NCBI GenBank assembly: GCA_026225275.1
Contig: JAMFSL010000107.1
Span: 1 to 54,967 of the forward strand
Source: Puia dinghuensis
GTDB taxonomy: Bacteria > Bacteroidota > Bacteroidia > Chitinophagales > Chitinophagaceae
Direction of reading: 5' to 3'
DNA length: 54,967 bases
In this document: in pieces, positions 1 through 54,967 of the stretch
How positions within the stretch are numbered: position 1 is the stretch's first letter
How the letters are laid out: every line of letters begins with the position of its first letter
Made by a program: the position numbers and the translations under genes
Notes under the pieces: model-generated
Told to the model about the DNA's origin: nothing
The model's input: only the letters and a program-made list of their open reading frames with translations
The model's database searches: none

Positions 1-1
1 T

Positions 2-694
2 AGAGGAAACAGCACGCTGGTAACCGGCTGCGCCGGTACGGCAAAAACTATCCTTGCGGCCTATTTCGCATTAAACAGCTGCAAGCGAAATGAGAGAGTG
101 CTTTATTTTTCCTTCGAAGAATCCCCCGATCAGTTAGTAAGAAATGTGTCATCCGTCGGTATAGATCTCAGACCTTATATAAAGTCAAAATTGCTTTTAA
201 TTCATGCTTCGCGCCCTTCTCTGCATGGTCTTGAAATGCATCTCTTATCGTTGCACAAACACATCCGGGAATTTAAACCGCATACCATTATCATAGATCC
301 TATCAGCAGCCTTATTACTATAGGAAGTAAGGGAGAAGTGAGGGCCATGCTCGCAAGATTGATGGATATGCTGAAAATGCATCATATCACCTCGTTGTTC
401 ACTTCGTTAAACGATGAAGAGTCCCTGAACTATAGCGGGATATCAGAAGAAGCCATATCCTCATTGGTAGATACCTGGATCAAGATGAGGAATGAAGAAA
501 CCGGAAGCGACAGGGTTCGAAGTCTGTACATTGTAAAATCTCGTGGCATGGGCCATTCCAGTGAAATAAGAGACTTTATTATCAATGATCGCGGCATTAA
601 AATAATGGATGTTGATTCTTCGAAGAAGCAAAGCCAACGTGCTCCTGAAAAAGCCGAAACGTTTTCAGGGAATGGGGCAAAGCATAAATCTTAA
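2..694 (+). CDS. kaiC: KaiC-like RecA-fold ATPase, C-terminal part (5' truncated by window edge)
   Basis: Frame 2 is open from the first bases, so this is the end of a longer gene. A Walker A variant, GCAGTAKT, lies at bases 26-49 and a Walker B-like strand, HTIIIDP, near 280-302. The tail resembles the KaiC CII end (KSRGMGHSSEIRDF against KMRGSWH..IREF in cyanobacterial KaiC). At the place of the cyanobacterial autophosphorylation pair Ser431/Thr432 this protein has ISS (Ser codons 458-463), so both positions can still be phosphorylated. The gene precedes two kaiB genes, a histidine kinase and a receiver by short gaps, an arrangement that suggests a phosphorylation-dependent signalling module. 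No kaiA is visible. Family assignment is firm; a circadian role is not claimed, since non-cyanobacterial KaiC homologues often act in stress or output signalling. How much lies upstream (one or two ATPase domains) cannot be seen. Confidence 0.88.
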   Translation, partial: RGNSTLVTGCAGTAKTILAAYFALNSCKRNERVLYFSFEESPDQLVRNVSSVGIDLRPYIKSKLLLIHASRPSLHGLEMHLLSLHKHIREFKPHTIIIDPISSLITIGSKGEVRAMLARLMDMLKMHHITSLFTSLNDEESLNYSGISEEAISSLVDTWIKMRNEETGSDRVRSLYIVKSRGMGHSSEIRDFIINDRGIKIMDVDSSKKQSQRAPEKAETFSGNGAKHKS

Positions 695-705
695 ACACAG
701 ATAGA

Positions 706-1008
706 ATGACAAAAGACGAAAACTGGGAGTTTTGGTTATATATAGCCGGACAAACACCTAAATCCATTCTTGCACTGGAAAATATCACAAAATATAGTGA
801 GGCGCACCTCAAAGTGAAATACATCATCGAAGTCATCGACCTGTTAAAAACCCCTCAGTTGGCTGAAGCTGATCAGATTTTTGCCATTCCTACATTAGTC
901 AGAAAAGCTCCCAAGCCGTTAAAAAAAATTATCGGCGATTTGTCTGATAAGGAAAAGGTATTGATGGGGTTAAACATTCACTCAAATATAGCCGCCGATG
1001 AAAAATAA
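706..1008 (+). CDS. kaiB: KaiB family protein, first copy
   Basis: This 100-residue protein has the usual KaiB length and a thioredoxin-like layout: a first strand WLYIAGQTP, a helix with LALENITKY, a second strand around YIIEVIDLL, and the conserved FAIPTLVRK segment followed by IIGDLSDKEKV. KaiB binds KaiC after a fold switch and sets its phosphorylation state in cyanobacteria; the same partnership is inferred here from the adjacent kaiC-like gene 11 bases upstream. The stop codon overlaps the next kaiB start by 11 bases, so the two KaiB proteins are probably translationally coupled. The protein lacks the C-terminal acidic tail of some cyanobacterial KaiB proteins. Confidence 0.9.
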   Translation: MTKDENWEFWLYIAGQTPKSILALENITKYSEAHLKVKYIIEVIDLLKTPQLAEADQIFAIPTLVRKAPKPLKKIIGDLSDKEKVLMGLNIHSNIAADEK

Positions 1009-1309
1009 ACCCAAAAGCGAACGTGTCGTAAGTGAAAAATTCGTCCTTCAATTGTACATTACCGGTATGTCTGAGAATTCAATGCGCGCCATTGAAAATA
1101 TTACACTTTTCTGTGACCGATATTTAAAAGGTCATTTCGATCTGCAAATTATAGATATTTATAAAGACCCCTCCGTTGCCGAAGAGCAGGAGATAGTCTT
1201 CAGCCCTTCTCTCATCAGGCAGTTTCCTTTACCCAAAAGAACGATGGTCGGTGATTTGTCCGATAGGAAGAGAGTGGCTCTTGGCTTAGGTATGGCCTTC
1301 AAAGAATGA
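998..1309 (+). CDS. kaiB: KaiB family protein, second copy
   Basis: A second KaiB-fold protein of 103 residues starts inside the end of the first (11-base overlap). It keeps the strand LQLYITGMSENS, the helix RAIENITLFCD, the strand LQIIDIYKD, the segment VFSPSLIRQFP and the MVGDLSDRKRV end. It differs enough from the first copy to be an old paralogue and not a recent duplication; a central Cys (in LFCDRY) is absent from copy one. It ends 3 bases before the histidine kinase. Two non-identical KaiB proteins beside one KaiC could form different complexes or compete for KaiC; this is inference. Confidence 0.9.
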   Translation: MKNKPKSERVVSEKFVLQLYITGMSENSMRAIENITLFCDRYLKGHFDLQIIDIYKDPSVAEEQEIVFSPSLIRQFPLPKRTMVGDLSDRKRVALGLGMAFKE

Positions 1310-1312
1310 CAA

Positions 1313-2578
1313 ATGAGCAAAGAAAATTCAGCGGAGCTGTTATCTGAAATCGGAGTCCTGAAAACCCACCTCCTGGAGGCAGAGGAAGCGATAGATGCCA
1401 TAAGGAATGGTTCCGTAGATGCCTTTGCCATCAGGAAGGAAGGTAAGGCCGAAGTATATACTTTACAAAGCCTGGATTATGCTTACCGCGTTTTGATCGA
1501 GAAATTCGGGGAAGGCGCACTTAACCTGACGCGTGAGGGCTTAATAGTATATAGCAATAGTTATTTTTCTGAATTAATAAATGTCCCCCATGCGAAAATA
1601 ACCGGTTCGCACATTCTCGATTTTGTTTCCCCGGACTCGAGAGAGGAATTCCGGGAACATTTCGCCTTAGCGCTGCAAGGCAGCAGTAAAACGGAAATTA
1701 CATTGTTAGTTAATAACAGGAGCATTCCGGTCTATATTTCACTCACCAGCCTGGAGCCCCAGCTGACTACCGTGGGAATGATCATTACCGATCTTTCAGA
1801 AAAGAAAAAAAACGAGCAACTCCTGCGCGACAAAAACCTTGAATTGGAACGCCTGAATAAAAGCCTCGAACAATTTGCTTCCATTGCCTCCCACGATCTG
1901 CAGGAGCCGTTGAGGAAAATAAAGACATTTACATCGCTTCTTATCCAGCGGTTTGACGATGACTTACCGGACAAGGCTAAAGAGTTGGCGAACAAAATCT
2001 GGAGCTCATCGGAACGCATGTCGCTACTTATCAAAGATGTCCTCAATTTTTCACGGATAGTTGGTTCGGCGAATATGTTCATTAAAACCGATTTGAATCA
2101 GATCTTAAACAATATTTTGGAGGATTTCGACATGCTTGTCCTGGAGAGAGGAGCTTCCATCCGGGTAGAATATTTGCCGTGTATTGAGGCCATCCCAGTG
2201 CAAATAAATCAGCTGTTTTATAACCTGGTAGGTAATGCGCTTAAATTTTCTAATGAAGGGAGACCCCCAGTCATTACTATCTCATCGAGGACGCTTTTGC
2301 CCGAAGAAGCAGCAAAACATGCCGGCCTGAACCGACAGCTTTCCTATACAGAAATCAGTTTTAAAGACAACGGCATAGGGTTCGAACAGCAATTTGCCGA
2401 ACTGATATTCGCCATATTCGAGCGACTTAATAATCAACACCAATATTCAGGCACGGGCATAGGGTTGGCATTATGCCGAAAAATTGCGGAACAGCACCAG
2501 GGCCGGATCCATGCTAAAGCCGAAGAATCCATTGGGGCGACATTTTATGTCCTGCTTCCTTTAAAGCAGAACGCATGA
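1313..2578 (+). CDS. PAS-domain sensor histidine kinase of the kai operon
   Basis: The 421-residue protein has no membrane segment. An N-terminal helix (LEAEEAIDAIRNGSVDAF) resembles the N-terminus of other KaiC-linked kinases as I recall them. A PAS domain follows (about residues 65-165), then a coiled-coil linker, a HisKA domain with H194 in ASHDLQEPLRK, and an ATPase domain with N box (FYNLVGNALKFS), G1 (DNGIGF) and G2 (GTGIGLALC). It should autophosphorylate and pass phosphate to the receiver 34 bases downstream. Its position directly behind kaiC and kaiB points to a SasA/LabA-like output or input role, although SasA itself carries a KaiB-like sensor domain, which this kinase does not have. 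Confidence 0.88.
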   Translation: MSKENSAELLSEIGVLKTHLLEAEEAIDAIRNGSVDAFAIRKEGKAEVYTLQSLDYAYRVLIEKFGEGALNLTREGLIVYSNSYFSELINVPHAKITGSHILDFVSPDSREEFREHFALALQGSSKTEITLLVNNRSIPVYISLTSLEPQLTTVGMIITDLSEKKKNEQLLRDKNLELERLNKSLEQFASIASHDLQEPLRKIKTFTSLLIQRFDDDLPDKAKELANKIWSSSERMSLLIKDVLNFSRIVGSANMFIKTDLNQILNNILEDFDMLVLERGASIRVEYLPCIEAIPVQINQLFYNLVGNALKFSNEGRPPVITISSRTLLPEEAAKHAGLNRQLSYTEISFKDNGIGFEQQFAELIFAIFERLNNQHQYSGTGIGLALCRKIAEQHQGRIHAKAEESIGATFYVLLPLKQNA

Positions 2579-2612
2579 CGGCAATCAGAGTATTAACCAA
2601 AAAACCGATAAG

Positions 2613-3035
2613 ATGGAAAAGGATTTTACAATACTTATTGTAGATGATGATGAGGATGACAAAAAGCTATTCATTGAATCTGCAAAAGAGGTGGATGGGA
2701 ACATCACCTGTGTTACCGCAACAGACGGCCAGGAGGCATTGAGATATCTGAAGGACGAAAAAAACCCGCTTCCTGATTATATTTTTTTGGACCTGAGGAT
2801 GCCCCGGATCAACGGAAAGCAGTGCCTGGAGGAGATTAGGAAGGACAAAAGACTGAGCCATATCAGGGTCTTCATATACACTACTTCAATAGATACCCGG
2901 GAAGCAATCGAACTGAAACAGAACGGAGCGGTACATTTTTTAAGCAAGCCTGACAACCCTACTGAAATATATTACATCCTGTCTGTTGTGCTGAACGAAA
3001 AATGGGACCAGCCTGAAAGCATTTCGGCAGGATAA
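2613..3035 (+). CDS. Single-domain CheY-like response regulator (Rcp1 type)
   Basis: This 140-residue protein is a lone receiver. The acidic pocket is DDDEDD near the N-terminus, the phosphoacceptor is the Asp in IFLDLRMP, Thr/Ser are in IYTTS, and Lys is in FLSKP. There is no output domain, so it must act by protein contact or as a phosphorelay intermediate. Receivers of this Rcp1-like type commonly pair with HisKA kinases of the kind encoded just upstream; the 34-base gap supports cotranscription with kaiC-kaiB-kaiB-kinase. The next gene has its own promoter box at 3049-3056, so the operon probably ends here. Confidence 0.88.
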   Translation: MEKDFTILIVDDDEDDKKLFIESAKEVDGNITCVTATDGQEALRYLKDEKNPLPDYIFLDLRMPRINGKQCLEEIRKDKRLSHIRVFIYTTSIDTREAIELKQNGAVHFLSKPDNPTEIYYILSVVLNEKWDQPESISAG

Positions 3036-3048
3036 TCCCGCAAAATCC

Positions 3049-3056
3049 TACCTTTG
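3049..3056 (+). promoter_or_regulatory. Bacteroidota -7 promoter box for the DUF2027-Smr gene
   Basis: TACCTTTG matches the Bacteroidota -7 consensus TAnnTTTG exactly and ends 5 bases before the ATG at 3062. The transcript would start at or within a few bases of the start codon. No good -33 TTTG is seen at the right spacing. Confidence 0.6.
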
Positions 3057-3061
3057 CATTT

Positions 3062-4114
3062 ATGAAGTTCGAGGTCGGCGACAAGGTCGTTATCAAACAT
3101 TCCAATGACGATGGGGAAGTAATAGAGATCATTGATGATAAAATGGTCCTGGTAGACGTTCGGGGCGTAAAATTCCCTGCATACACCGATCAGTTGGATT
3201 TTCCTTATTTCAAGCGGTTCACTGAAAAAAAGCTGTTTCCGGAAAAAAAGCAGAAGCAGTATGTCGACCAGGTGCGGCCTGAAAAGCCCGTTCCGGGCCG
3301 AAAGAAGGAGCTGATCGCGCAGTTGGCGGAGGGTGTCTGGCTGACTTTCCTGCCTGTCTTCGACAATGACGAATTCGGCGACGATGTCGTCGACAGCCTG
3401 AAGATCTATATGGTCAATAGTACTTCATTGGGCTACCAATTCTCCTATCATCTCAATTATTTTGGTAAGAGTGAATTCGACCTGGATAATCAGCTGCCAT
3501 CCGGCCAGGATTTTTATCTGCATGACATCCCTTTTGCCAATCTGAATGACAACCCGGCCTTCGAATGTGAATTCACGCTGTTGACGCCAGACAAGGCACG
3601 GGCGGAACATTACGAAACTTCCCTCAAATTGCGGGCTAAGCAGGTCTTTGGCCGGATCGAAGAGATCCGGAAAAAAGGCGAGGCTACCTTTTCCTTCAAG
3701 CTTTTCGACAGCTATCCATTTAGAACAATTGAAGATACAGGCGACAGCCTGGGTCTCAATGCGCTGTCGGGATCTGGTTTCCGCATTTATGAGGCTTCAA
3801 AAGCCCGGCAGCATATGGAGTCGGCCCGCTCGGAACTCGATTTGCACGCCGAAAAGCTGACGGACAAACCGGGTTCCCTCGATAATTTCGAGATCCTTAC
3901 GCTGCAGCTGCAGACTTTCGAGAAATATTTCGATCTGGCGATCGCTCACCATCTGCCTTCGATGGTCGTCATCCATGGGGTAGGTACCGGCAAGCTGCGG
4001 GACGATATCCATGAGATCCTACGCACCAAACGTCAGGTCAAATCTTTTGTCAACCGGTACGATCCCCGCTATGGCTATGGGGCCACGGAGATATTTTTTC
4101 AATTCGGGAAGTGA
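3062..4114 (+). CDS. DUF2027 domain protein with C-terminal Smr domain
   Basis: The 350-residue protein has the Bacteroidota DUF2027-Smr architecture. The N-terminal part (MKFEVGDKVVIKHSNDDG, about residues 1-60) is a small beta-rich module; the middle is a beta-sandwich-like DUF2027 region. The last 75 residues are a Smr domain with the motif VVIHGVGTGKLRDDI and the closing pattern RYDPRYGYGATEIFF. Smr domains bind or nick nucleic acids in MutS2 and related proteins; here the cellular role is unknown. The start at 3062 is supported by a promoter box 5 bases upstream. Confidence 0.88.
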   Translation: MKFEVGDKVVIKHSNDDGEVIEIIDDKMVLVDVRGVKFPAYTDQLDFPYFKRFTEKKLFPEKKQKQYVDQVRPEKPVPGRKKELIAQLAEGVWLTFLPVFDNDEFGDDVVDSLKIYMVNSTSLGYQFSYHLNYFGKSEFDLDNQLPSGQDFYLHDIPFANLNDNPAFECEFTLLTPDKARAEHYETSLKLRAKQVFGRIEEIRKKGEATFSFKLFDSYPFRTIEDTGDSLGLNALSGSGFRIYEASKARQHMESARSELDLHAEKLTDKPGSLDNFEILTLQLQTFEKYFDLAIAHHLPSMVVIHGVGTGKLRDDIHEILRTKRQVKSFVNRYDPRYGYGATEIFFQFGK

Positions 4115-4158
4115 TATGATCAGCCAATAGTCTTTACCTTACTGTTTCAAATCGTTTT

Positions 4159-5070
4159 ATGGAACGCAAATCCTTTATACAAAGCTCTCTGCTGGCCGGT
4201 GCTTCTTTGTTGACTGCCGGAGCAACGAAAGCCGGGGTATCGGGCAGGAAGGCTGGCCAACCCTTCAATCTCAACTATGCGACGCACGACGGCATGTTTC
4301 GCAATAGCGCCGGCGATAATTTCATCGACCAGATCAAATTCGCTTATGATCAGGGATTCCGGTCCATCGAGGATAACGGCATGGCCAAACGGCCAGTTGA
4401 ACAGCAGCAGCAGATAGGCGATGCCCTGGCTAAGTTAGGGATGTCGATGGGGGTTTTCGTCCTGGACAAAGGAGGTAATGGCGCCAACTCTACCGCAACC
4501 GGCAAGCCGGAAAACCTTGAGATATTCCTGAAGGGCTGTCGTCAGGCCGTAGAGGTGTCGAAGCGGTGCAACGGTAAGCTAACCACCGTCGTGCCCGGTG
4601 ATTTTGACCGGCATCTACCGATGGGTATTCAGACTGCGAATGTGATCGATGCCCTGCGGAAAGGTGTGGAGATTCTGGAGCCGCATGGCATCGTCATGGT
4701 CCTCGAACCGCTGAGTGATACGCCCGATCTCTTTCTACGTTATTGCGATCAGGCTTTCGAGATCTGCCGTGCGGTCAATAGTCCTTCCTGCAAGATCCTG
4801 TTCGATATGTATCACATCCAACGGAACCAGGGCGATCTCATCCATCATATCGATCTTACCTACAGCGAGATCGCTTATTTCCAGATCGGTAATAATCCCG
4901 GCCGCAATGAACCCGGCACCGGCGAGATGGATTATAAAAACATTTTCAAGCACATCTACAACAAAGGCTATAAAGGCATGCTGGGCATGGAACACGGCAA
5001 TGCGCTGCCCGGTAAGGAAGGTGAACAGGCGCTGATCAGGGCGTATCGGGATGCCGACAGTTTCCTCTAG
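4159..5070 (+). CDS. Exported TIM-barrel protein, hydroxypyruvate isomerase/sugar epimerase-like
   Basis: The 303-residue protein begins with an export-type leader (ERKSFIQSSLLAGASLL) that resembles a Tat signal but lacks the twin arginine. The rest fits the xylose isomerase-like TIM barrel (AP endonuclease family 2): a glutamate after the strand VMVLEPLSD, an Asp/His pair in FDMYHIQRN, a later strand AYFQIGNNPGRNEPGTG and a final Glu in LGMEHGNA. These are the metal-binding residues expected in hydroxypyruvate isomerase (Hyi) and related enzymes. Bacteroidota carry many exported relatives of unknown substrate, so a precise reaction is not assigned. It sits alone, 44 bases after the Smr gene and 56 bases before rnpB. 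Confidence 0.8.
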   Translation: MERKSFIQSSLLAGASLLTAGATKAGVSGRKAGQPFNLNYATHDGMFRNSAGDNFIDQIKFAYDQGFRSIEDNGMAKRPVEQQQQIGDALAKLGMSMGVFVLDKGGNGANSTATGKPENLEIFLKGCRQAVEVSKRCNGKLTTVVPGDFDRHLPMGIQTANVIDALRKGVEILEPHGIVMVLEPLSDTPDLFLRYCDQAFEICRAVNSPSCKILFDMYHIQRNQGDLIHHIDLTYSEIAYFQIGNNPGRNEPGTGEMDYKNIFKHIYNKGYKGMLGMEHGNALPGKEGEQALIRAYRDADSFL

Positions 5071-5114
5071 CCGGACGCACGCGTTGGATGGAGCCACGGC
5101 AAAGAGAAAGTGCG

Positions 5115-5122
5115 TATCTTTG
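5115..5122 (+). promoter_or_regulatory. Bacteroidota -7 promoter box for rnpB
   Basis: TATCTTTG matches TAnnTTTG exactly and ends 4 bases before the 5' strand of the RNase P P1 helix at 5127. The spacing fits a transcript that begins at the mature RNA end. Confidence 0.65.
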
Positions 5123-5126
5123 TTGC

Positions 5127-5484
5127 GCTACCAACCGGGTCATCGCTCTCTGTTCACACAGGGGGAGGAAAGTCCGGACAGCTTAGGGCAATGTACCGGT
5201 TAAGAGCCGGGGGGCGTTCACACGTCCACAGATAGTGCCACAGAAAATAACTGCCTCGCAAGAGGTGAGGTTGAAAACGTGGGGTAAGAGCCCACGGCTC
5301 CGGCAGGTAACTGCCGGGGCGGGTAAACCTTGCATGCTGAAATGCCACGTATACCGGCGATTGAGGGCGGCCCGCCCGATGCCGGAGGGTAGGCAGCTAG
5401 ATCCTCTGCAGTAATGCAGGGACCAGATAAATGATGACCGCCCGCGCCACCGCGGGAACAGGATCCGGCTTACAGGTTGGTAGC
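5127..5484 (+). ncRNA. rnpB: RNase P RNA, bacterial type A
   Basis: The terminal P1 helix is visible as a perfect pairing of GCTACCAACC (5127-5136) with GGTTGGTAGC (5475-5484). Between them are the conserved segments of bacterial RNase P RNA in order: GAGGAAAGTCCGGAC (5165-5179), the ACAGAAA block near 5239, GGTAAGAGCCCAC near 5282, GGGTAAACC near 5321, GATGACCGCCCGC near 5431 and the closing GATCCGGCTTACAG near 5462. At about 358 nt the size is normal. The RNA is the catalytic subunit that trims tRNA 5' leaders. Antisense reading frames across it have no protein character and were discarded. Confidence 0.95.
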
Positions 5485-5490
5485 TTTTTT
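5485..5490 (+). terminator. T-tract after RNase P RNA
   Basis: Six T residues follow the 3' strand of the P1 helix directly, so P1 plus this tract can act as the intrinsic terminator of rnpB. Confidence 0.6.
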
Positions 5491-5618
5491 CATTTTCGAA
5501 CGTTTTTTGCCCGGAACCGGACACCGGAATGGACTTGATTTCCTATAAGGATTTGTCTGCTAATTAGTTGTAAAGTTGGCATTCTTTTCTCCGCTACTTT
5601 CCAACCAACTTCCCTTTT

Positions 5619-5889
5619 ATGCTTATCCGGAATTATTGTCGGACAGCTATTCGTCAGATTGCGCGCAGCCGGTTTTATGCCGGTATCAACGTCATCGGGC
5701 TCTCTATTGGCATAGCTTTTACGCTGCTGATCGCACTGTATAGCTGGAGCGAGTGGAGAGTTAACCGTCAGTTTAAAAACGCCGACCGGCAATACATCCT
5801 CACCAGCGATTGGAAAGACCCGAATATGGGCTATGTATTGGCTACCCTTGGTCCACTGGCCAAATCGTTGAAAGAAAATTATCCTAATG
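5619..5889 (+). pseudogene. N-terminal fragment of a MacB-like ABC permease
   Basis: The first 90 codons are clearly homologous to the N-terminus of the complete permease at 6330 (MLIRNY..TAIR.I.RSRFYA, then a transmembrane segment, then EWRVNR....ADRQY and the TLGPLA..L.ENYP end). Homology stops after ENYP. From there the frame runs on for about 20 unrelated residues to a stop at 5952-5954, because it is reading a different gene whose ATG is at 5887. No remaining permease sequence follows. The product would have one membrane helix and no transport core. It is read as the remnant of a tandem permease copy that lost about 700 codons by deletion or replacement. Confidence 0.75.
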
Positions 5890-6315
5890 AAATATTTACT
5901 TTTACATCTTATCCTGTTTGTTCCATTAGCCGGGTTTGCTCAGCAAACAGATGACATGATTGTCCGCCAGCTTAACCAGGAATGGATTGCCAGTTATGCC
6001 ACCAGGGATACGGCTACCATGCAACGGATCCTGGCTGATGACTTTATTATGATTTCACCGAAAGGTGTAAAAATGGACAGGATGAGCGTCATCGCCAATG
6101 TCGGCTCAACAGCCACCACGACAAAAGGCAGCATTGACAGCGCTTCCGTCAGAGTTTTTGGAAATACGGCACTCGTCGTTGCTTATACTCATTTTTCGAT
6201 CCAATCAAACAATCAGACGACGAACGGCAGCAATTGTTATTCGGATCTCTATGTGAAACGAACAGGAGTCTGGAAGGCAGTTGGCGCCCAAGTGACGGTT
6301 CTTAACATACAATAA
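5887..6315 (+). CDS. Secreted NTF2-like (DUF4440/SnoaL-type) protein
   Basis: The 142-residue protein starts with a signal peptide (MKYLLLHLILFVPLAGFAQQ). The mature part has the DUF4440 pattern: an N-terminal helix with LNQEWIASYATRDTATMQRIL, then ADDFIMISPKG, a strand with VRVFGNTALVVAYTHFS and a last strand GVWKAVGAQVTV. The fold is a cone-shaped alpha+beta barrel used by enzymes and by ligand-binding proteins alike, so no reaction is assigned. Its start codon lies at the point where the truncated permease copy loses homology to its full-length paralogue, and the intact permease begins 14 bases after its stop, so it appears to occupy the space of a deleted permease body. Confidence 0.82.
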   Translation: MKYLLLHLILFVPLAGFAQQTDDMIVRQLNQEWIASYATRDTATMQRILADDFIMISPKGVKMDRMSVIANVGSTATTTKGSIDSASVRVFGNTALVVAYTHFSIQSNNQTTNGSNCYSDLYVKRTGVWKAVGAQVTVLNIQ

Positions 6316-6329
6316 TCAAAAATCTTCCT

Positions 6330-8735
6330 ATGCTTATCCGCAATTATTACCAGACGGCTATCCGCCATATCTCCCGCAGCCGGTTCTATGCCATCCTCAA
6401 TATCGCCGGTCTTTGTATCGGCATCGCCTTCTTTCTACTGATCGCCGCCTTTGGCTGGGGCGAATGGCGCGTCAACCGCGATCTCCGGCATGCCGACAGG
6501 CAGTATTTTCTCAGCAGCAAATGGAAAGACCCCGGCATGGGTATCGATTTCACTACGCTGGGGCCGCTGGCCCTGGCACTCCGGGAAAATTATCCTACCC
6601 TGGTAGCGAATTACTATCGCTGGGATGGGATCACTTGCAACGTTTCGTTAGGTGACCAGCATTACCGTGAAAGTGTCCAGATGGGGGACAGCACCATGTT
6701 TAGTATGTATGGATTCAAGCTGCTACAGGGCGATGGCCGGACCGCATTGAACCATCCCTTTACTGTCGTGATCAGGTCCAGTGAAGCCATCAAATACTTC
6801 GGTCGTACCGATGTCGTCGGGCGCTCCCTGTCGATCGCCAATTTCTCCGGTGGCAGCCAGGCGTTCAAGATCACCGGCGTCATGGAAGAACCGACGCGCA
6901 ATTCCGTGACCCGGCTGAATGATGATAATAATAACCAATTCTACATCTCATCTCTCAACCAGAACTACTTCAACCGCAAAATGGACTGGCCCAATATCTA
7001 TATCGCCAGTTATATCGAATTGCAGCCCGGTGTCACACCGGAGCAGCTGGCGGCCCCGATCAGCCATCTGATCAAGGCCAATGCACCGCCGGCGATCGCA
7101 GCTAACCTGCAGGTGGTTCCCCGCCCGCTGACGGACTATTACCTGGCAGGCCCGGTAAAAAAGATGCTGGCTACATTGTTCTATATTGCCGGATTCATCC
7201 TGCTCATGGCCGTCATCAATTTCGTTAACCTAGCCGTCAGCAGATCGGCATCCCGGATGAAAGAGATCGGCATCCGGAAAGTGCTGGGCGGCGTACGCCG
7301 GCAGCTGATCGGACAATTTCTGACTGAGTCTGTGCTGCTCACGGTGCTGGCCAGTGTATTGGCGCTGGTGATGTATACCTTTTTGATTCCATTGGTCTCC
7401 GGCATGCTGGGTAGCCAATTGCCGGGCCTGAGCGCCATGCCGGCATTGACCTGGGTGCTGTTGCCGGTATTCGTGCTGTTGCTGGGCACACTGGCCGGCA
7501 CATATCCCGCCTTTGTATTGTCTTCCCAGTCGTCGGTCGATTCATTGAAAGGCAAAGGCGGATCGGTGAAAGAACATACGACATTGAGAAAAGGGTTAGT
7601 CGGTTTCCAATTCGCCATTGCCATGCTCGCTTTGGTTGGGACGATCATCGTTTCACAACAGATCCGGCTGTTCTTCAGCGACCGACTGGGATACGACAAA
7701 GAATATGTTGTGGCAGCGCAGCTGCCACGGGACTGGAGCCTGAAGGGCGAGCAGCATATGGAGACTATTCGCGCCATTTTTGCGGATATGCCTGCTTTAA
7801 AGGAGGCGGCATTATCCTATGAAATTCCCAATGGAAATAACGGCGGCAGCCGCGGTGTTTACCGGGAGGGCGGCGACTCGACCCGCGCAGTCGTTACGCA
7901 ACAGTTTAGTGCCGATGAGCATTATGCAGCCACCTATCAGATCCCGATGGCGGCGGGTACGTTCTTCCATGCGCCAGGTGAAAGTGCAGACCAGGATTCG
8001 TTGCGGGTAGTGATCAATGAAACGGAGGCCCGGGCCCTGGGATGGCAGCAGCCGGTCGAAGCTGTCGGCCGGCGGGTCAGATTATTCGGTGGACCTGCAA
8101 CCTTCACTGTAGCAGGTGTCGTGAAAGACTTTCATTTCGATGGCATGGGGGCGCCGGTCGCGCCGCAGCTGTTCATGCACGTAAGCATGACCTATGTCTA
8201 TCGATTTATGTCCTTCAAATTGAGACCGGGCAATATCACAGCTGCATTGGGCGACCTTCAAAAACAATGGCGCCGGCTTATGCCGGAAGCACCGTTCGAA
8301 TATAAGTTCATGGACGAGTCTTTGGCGGTTATTTATAGCGCCGAGCTGCGCCTGCAAAAAGCAGCCAATGTGGCGACCACGCTCTCGCTGGTCATCGTGG
8401 TCATGGGCATTATCGGGCTCCTTTCCCTCAGCATACAGAAGCGTACAAAAGAGATCGCTATTCGCAAAGTCATCGGCGCCAGCGTCCCCGGTATCATCCG
8501 GCTATTCGTAAAAGAATACCTACCATTGCTGCTGGCGGCTGGCCTGGTCGCCAGTCCGTTGGCCTGGTGGATGTTGCAGCACTGGCTGGACGATTATGCG
8601 ACGCGAATCACGATCACCGTATGGCCGTTTGCGTTGGCATTAGGTGGACTGGTCGTACTGATGGTTATGCTGATCGCGGCGCAGACCACGAAGGCGGCAT
8701 TAGCCAATCCGGTCAACAGCCTAAAAGCAGAATAA
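6330..8735 (+). CDS. MacB-like ABC transporter permease (two FtsX domains)
   Basis: The 801-residue membrane protein has the double FtsX layout common in Bacteroidota. An N-terminal helix (about residues 20-42) is followed by a large periplasmic MacB-like core, three helices from about residue 280 with the coupling-helix motif SRMKEIGIRKVLGG, a second periplasmic region, and three C-terminal helices with a second motif QKRTKEIAIRKVIGAS. There is no ATPase domain and no ABC ATPase gene nearby. Proteins of this type act with a separate MacB/LolD-like ATPase in mechanotransmission across the envelope, for export of peptides, lipids or antibiotics. The substrate cannot be read. The gene has a truncated paralogue 440 bases upstream. 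Confidence 0.9.
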   Translation: MLIRNYYQTAIRHISRSRFYAILNIAGLCIGIAFFLLIAAFGWGEWRVNRDLRHADRQYFLSSKWKDPGMGIDFTTLGPLALALRENYPTLVANYYRWDGITCNVSLGDQHYRESVQMGDSTMFSMYGFKLLQGDGRTALNHPFTVVIRSSEAIKYFGRTDVVGRSLSIANFSGGSQAFKITGVMEEPTRNSVTRLNDDNNNQFYISSLNQNYFNRKMDWPNIYIASYIELQPGVTPEQLAAPISHLIKANAPPAIAANLQVVPRPLTDYYLAGPVKKMLATLFYIAGFILLMAVINFVNLAVSRSASRMKEIGIRKVLGGVRRQLIGQFLTESVLLTVLASVLALVMYTFLIPLVSGMLGSQLPGLSAMPALTWVLLPVFVLLLGTLAGTYPAFVLSSQSSVDSLKGKGGSVKEHTTLRKGLVGFQFAIAMLALVGTIIVSQQIRLFFSDRLGYDKEYVVAAQLPRDWSLKGEQHMETIRAIFADMPALKEAALSYEIPNGNNGGSRGVYREGGDSTRAVVTQQFSADEHYAATYQIPMAAGTFFHAPGESADQDSLRVVINETEARALGWQQPVEAVGRRVRLFGGPATFTVAGVVKDFHFDGMGAPVAPQLFMHVSMTYVYRFMSFKLRPGNITAALGDLQKQWRRLMPEAPFEYKFMDESLAVIYSAELRLQKAANVATTLSLVIVVMGIIGLLSLSIQKRTKEIAIRKVIGASVPGIIRLFVKEYLPLLLAAGLVASPLAWWMLQHWLDDYATRITITVWPFALALGGLVVLMVMLIAAQTTKAALANPVNSLKAE

Positions 8736-8739
8736 ATTT

Positions 8740-9444
8740 TTATAAGCGCATTTCCACCCCTGCACGGATTTGGATGGATCCGATGGCATAATGATAGGGG
8801 ACATCGGCGTCGACGCTTGTGCCTCCGTCAATAAAGACGTGGGAAACCGGACTGCTCTCTGTATAGCCAGCCGTCGTTGTCAGGGAAAATTTAGATGACA
8901 GCTTCCATTTCAGCCCGGCATCAGCCTGGTAGCAGAAGGTCCAGGGCAAGGTTTGTGAATTTTCAGTGCTGGCGATACTGTTCATTACTACGGGGATGCT
9001 TGTTTTCAACAGTCCGCCCAAAGCCCGAATTTGCAGGGAGAGGCGACTATGTGTAGAAAAGGGATGGGCATAGCTGATTCCTGTCAATAACCGGACGATG
9101 TTCCAGGTGTGGCTAGGAGGGGGGGCAACGAGTATGTAAGGATCGATCAGGATGGTAGGATTATTATAAGGCTGCTGGGGGATTTTTTGTTTATTTTCCT
9201 GCCATCCTGCCATAGCCACTAGGCCAAAGGACGGGTTCAGCCGGTAACCACCCGTCAGTTCGGCTCCCACACCGGTCAGGGCATAGCCCGATCTCAGGTC
9301 ACTCGTGTTTTCATCTGTAAATTTACCGGTCGGAAAAGACGGTCCGGCGGACAACCCGATGGACCAACGCGAAAAGGTTTCCTGGGCTTGTGATCTGGAA
9401 AGGAAAAGGATCGCTATACAGAGCAGTGGGAAGATCTTTTTCAT
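8740..9444 (-). CDS. Outer-membrane beta-barrel protein
   Basis: The start is placed at MKKIFPLLC, which gives a clean signal peptide (KKIFPLLCIAILFLSRSQAQ); an upstream in-frame ATG would add ten hydrophilic residues ahead of it. The 234-residue product alternates hydrophobic and polar residues as in an outer-membrane barrel: WSIGLSAGPSFPTGKF, AELTGGYRLNPSFGLVAMAGW, LKWKLSSKFSLTTTAGYTE and a final strand GSIQIRAGVEMRL. This matches the small porin-like/OmpW-like barrels frequent in Bacteroidota. No ligand or function can be proposed. The gene is convergent with the permease, whose stop is 4 bases away. Confidence 0.75.
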   Translation of the reverse strand: MKKIFPLLCIAILFLSRSQAQETFSRWSIGLSAGPSFPTGKFTDENTSDLRSGYALTGVGAELTGGYRLNPSFGLVAMAGWQENKQKIPQQPYNNPTILIDPYILVAPPPSHTWNIVRLLTGISYAHPFSTHSRLSLQIRALGGLLKTSIPVVMNSIASTENSQTLPWTFCYQADAGLKWKLSSKFSLTTTAGYTESSPVSHVFIDGGTSVDADVPYHYAIGSIQIRAGVEMRL

Positions 9445-9516
9445 GGAAAGGGCGGCTTTATCATCCGATGACAAAAGATTGTGGGGTAACGTTGCATTAT
9501 GTTTTGGTAAACAGGC

Positions 9517-10527
9517 TCAGCCCATCCAGGTATTCCCCAGCCAGCCGAAGAGTTCCATCATCCAGGCCAGGCCAAGGTGTACGATCAGTCCGCCCAGGAT
9601 CGACCGGGTGCGGTAGGCCAGTACGCCCAGCATTAGTCCGCCAAAGAAAGAGGTGATACATTCACCGAGGGGTTTGCCGAAATGGATGGTACAATAAAAG
9701 GCGGCCATGGGTAAGATGGCCTGCTCGCCGGCATAACGTACCAGTCCGATGACCAGCAGGCCGCGGAAGAAGAGCTCGATACTCAGGAAGTCCATCCCAT
9801 AGGATAGTTCATAGGCCAGTTTCCATGGCCATACCGGTCTGGCATAACCGTCCAGGAAAGCCAGGTATTTGACCCTGGGATAATAATGCAGGAAGTCTGG
9901 CCGGGTAGCGGCCAGTGCCACCACCGGCATCAGCATGAGCAGGAGCCAGAAATAAGGTCGTGCGTCGAAACCTTTCGTCGTCAGGCCTGTCGATTGCAGG
10001 AGGCTGTCTCCTTGCAGCAGTCCCGCCGTCCAACAGATGAACAGCAGGCAGAAGAGAAGTAATAATTTGGCGGGCAGTTGCAGTACGATCGGCCAGTAAC
10101 GGGTCCATGGCTGGCCGAGGCTCTTTGGCAGGAGCAGGTCAATGTTCCAATGGATCATCTTTGCCGCGAAGAAGAGGACAGCTGCCAGGAGCAGCATCAG
10201 CAGGCGGCGGGGTTGAAAAAAGCGCGGCGATCCGGCGGCTTTTTCCGGAATATCAACTGGTTCCTTCGATGTGCCAGCCGGTTTCCCCGATGCATCAGCC
10301 GGTTTCCCCCATTCATATTGCAATCCCCAGGCTAATGCGATGACGGCGCCAAAGAAGAGGACGAACGCGCCATAGGCGGCATACCAGGGGAGGTCCTGGA
10401 TACGGCGTTCAATGCCTATACTATAGTTAGCATAAACCAGAGAAGCGATAAATGCGATGGTGACAAAGAGAGCCGGGCGGGAAGTGCTGCGATAATAATC
10501 GGTGAAATAACGGATAAAAGCACGCAT
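9517..10527 (-). CDS. CPBP (Rce1-like) intramembrane metalloprotease family protein
   Basis: The 336-residue protein has about eight membrane segments. The last third holds the CPBP pattern: IELFFRGLL (in place of the usual EExxxR), CTIHFGKPLGE with a conserved His, and GGLMLGVLAYRTRSILGGLIVHLGLAW with the second His. The first Glu of EExxxR is Ile here, while the second Glu and the Arg are kept, so activity may be reduced or the metal site altered. A hydrophilic insert of simple Pro/Lys/Gly composition lies near residues 70-100. The ATG overlaps the plsX stop by one base (TGATG), so the gene is translationally coupled to plsX. Confidence 0.78.
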   Translation of the reverse strand: MRAFIRYFTDYYRSTSRPALFVTIAFIASLVYANYSIGIERRIQDLPWYAAYGAFVLFFGAVIALAWGLQYEWGKPADASGKPAGTSKEPVDIPEKAAGSPRFFQPRRLLMLLLAAVLFFAAKMIHWNIDLLLPKSLGQPWTRYWPIVLQLPAKLLLLFCLLFICWTAGLLQGDSLLQSTGLTTKGFDARPYFWLLLMLMPVVALAATRPDFLHYYPRVKYLAFLDGYARPVWPWKLAYELSYGMDFLSIELFFRGLLVIGLVRYAGEQAILPMAAFYCTIHFGKPLGECITSFFGGLMLGVLAYRTRSILGGLIVHLGLAWMMELFGWLGNTWMG

Positions 10528-11468
10528 CAGGAAAGGAAGAGTTCTTTCATTTTGCCTAGCAGATCAGTTTCGAGCATTTTTTGGGCCAGCCGAAACATAT
10601 TCAAGAAAGACCTGCTTTTTGAGATACCATGACCGATGATCACCGGTTTGGTCACTCCGAGGAGGGGTGTACCGCCATAATATTCGAAATCGAAACGGTC
10701 GAAGTATTCGCTGTCGATCTTCTGGTTACGGGCAATCCCATGGAGTGATTCGGCCAGTTTCAGGATCACGTTACCGGTAAAGCCTTCGCAGACCATTACG
10801 TCGGCCTTGTCGATCAGCAGGTCACGGCCTTCGATATTGCCGATAAAGTGGATCCGAGACTCGGCTTTCAGCAGCGGATAAGCGGCCTGGGTGAGGATAT
10901 TGCCCTTGCCTTCTTCCTCGCCGATATTCAGCAGTCCAACGCGGGGTTGGGGGATGCCTAAAATATGTTGGGCATACAATGAGCCCAGGATGGCGAATTG
11001 ATGAAGATTTTCCGGTTTACAGTCGGCATTCAGGCCTACGTCCAGCAGGACGCCGGTCTTACCATTCTCTTTGGGAAGGACGGTAGAAATGGTTGGACGC
11101 TGGATGCCTTCGATAGGCTTAAGGCCATAGAGTGCGCCCACGAGCATGGCGCCGGTATTTCCTGCGCTGATAAAGGCATCCATTTTACCGGCGGCCAGTA
11201 ATCGATAGCCGATGGCAATCGAGGATTGTTGTTTTTCCTTTAAGGCCTTAGTGGGATGTTCGTTCATTTCAATCACCTGGCTGGCGTGAACAATGCGAAC
11301 GGATTCTGCGGGAATAGCATATTCCTGCAACAGCGGCCTGATTTGATTTTCATCTCCTACCAGCCAAAGCAGGGTAGAGGATGTCGATTCCTTCAGGTAC
11401 AGTTGCACGCCTCTGACCGTTTCCAGCGGTGAGAAGTCTCCCCCCATCATGTCTAAACCGATGTTCAT
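10527..11468 (-). CDS. plsX: Phosphate acyltransferase PlsX
   Basis: The 313-residue protein has the usual PlsX length. It opens with NIGLDMMGGDFSP, continues with VHASQVIEMNEHPTKALKEK and the GNTGAMLVGALY motif, and ends with GGTPLLGVTKPVIIGHGIS. PlsX makes acyl-phosphate from acyl-ACP, the donor for PlsY in phospholipid synthesis, at the inner face of the membrane. It lies 40 bases after rpmF, the widespread yceD-rpmF-plsX order. fabH, often next, is absent and a CPBP protease follows. Confidence 0.95.
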   Translation of the reverse strand: MNIGLDMMGGDFSPLETVRGVQLYLKESTSSTLLWLVGDENQIRPLLQEYAIPAESVRIVHASQVIEMNEHPTKALKEKQQSSIAIGYRLLAAGKMDAFISAGNTGAMLVGALYGLKPIEGIQRPTISTVLPKENGKTGVLLDVGLNADCKPENLHQFAILGSLYAQHILGIPQPRVGLLNIGEEEGKGNILTQAAYPLLKAESRIHFIGNIEGRDLLIDKADVMVCEGFTGNVILKLAESLHGIARNQKIDSEYFDRFDFEYYGGTPLLGVTKPVIIGHGISKSRSFLNMFRLAQKMLETDLLGKMKELFLS

Positions 11469-11508
11469 TAGAAGGCACAGGGTTTTCGCGATCGCCTACT
11501 TAATCGCC

Positions 11509-11700
11509 TCACTTAATCGGAGATGTCTCAGCGACAACTTTTCCCTTGTAGAACAATTTCCCTTCGCTCGTATGGGCGCGATGGCGAACGTGTATTTCAC
11601 CGGTGGTGCTGTCCTTGCTCAACGTCACTTTCTCAGCCTTATAATGCGTCCTTCTCTTGGCGCTGCGTTGCTGGGAATGTCTTCTTTTCGGATTTGGCAT
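11509..11700 (-). CDS. rpmF: 50S ribosomal protein L32
   Basis: The 63-residue basic protein begins MPNPKRRHSQQRSAKRR and carries the HYKAEK and HRAHTSEGKLFYKGK segments typical of Bacteroidota L32. The CxxC zinc-binding pairs seen in some L32 proteins are absent, so this is a zinc-free form. It sits between yceD and plsX in the common ribosome/lipid operon. Confidence 0.95.
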   Translation of the reverse strand: MPNPKRRHSQQRSAKRRTHYKAEKVTLSKDSTTGEIHVRHRAHTSEGKLFYKGKVVAETSPIK

Positions 11701-11757
11701 ATCAGTCTATTTTAAGTAACCAGAATTTAGTATATAATAAAGGGACCATCCCTTTCA

Positions 11758-12312
11758 TTAGTTGTTTCCAGGCGGCAGGTCCTTGAATTTCTCCAGTCCT
11801 TTCCACAGTGGATTTCCAGATGGCGCTTTCTCTTCTTCCAGTTTCTTCAGCATTGCCAGCACTTCCTTATTGCAGTGCGGGCCGCCCATTTCTTCCGGTT
11901 TGCACATCCTTTGCATCGGAATACTGAGGTTGATGAACTCATAGATCCAGTCGGAGAGATGCAAATGGCTCTCACCTTTGGATATATAATATACGTCCGG
12001 ATCTTCTTCCTGCTGGTTCATGATATCCGGGTCTTCGACGAGCTTGACCAGAATATTGAATTCATCCCACAGATCCAGCGGCAGTACATTGCCGCACCGG
12101 TCGCAGTCGATCTCGATCTTGCCAGTGATCTCGAACTTTAACAGCATAAAGCTGTTCTTTTTGTCGAGTGCCAGCTTTACCTGGGCGTCACAATGACGAA
12201 AATCCTGCTGCTGGTACGCCTCAAAGAACCTATCCGTAATCCGGTAGTTAAAATCATGAATACCAGCCTTAAGGCCCACAAACGCTATTTCAAATTCCCG
12301 GCGGCTGCTCAT
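11758..12312 (-). CDS. yceD: DUF177/YceD family protein
   Basis: The 184-residue protein fits the DUF177 family that precedes rpmF in most bacteria. The core is FEITGKIEIDCDRCGNVLPLD followed by acidic residues and YEFINLSIPMQR; a pair of cysteines in DCDRCG plus C in CKPEEMGGPHCN could bind zinc. YceD homologues are linked to 23S rRNA processing or accumulation and to expression of L32. The start at 12312 lies 22 bases downstream of a TACCTTTG box, and 57 bases separate it from rpmF. Confidence 0.88.
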   Translation of the reverse strand: MSSRREFEIAFVGLKAGIHDFNYRITDRFFEAYQQQDFRHCDAQVKLALDKKNSFMLLKFEITGKIEIDCDRCGNVLPLDLWDEFNILVKLVEDPDIMNQQEEDPDVYYISKGESHLHLSDWIYEFINLSIPMQRMCKPEEMGGPHCNKEVLAMLKKLEEEKAPSGNPLWKGLEKFKDLPPGNN

Positions 12313-12333
12313 GAGTGCTTTTTAAAGAGCTTG

Positions 12334-12341
12334 CAAAGGTA
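12334..12341 (-). promoter_or_regulatory. Bacteroidota -7 box for the yceD-rpmF-plsX operon
   Basis: On the minus strand this reads TACCTTTG, an exact TAnnTTTG match. It ends 21 bases before the yceD ATG, so transcription should start near 12328. Confidence 0.6.
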
Positions 12342-12417
12342 TGGATATTTTATTAAAAAGTGGAAAAAACCTCGCAAAAGGTAATCCCGAATGATACATC
12401 TGCGAAAATATGCTTAA

Positions 12418-12446
12418 TTGCCCGCTTGCGGTGGGAATGATTTTTG
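12418..12446 (+). promoter_or_regulatory. Candidate promoter for the small hypothetical gene
   Basis: TTG (12418-12420) is followed after 18 bases by GATTTTTG (12439-12446), which matches TAnnTTTG at all fixed positions but the first. It lies inside the 5' extension of the longest reading frame, and so supports the downstream ATG at 12461. Confidence 0.4.
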
Positions 12447-12460
12447 CCTCTATAGTTAAG

Positions 12461-12721
12461 ATGGAGAATGGAAAGGACACTGCCAGCGTGCAGGATTTGA
12501 GGATAGAGTTGATGGCCGATACCCATCGTTTATTGATAGGGCTGGATAGCGGCGTCTCCGATAGTGTGCTCTACGAGATCTTTTCACGGATTAAGGAAAG
12601 GGAGCACATGCTTATCAAAAAGGCCGGTGTCATGTTATCCCCGGCTATCTGGAACCTTCTTCAATCCCGCTTTTCCAACCGGCGGAAAATAGAAGTGATC
12701 GATACGATTACCCAGCAGTGA
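12461..12721 (+). CDS. Small hypothetical protein upstream of a histidine kinase
   Basis: The 86-residue product (from MENGKDTASV) is not recognised. It is mostly helical, soluble and moderately basic at the end (FSNRRKIEVID). The reading frame is open from 12410, but a promoter-like box at 12439-12446 lies in that extension, so the ATG at 12461 is preferred. The gene stands 76 bases before the orphan histidine kinase, which has its own -7 box. It lacks receiver features, so it is not a disguised partner for the kinase. Confidence 0.5.
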   Translation: MENGKDTASVQDLRIELMADTHRLLIGLDSGVSDSVLYEIFSRIKEREHMLIKKAGVMLSPAIWNLLQSRFSNRRKIEVIDTITQQ

Positions 12722-12779
12722 TGGATAATCATTCTCTTCTTGTGGATTTTTTTCCCCTTAAGGTCTTGTCAACGATTCA

Positions 12780-12787
12780 TAGCTTTG
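12780..12787 (+). promoter_or_regulatory. Bacteroidota -7 box for the orphan histidine kinase
   Basis: TAGCTTTG matches TAnnTTTG exactly and ends 10 bases before the ATG at 12798. This implies a 5' leader of only a few bases. Confidence 0.55.
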
Positions 12788-12797
12788 TCGCCGGAGC

Positions 12798-14081
12798 ATG
12801 AAACTTTTTACCCGATACAGTCGTGTCAATATTATTGCCAGCATCCTGGCCCTGCTGCTGGGCAGTATCGGCTATTATTTTACCGTCCGGTATGTCCTGG
12901 TCCACCAGGTAGATGATACCCTGAAGATCGAAGAAGCGGAGATCATGGATTTTGTACAGACCAGGGACCGGCTGCCGCGGCCGGCCAATTACCGCGATCA
13001 GCAAATATCCTTCCTGCCTGCTGCGGCTCCCGTTACCCGGGCATTCACCGATAGGTCGGGCCCTCCGGCGGAGGACAGTGTACCGTCAGGGCGCGGCAGG
13101 CATCACCGGGACAGAGAGCCTTACCGGCAGCTGATCTTTCCGGTCCATGTCGCAGGTCAGTGGTATACTGCCTCCGTCAGCAAGTCGGAAGAAGAGACGG
13201 AGGATCTACTGGAGCTTATCATGATGATCACCGCCGGGATGATCCTGCTATTGCTGGGCACCCTTTTCCTGGCCAACCGGCTGCTGCTGCGTCGCATCTG
13301 GCAGCCCTTCTATCAAACCCTCGCCGCCATGCGGGCATTCAACCTCTCCAGCCGCAACCCGCTGCCAGCCAGCCATACGGATATCGAGGAATTCAGGAAC
13401 CTCGATGAGGCTACCCGGCAAATGACCCAGCAGATCGTGAAGGATTATGAGATGCTGAAAAATTTCACTGACAATGCCTCCCACGAAATGCAAACCCCGC
13501 TGGCCATCATCAATTCCCGGCTCGACCTGATGATACAGGACCCCGAATTGGGGGTACAGCACCATCGAAACATCCAGGCCATGTATGATGCCATCGGTAG
13601 GCTGCGTCAGCTCAACCAATCCCTCCTGCTGCTGACCAAGATCGAGAACCATCAATTCGAGCATACCGAACCGGTCGACATGGCCCCGCTCATCGAAGAA
13701 AAGCTGGCCCAACTGGAAGATCCCCTCCGGAGCCGTCACCTCATTGTACAAATGGATCTGGACAGGTTGTGGCTGCCGATCAACCATTACCTGGCGGACA
13801 TTCTGTTGAACAATCTGCTGCTCAACGCTATCCGGCACAACCAGGAAGGGGGAGAACTAACGATCCGGCTGCGGGAAACGGGGCTAAGGGTGTGTAATTC
13901 CGGGCCGGCCCTTTCTTTCGATCCCAGCACTATCTTCGACCGCTTCGTCAAGGGCACCCATTCCGGCGGGACGGGCCTGGGCCTGGCTATTGTACGCCAA
14001 ATATGCGATAACTATCATTTTTCGTTGTCTTATACTTACGCCGATCAGCTGCATACGGTGGACATTGGGTTTAGGGGGTAA
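12798..14081 (+). CDS. Membrane sensor histidine kinase (CusS/QseC-like)
   Basis: The 427-residue protein has two membrane helices (about residues 10-30 and 140-162) around a periplasmic sensor of roughly 110 residues, a short HAMP-like linker, a HisKA domain with the His in DNASHEMQTPLAIINSR, an N box (ILLNNLLLNAIRHN) and a G2 box (GGTGLGLAIV). The G1 segment is short and irregular (LRVCNSGPAL instead of a DNGxG motif), as in other Bacteroidota kinases of this type. No response regulator gene adjoins it, which is unusual for this class. The TolC/adaptor/RND genes follow after 87 bases, so control of efflux is a reasonable guess. Confidence 0.85.
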   Translation: MKLFTRYSRVNIIASILALLLGSIGYYFTVRYVLVHQVDDTLKIEEAEIMDFVQTRDRLPRPANYRDQQISFLPAAAPVTRAFTDRSGPPAEDSVPSGRGRHHRDREPYRQLIFPVHVAGQWYTASVSKSEEETEDLLELIMMITAGMILLLLGTLFLANRLLLRRIWQPFYQTLAAMRAFNLSSRNPLPASHTDIEEFRNLDEATRQMTQQIVKDYEMLKNFTDNASHEMQTPLAIINSRLDLMIQDPELGVQHHRNIQAMYDAIGRLRQLNQSLLLLTKIENHQFEHTEPVDMAPLIEEKLAQLEDPLRSRHLIVQMDLDRLWLPINHYLADILLNNLLLNAIRHNQEGGELTIRLRETGLRVCNSGPALSFDPSTIFDRFVKGTHSGGTGLGLAIVRQICDNYHFSLSYTYADQLHTVDIGFRG

Positions 14082-14168
14082 GCTTCGCCAAATGGCTTTC
14101 CTACAGAATGTCGACAAAATGTGGCCATAAGTTTGTGCCTGCCTGACTATCAGTGCCAATTCAAGCCT

Positions 14169-15482
14169 ATGTTTCAAAGTAAGTTATTGGGATTTCATTG
14201 GTTATCCGGCGTGGCCGGCTGGATAGGCCTATTGTTGTTGCTGACAGCCAGTGGGCAGGGGGTGCAGGCGCAGGGCATCGGCGCCACGGGGGCGACCGAC
14301 ACGGCCGCGGCCGATCTCGATTTTTATCTCAATCAGGCGCTGCAAAATAGCCCGTTGCTGAAGGATTACCATAACCAGGTGCTGATGGGAGAGGTGGACA
14401 GCCAACTGGTAAGGGCCAGCTACCGGCCTCAGGTCAATGGCAACAGCACCAATATCTATGCGCCTTCCATCCATGGCTGGGGTTATGACCAGGCTGTCAG
14501 TAACGGCGGCAACTTTACCACCGTCGCAGCCGTCACCCAGACCCTGATCGGTAAGCAACACCTCGACGCTCAGTATGAGACCATCCGATTGCAGAACCAG
14601 GGCCGGGACAACAGCGCCAAAGTATCCGAGCAGGATTTGAAAAAAAGCATCACTACCCAGTATATTACCACTTACGGCGACCTACAGCAATTGACATTCA
14701 ACCGGGAGATCTACGCGTTGCTGGAAAAAGAATCCGGGCTGCTGAAAGACCTGACCGAAAAAAATGTCTACCGCCAGACAGATTACCTGGCCTTTCTCGT
14801 TACCCTCAAACAGGAAGCCCTGCTGCTGCAGGAGTTGATCATCCAGTACCGGAATGATCACGGTACATTGAATTACCTGTGTGGGATCGTCGATACCGCT
14901 GCGACGACTCTCCGGGACCCGGGCATCGAACTGCAGGCCCTGCCCGATGTCACCAATTCTATCTTTTTCCGCCAGTTCCATCTCGACAGCCTGACCATCC
15001 GCAACAGCCGGTCGCTGATCGACTTCAGCTACCGGCCAAAGGCCAACCTGTATGCCGATGGCGGTTATTCGTCCTCACTGATGTACGAGCCCTATAAGAA
15101 CTTTGGTATCAGCTTTGGCATCATGCTGTCGGTACCCATTTATGATGGCCACCAGCGGAGAATGCAATACAGTAAGCTGGACATTCAGGAACGCACGCGC
15201 TCTGGCTATAAGGATTTTTTCGCTCGGCAGTACAGCCAGCAGATCGCTCAGCTGTCACAGCAATTAAAGGCGACGGAAGACCTGATCGGTCAGATCAACG
15301 AGCAGGTTAAGTATTCACAGACGCTGATAGAGGTCAACGGCAAGCTAATGGAGACCGGTGACGCCAGGATCGCTGACTATATTCTCGCGCTCAGCAGCTA
15401 TCTCAATGCGAAGAACCTCCTGACGCAGAACAATATTACCCGTTTGCAGATCATCAATCAAATCAACTATTGGAATCGATGA
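14169..15482 (+). CDS. TolC-family outer-membrane efflux protein
   Basis: The start is set at MFQSKLLGFHW (14169), giving a 437-residue protein with a signal peptide that ends around GQGVQAQ; the frame is open to 14121 without signal character. The mature protein has the long helical repeats of the OEP/TolC family, for example LDFYLNQALQNSPLLKDYHN near the start and a second half beginning SLTIRNSRSLIDFSYRPKANLYADG. It would form the outer-membrane exit duct of the tripartite pump made with the next two genes. Its TGA overlaps the adaptor ATG (ATGA). Confidence 0.87.
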   Translation: MFQSKLLGFHWLSGVAGWIGLLLLLTASGQGVQAQGIGATGATDTAAADLDFYLNQALQNSPLLKDYHNQVLMGEVDSQLVRASYRPQVNGNSTNIYAPSIHGWGYDQAVSNGGNFTTVAAVTQTLIGKQHLDAQYETIRLQNQGRDNSAKVSEQDLKKSITTQYITTYGDLQQLTFNREIYALLEKESGLLKDLTEKNVYRQTDYLAFLVTLKQEALLLQELIIQYRNDHGTLNYLCGIVDTAATTLRDPGIELQALPDVTNSIFFRQFHLDSLTIRNSRSLIDFSYRPKANLYADGGYSSSLMYEPYKNFGISFGIMLSVPIYDGHQRRMQYSKLDIQERTRSGYKDFFARQYSQQIAQLSQQLKATEDLIGQINEQVKYSQTLIEVNGKLMETGDARIADYILALSSYLNAKNLLTQNNITRLQIINQINYWNR

Positions 15483-16483
15483 ATACTCATTTTCTCCGTT
15501 GGCTGGTCTTGTTACCGGCCGTTTGCTGCCTGTTTGCCTGCGGGTCCCATGCTGCCACCGACAAGGGAGATGCCGCCGCTGGGAAAGACACCTCCACAGC
15601 GGCAGGCGTGAAAGATGCCGCAGGCGCAGCCGACGCCACCGATTCCGCCGGCGCCGGCACCCCGGTGACTGTTACGACGGTCAGCAACTCGGCACTCAAC
15701 GATTCCATCGAACTCAATGCCGTCTCCGCTTTCCTGCAAAAGAGTTATGTAAAGGCTAACGCCAACGGGTATATCCAATCTGCCGACGTCTATCCCGGTA
15801 AATATGTAGAGACTGGACAGGTGCTGTTCACGTTGAAGACCAAGGAAGCACAGAGCATCGGCAATACCATCCGACAATTAGATTCCACCCTGCAGTTCTC
15901 GGGTGTCAATACCATTCGCGCGGGGCAGCATGGTTATATCACCCAGCTCGATCACCAGTCCGGCGACTATGTGCAGGATGGGGAACAGCTGGCCGTCATC
16001 AGTGACCGCAATAGTTTTGTGTTCATGTTGAACCTTCCGTACGAATTGCGGCCTGCCCTAACAGGCAAAAAAAACGTCTCACTGATCCTGCCCGACGGCA
16101 CCCGGCTGGCCGGGTCAATCGGAGAGATTATGCCCAGCGTAGATTCTGCCTCCCAGACGCAGAACATCGTTATCAGGGTGAACACAAGCGCTGCCATTCC
16201 GGAGAACCTCATTGCCAAAGCGCGGATACTCAGGACCGCGAGACCTAGCGCCCAATCCCTGCCCAAATCCGCTCTCCTGACGGATGAAACAGAAAGCAAC
16301 TTCTGGGTCATGAAGTTGATCGACAGCACCACGGCCGTCAAAGTACCGGTAAAGAAAGGTATCGAGACATCGGATAGAGTGGAAGTCCTGTCGCCGGTCT
16401 TCCAACCCCAGGACAAAATTTTGGTGACCGGGAATTATGGATTGCCCGACACGGCAAAAGTGAAAGTAGGGGACAACAATTAA
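15479..16483 (+). CDS. RND efflux periplasmic adaptor lipoprotein (HlyD/AcrA family)
   Basis: The ATG at 15479 overlaps the tolC-like stop by four bases (ATGA); an upstream TTG is less likely. The 334-residue protein starts with a lipoprotein signal whose lipobox is LFAC with Cys at about residue 19. A low-complexity Ala/Asp/Thr linker follows (about residues 25-60). The adaptor core starts at TVTTVSNSALND with a lipoyl-like half (KANANGYIQSADVYPGKYVETGQ) and closes with DRVEVLSPVFQPQDKILVTG. It would link the RND pump to the TolC duct. Confidence 0.87.
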   Translation: MNTHFLRWLVLLPAVCCLFACGSHAATDKGDAAAGKDTSTAAGVKDAAGAADATDSAGAGTPVTVTTVSNSALNDSIELNAVSAFLQKSYVKANANGYIQSADVYPGKYVETGQVLFTLKTKEAQSIGNTIRQLDSTLQFSGVNTIRAGQHGYITQLDHQSGDYVQDGEQLAVISDRNSFVFMLNLPYELRPALTGKKNVSLILPDGTRLAGSIGEIMPSVDSASQTQNIVIRVNTSAAIPENLIAKARILRTARPSAQSLPKSALLTDETESNFWVMKLIDSTTAVKVPVKKGIETSDRVEVLSPVFQPQDKILVTGNYGLPDTAKVKVGDNN

Positions 16484-16487
16484 AGCA

Positions 16488-19400
16488 TTGGACTTGAAAA
16501 ACTTCTTCGTCAACTACAAGAATCCGCTGACAGTTACGCTCGTCATCATCCTCATGGGTGGCATGTTTGCCTACAGCAGGCTGCAGACCTCCCTGTTCCC
16601 TGAAATTACCTTTCCCAAGATCAAGGTCATTGCCGATGCCGGGCTTCAGCCGGTCAGCAAGATGATGGTCACTGTCACCAAGCCGCTGGAGAATGCCATC
16701 AAGCAGGTTCCCAACCTCCAATATGTCCGCAGCACCACCAGCCGCGGAAGCTGCGAGATATCGGCCTTCATGGATTGGGATGCCGATATCGATCTCAGTC
16801 AGCAACGGATAGAATCCCGGATCAATGAGATCAAAAATGATCTTCCGCCCGAGACGCAGATCACCGTCGAAAAGATGAACCCCGCCATTCTTCCGGTCAT
16901 GGGGTATACCCTGGAAAGTCATCAGCTGTCGCCCATCGAGCTGAAACAACTGGCCAATTATACGATAAAACCTTTTTTGTCGCAGGTCAGTGGAGTATCG
17001 GAAGTTCGCATCATCGGCGGCAAAACGAAAGAATACTGGGTCACCCTTGACGTGCAAAAGATGAGCACGCTGTCCATTACACCGGATATGCTGAGTTCCG
17101 CCATCGGCCAGACGGGTTTTATCAAGTCCAACGGCTACCTGTCCGACTTCCATTTTCTCTATCTCACGGTGACGGATGCTACCGTGCATACCAAAGAAGA
17201 TATCGGCAATATTGTCGTCCGCAATACCGGCAAACGGATCATTCTGCTGAAAGACCTGGCTGCGATAGACGTCAAAGAGGCCGTAGAGTACACGAAGATC
17301 AATGCAAACGGGAAAGAGGCTATCCTTATCGCCGTCATCAAGCAGCCCAACGCCAATCTGGTAGTGTTATCGAATGCTATGGAAAACAAGATCGACGAGC
17401 TGAAGAAGATCCTGCCCCGGGGGGTGACAATGGAGCCTTATTATATCCAGGCCGATTTTGTCAACACCTCTGTGAAGAGTGTCACCGACAGCCTTTGGAT
17501 CGGTCTGGCGCTGGCCATTTTCGTCGCCATCCTCTTCCTCCGGTCCCTGAAAGCCAGCGTTACTATCCTGATCACGATCCCGGTCACGCTATGTCTTACG
17601 CTGATCGTGTTATACGCCATCGGGTATACTTTCAATATCATGACGCTGGGGGCGATCGCGGCGGCTATCGGGCTCATCATCGACGATGCGATCGTGGTGG
17701 TGGAGCAGATTCACCGGACACATGAAGAGCATCCCGACGAGCCGTCCACTACGCTGGTGCAGCGCGCGATCCGTTATCTTTTTCCCGCCATGCTGGGATC
17801 TTCCATCAGCACGATCGTCATTTTCGTTCCTTTTATCCTGATGAGCGGCGTGGCAGGCGCTTATTTCAAAGTAATGACCAATACCATGATCATTACGCTC
17901 GTCTGCAGCTTTTTCGTCACCTGGATCGGACTACCCATTGTCTATCTGCTGTTGAGCCGGCGCCGGAAAACGCCCCGGAAGGTCAAACCCCATAATGTCA
18001 GGAACCAGCGCTGGGTCGCCTTCTTCATCCGCCGTCCCTGGCTGAGCGTTATGGTGGTGGCTGGTCTCGCCTGGCTGATCTGGTGGATCGTACCACAGCT
18101 GGAGACCGGGTTCCTTCCCGAGATGGATGAAGGCAGCATCGTACTGGATTATAACTCCCCGCCGGGCACTTCTCTGCAAGAGACGGACAGGATGCTGCAG
18201 GAGGTGGAAAAGATCATCGTTCAAACGCCCGAAGTAGCTGCGTATTCACGGCGCACCGGAACGGAAATGGGCTTCTTCATTACCGAGCCCAACAGGGGAG
18301 ACTATCTCATTCAGTTAAAGAAAGATCGCAATAAGGCCACCGATGATGTGATAGAAGACCTGCGCAAAAAGATCGAAGCCACGCAGCCCGCCTTGCGGAT
18401 AGACTTTGGCCAGGTCATCGGGGACATGCTGGGGGATCTGATGACCTCGGTGGAGCCTATTGAAATAAAAGTATTCGGCAACGATCAGGAAACGCTGAAG
18501 GGCTTATCCCGACAGGTAGCCGGTATCGTGGGTAAAATAGCCGGCACTGCCGACGTATTCGACGGCATTGTGATTACCGGGCCATCGGTCAGCATCGAAC
18601 CCAACTATGCGCGGCTGGCACAATTCGGGCTGACACCAGCCAACCTGCAATACCAGCTGCAGACTTCCCTGGAAGGTAATGTCGTCGGGAGCGTGCCGGA
18701 AAAGGAACAGATGACCGATATCCGGATGGTTGAGCCTGGTAACCGCGTACGCAGCGTGGAAGAGATCACGAATATGCAGGTTTTCCTACCCAACGGACAA
18801 TTAAAACCTATTACAGATCTGGCGACAGTAACCGTCAAGGTCGGCGACGCAGAGATCCAGCGGGAGAACCTGCAATCCATGGGCGTGATCACCGGCAGAT
18901 TGGAAGGACGGGATCTGGGTAGTGTGATCAAAGATATCCAGGCGCAGGTCGGATCAAAGATCGTATTGCCGCAGGGATATCACATAGAATATGGAGGAGC
19001 GTATGCCGACCAACAACAATCCTTTCATGAACTGCTGATCATCCTGGTCACTGCCAGCCTGCTGGTGTTTGGCGTCATCCTGTTCCTGTACCGGAGTTTT
19101 GCCGTGGCCCTGGTGATCCTGCTGGTGGCGGTATTAGGGATCTCCGGCAGTTACCTGGCGCTCTATCTTACCAAAACCCCGCTCAATGTCGGCAGCTATA
19201 CCGGGCTGATCATGATCGTCGGGATCATCGGCGAAAATGCCATTTTCACCTTCCTTCAATTCCGGGATTCCCTGGCGACCCTGTCCGTCGACGAAGCCAT
19301 CATTTATGCTATCTCGACGCGGCTGCGGCCCAAGCTCATGACGGCCCTGGGGGCGATCATCGCCTTACTGCCCCTGGCCCTGGGGATAGGAACGGGGGCA

Positions 19401-19532
19401 CAACTGCATCAGCCTCTGGCGATTGCCGTGATCGGCGGATTCGTCATCGCGCTGCCTCTGCTGCTGATCGTATTGCCGTCTCTTTTGAGATGGCTATACA
19501 AACGATCCGTTATACAGACAAGCGCTGAATAG
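16488..19532 (+). CDS. RND efflux transporter permease (AcrB/CzcA-like)
   Basis: The 1014-residue inner-membrane pump has twelve predicted helices and two large periplasmic loops. The helix-4 segment GAIAAAIGLIIDDAIVVVEQI carries the paired Asp of proton-translocating RND pumps, and the second half has the matching GLIMIVGIIGENAIF. The N-terminal region is the standard one (NYKNPLTVTLVIILMGG..SRLQTSLFPEI). No ATG is available near the start; TTG at 16488 is used, 4 bases after the adaptor stop. Substrate class (drug or metal) is unclear: no Met/His-rich metal site is obvious. It completes the TolC/adaptor/pump operon. Confidence 0.9.
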   Translation: MDLKNFFVNYKNPLTVTLVIILMGGMFAYSRLQTSLFPEITFPKIKVIADAGLQPVSKMMVTVTKPLENAIKQVPNLQYVRSTTSRGSCEISAFMDWDADIDLSQQRIESRINEIKNDLPPETQITVEKMNPAILPVMGYTLESHQLSPIELKQLANYTIKPFLSQVSGVSEVRIIGGKTKEYWVTLDVQKMSTLSITPDMLSSAIGQTGFIKSNGYLSDFHFLYLTVTDATVHTKEDIGNIVVRNTGKRIILLKDLAAIDVKEAVEYTKINANGKEAILIAVIKQPNANLVVLSNAMENKIDELKKILPRGVTMEPYYIQADFVNTSVKSVTDSLWIGLALAIFVAILFLRSLKASVTILITIPVTLCLTLIVLYAIGYTFNIMTLGAIAAAIGLIIDDAIVVVEQIHRTHEEHPDEPSTTLVQRAIRYLFPAMLGSSISTIVIFVPFILMSGVAGAYFKVMTNTMIITLVCSFFVTWIGLPIVYLLLSRRRKTPRKVKPHNVRNQRWVAFFIRRPWLSVMVVAGLAWLIWWIVPQLETGFLPEMDEGSIVLDYNSPPGTSLQETDRMLQEVEKIIVQTPEVAAYSRRTGTEMGFFITEPNRGDYLIQLKKDRNKATDDVIEDLRKKIEATQPALRIDFGQVIGDMLGDLMTSVEPIEIKVFGNDQETLKGLSRQVAGIVGKIAGTADVFDGIVITGPSVSIEPNYARLAQFGLTPANLQYQLQTSLEGNVVGSVPEKEQMTDIRMVEPGNRVRSVEEITNMQVFLPNGQLKPITDLATVTVKVGDAEIQRENLQSMGVITGRLEGRDLGSVIKDIQAQVGSKIVLPQGYHIEYGGAYADQQQSFHELLIILVTASLLVFGVILFLYRSFAVALVILLVAVLGISGSYLALYLTKTPLNVGSYTGLIMIVGIIGENAIFTFLQFRDSLATLSVDEAIIYAISTRLRPKLMTALGAIIALLPLALGIGTGAQLHQPLAIAVIGGFVIALPLLLIVLPSLLRWLYKRSVIQTSAE

Positions 19533-19607
19533 TCTATTCTCTTTATCTTCTGATTTTCGATTGACCGGCATCTGGTCTATGAGGGGAGTTTTCGTTATTT
19601 TGCAGCC

Positions 19608-20210
19608 ATGCAAGATGTCAGTATTCAGATCAGCATAGCCGGGGCGGCAGACGCTTCACTCATTGCCAGTATCAGCCGCCGTACCTTCTACGATACTTTT
19701 GCCCCTTACAATACGGCTGAGAACATGGAGCAGTTCCTGGGGGTACAGTTTACCCGGGAGCAGCTTATGGAGGAGGTGGGTGCTGAGCGAAATACGTTCC
19801 TGCTGGCTTGGCTAGATGAGAGCCCGTTCGAGAAGAGGACGCGTGAGGGTGCGGCCGATACTAGAAGCGACGGCTTTGTGCGGGAGGTTGGAGTGGTACC
19901 CGCGGGCTATGCCCGGCTGTATGACGGACAGGAACTGCCGCGCGAACTGGCAGGGACTTCCGCCATCGAAATTTCCCGGATCTATTGTGAACAGGAGTGG
20001 ATAGGTAAAGGAGTTGGCAAGGCGCTGATGGAGGCCTGCCTCGACGCCGGTCGTCGGAAGGGGAAAGAATGGATCTGGCTCTGTGTGTGGGAACACAATT
20101 TAAGGGCGATCAAGTTTTATGAAAAAATAGGCTTTGAGCGTTTCGGGCAGGTCGTTTTTATATTGGGTCAGGATCTTCAAAATGACTGGTGCATGAAAAA
20201 AAAGCTTTGA
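19608..20210 (+). CDS. GNAT family N-acetyltransferase
   Basis: The 200-residue protein has a GNAT fold: an N-terminal strand IQISIAGAADASLIASISRRTF, a beta4-beta5 region with AIEISRIYCEQEWIGKGVGKAL holding the acetyl-CoA loop (Q/RxxGxG/A type: EWIGKGVGKA), and the end WEHNLRAIKFYEKIGFERFG. The substrate is not predictable. A near-match -7 box, TTATTTTG, ends 5 bases before the ATG. A strand-rich insert with Arg/Asp residues lies near 75-100. Confidence 0.85.
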   Translation: MQDVSIQISIAGAADASLIASISRRTFYDTFAPYNTAENMEQFLGVQFTREQLMEEVGAERNTFLLAWLDESPFEKRTREGAADTRSDGFVREVGVVPAGYARLYDGQELPRELAGTSAIEISRIYCEQEWIGKGVGKALMEACLDAGRRKGKEWIWLCVWEHNLRAIKFYEKIGFERFGQVVFILGQDLQNDWCMKKKL

Positions 20211-20233
20211 CGACCTCCGAAAACAATCCGCAT

Positions 20234-21478
20234 ATGTTGTTACGACTATTTTTCTCTGTTTTGATCCTGGCATCTGCATGGGAAGCATTTGCCCAGGGAA
20301 CCACCGCCGCCCAGGCAGACTCGTTGTTGCTTTATTCCTACCTTGTTCATCCAAAGGTGCCTTATATGCCCTATATCACCCTCCGGCAGGGGCTGGGGAA
20401 TTCCTTTACGCGGTTTGCCAGCCATAGGACAGCCACCGTCGCCTTTTTCGGCGGTTCCATCACCTATAATCCCGGTTGGAGAAACAAGACGATGGGGTGG
20501 TTACAGGAACGCTTTCCGGGTACCGCGTTCCATTTTATCGCTGCCGGCATTCCTTCGCTGGGAAGTCCTGCGCATGCCTTTCGCCTGCAGCAGGACGTGC
20601 TGGACTCCGGTAAGATAGACCTGTTGTTCGTCGAGGCCGCAGTCAATGACCGGGGCAACGGCACCGACAGCCTGACCCAGCTTCGATCGCTGGAAGGCAT
20701 CGTACGGCATGCGCTGAATAGTAATCCTTCCATGGATATCATCCTGATGTCCTTCGCCGATTCCCTAAAGAACGATGATTACGACCGTGGGCGAACACCT
20801 CCGGAGGTCGACAATCATGAGCAGGTGGCGGAAAGGTACCGCCTGCCTTCCATCAACCTGGCAAAGGAAGTACATGATAAGATCCGGCAGGGCGAGTTCA
20901 GCTGGACGCGGGACTTCAAAAACCTTCATCCTTCGCCTTTTGGCCAGGAACTCTATTTCGCTACGATCAGGAAATTGCTGGAGACCTCTTATCCTTATGA
21001 TTCGGCGCCGGCGCCCGGGAGACCTGCGCCATTGCCTTCCCCCCTCGATGGTTCGAACTTCGATAGCGGACGGTATTTCCCGCCGGATGCAGCCACGGGC
21101 AGTGACTGGATGGTGGACAAGGACTGGAATCCGGCCGACGGGCTCCCCATACAAAAGAGGTTTACCCATGTGCCCGTTCTGCAGGCGACGAGACCTGGCG
21201 ACACCCTTACGTTGAATTTCACCGGTACTGCTGTGGGGATTGCCGTCGATGGCGGACCGGACGCGGGGACCATCACCTGGTCTGTCGATGGGTCCGCGCC
21301 GCGGGCGGTGGACCTTTTCACACCCTGGAGTGCGGCAAGACATCTACCCTGGTACCTGGTGTTGGGACAGGGGCTCGAGGACAAACGCCATGTTTTAATT
21401 TTGAAAATCGAGGAGAAGGGAAATCCCGGGAGTAAAGGTTCGGCCTGCAGGATCTATCATTTCCTGGTCAATCAGTAG
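20234..21478 (+). CDS. Secreted SGNH/GDSL-family hydrolase
   Basis: The start is placed at MLLRLFFSVLIL (20234), which yields a signal peptide ending near WEAFAQ; the longer frame from 20189 overlaps the GNAT gene. The 414-residue product has SGNH blocks: block I FFGGSITYNPG with the nucleophilic Ser, block II AAGIPSLGS, block III EAAVNDRGN, and block V KNLHPSPFGQ with Asp/His-type catalytic residues. A C-terminal beta-sandwich (about residues 275-414) follows, as in exported carbohydrate esterases. It likely deacetylates or de-esterifies a glycan outside the cytoplasm. Confidence 0.82.
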   Translation: MLLRLFFSVLILASAWEAFAQGTTAAQADSLLLYSYLVHPKVPYMPYITLRQGLGNSFTRFASHRTATVAFFGGSITYNPGWRNKTMGWLQERFPGTAFHFIAAGIPSLGSPAHAFRLQQDVLDSGKIDLLFVEAAVNDRGNGTDSLTQLRSLEGIVRHALNSNPSMDIILMSFADSLKNDDYDRGRTPPEVDNHEQVAERYRLPSINLAKEVHDKIRQGEFSWTRDFKNLHPSPFGQELYFATIRKLLETSYPYDSAPAPGRPAPLPSPLDGSNFDSGRYFPPDAATGSDWMVDKDWNPADGLPIQKRFTHVPVLQATRPGDTLTLNFTGTAVGIAVDGGPDAGTITWSVDGSAPRAVDLFTPWSAARHLPWYLVLGQGLEDKRHVLILKIEEKGNPGSKGSACRIYHFLVNQ

Positions 21479-21495
21479 AGAGTGTCCGGCGTCTC

Positions 21496-22119
21496 TCAGT
21501 CAAGCGCGGCGACCATCTCTTGCAGGCGCAACTTGTTCTCCGGCCATTCGTCATCCAGCATGCTGAAAATAACGGTATCCGTTGGACTACCGTCATTACG
21601 CAGCGAAAACCTTCGCAGAACGCCCTCCTTCACTCCACCGATCTTCTCCACCGCCTTTTGCGACCGCAAATTCTGACTGGCGACCTTGAAGTCCACCCGG
21701 ATAAAGCCAAGAGTGTCGAAAATATATTGTAGCAGCAACAGCTTGCATTCCTTGTTGTGGGCCTTGCCCCAGACGGCGGGGACATACCAAGTATGGCCAA
21801 TCGTCGCCTTTTTCACCTTGCGATCTATATCATAGACGCGGGTCATACCGATAACCTCGCCATCCGTGGCGACGATCGCAAAGGCCTGATCGCCTTTGGA
21901 GGCAAATGACAAAGCCTGATCGAAATAATCGTCGAATTGCCGGTCGTAGGTCTCCGTGATGAGCAGGGTTTTCGTGAATTCCAAAATCCTTTCATCCCGG
22001 GCCGGTGGTCTGAGAAGCTCTCGGTGTTGTTCCTTTAAGAATTCCAGGTAAACGTGCCGGCCTCTGAGCAGACCCAGATCGCCGCCTTCAATGAAAGAGG
22101 TAATATTTGCAGCAGCCAT
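21496..22119 (-). CDS. GNAT family N-acetyltransferase (RimJ/RimL-like)
   Basis: The 207-residue protein follows the RimJ/RimL pattern: GLLRGRHVYLEFLKEQHREL at the start, the core QAFAIVATDGEVIGMTRVYDID, the HTWYVPAVWGKAHNKECKLLLL acetyl-CoA region, and LGFIRVDFKVASQNLRSQKAVEKIGG with the Asn typical of this branch. The product could modify a ribosomal protein, another protein N-terminus or a small molecule. The gene is convergent with the SGNH hydrolase and has a TATATTTG promoter box upstream. Confidence 0.85.
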   Translation of the reverse strand: MAAANITSFIEGGDLGLLRGRHVYLEFLKEQHRELLRPPARDERILEFTKTLLITETYDRQFDDYFDQALSFASKGDQAFAIVATDGEVIGMTRVYDIDRKVKKATIGHTWYVPAVWGKAHNKECKLLLLQYIFDTLGFIRVDFKVASQNLRSQKAVEKIGGVKEGVLRRFSLRNDGSPTDTVIFSMLDDEWPENKLRLQEMVAALD

Positions 22120-22139
22120 AAAATGGTTATTGAGTGCCG

Positions 22140-22147
22140 CAAATATA
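22140..22147 (-). promoter_or_regulatory. Bacteroidota -7 box for the RimJ-like acetyltransferase
   Basis: The minus strand reads TATATTTG, an exact TAnnTTTG match that ends 20 bases before the ATG at 22119. Confidence 0.55.
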
Positions 22148-22154
22148 CGTGGCT

Positions 22155-22802
22155 TTACATCACCAGTATCTTACCCGATGTAACCAGTGGCTGATGCTCA
22201 CCCGAGATCCGGTAAAAATAAATTCCTACAGGCCATCCGGTCGTATTGATCGTAAAGGAAGAGCTATTGACAGAATAGGCCTTGATCAGCTGACCGTTAG
22301 CAGTAAAGAAATTGATCTGAAGCAGCTGATCCGTATAGGGATCCAGCCGCAAGGTGCTGCCCATGTGAACCACGGAGGGTTCCAACACCGGCGTTTTGGC
22401 GGTGTTGACATCGACCCTGACGGCGGGTGAAAATTCCGACACTCCATCAGTGTTCACTGTTACCAACCGGTAGTAATTAACCGGCGATATCGGGTAGGGG
22501 TCTGCGTCCTGGTATGAACTATCCATATCGATCCCGCCTTTCGATACGACCTGGTGAAGGGGATCGAAGTGTAAGCTATCGGCGGAATGCTCGATCACAT
22601 AATGGTCGACTTCTTTTTCATTCCCCGTTCCCCATCGCATGATGACAATATTATTTTCGGCGTAAGCAATGAAGGCGGAATGGTCGGCCGTGCTGAGAAT
22701 GACAGGGCTGTTGTTATCGTTATTAGCGAACGATTGGCCGAAGGTCTGAGCCGCAGCCAGCAGGCTGCAGGAGATCAGGGCGGGAAAAATTAACTTTTTC
22801 AT
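22155..22802 (-). CDS. Secreted protein with type IX secretion (Por) C-terminal signal
   Basis: The start MKKLIFPALISCSLL (22802) gives a clear signal peptide and a 215-residue product; a longer frame begins 11 codons upstream without support. The middle (VIMRWGTGNEKEVDHYVIEHSADSLHF and YYRLVTVNTDGVSEFSP) is a fibronectin-III-like module of the type common before T9SS signals. The end has the Por sorting pattern: INFFTANGQLIKAY, WPVGIYFYRIS and SGKILVM. The protein is probably exported through the outer membrane and anchored or released. The stop is just 35 bases from the GNAT start, but both genes read the same strand. Confidence 0.82.
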   Translation of the reverse strand: MKKLIFPALISCSLLAAAQTFGQSFANNDNNSPVILSTADHSAFIAYAENNIVIMRWGTGNEKEVDHYVIEHSADSLHFDPLHQVVSKGGIDMDSSYQDADPYPISPVNYYRLVTVNTDGVSEFSPAVRVDVNTAKTPVLEPSVVHMGSTLRLDPYTDQLLQINFFTANGQLIKAYSVNSSSFTINTTGWPVGIYFYRISGEHQPLVTSGKILVM

Positions 22803-22946
22803 CTTACCTGATTTAATATACAGGTGGGAGTGCAAATGGGATGCCCAGATGTAAGTTGATGATTAACAGTACATTAAAATGAAATTAATGGGGTGAAGAC
22901 CCCACAACGGGCATCAATCTGCCGCATGAGAACCAACGTTTGAGAC

Positions 22947-23660
22947 TTATCGCTTGAGCAATTTGCTGTTGACGATCTTCTCCATGATCTCTTCTTTCTG
23001 GTATTTGCTGATGGGCACCTGGTACTGATCGATATGCAGGATATTGCCCTCGATCGAATCGATCTTACCGATAGCGATGAGATAGGATTTATGCGGCTGA
23101 ATGAAGGAGGTGGCCGGCAGTTTTTCCTGCAGCATTTTTAAGGTCAGGTGCGTGATGATCTTTTTTCCCGGCAGGTAGATGGCCACATAGTTTTCCATGG
23201 CTTCGGCAAAAAGAATATCGGCGAAAGGGATCTTCTCCAGTTTGGAATCGGCTTTGACGAAGATATGGTCTTCGGCTACGCCGGGCGATTGTTGCCCGCG
23301 GAAATAGTCGAATGCCTTATTGGCTGCTCTTAAAAAACGTTCGAAGGGGATCGGCTTGAGCAGGTAGTCCAGCACTTCCAATTCGAATCCCTGCAAGGCG
23401 TACTTTTCATAGGCGGTGGTAAAAATGACCTTGGGTGCGCCGGGAAAATGCTTCAGGAAATCGATGCCTGTCATATAGGGCATTTCGATGTCGAGGAAAA
23501 GAAGGTCTACCGGTTCTCTTTTCAGCAGGGAATTCAGCTCAACCGCATTTTCGCAGACTCCTTTCAGGTCGAGAAAGTCGATCTGGTTGACATAGCCTTG
23601 CAGTCCCTTGCGGGCAAAGGGCTCGTCGTCGGTGATGATACATTTTATTTTTGCCTGCAT
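22947..23660 (-). CDS. LytTR-family response regulator
   Basis: The 237-residue protein has an N-terminal receiver (acidic TDDEP, phosphoacceptor Asp in LLFLDIEMP, Lys in YLLKP) and a C-terminal LytTR DNA-binding domain (FVKADSKLEKIPFADILFAEAMENYVAIY..SFIQPHKSYLI). It starts 2 bases after the stop of the LytS-like kinase, its evident partner. LytTR regulators bind paired direct repeats, but the target here is unknown. Confidence 0.92.
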   Translation of the reverse strand: MQAKIKCIITDDEPFARKGLQGYVNQIDFLDLKGVCENAVELNSLLKREPVDLLFLDIEMPYMTGIDFLKHFPGAPKVIFTTAYEKYALQGFELEVLDYLLKPIPFERFLRAANKAFDYFRGQQSPGVAEDHIFVKADSKLEKIPFADILFAEAMENYVAIYLPGKKIITHLTLKMLQEKLPATSFIQPHKSYLIAIGKIDSIEGNILHIDQYQVPISKYQKEEIMEKIVNSKLLKR

Positions 23661-23662
23661 GA

Positions 23663-24724
23663 TTATTGATTATGTTCCCGAAACTCCGGCGATTTATATT
23701 GTAGCGTCAGCACGGCAACAAAAGTATTTTCTTTTTTCTCCGCCGTTAAAGTATGTTTGTCCGGGTACAAGAGTTCGAGCCGTCTTTGGAGGTTTTCAAG
23801 GCCGATCCCCCTCTCATTATTCACTTTTTTGATAGGGATGTCCTTAGGGACACCATTCTCCACCTCCAGCCTGATCGTGGAGTCCTGCAGGCTGGCGGCA
23901 ATGCTGATGTGATAGTCGCCGCCGACATACTTGAAAGCATTCTCCACCAGCGGAAGGAATAGCAGCGGGTATACCTGCTGACCGTCCAGGCCGGGATCGA
24001 AATGAACAGTCAGCCTTAATCTTTCCGATGACCTTGTCTGCTGTAGCTGGATGAAGTTGGCCAGGTAGCGGATCTCCTGGCTCACCGATACCGTCTGCTG
24101 CTGGTCATACAGCTGATAACGCAGGAGCTCGGAGAATTTCTCAACACTCTGTTTGGCGCCAAGCACGTCTTCGTCCATTTGAAAATAGATCGTATTCAGC
24201 GCGTTGAACAGGAAATGCGGATGGTACTGAGCCTTGAGAAATTTAAGTTCCGTTTGCAATTGATCGTTACGGACCTTTTCGACCAGCACCTTCTGCTCGA
24301 TATAGGCTTTAATAAAGCTGTTGCCGCGGAGGATGGCGTAATGCAGCAGCATGAATAGTGATATCAGCACATTGGTGATCACGAGGTCGTCGATACCGAT
24401 CGGGTAGTCATCTGCGGCGATATGGATCAGAACGCTGGCCACCGTACCCAGGGTTAAGGCTGTCAACAGTATCTGGCCGAATTCTATGAAGATGGTCCGG
24501 CCCTGTTGCCGACCTGTCTTGCTGCTGAACTTGCGTACGAAATACGGCGGTAACCGAGTCAGCAAATAAGAAAACAATATAACGCCGCCGATCTCGGCCG
24601 CATTCTGCCTGAAAGCCCGGTGCCAGAATTTGTATTCGTTCGTCAGATCCGATACCAATCGAATAATGGTATAAAAGAACAACCCGTACAGCGGCGGGAA
24701 GAGATATTTCCGGAAAAATTTCAT
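23663..24724 (-). CDS. LytS/YehU-type membrane histidine kinase
   Basis: The 353-residue kinase has four membrane helices in its first 160 residues and then a HisKA_7TM/His_kinase (PF06580) domain: KAQYHPHFLFNALNTIYF carries the phosphorylatable His, FLPLVENAFKYVGG is the N box, and NERGIGLENLQRRLELLYP is the G region. It forms a two-gene unit with the LytTR regulator. A TTTG-N18-TAACTTTC promoter candidate lies upstream. Confidence 0.92.
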   Translation of the reverse strand: MKFFRKYLFPPLYGLFFYTIIRLVSDLTNEYKFWHRAFRQNAAEIGGVILFSYLLTRLPPYFVRKFSSKTGRQQGRTIFIEFGQILLTALTLGTVASVLIHIAADDYPIGIDDLVITNVLISLFMLLHYAILRGNSFIKAYIEQKVLVEKVRNDQLQTELKFLKAQYHPHFLFNALNTIYFQMDEDVLGAKQSVEKFSELLRYQLYDQQQTVSVSQEIRYLANFIQLQQTRSSERLRLTVHFDPGLDGQQVYPLLFLPLVENAFKYVGGDYHISIAASLQDSTIRLEVENGVPKDIPIKKVNNERGIGLENLQRRLELLYPDKHTLTAEKKENTFVAVLTLQYKSPEFREHNQ

Positions 24725-24741
24725 TTGTCACGGTTAGAGGG

Positions 24742-24771
24742 GAAAGTTACGATATCGGCCGGGGGGACAAA
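24742..24771 (-). promoter_or_regulatory. Candidate promoter of the LytS/LytTR pair
   Basis: On the minus strand TTTG (24771-24768) and TAACTTTC (24749-24742) are separated by 18 bases, the spacing of Bacteroidota promoters; only the last base of the -7 box deviates. The box ends 17 bases before the ATG. Confidence 0.5.
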
Positions 24772-24841
24772 ATTTTGTTGACGTCCGGACAGTTGGCGGA
24801 GATCAATGGACACCTGGAGGAAGTGAAGGTGAGACAGGAAA

Positions 24842-24863
24842 AGTGTGGAAAAAAATCCACACT
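24842..24863 (-). terminator. Intrinsic terminator after the lone receiver gene
   Basis: AGTGTGGA (24842-24849) and TCCACACT (24856-24863) form a perfect 8-bp stem with a 6-base loop. It begins about 5 bases after the minus-strand stop at 24869, and T residues follow on that strand. A T-run also flanks it on the plus strand, so it could act both ways. Confidence 0.65.
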
Positions 24864-24868
24864 TTTTT

Positions 24869-25297
24869 TTAATTTTTTTCCACGGGGGCCGGATCCTCGT
24901 GCAACCAAAGTTTGACGATAGAACCGGTAATATCGACGAGTTCCCCGAAGGAATCGGGTTTTCGCAGAAAGCAACTAGCCCCCAGTTCATACGAAGCCTT
25001 GCGATCAGTGTGTAAGGTCGACGTCGTCAGCACGATGATTGGGATCTGGCTGAATTTTTTGTTATTCCGGATCTCCTTCAGCGCCTGCAAACCCAACATG
25101 CCGGGCATATTCAGGTCCAGCAGGATCAACGCCGGATATTCAGCTTCCTCCGAGTAGAGGTTTTGAAGCAGATTTTCAGCATTTTCTATAAAAACATAGT
25201 CGATCTGCGGGCTTTTTTCCAGAAAAGCGTCTAAAATAATTTGTCTGTCGTCCGGATCGTCGTCCACGATAAAGATAAGCTGCGAATTACTCTTCAT
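24869..25297 (-). CDS. Single-domain CheY-like response regulator (Rcp1 type)
   Basis: The start is placed at MKSNSQLIFIVDDD (25297), giving 142 residues; the longer frame adds 27 residues without family character. Receiver features: acidic VDDDPDDR, Asp in LILLDLNMPG, Thr in VLTTS, Lys in FLRKPDS. It has no output domain. It is divergent from the poly-HAMP hybrid kinase, with 231 bases between, and may exchange phosphate with that kinase or the receiver-kinases that follow it. An intrinsic terminator follows the stop. Confidence 0.87.
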   Translation of the reverse strand: MKSNSQLIFIVDDDPDDRQIILDAFLEKSPQIDYVFIENAENLLQNLYSEEAEYPALILLDLNMPGMLGLQALKEIRNNKKFSQIPIIVLTTSTLHTDRKASYELGASCFLRKPDSFGELVDITGSIVKLWLHEDPAPVEKN

Positions 25298-25325
25298 AAA
25301 TTTAATAAAATGGTTGTTCTGATCC

Positions 25326-25353
25326 TTGATTAGGCCTCGCTGTTGTATATTTG
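25326..25353 (+). promoter_or_regulatory. Candidate promoter of the poly-HAMP kinase
   Basis: TTG (25326-25328), 17 bases, then TATATTTG (25346-25353), an exact -7 match. Transcription would start near 25359, leaving a 5' leader of about 170 bases before the ATG at 25529. The inverted repeat at 25357-25371 covers the predicted start point. Confidence 0.5.
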
Positions 25354-25356
25354 AAC

Positions 25357-25371
25357 TACCCACTTCCGGGT
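25357..25371. promoter_or_regulatory. ACCC-N6-GGGT inverted repeat, copy 1
   Basis: TACCCACTTCCGGGT contains ACCC and GGGT arms around a 6-base core. Its reverse complement is identical over 15 bases to 40179-40193, upstream of the NarL-type regulator. It overlaps the likely transcription start of the poly-HAMP kinase. It may be an operator; the binding protein is unknown. Confidence 0.4.
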
Positions 25372-25528
25372 GGAACACGATTATTTTTTGCTGTTTAATT
25401 TATTGTACTAGAATCTTGCCAAATATGTGGCTCGGGACTTGTGCTATATCCCGCCGACAGCTAACTGTTTGTTAAGGAATTGGGACAAAACTCTACTAAA
25501 TTTATCAATTTAATTAAGAAAAAGTTCT

Positions 25529-28500
25529 ATGGGACTTTCCAAAGCGATCAAAAAAAAGGCGGCTGCCCCGGGGAAAGCTACAGGCAATGGTCATGCCCTC
25601 AAAAATCCAACCTCCCGCAAAAAAGCAACCGGTAACGGTCATGCCAATGGCTCCAATGGTCACACCGCCAACGGCAATGGACATGGCAATGGCTCCAGCC
25701 GTCAGCGTGCCCAGCTGCATACTTACGAAGAAACTGACTTTTTGGATGACAAGGAAATGCTGAGTATCCTTTTGCAGGTCCGCAATGGTAATTTTACGGT
25801 CCGGATGCCCATCGGTGAGGTCGGGGTTAAAGGAAGGATCTTCGATACCTTAAATGAGATTATCTCCCTCAATGAGGAAATGATGCGGGAGTTTACCAAG
25901 GCCGGTAATACCATCGGCAAGCAGGGTAAGCTGACCCAGCGGATAGAAGCACCCAATGCCAAAGGGTCCTGGGCGACCGGGGTAGGTTCGTTGAACTCGC
26001 TGATCTCCGACCTGGTGCATCCCACCATCGAGATCGCCCATGTAATCAGTTCGGTGGCGAAAGGAAATCTTTCTCAGAACATGCCCCTCGAGATCGGCGG
26101 TCATGCTTTGCAGGGGGAATTTTCCAGAATCGCCCGTGAGGTGAATGACATGGTGAAACAGCTGAACCTTTTCTCGATGGAAGTGACGCGTGTGGCCCGT
26201 GAGGTGGGTTCCGAAGGAAAGTTAGGCGGCCAGGCCAAGGTGAAGGGGGTGGCCGGGGTGTGGAAGGATCTGACGGATTCGGTGAATCTGATGGCCGGTA
26301 ATCTGACGGCGCAGGTGCGAAACATTGCCGATGTGACGACCGCGGTGGCCAAGGGCGACTTGTCGAAAAAGATCACGGTGGACGTGAAAGGGGAAATCCT
26401 CGAATTAAAGAATACCATCAATACCATGGTGGATCAGCTGAACTCCTTCTCTTCCGAAGTGACCCGTGTGGCATTGGAAGTAGGTACGGAAGGAAAGCTG
26501 GGCGGTCAGGCGCACGTAAGGGGGGTGGCCGGTACCTGGAAGGATCTGACGGACTCCGTGAATGGGATGGCCAGCAACCTCACCGGCCAGGTGCGTAACA
26601 TCGCCGAAGTGACGACGGCGGTGGCCAAGGGTGACCTTTCCCGTAAGATCACCGTGGACGTAAAAGGAGAAATCCTGGAGTTGAAGAATACGATCAATAC
26701 GATGGTGGACCAGCTGAACTCGTTCAGTTCCGAAGTAACGCGCGTGGCGCGTGAAGTAGGGTCCGAAGGTAAATTAGGCGGTCAGGCCGATGTGCCTGGT
26801 GTCGGCGGTACCTGGAAGGATCTGACGGACTCGGTGAATATCATGGCCGGTAACCTGACGGCGCAGGTGCGTAATATCGCCGAAGTGACCACTGCCGTGG
26901 CAACGGGTGACCTTTCCCGTAAGATCGACGTGGCGGTGAGAGGGGAAATATTGGAGTTGAAGAATACGATCAATACGATGGTGGACCAGCTGAACTCGTT
27001 CAGCTCCGAAGTAACGCGCGTGGCGCGTGAAGTAGGGTCCGAAGGCAAATTGGGCGGCCAGGCTGCAGTGGAAGGGGTCGGTGGCGTATGGAAGGATCTG
27101 ACGGACTCGGTGAACGGGATGGCCAGTAACCTCACCGGCCAGGTGCGTAACATCGCCGAAGTAACGACGGCGGTTGCCAAGGGTGACCTTTCCCGTAAGA
27201 TCACCGTGGACGTAAAAGGGGAAATATTGGAATTGAAGAACACCATTAATACGATGGTGGACCAGCTGAACTCCTTCGGGTCGGAAGTGACCCGTGTGGC
27301 GCGTGAGGTGGGGTCCGAAGGTAAATTGGGCGGTCAGGCGGACGTGCCCGGGGTAGGGGGGACCTGGAAGGATCTTACCGACTCGGTGAATAAGATGGCC
27401 GGTAACCTGACGGCACAGGTGCGTAACATCGCCGAAGTAACGACAGCGGTGGCCAATGGCGACCTTTCCCGGAAGATCACCGTGGACGTGCAGGGAGAGA
27501 TCCTGGAATTGAAGAATACCATTAATACCATGGTGGACCAGCTGCGCGGTTTCGCCTCCGAAGTAACGCGTGTTGCCCGTGAGGTGGGTACGGAAGGTAA
27601 ATTAGGCGGGCAGGCCTTCGTGCCCGGTGTCGCCGGTACCTGGAAGGATCTGACGGATTCGGTGAACGGGATGGCCTCTAACCTGACCGGCCAGGTACGT
27701 AACATCGCTGAAGTGGCCATTGCCGTGGCTAACGGGGATATGTCCAAGAAGATCACGGTGGATGTACGCGGTGAGATCCTGCAGCTGAAAGAGACGCTGA
27801 ATACGATGGTGGATCAGCTCCGCGCCTTTGCCTCCGAAGTAACGCGTGTGGCGCGTGAGGTCGGTACCGATGGTAAGCTGGGTGGCCAGGCCTTCGTGCC
27901 CGGTGTCGCCGGAACCTGGAAGGATCTGACGGACTCCGTTAACTCCATGACGGGTAACCTGACGGCGCAGGTGCGGAATATCGCCGAAGTGACCAAGGCT
28001 GTGGCCAGCGGTGACCTGTCCAAGACAGTGGCTATCGACGTAAAGGGTGAGATCCTCGATCTGAAGAATACCATCAACACCATGGTGGAACAGCTGAACT
28101 CCTTCGCCTATGAGGTGACCCGTGTGGCGCGTGAAGTAGGTACGGAAGGTAAGCTGGGCGGCCAGGCCGAAGTAAGGGGTGTGGCCGGTACCTGGAAGGA
28201 TCTGACCGACTCCGTCAACATGATGGCCTCCAACCTGACCAACCAGGTGCGCGGTATCGCCAAGGTGGTGACGGCCGTGGCAACAGGTAATTTGAAACAA
28301 AAGCTGTCCATCGTCTCCCGTGGAGAAGTGGCGCAGCTGACCGATACCATTAATGAGATGATCGATACCCTGGCCCTCTTTGCCGACCAGGTGACGACAG
28401 TCGCCCGTGAAGTGGGCGTTGAAGGAAGACTCGGTGGTCAGGCCAGTGTGCCCGGCGCATCGGGTATCTGGAAGAACCTGACGGAAAATGTAAACCAGCT

Positions 28501-31474
28501 GGCGCAGAACCTGACGACGCAGGTACGGTCGATCTCGGAAGTCGCCTCCGCGGTAACCAAAGGTGACCTGACGCGTACGATCCGTGTGGAAGCCAAAGGT
28601 GAGGTAGAAGCCCTGAAGGATACGATCAACCAGATGATCGCCAACCTCAAGGAAACGACCCTCCGCAACCAGGAGCAGGACTGGCTGAAATCCAACCTGG
28701 CGAAGTTCACCCAGATGCTCCAGGGGCAAAAGGACCTCAACACGGTGACCCAGCGGATCCTGTCGGAACTGGCACAGGTGGTCACCGCCCACTATGGAGC
28801 CTTCTATATCCTCAAGCAGGATGAAGATACCCGCGAAGACAAATTAAGATTGTTCTCGGCCTACGGATATAAGACCGACAAGAATATTCCCACGGAATTC
28901 TCCATCGGCGAAGGCCTGGTAGGACAGGTAGCCTTTGAAAAGGAAAGGATCATCCTGTCGAATGTCCCGGGAAATTATATCAAAATAAGCAGTGGTCTCG
29001 GCAGGGCTAAACCGGCGAACCTCATCATCCTGCCGGTGTTGTTCGAGAACAAGGTCAAAGCCGTTATCGAACTGGCTTCGCTGGATATCTTCAGTGAGAC
29101 CCACCTGGACTTCCTTAGCCAGCTGATCGAGAGCGTCGGTATCGTGTTGAACACGATCGAGGCCAACAGCCGGACGGAAGAGCTGCTGACCCAGTCCCAA
29201 TCACTGGCAGGCGAGCTGAAGATCCAGCAGGAAGAGCTGCGCAGGACCAATGACGAGCTGCAGGATAAGGCGCTCCTGCTGGTCAAGCAAAAGAATGAAG
29301 TGGAAGCGAAGAATAAGGAAGTGGAAGAAGCCCGCCGGTCACTGGAAGAAAAGGCCGAGCAGCTGACCCTGACCTCCAAATACAAGTCGGAATTCCTGGC
29401 CAATATGTCCCATGAGTTGCGCACACCGCTCAACAGCCTGCTGATCCTTGCGCAGCAACTCTACGAAAATGCCGAAGGCAACCTGTCGGACAAGCAGATC
29501 CGTTACGCCAAGACCATCCACTCCTGCGGTGATGACCTCATCCAGCTGATCAATGACATCCTGGACCTTTCGAAGATCGAATCCGGCTTCATCTCGGCGA
29601 ATATCTCCCCGGTCAGGTTCAGCGAGATCGCTTCCTTCGTGGAAACAACCTTCAAGCCTATTTCGGAAGCACGTCATCTGCGCTTCACCATCGAGACGGA
29701 TCCACGGCTGCCACAAAATATGGAGACGGACTTGCAGCGCCTAAACCAGATCCTTAAGAATCTGTTGTCGAACTCCTTTAAATTCACGGAGAAAGGGGAG
29801 GTTAAGCTGAAGATCTACGAGGCCAGCCGTAACTGGAAGTCCGGTACGCCCAGTCTCGATACTGCCCGGCAGGTCGTCGGATTCGCGATCAGCGACACCG
29901 GCATCGGTATCCCCCAGGAAAAACAGAATATCATTTTTGAAGCGTTCCAGCAGGCGGAAGGCTCCACCAGCCGTAAATATGGTGGGACAGGTCTGGGCCT
30001 GTCCATCAGTCGCGGGCTGGCAGAGTTGCTGGGCGGCACGATTGAACTGGAGAGCAATCCCGGCCGCGGCAGCACCTTTACGCTGTTCGTGCCCGTAGAG
30101 AGCACCGGGCTGATCTCCAGGGAGGCGTCGGACAATATCAATGCCTACCAGCAACTGCAGCTCGGAGCCAGCAGCGGGGAGCTCGATACCCTGCTCAATT
30201 CCCTACGGGTGACCGGCGAGATGATGGACTCCCCCAAGATGCATATCGTCAGCGAAATGATCAATGATGCCGGCGATGACCGGTCGAATATCCAACAGGG
30301 CGAAAGGATCGTGCTGATAGTGGAAGACGACCTCCGTTTCGGCAAGATCATCATCGAAAAGGCGCATCAATATGACCTCAAGGCCGTCGTAGCCACGAAC
30401 TATATCGAAGTCTTCGATTTCGTCAATCGCTTCACGCCCATTGCGATCACCCTGGACGTCAAGTTACCGGATACCAGTGGCTGGAAAGTGCTGGATCTGC
30501 TCCGCAATGATCTGAACTACCGGCATATCCCCATCCACCTGATCTCGGGAGAAGAGAACAGGTCGCTGGCCCTCAAACGCGGCGCCCGCAGCTTCCTGCT
30601 GAAGCCCCTCGAGAATGAGGCGCTCAGCGAGCTCTTCGAAGATATCGTCTCTTTCCACGGAAAAGATGTCCGGAAGATCCTGGTCGTCGAGGACAATGAG
30701 ATCGAGTCATCGCAGATCAGCAAGATGCTGCAGGGCGATAATATGGATGTCACCATTGCGGCGACCGGCAAAATAGCGCTGCAGGAAAATGACATCAGGA
30801 ACTTCGACTGTATCATCCTGGATTATACGCTGCCCGACATTTCCGGTATCGACCTGGTCAGGGAAGTTAGTGAGAGTAAGAACAAGCTGACGCCGGTCAT
30901 CGTCTATTCGGCGAAGGATTTCGATAAGAAAGAGCTGAACCACCTCAACCGGACTTCCAATACGATATTGCTCAAAGGGGTGAACTCCCTCGAGCATCTG
31001 CTGGAAGAAACCGTGCTGCATCTGCATATCAATCACCGGGAACTTCCGCCTGAAAAACGAAGGGTGATCGAGAACATCCGGATGAAGGACGATATCCTTA
31101 CCGGGAAAAATGTGCTGGTCGTGGATGACGACGTGCGCAATCTTTTTGCCCTGACCACCGTTTTTGAGCGATATAATATCAATGTCGTCACGGCGGAGAG
31201 CGGTAAGGAAGCCATTCAGATCATCAATGACGACAAGCAGAAGGTGGATATGGTGCTGATGGATATCATGATGCCGGAAATGGACGGTTATGAAACCACG
31301 CAAAAGATCCGGCGTGAGCATAAAAACAATACCTTGCCGATCATTGCAGTGACTGCCAAGGCTATGAAAGGTGACCGACAGAAATGTATCGAGGCCGGTG
31401 CTTCCGATTATATCACAAAACCCCTTAAAATAGACCAATTGTTGTCCCTGATGCGCGTGTGGTTCTATAAATAA
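25529..31474 (+). CDS. Soluble poly-HAMP hybrid histidine kinase with GAF and three receivers
   Basis: This 1981-residue protein has no membrane helix. Order: a low-complexity Gly/Asn/His leader (about residues 15-57); an array of HAMP-type units (about 170-1040) with nine LGGQA repeats spaced exactly 92 residues apart in most copies and ten VAxGdLs-type motifs; a GAF domain (about 1085-1212); a coiled coil (1215-1280); HisKA with H1295 in [11 protein letters not shown]; HATPase with DTGIGIPQ and GGTGLGLSI; then receivers with phosphoacceptors D1643, D1765 and D1912. The HAMP array resembles fungal group III kinases (Nik1/Os-1), which sense osmotic and cell-wall stress with cytosolic poly-HAMP chains. 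Receivers 1 and 2 have less canonical flanks than receiver 3 ([10 protein letters not shown]). It begins a run of three kinase genes on this strand. Confidence 0.92.
26190..28650 (+). repeat. Tandem 276-bp coding repeats (HAMP units)
   Basis: Nine in-frame units recur with a 276-base period; the LGGQA-coding segment is found near 26221, 26497, 26773, 27049, 27325, 27601, 27877, 28153 and 28432. Central units are close to identical at the DNA level, with exchanges mainly at the variable residues after LGGQA. The last two units are more diverged. Such an array can gain or lose units by recombination and is prone to assembly collapse. Confidence 0.9.
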
Positions 31475-31482
31475 TCCAATGC

Positions 31483-32781
31483 ATGCAACCAAAGATCATG
31501 TTAGTCGATGATCGGGAAGACAATCTTCTATCCATGGAGACTGTTCTGGAGCCCGATGGTTATCGGTTTGTCAAAGCTACTTCAGGGCGGCAGGTATTGA
31601 AGCTGCTGCTCGGCGACTTTGATTTCGCACTGATCCTCATGGATGTCCAGATGCCGAACCTGAATGGATTCGAGACAGCCTCCCTCATTTACGAGCGGGA
31701 GAGGCTGCGACATATTCCCATCATCTTTATCACGGCCAACAATTATGGCGAAGAGAATCTCTTCAAGGGTTACAGGGCAGGGGCCGTAGACTATATCTAC
31801 AAACCAGTCAATCCTGAGCTATTGCGGGCCAAGGTCAGCGTCTTCGTAGAACTGTACCGGAAGAGCCAGCGGCTGATCGCGCAGGAACAAAAACTGGTGG
31901 CGATCAATAGGAACCTCGAGCTCGAGATTTCCGAACGTATCGCCTCCGAACAAAAGGTCACCGAGCTCAACCGGCAGCTGCTCGAAAATATCTCCCGGCT
32001 CGAGACGGCCAATAAAGACCTTGATCTGTTTGCTTTTATGGCTTCACATGACCTGCAGGCGCCCTTGCGGAAGATCCGGATGTTCAGCGACCGGCTGCTG
32101 GCCGGTGCAGACAATAATAATATGGGCAATGAGGCGCGGGTCTACCTGTCCCGGATACAGGAGGTGTCCCGGAGGATGCAGGACCTGATCAACGATATCC
32201 TCCGGTTCTCCAAGATCTCGGCAGAAAAACAGTCTTTCGAAGAGGTCGACCTTAACGGCGTCATTCGGGAAGTCCTCTCTGAGATGGACGCCGTCATCCG
32301 GGAGAAAAATGCGGAGATCGTTATCGACCCCCTGCCCATCTTACCCGCCAGCACCGTGCTGATGGGGCCGCTATTTTCCAATCTGATCAGCAATGCCCTT
32401 AAATACACCAAAAAGACAGAGACGCCCAGGGTACGGATCAGGTATGAAGAGGGGCCGGCAACGACCGGGATGAATGGCCGGGAATCGGAGACCCGGTATG
32501 GGAGGATCTATATAGAGGACAATGGCATTGGGTTTGACCAGAAATATGGAGAACAGATCTTCGATATGTTCCGGCGGCTGCACTCCAATGTGGAATATGA
32601 AGGGACGGGCATTGGTCTTGCATTGTGTAAGAAGATCGTCGATATGCACCGGGGTTTCATTTCAGCACTGGGCAAGCCGGGAGAAGGCGCCGTCTTTATC
32701 GTGTCGCTGCCGCTGCAGGCCCCCAAAAAAGAAGAGCTGGTGCCCGAACCGACAGGTCTCCGGGAGAAAAATGAGAAATAA
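31483..32781 (+). CDS. Receiver-histidine kinase fusion
   Basis: The 432-residue soluble protein starts with a receiver (VDDREDN acidic pocket, D54 in LILMDVQMPN, Lys in YIYKPVNP), continues through a coiled coil (about 125-175) and ends with HisKA (H189 in ASHDLQAPLRKIR) and HATPase (DNGIGFDQK, GTGIGLALC). A receiver placed before a kinase suggests that it is controlled by phosphate or contact from an upstream kinase, most simply the poly-HAMP hybrid whose stop lies 8 bases away. Its kinase core resembles that of the kai-operon kinase. Confidence 0.88.
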   Translation: MQPKIMLVDDREDNLLSMETVLEPDGYRFVKATSGRQVLKLLLGDFDFALILMDVQMPNLNGFETASLIYERERLRHIPIIFITANNYGEENLFKGYRAGAVDYIYKPVNPELLRAKVSVFVELYRKSQRLIAQEQKLVAINRNLELEISERIASEQKVTELNRQLLENISRLETANKDLDLFAFMASHDLQAPLRKIRMFSDRLLAGADNNNMGNEARVYLSRIQEVSRRMQDLINDILRFSKISAEKQSFEEVDLNGVIREVLSEMDAVIREKNAEIVIDPLPILPASTVLMGPLFSNLISNALKYTKKTETPRVRIRYEEGPATTGMNGRESETRYGRIYIEDNGIGFDQKYGEQIFDMFRRLHSNVEYEGTGIGLALCKKIVDMHRGFISALGKPGEGAVFIVSLPLQAPKKEELVPEPTGLREKNEK

Positions 32782-32805
32782 TCACCAAATTCATACATTA
32801 GCAGT

Positions 32806-34245
32806 ATGGGGTCGAACTTGCCAACACGAATTTTGATTATTGAGGATGATCAGGACGATTTTCTGATCATAGAGGCATGCATCAAAGATATCCCTGAAAA
32901 AGCTTTTCAGATCGACTGGTGCTATGACTACGGTGAGGCATTGAGCCGGATAGCCCAGGCCGGTTATGACCTCTATTTTGTCGACTACCTGCTGGGCGAA
33001 AAGACGGGCCTGGAACTATTGCAGGACGCCAAAGCCCTTGGCTGTGAAGATCCGCTGGTACTGCTCACCGGCATCGGAAACCGTGAAGTCGATATCCAGG
33101 CCATGACCATCGGGGCGGTGGATTTCCTGGTCAAGTCGGAGATCAATACCGAAAAGCTGGAGCGCTGTATCCGTTATGCGCTGGAAAGGAGCTCCTATAT
33201 CAAGGCGCTGCGCATCAACGAGCGTAAGTTCCGGAGCATGTTCGAACGGTCCAAGGACAGTGTCTTCCTGACCGGTGAAGACCTGGTCTTCCGGGACGTC
33301 AACAACGCTACCTGCGAGCTTTTTAAATACAATAAGGAGGATATCCTGCGATTTAGCCTTTACAATCTGTTTGCGCGGAAAGAAGCTGCCGAGCTACTGA
33401 AGGAAAAGCTGACCAGGGTCGGCGAAGTAGAAGACCTTGAGGTAGAGCTGATGACCCGCAACAAGGAAAGGAGGAATTGTATCCTGTCCATTTCCCGGCA
33501 GGCATACGCCAGCGGGGAAACTTATATCCAGGGGATCATCCACGATATCACCAACCTCAAACGGATCGAAAGGGCTACTTTCCAGATTGAAAAGCTGCGC
33601 GGCACGGCCACTTTGCTCCGGACGCTTGCGCACGAAGTGAGAAATCCATTGACCAACATCAACCTGTCGGTCGAACAGCTCAAGCCGGAGCTTAACAGTG
33701 AAGACGCCAATATCTACCTCGACATTATCGCCCGCAATTGCGGCCGCATCGATACCCTGATCTCCGAGCTGCTGGATCTTTCACGCCCTGCCGAGATCTC
33801 GCTGCAAAAGTCAGGTCTGCAAGAGATCATCGATTCTACCTTATCGGCGGCATCGGACAGGATCTCGCTGAAAAATATCCGGCTCGAACTGGCCTACCCC
33901 GAGCGGCCGGCATTTGTGATGGCCGACAAGGAAAAGTTGAGGATTGCATTGCTCAATATCGTGATCAATGCCGTAGAGGCAGTTCCTCCCCAATCCGGGG
34001 TCATCACCATTTCGATCCGGAAGGAAGACCGGCACTATAAAGTATATATTAATGATAATGGCAGTGGTATCCCGGAAGAAAACATTTCACGGATATTCGA
34101 GCCCTATTTTACGTCGAAAACCAATGGGTTTGGGCTGGGGCTGGCGGCAACCTGGAACATCCTGCAATCCCATCGGGCAGGCATCGACGTCAACTCCCAA
34201 TTGGGTGAAGGAACCAGCTTTATGCTGACCTTCGAAGAGGCATAA
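32806..34245 (+). CDS. Receiver-PAS-histidine kinase
   Basis: The 479-residue soluble protein has a receiver (IEDDQDDF acidic pocket, Asp in LYFVDYLLGEKTG, Lys in FLVKSE), a PAS domain (about 135-260, FRSMFERSKDSVFL), and a kinase core with the His in RTLAHEVRNPLTNINLS, N box (ALLNIVINAVEAVP), DNGSGIPEE and GFGLGLAATWNIL. The H-box form HEVRNPL is of the NtrB type, so a sigma-54-type regulator such as the one at 36444 is a conceivable partner. It follows the receiver-kinase by 24 bases. Confidence 0.88.
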   Translation: MGSNLPTRILIIEDDQDDFLIIEACIKDIPEKAFQIDWCYDYGEALSRIAQAGYDLYFVDYLLGEKTGLELLQDAKALGCEDPLVLLTGIGNREVDIQAMTIGAVDFLVKSEINTEKLERCIRYALERSSYIKALRINERKFRSMFERSKDSVFLTGEDLVFRDVNNATCELFKYNKEDILRFSLYNLFARKEAAELLKEKLTRVGEVEDLEVELMTRNKERRNCILSISRQAYASGETYIQGIIHDITNLKRIERATFQIEKLRGTATLLRTLAHEVRNPLTNINLSVEQLKPELNSEDANIYLDIIARNCGRIDTLISELLDLSRPAEISLQKSGLQEIIDSTLSAASDRISLKNIRLELAYPERPAFVMADKEKLRIALLNIVINAVEAVPPQSGVITISIRKEDRHYKVYINDNGSGIPEENISRIFEPYFTSKTNGFGLGLAATWNILQSHRAGIDVNSQLGEGTSFMLTFEEA

Positions 34246-34295
34246 CCGAGCGCCCGGCGATCCGGCCAGCGATCAGAGCCGGCCCCAAAACACAA

Positions 34296-34327
34296 TTTGA
34301 TAATCTCCCCGACATGGGATATTTTTG
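34296..34327 (+). promoter_or_regulatory. Consensus Bacteroidota promoter deciding the pdhB start
   Basis: TTTG (34296-34299), 20 bases, then TATTTTTG (34320-34327): both boxes are perfect. An upstream in-frame ATG at 34314 would lie inside the promoter, so translation must begin at the ATG at 34332, only 4 bases after the -7 box. Confidence 0.75.
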
Positions 34328-34331
34328 CGGC

Positions 34332-35318
34332 ATGAGACAAATCGCTTTTAGGGAGGCTCTGCGCGAAGCTATGAATGAAGAAATGCGGCGCGATGACCGG
34401 GTTTTTTTGATGGGAGAAGAGGTGGCGGAATACAATGGCGCCTATAAGGTCAGCCAGGGGATGCTGGATGAATTCGGCCCCAAGCGGGTGATCGACACGC
34501 CTATCTCCGAGCTGGGATTTACGGCAGTAGCTGTGGGCGCAGCACAGAACGGTCTCCGCCCCATCGTGGAGTACATGACCTGGAATTTTGCTGTTTTGCC
34601 TCTCGACCAGATCCTGAATACGGCCTCCAAGATGCTGGCGATGAGCGGCGGCCAGGTAGGCTGTCCCATCGTTTTTCGCGGGCCTAACGGCTCGGCCGGC
34701 CAGCTCGGCGCCCAGCACTCCACCGCTTTTGAAAGCTATTACGCCAATATACCCGGCATCAAAGTCATTTCTCCCAGCAATGGTTATGACGCCAAAGGCC
34801 TGTTGAAGCAGGCGATCCGCTATGAAGAGGATCCTATCGTCTTCATGGAAAGCGAAGTCATGTACGGCGATAAATCAGAGGTTCCCGAAGAGGAATATTA
34901 TATCGAGATCGGCAAGGCCGATGTAAAGAAGCAAGGGAAAGACGTCACGATCGTCTCCTACAATAAAATGATGAAAGTCGCTTTGGGCGCCGCTGCAGAA
35001 CTGGAAAAGGAAGGCGTCAGCGCCGAAGTGATCGATCTCCGGACCATCCGTCCCCTCGATTGGATGACCATCCTGGAGAGTGTGAAGAAGACCAACAGGC
35101 TGGTGATCGTGGAAGAGCAATGGCCCTTTGCCTCTATCTCTTCTGAGATCAGCTACCGCATTCAGAAAGAAGGCTTCGACTACCTGGACGCCCCGATCCG
35201 CCGCATTACGTCTGCTGATGCACCCCTCCACTATGCGCCGAATCTGGTGGCGCTGGCGCTGCCGGATGTTGCCCGGACGGTCAAACTGGTTAAAGAGGTG
35301 ATGTATCTTAAAAAGTAA
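34332..35318 (+). CDS. pdhB: Pyruvate/2-oxoacid dehydrogenase E1 component, beta subunit
   Basis: The 328-residue product begins RQIAFREALREAMNEEM, the standard E1-beta start, and continues with DRVFLMGEEVAEYNGAYK, TPISELGFTAVAVGAA, FRGPNGSAGQLGAQHS and VEEQWPFASISSEI. With E1-alpha (not in the window) it binds thiamine diphosphate and decarboxylates pyruvate or a branched-chain oxoacid for the lipoyl E2. Similarity to the pyruvate type is strongest by eye. An upstream start at 34314 is rejected because it falls inside a perfect promoter. A hairpin terminator follows at 35374. Confidence 0.92.
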   Translation: MRQIAFREALREAMNEEMRRDDRVFLMGEEVAEYNGAYKVSQGMLDEFGPKRVIDTPISELGFTAVAVGAAQNGLRPIVEYMTWNFAVLPLDQILNTASKMLAMSGGQVGCPIVFRGPNGSAGQLGAQHSTAFESYYANIPGIKVISPSNGYDAKGLLKQAIRYEEDPIVFMESEVMYGDKSEVPEEEYYIEIGKADVKKQGKDVTIVSYNKMMKVALGAAAELEKEGVSAEVIDLRTIRPLDWMTILESVKKTNRLVIVEEQWPFASISSEISYRIQKEGFDYLDAPIRRITSADAPLHYAPNLVALALPDVARTVKLVKEVMYLKK

Positions 35319-35373
35319 TCCGCTGGGCAACGAATAAAGAGCCGAATAAAGAGCCGAACTACGAATAAAGAAG

Positions 35374-35397
35374 AAACCCACCTTTTGGTGGGTTTTC
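35374..35397 (+). terminator. Intrinsic terminator after pdhB
   Basis: AAACCCACC (35374-35382) pairs with GGTGGGTTT (35387-35395) over a TTTT loop, followed by a T-rich run. It is a perfect 9-bp stem located 56 bases after the pdhB stop. Confidence 0.8.
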
Positions 35398-35426
35398 TTA
35401 TTACAATGCAGTGTGTTTTTACTTCA

Positions 35427-35564
35427 TTATTTCATTGCCGCCAGCGCAGTATTGAACAGCACCAGAAAGCCGTATACACAGCCTAACAATAAACAACCGA
35501 CAAGGGTTAATCTGAAAAGTACTTTACCGGTGGGGATGGGACGAATGTCGAGTTCCTGACTCAT
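35427..35564 (-). CDS. Small single-pass membrane protein
   Basis: A 45-codon frame encodes a short hydrophilic start (MSQELDIRPIPTGK), one membrane helix (about residues 15-37, including VGCLLLGCVYGFLVLF) and a short tail. It fills most of the space between the pdhB terminator and the PPTase stop. A near-consensus box, TATTTTTT, lies about 30 bases upstream on this strand. It is not recognised as a known family; its clean layout favours a real gene. Confidence 0.5.
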   Translation of the reverse strand: MSQELDIRPIPTGKVLFRLTLVGCLLLGCVYGFLVLFNTALAAMK

Positions 35565-35729
35565 AGGGAATATTTTGTTGGATTAAAAAATAGGTGTTTT
35601 TGCATAGTAACTTGGATACAGCTAAGGTAATCATTGATGATCTTTTTTGCAAGGTATTTTACGTAGGATAATTACGATATCCTGATTTTAGCAGATGAAA
35701 GCCGTAACTGATTGATTTATAATGTATAG

Positions 35730-36398
35730 TTAAAATTTATCCGGGCCGATCTCTTCGGCCGTCACGGGACCGATAGGATAGTCACATGCGATATGGCAGG
35801 AATAATGGGGAAAAACAGGCATATTCCGGATATGCCAGAGGGTGCCGTTCACCAAAACCTTTGGGTCGGCACCAATGTCAATGCTGGTCAGTGGAATCTG
35901 CAGCCCCCTGCCATCCGCTTTGATCAGGCTTTCCTTGGCCGTCCAGTAATGATAAAATACCTGCAACGGTGAGGCTGCCCGGGTAATAGCAGACCACTCT
36001 GCAGCCGTGAATTGGGATTGGAAATCGTCGATGGCGACGTCCCGGATCTCTTCCAGGTCGATGCCGACCCGACCCTGTGTGCTTAGGATGCAAACGACGC
36101 GGTTACCGGAATGCGAAATATTGAAATCTGCGCTGCCGCCTGACGCATCCTGGCCGACCTCCAGGTACGGTCTGCCAAAGGGGGTGATCCGCAAATCCGT
36201 CAACTCGCCGGGCAGCCCGGCCTGCCTTAAGGCCGTTCTCAGCAGGAGTTTGCCGAACAGGCTGCCATAGGCATCCTGCCATCTTCTGTAAGCCAATACC
36301 TTTTGCTGAAGCCCGGCAGGCAGATGGTTCAACAGCTGCTGAAAGACAGCGGGAGATAGCGGTTCCGGGAATACCGTCGAATAGAGGTGCAGACTCAT
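35730..36398 (-). CDS. Sfp-type 4'-phosphopantetheinyl transferase
   Basis: The start is fixed at MSLHLYSTV (36398), 6 bases after a TAGGTTTG box; a TTG three codons earlier is rejected. The 222-residue protein has the Sfp motifs: FNISHSGNRVVC, RVGIDLEEIRD with the Mg-binding Asp/Glu, and YHYWTAKESLIKADGRGL. It transfers the phosphopantetheine arm of CoA to carrier domains. Length and motifs fit the broad-specificity Sfp class used for NRPS and PKS and not the short AcpS class. The two NRPS genes begin 5.7 kb away on the other strand and need such an enzyme. Confidence 0.9.
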   Translation of the reverse strand: MSLHLYSTVFPEPLSPAVFQQLLNHLPAGLQQKVLAYRRWQDAYGSLFGKLLLRTALRQAGLPGELTDLRITPFGRPYLEVGQDASGGSADFNISHSGNRVVCILSTQGRVGIDLEEIRDVAIDDFQSQFTAAEWSAITRAASPLQVFYHYWTAKESLIKADGRGLQIPLTSIDIGADPKVLVNGTLWHIRNMPVFPHYSCHIACDYPIGPVTAEEIGPDKF

Positions 36399-36404
36399 GT
36401 AAAA

Positions 36405-36412
36405 CAAACCTA
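36405..36412 (-). promoter_or_regulatory. -7 box of the PPTase, in a divergent promoter
   Basis: The minus strand reads TAGGTTTG (exact), 6 bases before the ATG at 36398. A TTTA at the -33 distance (19 bases upstream) overlaps the -7 box of the opposing sigma-54-type regulator gene. Confidence 0.6.
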
Positions 36413-36431
36413 ATCAATTTATTTATTTCCG

Positions 36432-36439
36432 TAAATTTG
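36432..36439 (+). promoter_or_regulatory. -7 box of the sigma-54-type regulator, in a divergent promoter
   Basis: TAAATTTG (exact) ends 4 bases before the ATG at 36444, implying a leaderless or nearly leaderless mRNA. Only 45 bases separate the two divergent start codons. Confidence 0.6.
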
Positions 36440-36443
36440 AAGC

Positions 36444-37610
36444 ATGTCGAATATTTTGATCATTGACGATGAAAAAGCGATCCGTAAGACGTTGAGTGAG
36501 ATTCTTTCCTACGAGGGGTATAAGCTGGATGAGGCAAGTGACGGCGAGGAAGGGCTTAAAAAGGTAAAGGAAAAGGAATACGATGTGATCCTTTGCGACA
36601 TCAAGATGCCTAAGATGGATGGCATCGAGTTCCTGGAAAAAGCCAGGGAGGCCGTTCCCGACGTGCCCATTATCATGATCTCCGGACACGGCACGATCGA
36701 GACGGCGGTGGAAGCCGTCAAGAAAGGGGCCTACGATTATATCTCCAAACCGCCGGATCTCAACCGCCTGCTCATTACTATCCGCAACGCGATGGATAAG
36801 ACGACCCTGGTGACGGAAACGAAAGTGCTTAAACGTAAAGTGAGCAAGGTGCAGGAGATCGTAGGATCTTCCACCCCTATACATAAGATCAAGGAGACGA
36901 TAGAGAAAGTCGCTCCTACAGAGGCGCGTATCCTGGTAACGGGAGAAAATGGCGTGGGTAAGGAACTGGTGGCCCGCTGGGTGCATGAAAAAAGCAACCG
37001 TGCCGACAGCCCGCTGGTCGAAGTCAACTGTGCCGCTATCCCCAGCGAATTGATCGAGAGCGAACTGTTCGGCCATGAGAAAGGTTCTTTTACCTCCGCC
37101 GTCAAGCAACGGATCGGCAAATTCGAACAGGCCAACGGTGGTACGCTGTTCCTGGATGAGATCGGCGATATGAGCCTCACCGCCCAGGCCAAAGTATTGC
37201 GGGCGCTGCAGGAGGGAAAGATCACCCGCGTAGGCGGCGATAAAGACATCAGTGTGGACGTGCGGGTTATTGCCGCTACCAATAAAGATCTGTTGAAGGA
37301 AGTAGACGAAAAAAATTTCCGGCTCGATCTTTATCATCGGCTCAGTGTCATTATCATTCATGTTCCTTCCCTCAATGAGCGCAAGGATGATATTCCCCTG
37401 CTGGTCGACAAATTCCTGATCGATATCTGTGGCGATTATGGCATTGCCAAAAAGGCCATCGAAGAAAATGCTATCCTGGCGTTGCAACAGCATGACTGGA
37501 CGGGTAATATCCGTGAGCTCCGCAATGTTGTCGAACGCCTGATCATACTGTCGGGGAAGACGATCTCCAAAGATGACGTCGAGAATTACGTGCTACCCAG
37601 GTCGCGCTAA
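36444..37610 (+). CDS. Sigma-54-type response regulator lacking a DNA-binding domain
   Basis: The 388-residue protein has a receiver (IIDDEKA, Asp in VILCDIKMPKMDG, Lys in YISKPPD) and an AAA+ sigma-54 activator domain (about 135-370): Walker A GENGVGKE, ESELFGHEKGSFTSA, Walker B GGTLFLDEIGD, Arg-finger region and NIRELRNVVERL. It ends 20-odd residues later, where NtrC relatives continue into a Fis-type helix-turn-helix. The sigma-54 contact loop is GSFTSA in place of GAFTGA. It might therefore work with sigma-54 without site-specific DNA binding, or control AAA+ activity elsewhere. Its 3' end overlaps the convergent MerR gene by 4 bases. Confidence 0.88.
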   Translation: MSNILIIDDEKAIRKTLSEILSYEGYKLDEASDGEEGLKKVKEKEYDVILCDIKMPKMDGIEFLEKAREAVPDVPIIMISGHGTIETAVEAVKKGAYDYISKPPDLNRLLITIRNAMDKTTLVTETKVLKRKVSKVQEIVGSSTPIHKIKETIEKVAPTEARILVTGENGVGKELVARWVHEKSNRADSPLVEVNCAAIPSELIESELFGHEKGSFTSAVKQRIGKFEQANGGTLFLDEIGDMSLTAQAKVLRALQEGKITRVGGDKDISVDVRVIAATNKDLLKEVDEKNFRLDLYHRLSVIIIHVPSLNERKDDIPLLVDKFLIDICGDYGIAKKAIEENAILALQQHDWTGNIRELRNVVERLIILSGKTISKDDVENYVLPRSR

Positions 37611-37921
37611 TTACCCCTGGCAAAATCCTGCATGTCAGCCAGACTTTTTAAGATCCGCAACCGTGGGTAATTTCCTTTCATTTTTAAGGCGAGGCGGGTG
37701 ATTTCGTCTTCGCTCAGTTTCGCCAGCTGGGAGATCTTATGTCCGTTGTGATACAGGTATGCGATCCGTAATAGATACTTAAGATCCTCATTATCATATA
37801 GCCGGTGATTGCTTGCCTTTCGGTTGGGGGAGACGATCTGGTAACGCTGCTCCCAGATCCTCAGCGTATGGGCCTTGATCCCGCACAGATTTTCTATGTC
37901 CCTGATGGTAAATTCGCTCAT
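37607..37921 (-). CDS. Short MerR-family transcriptional regulator
   Basis: The start at 37921 gives a 104-residue protein that opens MSEFTIRDIENLCGIKAHTL, the MerR winged helix pattern (TLRIWEQRYQIVSPNRK..NHRLYDNEDLKYLLRI). Only the DNA-binding domain and a short helix are present; there is no effector domain. Short MerR proteins of this type are common in Bacteroidota (relatives of carotenoid/light regulators such as CarA/LitR N-termini). The frame is open for 40 more codons upstream without domain character. The last 4 bases overlap the sigma-54-type regulator. Confidence 0.85.
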   Translation of the reverse strand: MSEFTIRDIENLCGIKAHTLRIWEQRYQIVSPNRKASNHRLYDNEDLKYLLRIAYLYHNGHKISQLAKLSEDEITRLALKMKGNYPRLRILKSLADMQDFARGN

Positions 37922-38028
37922 CTTATCTTGAAAACTAAGACAATTTTTGTAATATTTAAACGATAAAGGCGACGTATTAAGCTTATGGCCCGGCCCCGGG
38001 GTTTTAGCAAAACTTTCGACGCCAATGC

Positions 38029-38058
38029 TTTGAGGGCCCAATTATTAGCCTAAATTTG
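38029..38058 (+). promoter_or_regulatory. Promoter of the lepB gene
   Basis: TTTG (38029-38032), 18 bases, then TAAATTTG (38051-38058), an exact -7 box. The transcript would begin near 38064, about 20 bases before the ATG at 38083. Confidence 0.65.
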
Positions 38059-38082
38059 CCCGAATTCTAAAAAACATCAGGA

Positions 38083-39615
38083 ATGTCATCCCATCAGTTG
38101 CTGGTTCTTGTTCTTATCCAGGTTATCATCCTTCTTCTCCCTTCCATCGGTCTGGCCAAACTGTTCGAAAAAGCCGGTGTTCCTGGCTGGAAGGCCTATG
38201 TCCCTTTCTACAATACCTGGATCATGCTACAATTGGCCGAACGGCCCAAACATTGGGTGTACTGGCAGATCATTCCTGTTGTAGGCTGGTTCATTTCCCT
38301 GGGCATCTACGTAGAATTCGTGAAGACGTTCGGCAAATTCAAATTATGGGAACATGCCATGGCGGCGTTGCTGCCCATCATTTATTTTCCGCTGATCGGC
38401 TTTGATCCTAAAGTGAAGTTTACAGGGGCCGGCCCGGTGCGGAAGCACAAGAAGGGAACGGCCAGGGAATGGATCGATGCCGGGGTCTTTGCCATCGTAG
38501 CGGCCACGCTGATCCGTACGTTCGTATTCGAGGCCTATACTATTCCGACCGGATCGATGGAAAAGACACTGCTGGTCAATGATTTTCTCTTCGTCAGTAA
38601 GTTCAGCTACGGTCCCAGGATCCCGAATACGCCGCTATCCATTCCTTTTGTACACAATACCATGCCGGTCACCAATGGCAATTCCTATGTGGAATGGGTG
38701 AAAGTCCCTTATACCCGCTGGTTCCCGAGCCCGGTAAAGAGGGGCGACGTGGTCGTCTTCAATTTCCCGGATGGTGATACCGTCATCAACCTGCCGGAAT
38801 TCCAGTCTCAGCGGCCCTACTACGAAGTATGCCGCGAACTGGGAAGAGGCAATGAAGATTCCGGCCGGCAGATCGTGCTGGGTAATCCCGATCAATATCC
38901 GATCGTGCTGCGGCCTGTCGATAAAGAAGAGAATTATATCAAGCGATGTACAGCCATCGCCGGCGATACCCTGCAAATCAAGAACCAGGTACTGTATATC
39001 AACGGACAGGCCCAGCCTTTTCCGCCGGAATCCGAGACAAACTATACGGTGGATACCAAAGGTCAGCCGCTGGATGAACAGGCGATGAAGGACGATTACG
39101 ATCTCGATATCAATAATGGGGACGAAATCCGGCCGACCGGTATTCCGAATCAGTTCGACATGCTGCTGACCTGGGCTGCGCATCAGAAGATGCTCAGCAG
39201 CGGACTGGCCAAAAGCATTGTGCCCGATATCGACAGTGACCAGAGTGTCTATCCTTATGTCAATAGCTATACCTGGTCGAGGGACAATTACGGACCGCTC
39301 TGGATCCCGGCCAAAGGAGCAACGCTGACACTGACGGCTCGGAACTATCTCCTGTATGAAAGGGCTATCCGCGTCTATGAAGGCAACGAATTCGAGATGA
39401 AGGATGGGAAGTTCTACCTGAATGGTCAGCCGGTGACGCAATACACCTTTAAGATGAATTACTATTGGATGATGGGTGACAACCGTCACGGCTCGCAGGA
39501 TTCGCGGTACTGGGGTTTTGTACCTGAAGACCATGTCGTCGGCGAAGCATGGCTGATCTGGATGAGCTGGGATAAGGGGGTGCGGTGGAAGAGGTTGTTT
39601 CAGAAGATCAAATAA
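38083..39615 (+). CDS. lepB: Signal peptidase I with N-terminal membrane domain
   Basis: The 510-residue protein is longer than typical LepB. Residues 1-115 form a membrane domain of the DUF5684 type (LAKLFEKAGVPGWKAYVPFYNTW). The peptidase follows: the membrane anchor ends at RTFVFEAY, the catalytic Ser is in IPTGSMEKTL, the catalytic Lys is in NYIKRCTAIAGD, and the closing box is WMMGDNRHGSQDSRYWGFVP. A large insert lies between the Lys box and the closing box (about 310-430), as in other Bacteroidota LepB proteins. It cleaves signal peptides of exported proteins such as those at 4159, 8740 and 22155. Confidence 0.94.
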   Translation: MSSHQLLVLVLIQVIILLLPSIGLAKLFEKAGVPGWKAYVPFYNTWIMLQLAERPKHWVYWQIIPVVGWFISLGIYVEFVKTFGKFKLWEHAMAALLPIIYFPLIGFDPKVKFTGAGPVRKHKKGTAREWIDAGVFAIVAATLIRTFVFEAYTIPTGSMEKTLLVNDFLFVSKFSYGPRIPNTPLSIPFVHNTMPVTNGNSYVEWVKVPYTRWFPSPVKRGDVVVFNFPDGDTVINLPEFQSQRPYYEVCRELGRGNEDSGRQIVLGNPDQYPIVLRPVDKEENYIKRCTAIAGDTLQIKNQVLYINGQAQPFPPESETNYTVDTKGQPLDEQAMKDDYDLDINNGDEIRPTGIPNQFDMLLTWAAHQKMLSSGLAKSIVPDIDSDQSVYPYVNSYTWSRDNYGPLWIPAKGATLTLTARNYLLYERAIRVYEGNEFEMKDGKFYLNGQPVTQYTFKMNYYWMMGDNRHGSQDSRYWGFVPEDHVVGEAWLIWMSWDKGVRWKRLFQKIK

Positions 39616-39624
39616 TAGTCGAAC

Positions 39625-40110
39625 GTGCAACAAAAAGAGCTTCGATTTTCGTATGAAGAATATGCTTCGGACAGCGAGCTGCCGAAGGCGGATGCGGAGC
39701 TGTTGCAGTTAGCCCGAGAGGCTACTGTCCATGCCTACGCACCTTACTCTCATTTCCGCGTAGGCGCTGCCGCCAGGCTGGTTAATGGAGAGATCATTAC
39801 CGGCACTAATCAGGAGAATGCTTCCTTCCCCGCAGGTATTTGTGCAGAGCGCACTTTACTGTCGACCGCGGCTTCTCTATACCCCGGCGTTCCCATCGGG
39901 ACGCTGGCCATCAGTTATCACAATGAGAATGGGATTAGCGACCGGCCGATCTCGCCCTGCGGTATCTGCCGGCAGTCCCTGCAGGAATTCGAACAGCGGA
40001 CGGGACGACCGGTGCGCATGGTACTGGGCGGAGAGACTGGAATAATTATTGCACTGGAACGATCGGGGTTGTTGTTGCCCTTCGCTTTTTCGGCGAATGA
40101 GCTGAAATGA
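39625..40110 (+). CDS. cdd: Cytidine deaminase
   Basis: The 161-residue protein starts with GTG at 39625, 9 bases after lepB. It contains the zinc-dependent deaminase motifs FPAGICAERTLLS (Cys and catalytic Glu) and ISPCGICRQSLQEF (two Cys), in the tetrameric small-CDA arrangement, plus YSHFRVGAAA near the start. It deaminates cytidine and deoxycytidine to uridine forms in pyrimidine salvage. Cotranscription with lepB is likely from spacing. Confidence 0.93.
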   Translation: MQQKELRFSYEEYASDSELPKADAELLQLAREATVHAYAPYSHFRVGAAARLVNGEIITGTNQENASFPAGICAERTLLSTAASLYPGVPIGTLAISYHNENGISDRPISPCGICRQSLQEFEQRTGRPVRMVLGGETGIIIALERSGLLLPFAFSANELK

Positions 40111-40176
40111 AGTTTTTTTCTGTCAACACTTTTCATTGATGCTATACACTGCACAATGGTGACATCGTAATAGGTG

Positions 40177-40194
40177 TTACCCGGAAGTGGGTAA
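40177..40194. promoter_or_regulatory. TTACCC-N6-GGGTAA inverted repeat, copy 2
   Basis: TTACCC (40177-40182) and GGGTAA (40189-40194) are perfect arms around GGAAGT. The 15-base core 40179-40193 is identical, in reverse complement, to 25357-25371 next to the poly-HAMP kinase. It is a candidate operator shared by the two signalling loci. Confidence 0.45.
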
Positions 40195-40273
40195 AATAGT
40201 TAACAATTGCTAATTTTCAGATCGACGCATATTAAAGATGTGTTAATTAGTAGCATGTATGCAGCTAATCATA

Positions 40274-40281
40274 TATTTTTG
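40274..40281 (+). promoter_or_regulatory. Candidate -7 box for the NarL-type regulator
   Basis: TATTTTTG matches the consensus exactly; no -33 TTTG is seen at the usual distance. The mRNA leader would be about 250 bases. A weaker box (TTTCTTTG, 40500-40507) lies nearer the start codon. Confidence 0.4.
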
Positions 40282-40286
40282 TTACT

Positions 40287-40317
40287 GAATTTTATTGTAT
40301 AAAGAATTTTATTGTAT
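40287..40317 (+). repeat. Two 14-bp direct repeats, period 17
   Basis: GAATTTTATTGTAT occurs at 40287-40300 and again at 40304-40317 with a 3-base spacer; a partial third copy (GAATATT) begins at 40321. The first copy starts where transcription from the 40274 box would begin, so it could be a tandem operator. Confidence 0.55.
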
Positions 40318-40538
40318 ATTGAATATTATTAGCGCATATACATATAGCACTGAATAATTAATTCCCCTTCAAAAATCGTTGAAAAATTCGTACCCGCTCA
40401 TCGGTTGTTAAGGTTACTCTGAAGTATATCATGTAGGAAATGTGTAAGGTCTACCATTTATTTTTAGATCAGAGTATAGTTTGTATAAAATGATAGTTAT
40501 TTCTTTGGAATTGAAAAAACCTTTATAACTATAACCTT

Positions 40539-41231
40539 ATGCTATTCAGACCTCTCCACGTCGCAATCGTCGACGATCACTCCTTATTTAGAAAAACTCT
40601 AAAAAATTATTTGTCCGAACAAAAAGATATTCAGGTGGTCATTCAGGCTACCGACATGGCGGACTTATTAGGCAAGCTTAATAACGTTCCTGTTGATGTT
40701 TTAGTAATGGATCTGTTTATGCCGGGTTTGAATGGCAATGATGCCATACAGTTGTTACGCAGCGAATATCCCGATATTAAAATATTGATTTTGTCCATGA
40801 GTAACGATATGGACCTGATCAGCGACCTCCTGGATTCCGGCATTCACGGTTATATCTCCAAATCGGATGAGCCTGAGGATCTTGTCCAGGCTATTCATAC
40901 TGTTTCGGCCAACGGCATCTATCAAAACAGAATATTTACCGAGGCGCTCTATTGGAATAAGCAGAACAACATAAAGGCTCGTGCGGTTGACGCACTTATG
41001 CTTCTCAATGAAAGGGAGAAGAAGATCCTGCAATTGATATGGGAAGAAAAAAGCAATAAAGAAATTGCTGACGAGCTATTTTTAGGCGTACGGTCCGTTG
41101 AAAAGATCAGGCAGGATATCAAAGAGAAGATCGGAGTAAAGTCGACGGTAGGCTTGCTGAAGTATGCCATTGATAAAAAGATTATAGGGGTCGGTCTGCT
41201 CAGAAGTGAAGGTTTGAGGGCTCATCGCTAA
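40539..41231 (+). CDS. NarL/FixJ-type response regulator
   Basis: The 230-residue protein has a receiver (VAIVDDHSLFRK, Asp in VLVMDLFMPGLNG, Lys in GYISKSDEPE) and a C-terminal LuxR-type helix-turn-helix (LNEREKKILQLIWEEKSNKEIADELFLGVRSVEKIRQDI). No kinase adjoins it; the many HisKA kinases between 25529 and 34245 are possible partners. It lies directly ahead of the NusG paralogue and NRPS genes on the same strand, so a role as pathway-specific activator is plausible. Its codon use is AT-richer than the housekeeping genes to the left and resembles the NRPS region. Confidence 0.88.
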   Translation: MLFRPLHVAIVDDHSLFRKTLKNYLSEQKDIQVVIQATDMADLLGKLNNVPVDVLVMDLFMPGLNGNDAIQLLRSEYPDIKILILSMSNDMDLISDLLDSGIHGYISKSDEPEDLVQAIHTVSANGIYQNRIFTEALYWNKQNNIKARAVDALMLLNEREKKILQLIWEEKSNKEIADELFLGVRSVEKIRQDIKEKIGVKSTVGLLKYAIDKKIIGVGLLRSEGLRAHR

Positions 41232-41549
41232 AGGATTATGCCGGGCGATCCATTCATCGATGCCGATCCGGCGCGAGGTCTCTGCATCTTTATTAGTAAA
41301 AACCGTAATAAAAAATAGGGTCACTACTAAATATTATCCCGTCTTTTTGTGATTAATTTGTTTTGGATTACATGATTTCCCTTCCTTGAAAAACTATTTC
41401 GGCAGCAGAATTCCTGGCCTAATGGCCTCAATATGGAATGCTTTGCCGGCCTTCAGGTCTATCTCCATTTCAAATAGTTTGATTTTAGTTTCCCGCAATG
41501 TTACTTGCTGTAGCGGTAGCTATGGCCTGAGATCTATAAATCTTATCAC
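41232..41549. other. 318-bp leader region ahead of the NusG paralogue and NRPS operon
   Basis: No coding frame with protein character is seen. Just after the regulator stop, GCCGG (41240-41244) pairs with CCGGC (41268-41272), and inside it CGAT (41246-41249) with ATCG (41256-41259), giving a two-tier hairpin without a T-tract. A short GGCC-TAAT-GGCC hairpin lies at 41416-41427. No exact TAnnTTTG box exists; three one-mismatch boxes overlap at 41342-41365. The region may hold the operon promoter and the loading site of the antiterminator. Confidence 0.5.
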
Positions 41550-42056
41550 ATGAGTATATTCCGATCCGGATGGTATCTCCTATATACAAAACCCCGCTAC
41601 GAAAAAAAAGTCCACACCCACCTGACTGAATTAAAGATCGATTCCTTTCTGCCGACCCGAAAAATTCTACGGACCTGGCATGACCGGAAAAAATACGTTG
41701 ACGAGCCTCTGTTTCCGTCCTATGTTTTCCTCTACCTGACTGATATTCAAAATTACTATGACGGTATGGATGCCGAAGGGGCCCTGTACTATGTCAGATC
41801 GGGTAAAGAGATCGCAAAAGTCAGCGATAAAATTATCGACGACATAAAATTAATAACCAATCAGGTAAAGGAGATAGAAGTTTCCGAATTCCGCTTTCAA
41901 CCTGGTCGCCAATTGGTCATTCGTGAGGGGGCCTTGACGGGGCTTTCGTGCGAAGTTGTGGAATGCAACAACAGACAGAGGCTTCTCGTTCGGATCGACC
42001 TTCTCCAAAGAAACATATTACTCGTACTACCTGAAGAACATTTAATGGCTATTTAG
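41550..42056 (+). CDS. UpxY/LoaP-type specialised NusG paralogue (antiterminator)
   Basis: The 168-residue protein has an N-terminal NGN domain (SGWYLLYTKPRYEKKVHTHL, then PLFPSYVFLYLT and YYVRSGKEIAKVSD) and a C-terminal KOW motif (FQPGRQLVIREGALTGLSCEV). It is distinct from housekeeping NusG, which lies in the secE-rplK cluster. In Bacteroides, UpxY proteins encoded first in capsule operons prevent premature termination in that operon; in Firmicutes, LoaP does so for polyketide and peptide operons. Here it stands 37 bases before a giant NRPS gene, so it is inferred to make RNA polymerase processive over the more than 13-kb NRPS operon. Confidence 0.88.
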   Translation: MSIFRSGWYLLYTKPRYEKKVHTHLTELKIDSFLPTRKILRTWHDRKKYVDEPLFPSYVFLYLTDIQNYYDGMDAEGALYYVRSGKEIAKVSDKIIDDIKLITNQVKEIEVSEFRFQPGRQLVIREGALTGLSCEVVECNNRQRLLVRIDLLQRNILLVLPEEHLMAI

Positions 42057-42093
42057 GTGTTCCCCTTTACTACAGTTGTCACCAGGCATATTT

Positions 42094-45000
42094 ATGAAAG
42101 ACCTTTCCACTATACAGGAAGCGATTTGGCTGACTCAAAATATCTATACGGATTCGTCGCTCTATAATGTAGGGGGCTATGCCCTAATAGAGGGAGAGTT
42201 GAATGAACCGGCCTTGATCGCATCGATTGAAGAGGTATTGGCTGATGCCGATGCCATTGAAACGGGATATTACGCGTTTAATGATAAGCCGCTGGATGAA
42301 AATCATCGTTTTGTTAAATGTGATATATCCTCCGTTGATTTTTCTCTTTCGGAAATTCCGGACCAATCTTGCCGGGAATGGATAGATCTGGATATCAGGG
42401 AAAAACTAAATGCCGGGAAAAGCCTTCTCAAAGTGAGGATTCTTAAAGCTGGTGAGCATAGGCATTATTGGTACACCAAGGTTCATCACCTCGTTTTTGA
42501 CGGTTATGCCATGTCCTTGTTTTTCAATTCTGTAGCCGAGGTTTATTCGGCACATATAAATAATAAAAACAGGGATTCGAAGCGTAACCTGCACGCTTAC
42601 TCTGATTTTATTGAAGAAGAAAAGGAATACAGGCGTTCAAAAGGATTCAGCGATGATCGGGATTTTTGGTTCGGAAGGCTATCCGGATTGACCGGGGTAA
42701 AGGGTTTTCAATCTTGTTTTCAGTCGGCAACGGCGTTATCGCTGTCTTCCTCACGACAGGAGATCGTTATATCAAGAGATTTTTATGATAGAATAAAGCG
42801 TTTATGTGACACCTATGGTTGCTCTGTCTTTCATTATTTTCTTTCATCCATTTTTGTGTTAAACAAATGCTATAATAATGAGATGCCGGCGATAGGGATT
42901 CCGGTCTTCAACAGGAGGAGCAAAAATTTTAAAAATACATTGGGAGCCTTCGTTAATGTATTGCCCTTTACCTTATCGCTGCAGGAAAATCAGACATTTT
43001 CCAAATTACTGATTAGCGTGAAGGATGAACTTAAAGCATGTTATAAACATCAGCGGTTTCCCTCCTATTGCATTACGGAAGAGTTGAATCGGGAAGGCAC
43101 TTTTTATAACCTCCTTTTTTCCTACCAGAAAAACGACTATACGGCTCATTTGGGAGATTCTTGTGTCGCTATTAACTATATCCATAGCGGAGAGCAGCAG
43201 GAAGACATTGCATTTCATTTACTGGAGTATTCAGAAGACGCCGATTTGAAACTGGTGGTTGATTATAGAAAAGAGTTGTTCCACGAAAAGATGGTGGAAG
43301 GAATACTTCGGTCATTTAGTTATTTATTGCATTTATTTCTCGAAAGTCCAAATTTGCCGGTGCAGACGGTGAAAATCCTAAGTGAAGAGGAGTCTCATCG
43401 GATCCTTACGGCTTTCAATGATACAAAAGCGGATTTTAGCAGGGAAAAGACACTGCTGGATTTATTTGAGGATCAGGTTGCTAAAACTCCGGACCGAATA
43501 GCCGTTGTGATGAAGGAAAAGACGAGCTTGACATACAAACAGCTTGATGAAAGGAGTGCCCGGTTAGGTCACTATCTGCGCATCCATTATCTGATAGGAC
43601 CCAATGACATCGTAGCGGTAAAATTGTATCCCGGAGATTTGATGATCATCGCTATACTGGGCATTCTAAAGGCCGGAGCTGCCTATTTGCCGGTCGACCC
43701 GGATTATCCCGAGGAAAGAGTGGCTTATATATTATCAGATAGCGGTTGTAAAGTTATATTGGATGGCGCGGAAATGGAAAGGTTTGCAAAGATCGGGCAT
43801 TCCCCGGGCCCGGAAAGCCACCGTCCAACCAATAAATCAACAGATCTGGCTTATGTAATTTACACTTCCGGTTCCACCGGACGACCTAAGGGGTGCATGC
43901 TGGAGCACCGGGGAATAATCAACCGGTTGGAATGGATGTGGCGGCAATTCGAATTTGATGCGGACGACGTCATTCTGCAAAAAACGACTTTTACTTTCGA
44001 TGTATCGGTTTGGGAAATTTTCCTGCCTCTGTGCATGGGCGCGAAGATGGTTCTGTGTCAAAAAGAAGATGCCCGTTCTCCCGAAAGAATCCTGGACCTT
44101 ATCAAGGAATATAAGATCACTTGTCTTCATTTTGTTCCCGGTATGTTTGCCGCATTCGTCCGGACTTTGACTGATGATGATACTCATCTCCCGTTACTAA
44201 AAAGCTTAAGAAGAATAATCGCCAGCGGGGAGGAGCTACTCGCGGAGACGGTAAAAAGCTGGTACGACATAATGGATATACCTGTCCACAACCTTTATGG
44301 GCCGACCGAAGCTTCTATTGATGTCACTTATTATACAACATCATGGAAGGACACAAGGATCCCCATCGGCCGGCCGATATGGAATATGCGGATGTATATT
44401 ACAGATAAATATGGTCATCTGCTGCCCATTGGGGTGGAAGGAGAGATATGTATAGCCGGGATAGGGTTGTCGAAAGGATACCTGAACAGGCCGGAGTTGA
44501 CTGCACAGAAGTTTGTTGAGGATCCGTTTTTTCCGGGCGAACGCATGTACCGGACCGGGGATCTGGGGCGATGGATGGCGGATGGCAACATCGAATTCCT
44601 TGGCAGAATGGACACCCAGGTAAAAATCCGGGGCTATCGCATAGAGTTGGGGGAAATAGAAAGCATTTTGCAGGAACATCCTGCCATCGATGCGGCTGTA
44701 ATCCTCGCCCCTGAGCGAAGAGAAAGCGGAAAAGAACTAGCCGCCTATATAATAAGTAAGGTGCCGGTTGTTTCCGGCGAATTGCGGGCGTACCTGGCGA
44801 CAATTTTGCCGGATTATATGGTGCCGTCCCGCTATATCAGGGTCGAGATATTCCCTATGACGTCCAGCGGCAAAATTGACCGGAAAAAACTGCTGGATAC
44901 CGCGGGAACCCTCCTTTCTGATGAGATAGCTTACGTATCTCCAAAAGACGAAATCGAAGAAGGGCTTATTCTGATCTGGCAGGATATATTAGGCAAAGAG

Positions 45001-48000
45001 CGTATCGGTATAAAGGACAATTTTTTTATTTCCGGCGGTCACAGTTTAAAAGCCATGCGTCTGACCGGCCGGATACATAAGGAGTTTGATGTTAAATTGA
45101 CGATCAACGAGCTATTCTCTGCACCCATTCTTGAAATGCAGGCGCAATTGATCAGGCAGGCGAAAAGGACTATTTATTCCCGTATTGTTCCCGTCGGAAA
45201 TCAACCTCATTATCCCTTGTCTTCCGGACAGCGGCGTTTGTGGGTCCTGAGCCAGTTGACGGGAGGAAACCGGGCTTATAACATGGCGGGAGTTCATGTC
45301 TTCGAAGGAAATCTCAACCTCGCAGCATTGGAAAAATCCTTCAACATGTTGCTCAGAAGGCATCAAAGTCTGAGGACCGTGTTCAAGGAAGATGAACAAG
45401 GGAATATCAGGCAGTACATAAATCCACCGGACCATGTAAGATTCAGCATATCGACCCGGAGCGTGACAAAGGAAAGTGACATCGATCGCCTTCTATTGGA
45501 AGCCTGCGAACGACCTTTCAATCTTGATTCCGGTCCATTGCTCCATGCCGAACTGTATCCTTTATCCGCAACACGATCGATATTCGTGTACGTGATGCAT
45601 CATATCCTCGGAGATGGATGGTCGATGGACATATTGACTAAAGAGCTGTCAATCTATTATAATGCCTGTTGCAAAAATACGGTAGACATGCTGCACCCCC
45701 TGGCAATCCAATACAAGGACTACGCGGCATGGCAACAGGATCAACTGCTTCAGGGGAAACTTTTGCAGCATAAAGCATATTGGTTGCAGCAATTGCAGGG
45801 AGAATTGCCAGCCCTCGTTCTGCCCGGCGCCAATAAAAGGCCGGTTATAAGGACCTATGCCGGAGGAACAATCAGAAAGACCCTGGATGCTGGTTTAACC
45901 AGAAAGTTAAAATCCCTGGTACAATCGCAGGGCGCAACTTTGTTTATGGGCGTGGTCTCGCTGGTTTATACTTTACTGCACAGGTATAGCAGCCAGGAAG
46001 ATATTGTCATAGGTATTCCTGTCGCAGGAAGAGAACACCCGGATTTACAGGATCAGATCGGACTTTACGTGAATACCCTTGCGTTAAGGATACAGTTTAA
46101 AGGAGATGATACTTTTGACAAATTATTATCTACGATCAAAAATATGGTTCTGGAAGGCTATGAGCACCAGGCCTATCCATTTGACGAATTGGTGAATGAT
46201 CTGCAACTGCAATGGGATATGAGCAGAAATGCCCTGTTCGACGTAATGGTCATATTTCAAAACGCAGAGGGTATGTCGGTAAATAAATTGGAATGGAATG
46301 ACCTTCACGTGTCCCCATACGAAGGTCTGATCAGTACGGTCAGTAAATTAGACCTTACTTTCAATTTTGAGGAGGCAGGGGAAAATCTGCTCCTGCAAAT
46401 CGAATATAATTCCGTCCTTTATGATAAGGTCTATGCGGATCAGATGGCCCGTCACTTACTGCAAATTCTCCGGTGTGTCGTCGAACAACCTTTTCTACCG
46501 ATCAGGCAATTGAACTTTTTGGAACAGCCGGAACAGCGGCAGCTGCTGGTTGCATTTAATCAGACGGAAACAGAATATGTAAAAGATCGGGTGATCACGG
46601 ATTTGTTTGAACTGCAGGTTGTCAAAACACCCGATGATATCGCAGTGATCTTCGAAAATGATAGGCTGACCTACGCGCAGCTGAATGAAAGCGCAAATCA
46701 ATTCGCCAATTATTTACGTCGAGATCTTGAATGCCGCAGGGGTGACCTCGTTGGACTCAAAGTGAGCCGGAATGAGTGGATGGTCATAGCGATGCTAGGC
46801 ATACTGAAGGCTGGCGGAGCCTATGTTCCGATTGATCCTGAATATCCCCTCGAAAGACGTAATTATATATTGGAAAATAGTAAATGCCGGATTTTAATCG
46901 ATGATGAAGAATTGGATAAATTCAAAAAGAGACAGGCAGCATACGATATTCACAATCCGGAATTTGTGGCTGACCAGGACGACCTGGCCTACATTATTTA
47001 TACATCCGGTTCCACCGGCCAGCCAAAAGGAATAATGATAGAGCATAGAAATGCGGTTGCATTTATTAACTGGTGCGGTAACGAATTTTTGACATCCGAC
47101 TTTGAAGTCGTCCTGGCTTCAACTTCTATTTGTTTTGATTTATCAATTTTCGAGATATTTTATACACTCAGCACAGGAAAAAAGCTGAGAGTCCTTAAAA
47201 ATGGATTGTCCATTCCACAATATATCGCTATTGATAAAAAGATACTGATCAATGCGGTGCCTTCAGTGATAGGGTTTTTACTCGATGAAAAGCCGGATCT
47301 CGGCTCTGTCAGCGTATTGAATATGGCAGGCGAACAGATTCCCGGCAAATATCTCTTAAAGCTCGATTGTCGGAGAATGGAAATAAGGAATCTGTATGGG
47401 CCTTCCGAAACGACCACTTACAGCACTGCTTACAGGATCGGCGATGCGCCCGAAATACTGATCGGCAAGCCTATACACAATACTTATATATACATTCTGA
47501 ACGAGGCCATGATTTTACAACCGATAGGTGTGACGGGGGAAATTTGTATAGGAGGAGACGGTGTAGCCAGAGGTTACCTGGATAATCCGGAACTGACAAG
47601 AGAGAAGTTCATTGCCGATCCGTTCAGGAAAGGAAAACGCATATACAAGACAGGCGATCTTGGCAGGTGGCTACCGGACGGCAATATCGAGATGGCCGGC
47701 AGAAAAGATCATCAAATAAAGATCAGGGGATACCGGATCGAACCTGACGAGATAGAAAGCGCTTTGCAACGGCATAAAGATATAGATTCCGCGCTGGTGC
47801 TGGCAAAATGGAAAGATGAGGAAAAACGCCTTGTGGCTTATTTTGTTAGCCGAACGCTTGTAAAAGCACCGGAAATCCGGGATTACCTGAGTGGCCTGTT
47901 ACCGGTCCATATGGTGCCTGATTATTTAGTTCAATTAGAGTCCTGGCCCCTGAACCTAAATGGTAAAATCGCCAGAGAAAAATTGCCGGATCCGGAAGAT

Positions 48001-48312
48001 ACGGTTTTGATCGGTTGTAGTGATTATGTGGCGCCGCGAAATGCTATAGAAGAAAAACTGGTGCTGATCTGGCAGGAAATATTGGGAGCGCAAACCATCG
48101 GCATTAAAGATAATTTCTTCACCCTTGGAGGACACAGCATGAAGGCCGCTAAATTGGTCTCGGAAATAAACCATGAATTCAAGGTCCGGCTTAATTTGGA
48201 AAGTATATTTACGGATCCCAGGATCGAAAATATCGCCGATCGGATTTCTTTTATCCTGGAGCAGCACAAACAGAAAAAAAACAAGGCAAACCTCATCGAA
48301 ATAGAAATATAA
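42094..48312 (+). CDS. Nonribosomal peptide synthetase, two modules (C-A-T-C-A-T), predicted Ser-Ala
   Basis: The ATG at 42094 is used; a TTG six codons earlier is less likely. The 2072-residue protein has C1 (residues 1-430, HHLVFDG at 131-137; its opening QEAIWLTQN resembles the EntF-type starter C domain), A1 (about 450-935), T1 (Ser984 in GGHSLKAM), C2 (about 1035-1460, HHILGDG at 1169-1175), A2 (about 1500-1965), T2 (Ser2015 in GGHSMKAA) and a charged tail ending NLIEIEI. Binding-pocket residues by alignment to GrsA PheA: A1 D-V-W-H-I-S-L-I-D (Asp is D636), the serine code; A2 D-L-F-N-N-A-L-T-Y (Asp is D1682), an alanine code. No epimerase, methylase or thioesterase is present. The next NRPS starts 9 bases after the stop. 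Confidence 0.93.
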   Translation: MKDLSTIQEAIWLTQNIYTDSSLYNVGGYALIEGELNEPALIASIEEVLADADAIETGYYAFNDKPLDENHRFVKCDISSVDFSLSEIPDQSCREWIDLDIREKLNAGKSLLKVRILKAGEHRHYWYTKVHHLVFDGYAMSLFFNSVAEVYSAHINNKNRDSKRNLHAYSDFIEEEKEYRRSKGFSDDRDFWFGRLSGLTGVKGFQSCFQSATALSLSSSRQEIVISRDFYDRIKRLCDTYGCSVFHYFLSSIFVLNKCYNNEMPAIGIPVFNRRSKNFKNTLGAFVNVLPFTLSLQENQTFSKLLISVKDELKACYKHQRFPSYCITEELNREGTFYNLLFSYQKNDYTAHLGDSCVAINYIHSGEQQEDIAFHLLEYSEDADLKLVVDYRKELFHEKMVEGILRSFSYLLHLFLESPNLPVQTVKILSEEESHRILTAFNDTKADFSREKTLLDLFEDQVAKTPDRIAVVMKEKTSLTYKQLDERSARLGHYLRIHYLIGPNDIVAVKLYPGDLMIIAILGILKAGAAYLPVDPDYPEERVAYILSDSGCKVILDGAEMERFAKIGHSPGPESHRPTNKSTDLAYVIYTSGSTGRPKGCMLEHRGIINRLEWMWRQFEFDADDVILQKTTFTFDVSVWEIFLPLCMGAKMVLCQKEDARSPERILDLIKEYKITCLHFVPGMFAAFVRTLTDDDTHLPLLKSLRRIIASGEELLAETVKSWYDIMDIPVHNLYGPTEASIDVTYYTTSWKDTRIPIGRPIWNMRMYITDKYGHLLPIGVEGEICIAGIGLSKGYLNRPELTAQKFVEDPFFPGERMYRTGDLGRWMADGNIEFLGRMDTQVKIRGYRIELGEIESILQEHPAIDAAVILAPERRESGKELAAYIISKVPVVSGELRAYLATILPDYMVPSRYIRVEIFPMTSSGKIDRKKLLDTAGTLLSDEIAYVSPKDEIEEGLILIWQDILGKERIGIKDNFFISGGHSLKAMRLTGRIHKEFDVKLTINELFSAPILEMQAQLIRQAKRTIYSRIVPVGNQPHYPLSSGQRRLWVLSQLTGGNRAYNMAGVHVFEGNLNLAALEKSFNMLLRRHQSLRTVFKEDEQGNIRQYINPPDHVRFSISTRSVTKESDIDRLLLEACERPFNLDSGPLLHAELYPLSATRSIFVYVMHHILGDGWSMDILTKELSIYYNACCKNTVDMLHPLAIQYKDYAAWQQDQLLQGKLLQHKAYWLQQLQGELPALVLPGANKRPVIRTYAGGTIRKTLDAGLTRKLKSLVQSQGATLFMGVVSLVYTLLHRYSSQEDIVIGIPVAGREHPDLQDQIGLYVNTLALRIQFKGDDTFDKLLSTIKNMVLEGYEHQAYPFDELVNDLQLQWDMSRNALFDVMVIFQNAEGMSVNKLEWNDLHVSPYEGLISTVSKLDLTFNFEEAGENLLLQIEYNSVLYDKVYADQMARHLLQILRCVVEQPFLPIRQLNFLEQPEQRQLLVAFNQTETEYVKDRVITDLFELQVVKTPDDIAVIFENDRLTYAQLNESANQFANYLRRDLECRRGDLVGLKVSRNEWMVIAMLGILKAGGAYVPIDPEYPLERRNYILENSKCRILIDDEELDKFKKRQAAYDIHNPEFVADQDDLAYIIYTSGSTGQPKGIMIEHRNAVAFINWCGNEFLTSDFEVVLASTSICFDLSIFEIFYTLSTGKKLRVLKNGLSIPQYIAIDKKILINAVPSVIGFLLDEKPDLGSVSVLNMAGEQIPGKYLLKLDCRRMEIRNLYGPSETTTYSTAYRIGDAPEILIGKPIHNTYIYILNEAMILQPIGVTGEICIGGDGVARGYLDNPELTREKFIADPFRKGKRIYKTGDLGRWLPDGNIEMAGRKDHQIKIRGYRIEPDEIESALQRHKDIDSALVLAKWKDEEKRLVAYFVSRTLVKAPEIRDYLSGLLPVHMVPDYLVQLESWPLNLNGKIAREKLPDPEDTVLIGCSDYVAPRNAIEEKLVLIWQEILGAQTIGIKDNFFTLGGHSMKAAKLVSEINHEFKVRLNLESIFTDPRIENIADRISFILEQHKQKKNKANLIEIEI

Positions 48313-48321
48313 TAGGGGTCC

Positions 48322-51300
48322 ATGAAAAATCTATTGAAGGAAATCAGCGATAATAAAATCTTTTTGGAAATCATTGACGGCAAGCTCAAAATATTTGCCG
48401 AGCAGGCGCATGTTAATCCAAAACTGATTGCCGAAATAAGGGAGAAAAAGAGTGAACTGATCACATTTTTGACTCAAAACGATCAGAAGTCTGCCGATTT
48501 TGCTTTCGTGGGAAATATTCCGACTGCCCCCGTCCTCCCATATTATCGCTTGTCCTCGGCCCAACGTAGGATGTGGATACTAAGTCAGTCGGCTGAAGGG
48601 AGCATAGCGTATAACATTTCCGGAATCTATATAGTCGAAGGGAATTTAAACTGCCCGGCTCTGGAGAAATCCTTTACCGACGTGATTGAACGACATGAAA
48701 TCTTAAGGACCTTGTTTAAGGAAGATGAGTTCGGTGAAATCCGGCAATTTGTCATTCCCTGTGAAGACACGTCATTTAGCATCGAACAGCATGATTTAAG
48801 GCAGGAGAGAGAATGGGAGAAAAAATTGGAGGCATGCCTTGAGAATGAAACGAACAAATCCTTCGATCTCCGGTCACGTAAGCTGCTAAGAGCTGTTTTG
48901 TTCCGGGTGAGAGACGATAGATGGTTTTTTATCTGCACGATGCATCATATCGTCAGCGATGCATGGTCCATGCAGGTTCTCATAAGGGAATTGCTGATCC
49001 TGTACAGGACCCATGATAGACAGGAGGCAAATCCGCTGATCCCCATACGTATCCAATATAAGGATTATGCTTGCTGGCAACAGGAACAGGTGGATAATGG
49101 CAGCCTTAGTGCAGACAAGGCTTACTGGATGAAACAACTGGATGGGGAGCTCCCCGTGCTCGAACTCCCCGAAGACAGACCGCGCCCGGCCATAAAGAGC
49201 TATAATGGGGGAGTAATATATAAAACCATTTCGGCTGAGCTCGCTACCGGAATAAGAATGCTTTGCCAGGAAGAGGCAGCGACATTGTTTATGGGTTTAC
49301 TGGCGGTTGTTAAAGCGCTGTTCTACCGGTATACCGGCCAGGAAGATATGATAATCGGCAGCCCGATAGCGGGCAGGATCCATGCCGATCTGGAAGACCA
49401 GATAGGCTTTTATGTTAACACGCTGGCTATAAGAACCCGGTTTAATGGCAGCCGGTCTTTTACTGACTTACTGAAGACCGTTAAAAACACCATCCTGGAA
49501 GCCTATGAACACCAGGCATATCCCTATGACAAGCTGGTGGAAGATTTGAAGCTGGTGAAAAACAGGGCCCGAAATCCCTTGTTTGACGTAATGGTGGCCC
49601 TGGATCATTCAGGAACAGGCATCGGGCAGGAACAGCAAAAACCGGATGGCCTGACCTTCGAAAAATATGAAAAAAAGGTCGCGGCGGGTAGCAGCAAATT
49701 TGATATTGTTTTTAATTTTTCAGAGTATAAGGACGAAATAAAAGCCCGGATTGAGTACAATAGCGATATCTATTTTACGGAATCCATAGAACGTTTGGCC
49801 GATCATTTCATACAATTTTTGGAGGCTATCATTACCAACCCCTCTATGGCTGTTCAGGAACTGGAATATATCAGCACCGCGGAACGGCATAGAATCCTCT
49901 TTGAATTTAACACTCCCCGGGTCCATTCTCAGGAGTTTCGGACGGTGCTCGAGCTGTTCGAACGGCAGGCCGTCGAAACACCGGAGAGCATCGCATTGGT
50001 ATTCAATGATTTGACTTTCACTTATCGGCAACTCAACCAAGAGGCGAGCCGATTCAGCAGGTTTCTGATCGAAAAATATGCTATAAAAGGAAACTGCTTA
50101 ATAGGCATTTTGCTTGAACGAAGCGAATGGCAGGTCATTGCTGTCCTGGCGGCATTGAAAACGGGAGCGGCTTATGTGCCTATCGATCCCGCGTACCCTT
50201 CGGATCGTATCAGCTACATGATAGAAGACAGCGGATGTATAACAGTCATTGACACGGAAATGTTGGCCGCTTTTAACATGGTGAGAAATGACTACCAGCC
50301 GGATGCGTTTGCAACGGTTCCTCGCAGCGAAGACCTGGCATATGTCATCTATACATCCGGATCTGCGGGGTTGCCTAAAGGTGTCATGATCGAACACCGG
50401 AACTTAATGAATTTGTGTCATTGGCACATCACTCATTTCTCCGTTACGCGGGAAGACCATGCCACCTTATACGCAGGCGTGGGGTTTGATGCATCTGTCT
50501 GGGAACTTTTTCCCTACCTTATAACGGGGGCCTCACTCTATATTGTATCCGAAAAAATTCGACTCAATGGCCCGGAATTGGCATCCTTTTACGGGAAGAA
50601 TAAAATAACGATCAGTTTTCTTCCCACTCAAATGGGCGAACAGTTGATGGAGATGCCTGTTGGTTCATTGCGCTATTTATTAGTAGGGGGCGACAAGCTA
50701 AACTCGTTTGTAAAAAGAGAATATGCAATCATCAATAATTACGGCCCTACGGAAAATACCGTGGTGGCAACAAGCTATCATGTGAATGCCGGTTCTTCGA
50801 ATATTCCGATCGGCAAACCGATATTCAATACGCAAATATATATACTGGACGAGCGGCACAGATTACGCCCGGAAGGAGTAATAGGTGAAATATGTATTGG
50901 AGGAGCCGGTCTGGCCAGAGGTTATTTACGCAAGCCCGAACTGACGGCTGAAAAATTCATCCCGAACCCCTTCATGGAAGGGACGCGGTTATATAAGTCC
51001 GGTGACCTGGGCCGATGGCAGTCGGATGGGAGCATTCAATTTATTGGCAGGAAGGATGACCAGGTTAAGATAAGAGGTTACCGTATAGAATTGGGAGAAA
51101 TAGAAAATGTACTGCAAAAACATCCTGAGATACGCGAGTCTGTTGTAATAGCCAGATCGAACCGGATCGGCGAAAAAGAATTAGTGGCATATATCTCGGG
51201 GAAGAATGGGGAGGCATTGAACGTCTCGGGGATTCGTGCACATTTGCGCAGGACCTTGCCGTCCTACATGCTTCCTGTTTATTACGTTCAGTTGAAATCC

Positions 51301-54300
51301 TTACCGGTAACTCCGAATGGGAAAGTGGACAGAAAAGGCCTTCCTGATCCGGAAGAGGTAGGTCTATCCGCTGATGAGGAGTATGTTCCACCCCGGAATG
51401 AAATGGAGAGAAAAATGGTATTGGTATGGCAGAAAATCCTTGGTAAACAACAGATTGGAGTAACGGAGAATTTCTTTGATCTGGGTGGTCATAGTCTGAA
51501 CGCTACCCGACTGGTGAGCTTGATAAATAAGGAATTCGATGCGCGTATAACAATAAGCGAGCTTTTTTCCGCTCCCATCCCGGAAGAGTTGGCACGGCTG
51601 ATAAGTGGCGCCGGTAAAGGTTCCTGGGCGGATATTGTACCGGCCGATCCGCAGCCGGATTATCCTCTTTCCTCTGCCCAACGCAGATTATGGATCGGGG
51701 CCCAGGTTGAAGAGGCAAGCCGGGCCTATAATGTGCCCGGAATATACCGCTTGGAAGGGGAATTGGATGTCCCGGCTCTTATTTACAGTTTCGATAGATT
51801 GATTGCCCGGCATGAAATCCTGCGGACTGTTTTCAGGGAGGATCAGCAGGGGGATATCCGCCAGCACATACATGCTCCGGAAGCGTCATCTTTCAGGATG
51901 GTCTATCTGGATCTAAGACCGGTAAGTGAAAGGCAGGAAAACAACCTGGCATCGCTGATACGGCAAGACCTGGACCAGTCTTTTGATCTGAGCATAGGTC
52001 CCCTGATGCGGGCCAGTCTTTACCAACTGGCGGACCATCAATGGGTATTGGTCTATGTCATGCATCATATCATCAGCGATGGCTGGTCCATGGGCATTCT
52101 AATCTCTGAATTACTGGCATTGTATCAATCCCGCATCAACGGAGTTTCCGATCCTCTGGCGCCCCTTCACATTCAATATAAGGATTACTCGGTCTGGCAG
52201 CAGGAACAATTGCAAGGAGAGATCTTGAAGGCGCATAAAAATTATTGGGCTAAACAATTTGAAGGAGAATTGCCGCAGCTGAACCTGCCGGAAGATAAAA
52301 GCCGGCCGGCTATAAAGACCTATAACGGAGAAAGGATATGCACGACAATAGACGAATTAGCGACAAGACGACTCAAAATACTTGTCCGGGAAGAAGAGAG
52401 TACCTTATTCATGGGACTTGTCGCCATTGTTAACGCACTGCTGTACCGTTATACGGGAATGGAGGATATCATTCTTGGTACACCCCTTGCCGGGCGGGGC
52501 CATATCGGCCTGGAAGGTCAATTGGGGTTCTTCATTAATACGGTGGCCTTAAGGACAAGGTTTAATGGAGGATATAGTTATCGTGAATTGCTGAAGCAGG
52601 TCCGCGAAGTAGCCATGGCGGCATATGAGCACCAGGATTTTCCATTTGACGAACTGGTAGCTGAATTATCGCATCACCGGGATATCAGCCGGCATCCGCT
52701 GTTCGATGTCCTGGTCGTATTACAGAACAATGGTCATTCCGGTGCCGAAGGTCTGCATGGGGGAGTAAATGTATGCAAATATGAAGAATCTGAAAATCCG
52801 GTTAGTAAATTCGACTTAACCTTTTCCTTTTTCGAAGCAGAAGATGAATTGCGGTTACAAATCGAATACAATACCGATATCTTTCATAAGGATACTATCG
52901 GACGATTAAGCACACATTTCAAACAATTATTGCAGTCGGGCATAGAGCAGCCGTCCCTGCCCATCCGGCAATTGAACTATCTGGAAGAAAAGGAAAAACA
53001 GCAGCTGCTAACGGAATTCAATCACAACGTGACTGACTATCCTGAAGATAAGACGCTGATACAGGTGTGGGATGAACGGGTCTCCAAAAACCCTGATAAT
53101 ATCGCCCTCGTTTTCGATGAAACGAAATTGAGTTATAAGGAATTGGACGAATTGTCAGATCAGTTGGGAGGTTATCTGCGGAATACCTTTGATATACAGC
53201 GGGAGGATATAATAGGTATAAAGCTGGATCGCAGCGAATGGTTGGTCATAAGCATACTCGGAGCGCTAAAATCGGGAGGCGCATATGTCCCCATTGATCC
53301 GGGTTCTCCTGACGCCCGCATCGACCAGATCCTGACGGATTGCCGTTGTAAGGTCATCTTGGATGTAACAGAGCTGGAAAGATTCCGGAAACGGGAAAGC
53401 AACTATAATGGCGGCGATCTGAAGAGGATCAACAAACCTAATGACCTGGCCTATGTCATTTTTACTTCGGGGTCGACAGGACGTCCTAAAGCGGTACTGA
53501 TTGAACACACGTCGCTGATCAATTACCTTTTTGCAATCGGCGCGGAATATGACTTAGACCCGTCAGATCGCATTTTGCAACTGGCCAATTTCACATTTGA
53601 TGCCTCCATCGAGCAGATTTTCCTACCCCTTTTAGCCGGCGCATCTTTATATCTCATTAGAAACACTCTAGTCGCGGATGCGACTGAATTGAATGATTTT
53701 ATCGATAAGTCAAAAATCACTCATTTGCATGCCGTACCTGCATTGCTGCGACAAATTGATTTGACCAGAGGAGATTCATTGAAAAGGATTGTGTCGGCAG
53801 GAGATATCTGCCCTCCCGATCTGTTTAAAAAAGTCAGGCACGGAGTCGCTCTCTATAATAAATATGGACCGTCCGAGGCAACTATTTCTTCTACGCTATT
53901 CAGAATAGATGGTAATATTACGGCTTACCCACTCATTCCTATCGGCCGTCCCATCAGTAACTATTTAATATATATCCTTGATGCCCGCGAGCAATTATTG
54001 CCGGTAGGAGTGGTCGGAGAAATTTGCATAGGAGGCGCCGGACTGGCCCGGGGTTATCTCAACGATCCGGAATTGACTGCCGGAAAATTCATATCCAATC
54101 CCTTCAGGGAAGGAACCCGGTTATATAAGACCGGCGACCTGGGTAAATGGCTTTCTGATGGAAATATTGAATTTGCCGGCAGATACGACGAACAAGTCAA
54201 AATACGGGGCTATCGCATAGAGCCGGCGGAAATTGAAACCATTCTCCTGGGACATCAGGATATCGATGCTGCGGCCGTAATGGCCAGAGAGATTATCGGC

Positions 54301-54967
54301 ACGGACAAAGAATTGGTCGCGTATCTGGTTAGCGGCAAGAAACTAAATATACCGGATATAAAGGCACACCTGAGCAAGGCGTTACCTTCTTACATGTTGC
54401 CTTCACAATATGTGCAAATAAAGGAATTGCCTTTGACCAGCAGCGGTAAAATAGACAAAAAGAAATTGCCGGCTATGGATGGAACAGATCTGTCCGGTGA
54501 TAGAGAATATATCGGTCCCCGAAACGAAGTTGAAAGGAAATTGATATCGTTATGGCAGGAAATAACGGGGAAAGAAAAAATAGCGATAACGGATGATTTT
54601 TTCGACCTCGGCGGCCATAGTTTAAAGGCCACCCGGCTGGCCAGCCGGATCAGCAGGGAATTCAATGTGAAAATAGCGTTGAAGGTCCTCTTTGCACGGA
54701 CCGTATTGGCAGAACAGGCACAATGGATAATACAAGCCCGAAAGACATCATTCTCCAATATATCTCCTGCTGCTGTTCAGGAGGATTATCCGTTGTCATC
54801 GTCGCAGCGTCGTTTATGGGTGCTGAGCCAGCTGGGGGAAGGCAATATGGCCTACAACATGCCGGGAGTATACCGTTTGGAAGGGATGCTGGATGCAGCT
54901 GTTCTGGAGCGGGCCTTTGGGGCGCTGCTGCTGCGTCATGAGATCCTGCGGACGGTCTTCAGGGAGA
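48322..54967 (+). CDS. Nonribosomal peptide synthetase with TubC-type docking domain (3' end outside window), predicted Leu-X
   Basis: The frame is open from the ATG at 48322 to the window end (2215 codons) without a stop. Residues 1-52 (LLKEISDNKIFLEIIDGKLK, then EIREKKSELITFL) form a TubC-like beta-hairpin docking domain. Then follow C3 (about 70-500, HHIVSDA at 208-214, Gly replaced by Ala), A3 (about 540-1005), T3 (Ser1058), C4 (about 1110-1545, HHIISDG at 1248-1254), A4 (about 1575-2050), T4 (Ser2100) and the start of C5. Pocket residues: A3 D-A-W-F-L-G-N-V-V (Asp is D723), a classical leucine code; A4 D-A-E-H-V-A-K-I-S (Asp is D1760), not matched to a known residue. A further module or more must lie beyond the window. 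Confidence 0.93.
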   Translation, partial: MKNLLKEISDNKIFLEIIDGKLKIFAEQAHVNPKLIAEIREKKSELITFLTQNDQKSADFAFVGNIPTAPVLPYYRLSSAQRRMWILSQSAEGSIAYNISGIYIVEGNLNCPALEKSFTDVIERHEILRTLFKEDEFGEIRQFVIPCEDTSFSIEQHDLRQEREWEKKLEACLENETNKSFDLRSRKLLRAVLFRVRDDRWFFICTMHHIVSDAWSMQVLIRELLILYRTHDRQEANPLIPIRIQYKDYACWQQEQVDNGSLSADKAYWMKQLDGELPVLELPEDRPRPAIKSYNGGVIYKTISAELATGIRMLCQEEAATLFMGLLAVVKALFYRYTGQEDMIIGSPIAGRIHADLEDQIGFYVNTLAIRTRFNGSRSFTDLLKTVKNTILEAYEHQAYPYDKLVEDLKLVKNRARNPLFDVMVALDHSGTGIGQEQQKPDGLTFEKYEKKVAAGSSKFDIVFNFSEYKDEIKARIEYNSDIYFTESIERLADHFIQFLEAIITNPSMAVQELEYISTAERHRILFEFNTPRVHSQEFRTVLELFERQAVETPESIALVFNDLTFTYRQLNQEASRFSRFLIEKYAIKGNCLIGILLERSEWQVIAVLAALKTGAAYVPIDPAYPSDRISYMIEDSGCITVIDTEMLAAFNMVRNDYQPDAFATVPRSEDLAYVIYTSGSAGLPKGVMIEHRNLMNLCHWHITHFSVTREDHATLYAGVGFDASVWELFPYLITGASLYIVSEKIRLNGPELASFYGKNKITISFLPTQMGEQLMEMPVGSLRYLLVGGDKLNSFVKREYAIINNYGPTENTVVATSYHVNAGSSNIPIGKPIFNTQIYILDERHRLRPEGVIGEICIGGAGLARGYLRKPELTAEKFIPNPFMEGTRLYKSGDLGRWQSDGSIQFIGRKDDQVKIRGYRIELGEIENVLQKHPEIRESVVIARSNRIGEKELVAYISGKNGEALNVSGIRAHLRRTLPSYMLPVYYVQLKSLPVTPNGKVDRKGLPDPEEVGLSADEEYVPPRNEMERKMVLVWQKILGKQQIGVTENFFDLGGHSLNATRLVSLINKEFDARITISELFSAPIPEELARLISGAGKGSWADIVPADPQPDYPLSSAQRRLWIGAQVEEASRAYNVPGIYRLEGELDVPALIYSFDRLIARHEILRTVFREDQQGDIRQHIHAPEASSFRMVYLDLRPVSERQENNLASLIRQDLDQSFDLSIGPLMRASLYQLADHQWVLVYVMHHIISDGWSMGILISELLALYQSRINGVSDPLAPLHIQYKDYSVWQQEQLQGEILKAHKNYWAKQFEGELPQLNLPEDKSRPAIKTYNGERICTTIDELATRRLKILVREEESTLFMGLVAIVNALLYRYTGMEDIILGTPLAGRGHIGLEGQLGFFINTVALRTRFNGGYSYRELLKQVREVAMAAYEHQDFPFDELVAELSHHRDISRHPLFDVLVVLQNNGHSGAEGLHGGVNVCKYEESENPVSKFDLTFSFFEAEDELRLQIEYNTDIFHKDTIGRLSTHFKQLLQSGIEQPSLPIRQLNYLEEKEKQQLLTEFNHNVTDYPEDKTLIQVWDERVSKNPDNIALVFDETKLSYKELDELSDQLGGYLRNTFDIQREDIIGIKLDRSEWLVISILGALKSGGAYVPIDPGSPDARIDQILTDCRCKVILDVTELERFRKRESNYNGGDLKRINKPNDLAYVIFTSGSTGRPKAVLIEHTSLINYLFAIGAEYDLDPSDRILQLANFTFDASIEQIFLPLLAGASLYLIRNTLVADATELNDFIDKSKITHLHAVPALLRQIDLTRGDSLKRIVSAGDICPPDLFKKVRHGVALYNKYGPSEATISSTLFRIDGNITAYPLIPIGRPISNYLIYILDAREQLLPVGVVGEICIGGAGLARGYLNDPELTAGKFISNPFREGTRLYKTGDLGKWLSDGNIEFAGRYDEQVKIRGYRIEPAEIETILLGHQDIDAAAVMAREIIGTDKELVAYLVSGKKLNIPDIKAHLSKALPSYMLPSQYVQIKELPLTSSGKIDKKKLPAMDGTDLSGDREYIGPRNEVERKLISLWQEITGKEKIAITDDFFDLGGHSLKATRLASRISREFNVKIALKVLFARTVLAEQAQWIIQARKTSFSNISPAAVQEDYPLSSSQRRLWVLSQLGEGNMAYNMPGVYRLEGMLDAAVLERAFGALLLRHEILRTVFRE

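Follow-up and report, generated by a model that had tools for sequence, protein, structure and literature searches.

The window analysed, 1-54,967, from a Chitinophaga-family bacterium, is an entire contig (C200) and is therefore without a right-hand flank on that contig. It ends in two nonribosomal peptide synthetase (NRPS) genes, N1 and N2, the second truncated by the contig end, preceded by a UpxY-family NusG paralog and a LuxR-type response regulator (Table 1). Pfam searches placed two Condensation, two AMP-binding and two PP-binding domains in N1, and three Condensation, two AMP-binding and two PP-binding domains in N2 behind an N-terminal TubC_N docking domain. The carrier serines of the four T domains are encoded at nt 45043, 48136, 51493 and 54619. 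A previous sequence-only reading had described four complete C-A-T modules and the start of a fifth in collinear order, an arrangement confirmed by the ORFs, Pfam and the C5 profile match. Domain order, pocket codes, intact motifs and gene order are read directly from the DNA. With C, A and T domains repeating in order and core motifs intact, the genes are predicted to encode a multimodular type I NRPS-PKS line, the exception among its C domains being one without HHxxxDG at the start of N5. The LuxR-type regulator, a doubtful member of the set, resembles the island in its G+C content of 0.424, compared with 0.516 for positions 1-40110 of the window.

Table 1. Coordinates of genes and domains at the NRPS end of the window.
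Feature	Position	Strand	Basis or remark
LuxR-type response regulator	40539..41231	+	Pfam; G+C like island
UpxY-family NusG paralog (processive antiterminator family)	41550..42056	+	Pfam NusG; NF033644, 122.6 bits
N1, NRPS, C(starter)-A1-T-C2-A2-T	42094..48312	+	2072 aa from ATG; ORF, Pfam, codes
C1, starter-type condensation domain, HHLVFDG	42103..43404	+	profile match, motif, tree
A1 core, DVWHISLID, predicted Ser	43465..44484	+	pocket code; EntF nearest in PDB
C2, LCL-like, HHILGDG	45202..46548	+	profile match, motif
A2 core, DLFNNALTY, predicted Ala	46606..47580	+	pocket code; McyA match in PDB
N2, NRPS, TubC_N-C3-A3-T-C4-A4-T-C5(start)	48322..54966	+	truncated by contig end; ORF, Pfam
C3, HHIVSDA	48544..49896	+	profile match, motif
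A3 core, DAWFLGNVV, predicted Leu	49957..50928	+	pocket code; reference code
C4, HHIISDG	51655..53010	+	profile match, motif
A4 core, DAEHVAKIS, substrate X4	53071..54060	+	pocket code
C5 start, profile positions 1-63 of 456	54775..54963	+	profile match

C1 branches with the C domains standing first in other clusters (SH-aLRT 100), in a tree set made up of seven rows (six different) of cluster-opening C domains and one opening a protein within a cluster region, without labelled reference C domains. Opening with a C domain of starter type, the line is predicted to be a lipo-initiated NRPS.

Pocket codes were extracted by MAFFT alignment to the GrsA segment (1amu residues 232-333, 100% match), and the four codes first read were reproduced letter for letter. 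The substrates that we infer from them leave Ser-Ala-Leu, as originally proposed for A1-A3, standing as the best reading; A1 and A2 have PDB likenesses, and Leu leans on a reference code. The PDB sequence nearest to the A1 segment is EntF, a serine synthetase. For the A2 segment McyA was the sole PDB match at E ≤ 1e-8, and the likeness to McyA proposed earlier for the Ala code is supported because the pocket letters are equal at the six of nine positions falling within the compared stretch. The A3 code is presumably that of Leu. It recurs in a chitinopeptin-type cluster at the D-Leu-10 place and once more at a place where chitinopeptin A seems to carry another residue. In A4, a basic substrate is hinted at by the Glu in pocket position 239; the code is identical in a C. 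dinghuensis cluster and reads DAEHIAKIS in C. tropicalis. Reading A4 through DAEDIGEIV, which the C. oryziterrae cluster has at its Lys position, was rejected, and A4 is given no residue because only four of nine positions agree. Across the whole line three of 11 codes carry no assigned residue, and most of the other assignments come from reference codes, including Asn for A7 and A10.

The line had been described as a two-gene one. Two NRPS genes do lie on the contig, but the line is very probably longer, extending onto a second contig, C230, to a total of 11 A domains and a PKS module. A profile search of the genome (E ≤ 0.001) gave 14 condensation matches, five on C200, nine on C230 and none on any other contig. 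A protein is open at each of the facing contig ends, and the two halves of C5 are complementary, with profile positions 1-63 at the end of C200 and 304-455 opening C230; between them C5 lacks ~240 residues, and entire modules could be absent too. Both contigs show low G+C (0.40-0.475, against approximately 0.51 outside), and the C230 genes lie on one strand with intergenic gaps of -41 to +41 nt. A long internal repeat behind the contig break was not supported by matches of the contig ends, of which, self-matches aside, the longest strong one covered 99 bases at 76% and another, longer still, covered 485 at 63%. It is very unlikely that there are two separate clusters, one on C200 and one on C230, whose continuity is only apparent, produced by a C domain at each contig end: the join is unsequenced and none of the relatives compared has the same module order to bridge it, but the complementary partial domain, common orientation, shared low-G+C island, single set of tailoring genes and lack of condensation matches on other contigs all stand against this. 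We infer the join, and most likely the line continues on C230, its total being 11 adenylation modules plus a single KS-AT-KR module, running for ~52 kb in one direction. The window probably holds the first four modules of this 11-module NRPS-PKS line, working as set out below.

Three oxygenases (PhyH, TauD and CmlA) are also encoded in the gene set, together with a PvdE-like exporter, a thioesterase and an enzyme of penicillin-acylase type. The PKS module retains its DTACST, GHSIG and HAFH motifs and the NADPH and Tyr motifs of the KR, and the last domain of the assembly line is a condensation domain, not a thioesterase. Very probably an uncharacterised peptide natural product is made by these genes, the best reading of which is a fatty-acid-primed Ser-Ala-Leu-X-X-Val-Asn-D-X-aromatic-[reduced C2 unit]-Asn-aromatic. 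The UpxY-type antiterminator, from the first gene, would let RNA polymerase read through the operon. The starter C domain would load a fatty acid onto Ser, after which successive modules would add Ala, Leu, X4, X5, Val, Asn, D-X8 and an aromatic residue; the KS-AT-KR module would then add one malonyl unit, reduced to yield a statine-like beta-hydroxy-gamma-amino acid, before Asn and the second aromatic residue. Some residues would be hydroxylated by the three oxygenases, the target of each being conjectural. The terminal condensation domain would release the chain, although a discrete thioesterase could do so instead. The peptide is probably exported, by the PvdE-like ABC protein, and relieved of its fatty acid by the acylase. 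Literature searched on Chitinophaga yielded nothing joining nonribosomal peptide and statine.

The exporter scored 327.8 bits against TIGR01194 (cut-off 286.2). A score of 619.3 bits against PF01804, and a GSN motif whose Ser282 coincides in alignment with the residue that starts the beta chain in penicillin acylases, point to an acylase of the penicillin-acylase (Ntn hydrolase) family. It is not a PvdQ equivalog, scoring 64.9 bits against the PvdQ model NF051460 (cut-off 950), and is closer to D-succinylase and penicillin G acylases than to PvdQ. Literature on Bacteroidetes yielded nothing joining NRPS and penicillin acylase. The CmlA-type protein (CmlA_N, 302.6 bits; HxHxDH motif present as HNHQDH) is predicted to be a diiron beta-hydroxylase. 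By analogy it need not yield a hydroxyl on the product: in the accessible part of the text on Pedobacter cryopeptin, the authors suggest a CmlA-type protein as a step toward dehydrovaline (PMC12181424).

The HH-less C-like domain at the start of N5 adjoins the TauD gene. Its best PDB match, a weak one at 32 bits, is 4tx2, the teicoplanin X domain. A siderophore-type interface domain is, as reportedly described by Reitz in 2019, a C-like domain that lacks HH and adjoins a hydroxylase of TauD type. The word 'interface' does not occur in the available portion of PMC12971057. Among the clusters compared, TauD is followed by an HH-less domain in three of six within-line cases (the present one, the SZAS-47 MAG and G017) and by an HH-bearing C domain in the other three (Niastella, P. 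alluvionis and CF118), which weakens the idea of an obligate TauD partner; a seventh TauD gene, in C. fulva, lies beyond the end of its assembly line. A search of 294 family genomes (E ≤ 1e-12) recovered the HH-less domain in this genome only, SZAS-47, a carrier, having been missed by draw or cut-off. Related HH-less domains occur on three Nostoc plasmids, on one of which the preceding ORF has, by eye, a methyltransferase-like motif.

The nearest relative is a Chitinophaga tropicalis cluster (NZ_WRXN01000013.1), to which N1 is 53% identical over residues 1-1594. It shares the starter C domain (52% identity) with a Ser-type module after it, a UpxY gene in front, the A4-like code, a KR-type PKS module, a terminal C domain of the same type and the ABC-TE-acylase-CmlA cassette. 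It differs in having many more modules in another order, Ser-X-Ser-Pro-Ala codes at the start, a second PKS module and a UpxY gene outside the clade of the present one. To our knowledge no product of it is known. A microcystin-like system was rejected on architecture: McyA presumably has a methyltransferase in its Ser module and an E domain in its Ala module, whereas neither was found in N1 or N2, N1 opens with a lipid starter domain, and the downstream modules are unrelated.

Giant Chitinophagaceae NRPS with a CmlA-type and a UpxY-clade gene, as here, are represented by the chitinopeptin family (C. eiseniae and C. flava; related, C. oryziterrae and C. niastensis). The line could accordingly be a variant of that family making an acylated, iron-binding cyclic lipodepsipeptide, and the C. 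oryziterrae and C. niastensis clusters also combine these two genes with a starter C domain or PKS start. This is nonetheless improbable. Those clusters comprise 15 and 16 modules as mapped here, with other residues, and are without a terminal C domain of the present type; no acylase gene was found in the stretch of the two that was analysed. In the present line a KS-AT-KR module lies internally, a C domain stands last and an acylase is encoded, the codes are Asn-type, not Asp-type, and DIWELTADD, found at Dap places, is absent from the 11. Membership of the family, defined by 14-16 modules in that order with Dap/Asp codes, is excluded by module order and codes. In the accessible part of PMC9248904, chitinopeptin-family products retain their lipid and CmlA-based beta-hydroxylation is proposed for them; lipid kept where the acylase gene is missing would fit deacylation by the acylase of the present line. 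A siderophore matured with pyoverdine-like logic and bearing a beta-hydroxylated residue is similarly improbable. As in pyoverdine maturation (PvdE/PvdQ), the NRPS is accompanied by an exporter of the cyclic-peptide family and by an acylase of Ntn-hydrolase type, and TauD adjoins the HH-less domain; but the acylase falls far under the PvdQ cut-off, none of the flanking genes examined encodes a TonB receptor, the codes of A7 and A10 match Asn rather than Asp, and the three PDB matches of TauD name no Asp hydroxylase.

The UpxY gene, first of the operon and 37 nt upstream of N1, is the genome's only match above the NF033644 cut-off of 100 bits, which places it by profile in the UpxY antiterminator family. 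It falls in a clade mostly preceding NRPS or contractile-injection operons; a strict tie to NRPS was rejected, since contractile-injection sheath genes lie downstream in seven of 21 close homologues. Like LoaP, TaA and RfaH it is a NusG paralog within or ahead of a long biosynthetic operon, but it belongs to the UpxY family of Bacteroidota and its association with NRPS is drawn from the gene neighbourhoods in this analysis. In the accessible parts of PMC12691694 and PMC7593976, TaA and LoaP serve polyketide antibiotics and the UpxY family is described for capsule operons. Literature searches found no paper joining contractile injection system, NusG and Bacteroid-, and, for UpxY, 'nonribosomal' only within a reference title.

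Bacteroidota possess many assembly lines, mostly without a known product. This one uses machinery of a well-known type apart from the regulator gene upstream and the last enzyme domain, which belong to little-noticed groups, although the UpxY-NRPS link and the terminal C domain may already be published elsewhere. The analysis predicts a concrete peptide, its unmasking by the acylase, and the silencing of a 52-kb operon on loss of one regulatory gene. We suggest, tentatively and with rather more doubt than confidence, that a dedicated UpxY clade transcribes the longest non-capsule operons of Chitinophagaceae (NRPS and extracellular contractile injection), and that a subset of Bacteroidota NRPS has swapped the C-terminal thioesterase for a distinct terminal C domain, HHxxxDG intact, which releases and perhaps cyclises the peptide. 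If the clade does serve both kinds of operon, deleting or overexpressing one small gene would be a general handle on the family's silent clusters. In the tree the terminal condensation domain groups with ten other terminal domains, and a common domain of this type would offer 12 natural examples for chain release without a fused thioesterase. Many of the papers on terminal condensation domains, among the matches listed, are fungal.

The two reading frames, N1 and N2, which carry four whole modules and the opening of another, were present where the sequence-only reading had placed them, and the four nine-letter pocket codes, recomputed on a GrsA segment equal to 1amu residues 232-333, were the same in every letter. 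With scores in the hundreds of bits for both the condensation and the adenylation profile, chance does not account for the domain calls. The description as a two-gene line is right in its genes and codes and too small in its extent, as the complete system exceeds it. The locus is an ordinary kind of NRPS assembly line, within which the UpxY regulatory clade and the terminal condensation (C) domain are most worth specialist attention.

The window is the whole of contig C200 (54,967 bases). A Pfam search of the genome yielded 14 Condensation matches at E<=0.001, five on C200 and nine on a second contig, C230. The C5 domain starts at the C200 end with profile positions 1-63, while C230 opens in the same orientation with positions 304-455, and the proteins at the facing ends are both open. 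The gap within C5 would be about 240 residues if no further sequence is lost. Genes from window position 40539, and C230 up to about 44.6 kb, have a G+C content of 0.37-0.475, against 0.516 for window 1-40110 and 0.509 for C230 45,920-60,000, an island that supports a single locus over both contigs. Judged from these sequence features, the join is likely.

Features of the assembly line and its surroundings, in order along C200 and C230
Feature	Location	Content
Kinase gene	C200:25529-31474	Hybrid histidine kinase, 1981 residues; nine or ten HAMP repeats, GAF, three receiver domains
UpxY	C200:41550-42056 (+)	NusG paralogue, 37 nt before N1
N1	C200	Starter C-A1(Ser)-T-C-A2(Ala)-T
N2	C200	TubC_N-C-A3(Leu)-T-C-A4(DAEHVAKIS)-T-C5
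N3	C230	Remainder of C5-A5(DSHSITLVV)-T
PhyH	C230, between N3 and N4	
N4	C230	C-A6(DAFWLGGTF, Val)-T-C
TauD	C230, between N4 and N5	
N5	C230	HH-less C-like domain-A7(DLTKIGEVG, Asn)-T-C-A8(DGENVGSID)-T-E-C-A9(DAACIAAIC, aromatic)-T
PKS	C230, between N5 and N7	KS-AT-KR-T
N7	C230	C-A10(DLTKIGEVG, Asn)-T-C-A11(DASTIAAIC, Tyr/Phe-like)-T-terminal C
Genes after N7	C230	CmlA, ABC exporter, thioesterase, acylase
131-residue protein	L012:18682-19077 = C230:38682-39077	Membrane-like (by eye); directly after acylase
Genes past acylase (L012/L014)	C230:39305-45379	Low G+C; family-9 glycosyltransferase, MacB/FtsX permease, putative mannosyltransferase, DUF4254 protein

The line genes on C230 are separated by -41 to +41 nt, and the distance from UpxY to the acylase is 52,071 bases, excluding the contig gap. 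Residue names for A3, A6, A7, A9, A10 and A11 are putative assignments from reference codes. The line has one visible E domain, located after A8; in the tree, the C domain next to it groups with others placed downstream of an E domain. The AT carries HAFH, a motif typical of malonyl specificity, and no disruption was seen in the motifs of the KS, the KR and the carrier domain. Catalytic motifs were found in CmlA (HNHQDH), TauD (HSE ... H..R), PhyH (HQD), the thioesterase (GHSMG) and the acylase (GSN). The closest structures to the PhyH protein are named phytanoyl-CoA dioxygenase, leucine hydroxylase and EctD; by these names its substrate may be a free amino acid.

Two proteins of this genome match the UpxY model (NF033644, cut-off 100), one above the cut-off, in the window, and one below, taken as the housekeeping NusG. 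A survey of 12 genomes picked for NRPS relatives, and hence biased, yielded 39 matches above the cut-off in 11 of them, and a tree was built from these and two NusG rows. The window gene fell in a 13-row clade (100/99), 11 members of which precede same-strand NRPS genes. NRPS linkage was found for 15 of the 39 overall and for none of a 19-row clade; the label required 5 changes on the tree, with no value as low in 500 shuffles (mean 12.4). The four linked genes outside the clade include that of C. tropicalis and one with the NRPS gene on the other strand. Together with two chitinopeptin-type genes, the clade is NRPS-linked in 13 of 15 cases (99/99).

As a less biased check, 394 genomes of the family were screened with the window protein, giving 29 matches in 23 genomes. 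Identity was at least 44% for 21 (own included); the downstream 13 kb was fetched for 14, and the six others besides our own were already covered. Same-strand NRPS or PKS genes follow within about 10 kb in 11 of the 21, and a contractile-injection sheath gene in seven (7/7 by phmmer, 3/7 by Pfam). One further case precedes what looks by eye like a polysaccharide-type locus, another (G001:C4) is of uncertain class, and in genome G326 an acylase comes next, with thioesterase and CmlA genes encoded on the opposite strand. Six of the eight weaker matches were fetched: none had NRPS genes downstream, one precedes a sheath gene and two are truncated by contig ends. The links to NRPS and sheath genes are positional. 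In the sheath-linked stretches (L195, L218, L224 and L226-L230, with UpxY at one end of each, and L231) the homologue lies directly before a phage-tail-like sheath gene; L195 also carries Pvc16 and eCIS_core genes (Pfam), which identifies these operons as extracellular contractile injection operons.

C domains 380 residues or longer (255, from two own and 21 other contig stretches) were collected, and a quick tree was made of 96 rows (93 different), partly a random sample and three cyanobacterial. Eleven domains were labelled terminal on two grounds: each closes the last protein of its assembly line, and among eight own types compared by BLAST the domain that ends N7 was its best match. All 11 retain HHxxxDG and form a single, long-stemmed branch (SH-aLRT 100), with 17 other protein-end C domains elsewhere in the tree; the branch represents a distinct type and is no independent test, because similarity entered the choice of its members. 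A profile of the 11 beat the general profile in 11 of 80 CmlA loci (regions with a CmlA-type diiron beta-hydroxylase gene), always at most 25 residues from the protein end; ten of these had gone into the profile, and L052 is an independent case. No such domain was found in the fetched parts of the remaining 69 loci; counting our own, 12 were identified. We infer that the terminal domain releases the peptide. Alternatively, it could recruit the adjoining CmlA or modify the last residue; on modification, the cryopeptin authors describe C domains of the 'modified AA' kind next to a CmlA-type protein (PMC12181424).

The C-like domain opening N5 lacks HHxxxDG, and the protein upstream of TauD has a C-terminal C domain with HHAISDG. 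The N5 domain clusters with post-TauD domains of the SZAS-47 MAG and of genome G017 (a row flagged as a long branch), plus three Nostoc domains (SH-aLRT 98). Its best PDB match is weak (4tx2, 32 bits), presumably the teicoplanin X domain. Recruitment of TauD by this domain is plausible, but three of the six TauD cases lack one. Two of the 14 tree rows without the HH motif are of this type and 12 lie among ordinary C domains, so that motif loss by itself is not diagnostic. In C. tropicalis a separate HH-less condensation-like ORF stands between UpxY and the start of the NRPS genes (L118-L122 joined stretch, 7760-9193), and related HH-less N-terminal domains occur in cyanobacterial NRPS on Nostoc plasmids (L147-L149). 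The order in N. carneum is a C protein, an ORF with a methyltransferase-like motif, then an HH-less domain with an A domain.

The modules of two chitinopeptin-type clusters were mapped, that of C. oryziterrae having 15. According to the text of the chitinopeptin paper, chitinopeptin A has 14 residues (N-methyl-Val first, Thr 2, Lys 8, Dap 9, D-Leu 10, L-Leu 13, beta-OH-Ile 14), and the others bear one extra Dap at the front (PMC9248904). The C. oryziterrae product is a prediction from its genes, and its places follow this numbering shifted by the extra Dap. Fitting codes are Dap 1 DIWELTADD, Val 2 DAIWMGGTF, Thr 3 DFWNIGMVH, Lys 9 DAEDIGEIV, Leu 11 DAWFLGNVV and Ile 15 DAFFLGITF, and place 10 (Dap) fits as well; the Lys 9 and Leu 11 modules each have an E domain. 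Place 14 should be L-Leu and has the Asp-type DLTKIGHIG instead, with DAWFLGNVV at 13; collinearity is therefore good, not complete. The codes are consistent with Leu for A3. This Asp-type code ends in HIG, whereas A7 and A10 end in EVG, which we take to denote Asn.

N2 had matches at E<=1e-100 in 17 of 33 genus genomes (own counted), with a top identity outside this genome of 49%, over 426 residues. N1 matched at E<=1e-300 in seven of 294 family genomes (own counted), the closest other match, 53% over residues 1-1594, being at the C. tropicalis cluster. The module order was absent from every cluster whose modules were mapped.

The acylase had a match in 12 of the 80 CmlA loci and none in the fetched parts of the two chitinopeptin-type clusters. 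A homologue of the 131-residue protein follows it directly in nine of the 12 and was found neither in the other three, all with lower acylase scores and two on the other strand, nor in the 68 loci without acylase. Several of the genes past the acylase have homologues next to some related clusters, and possibly serve glycosylation, export or self-protection. Downstream of the hybrid histidine kinase gene are more kinase and regulator genes.
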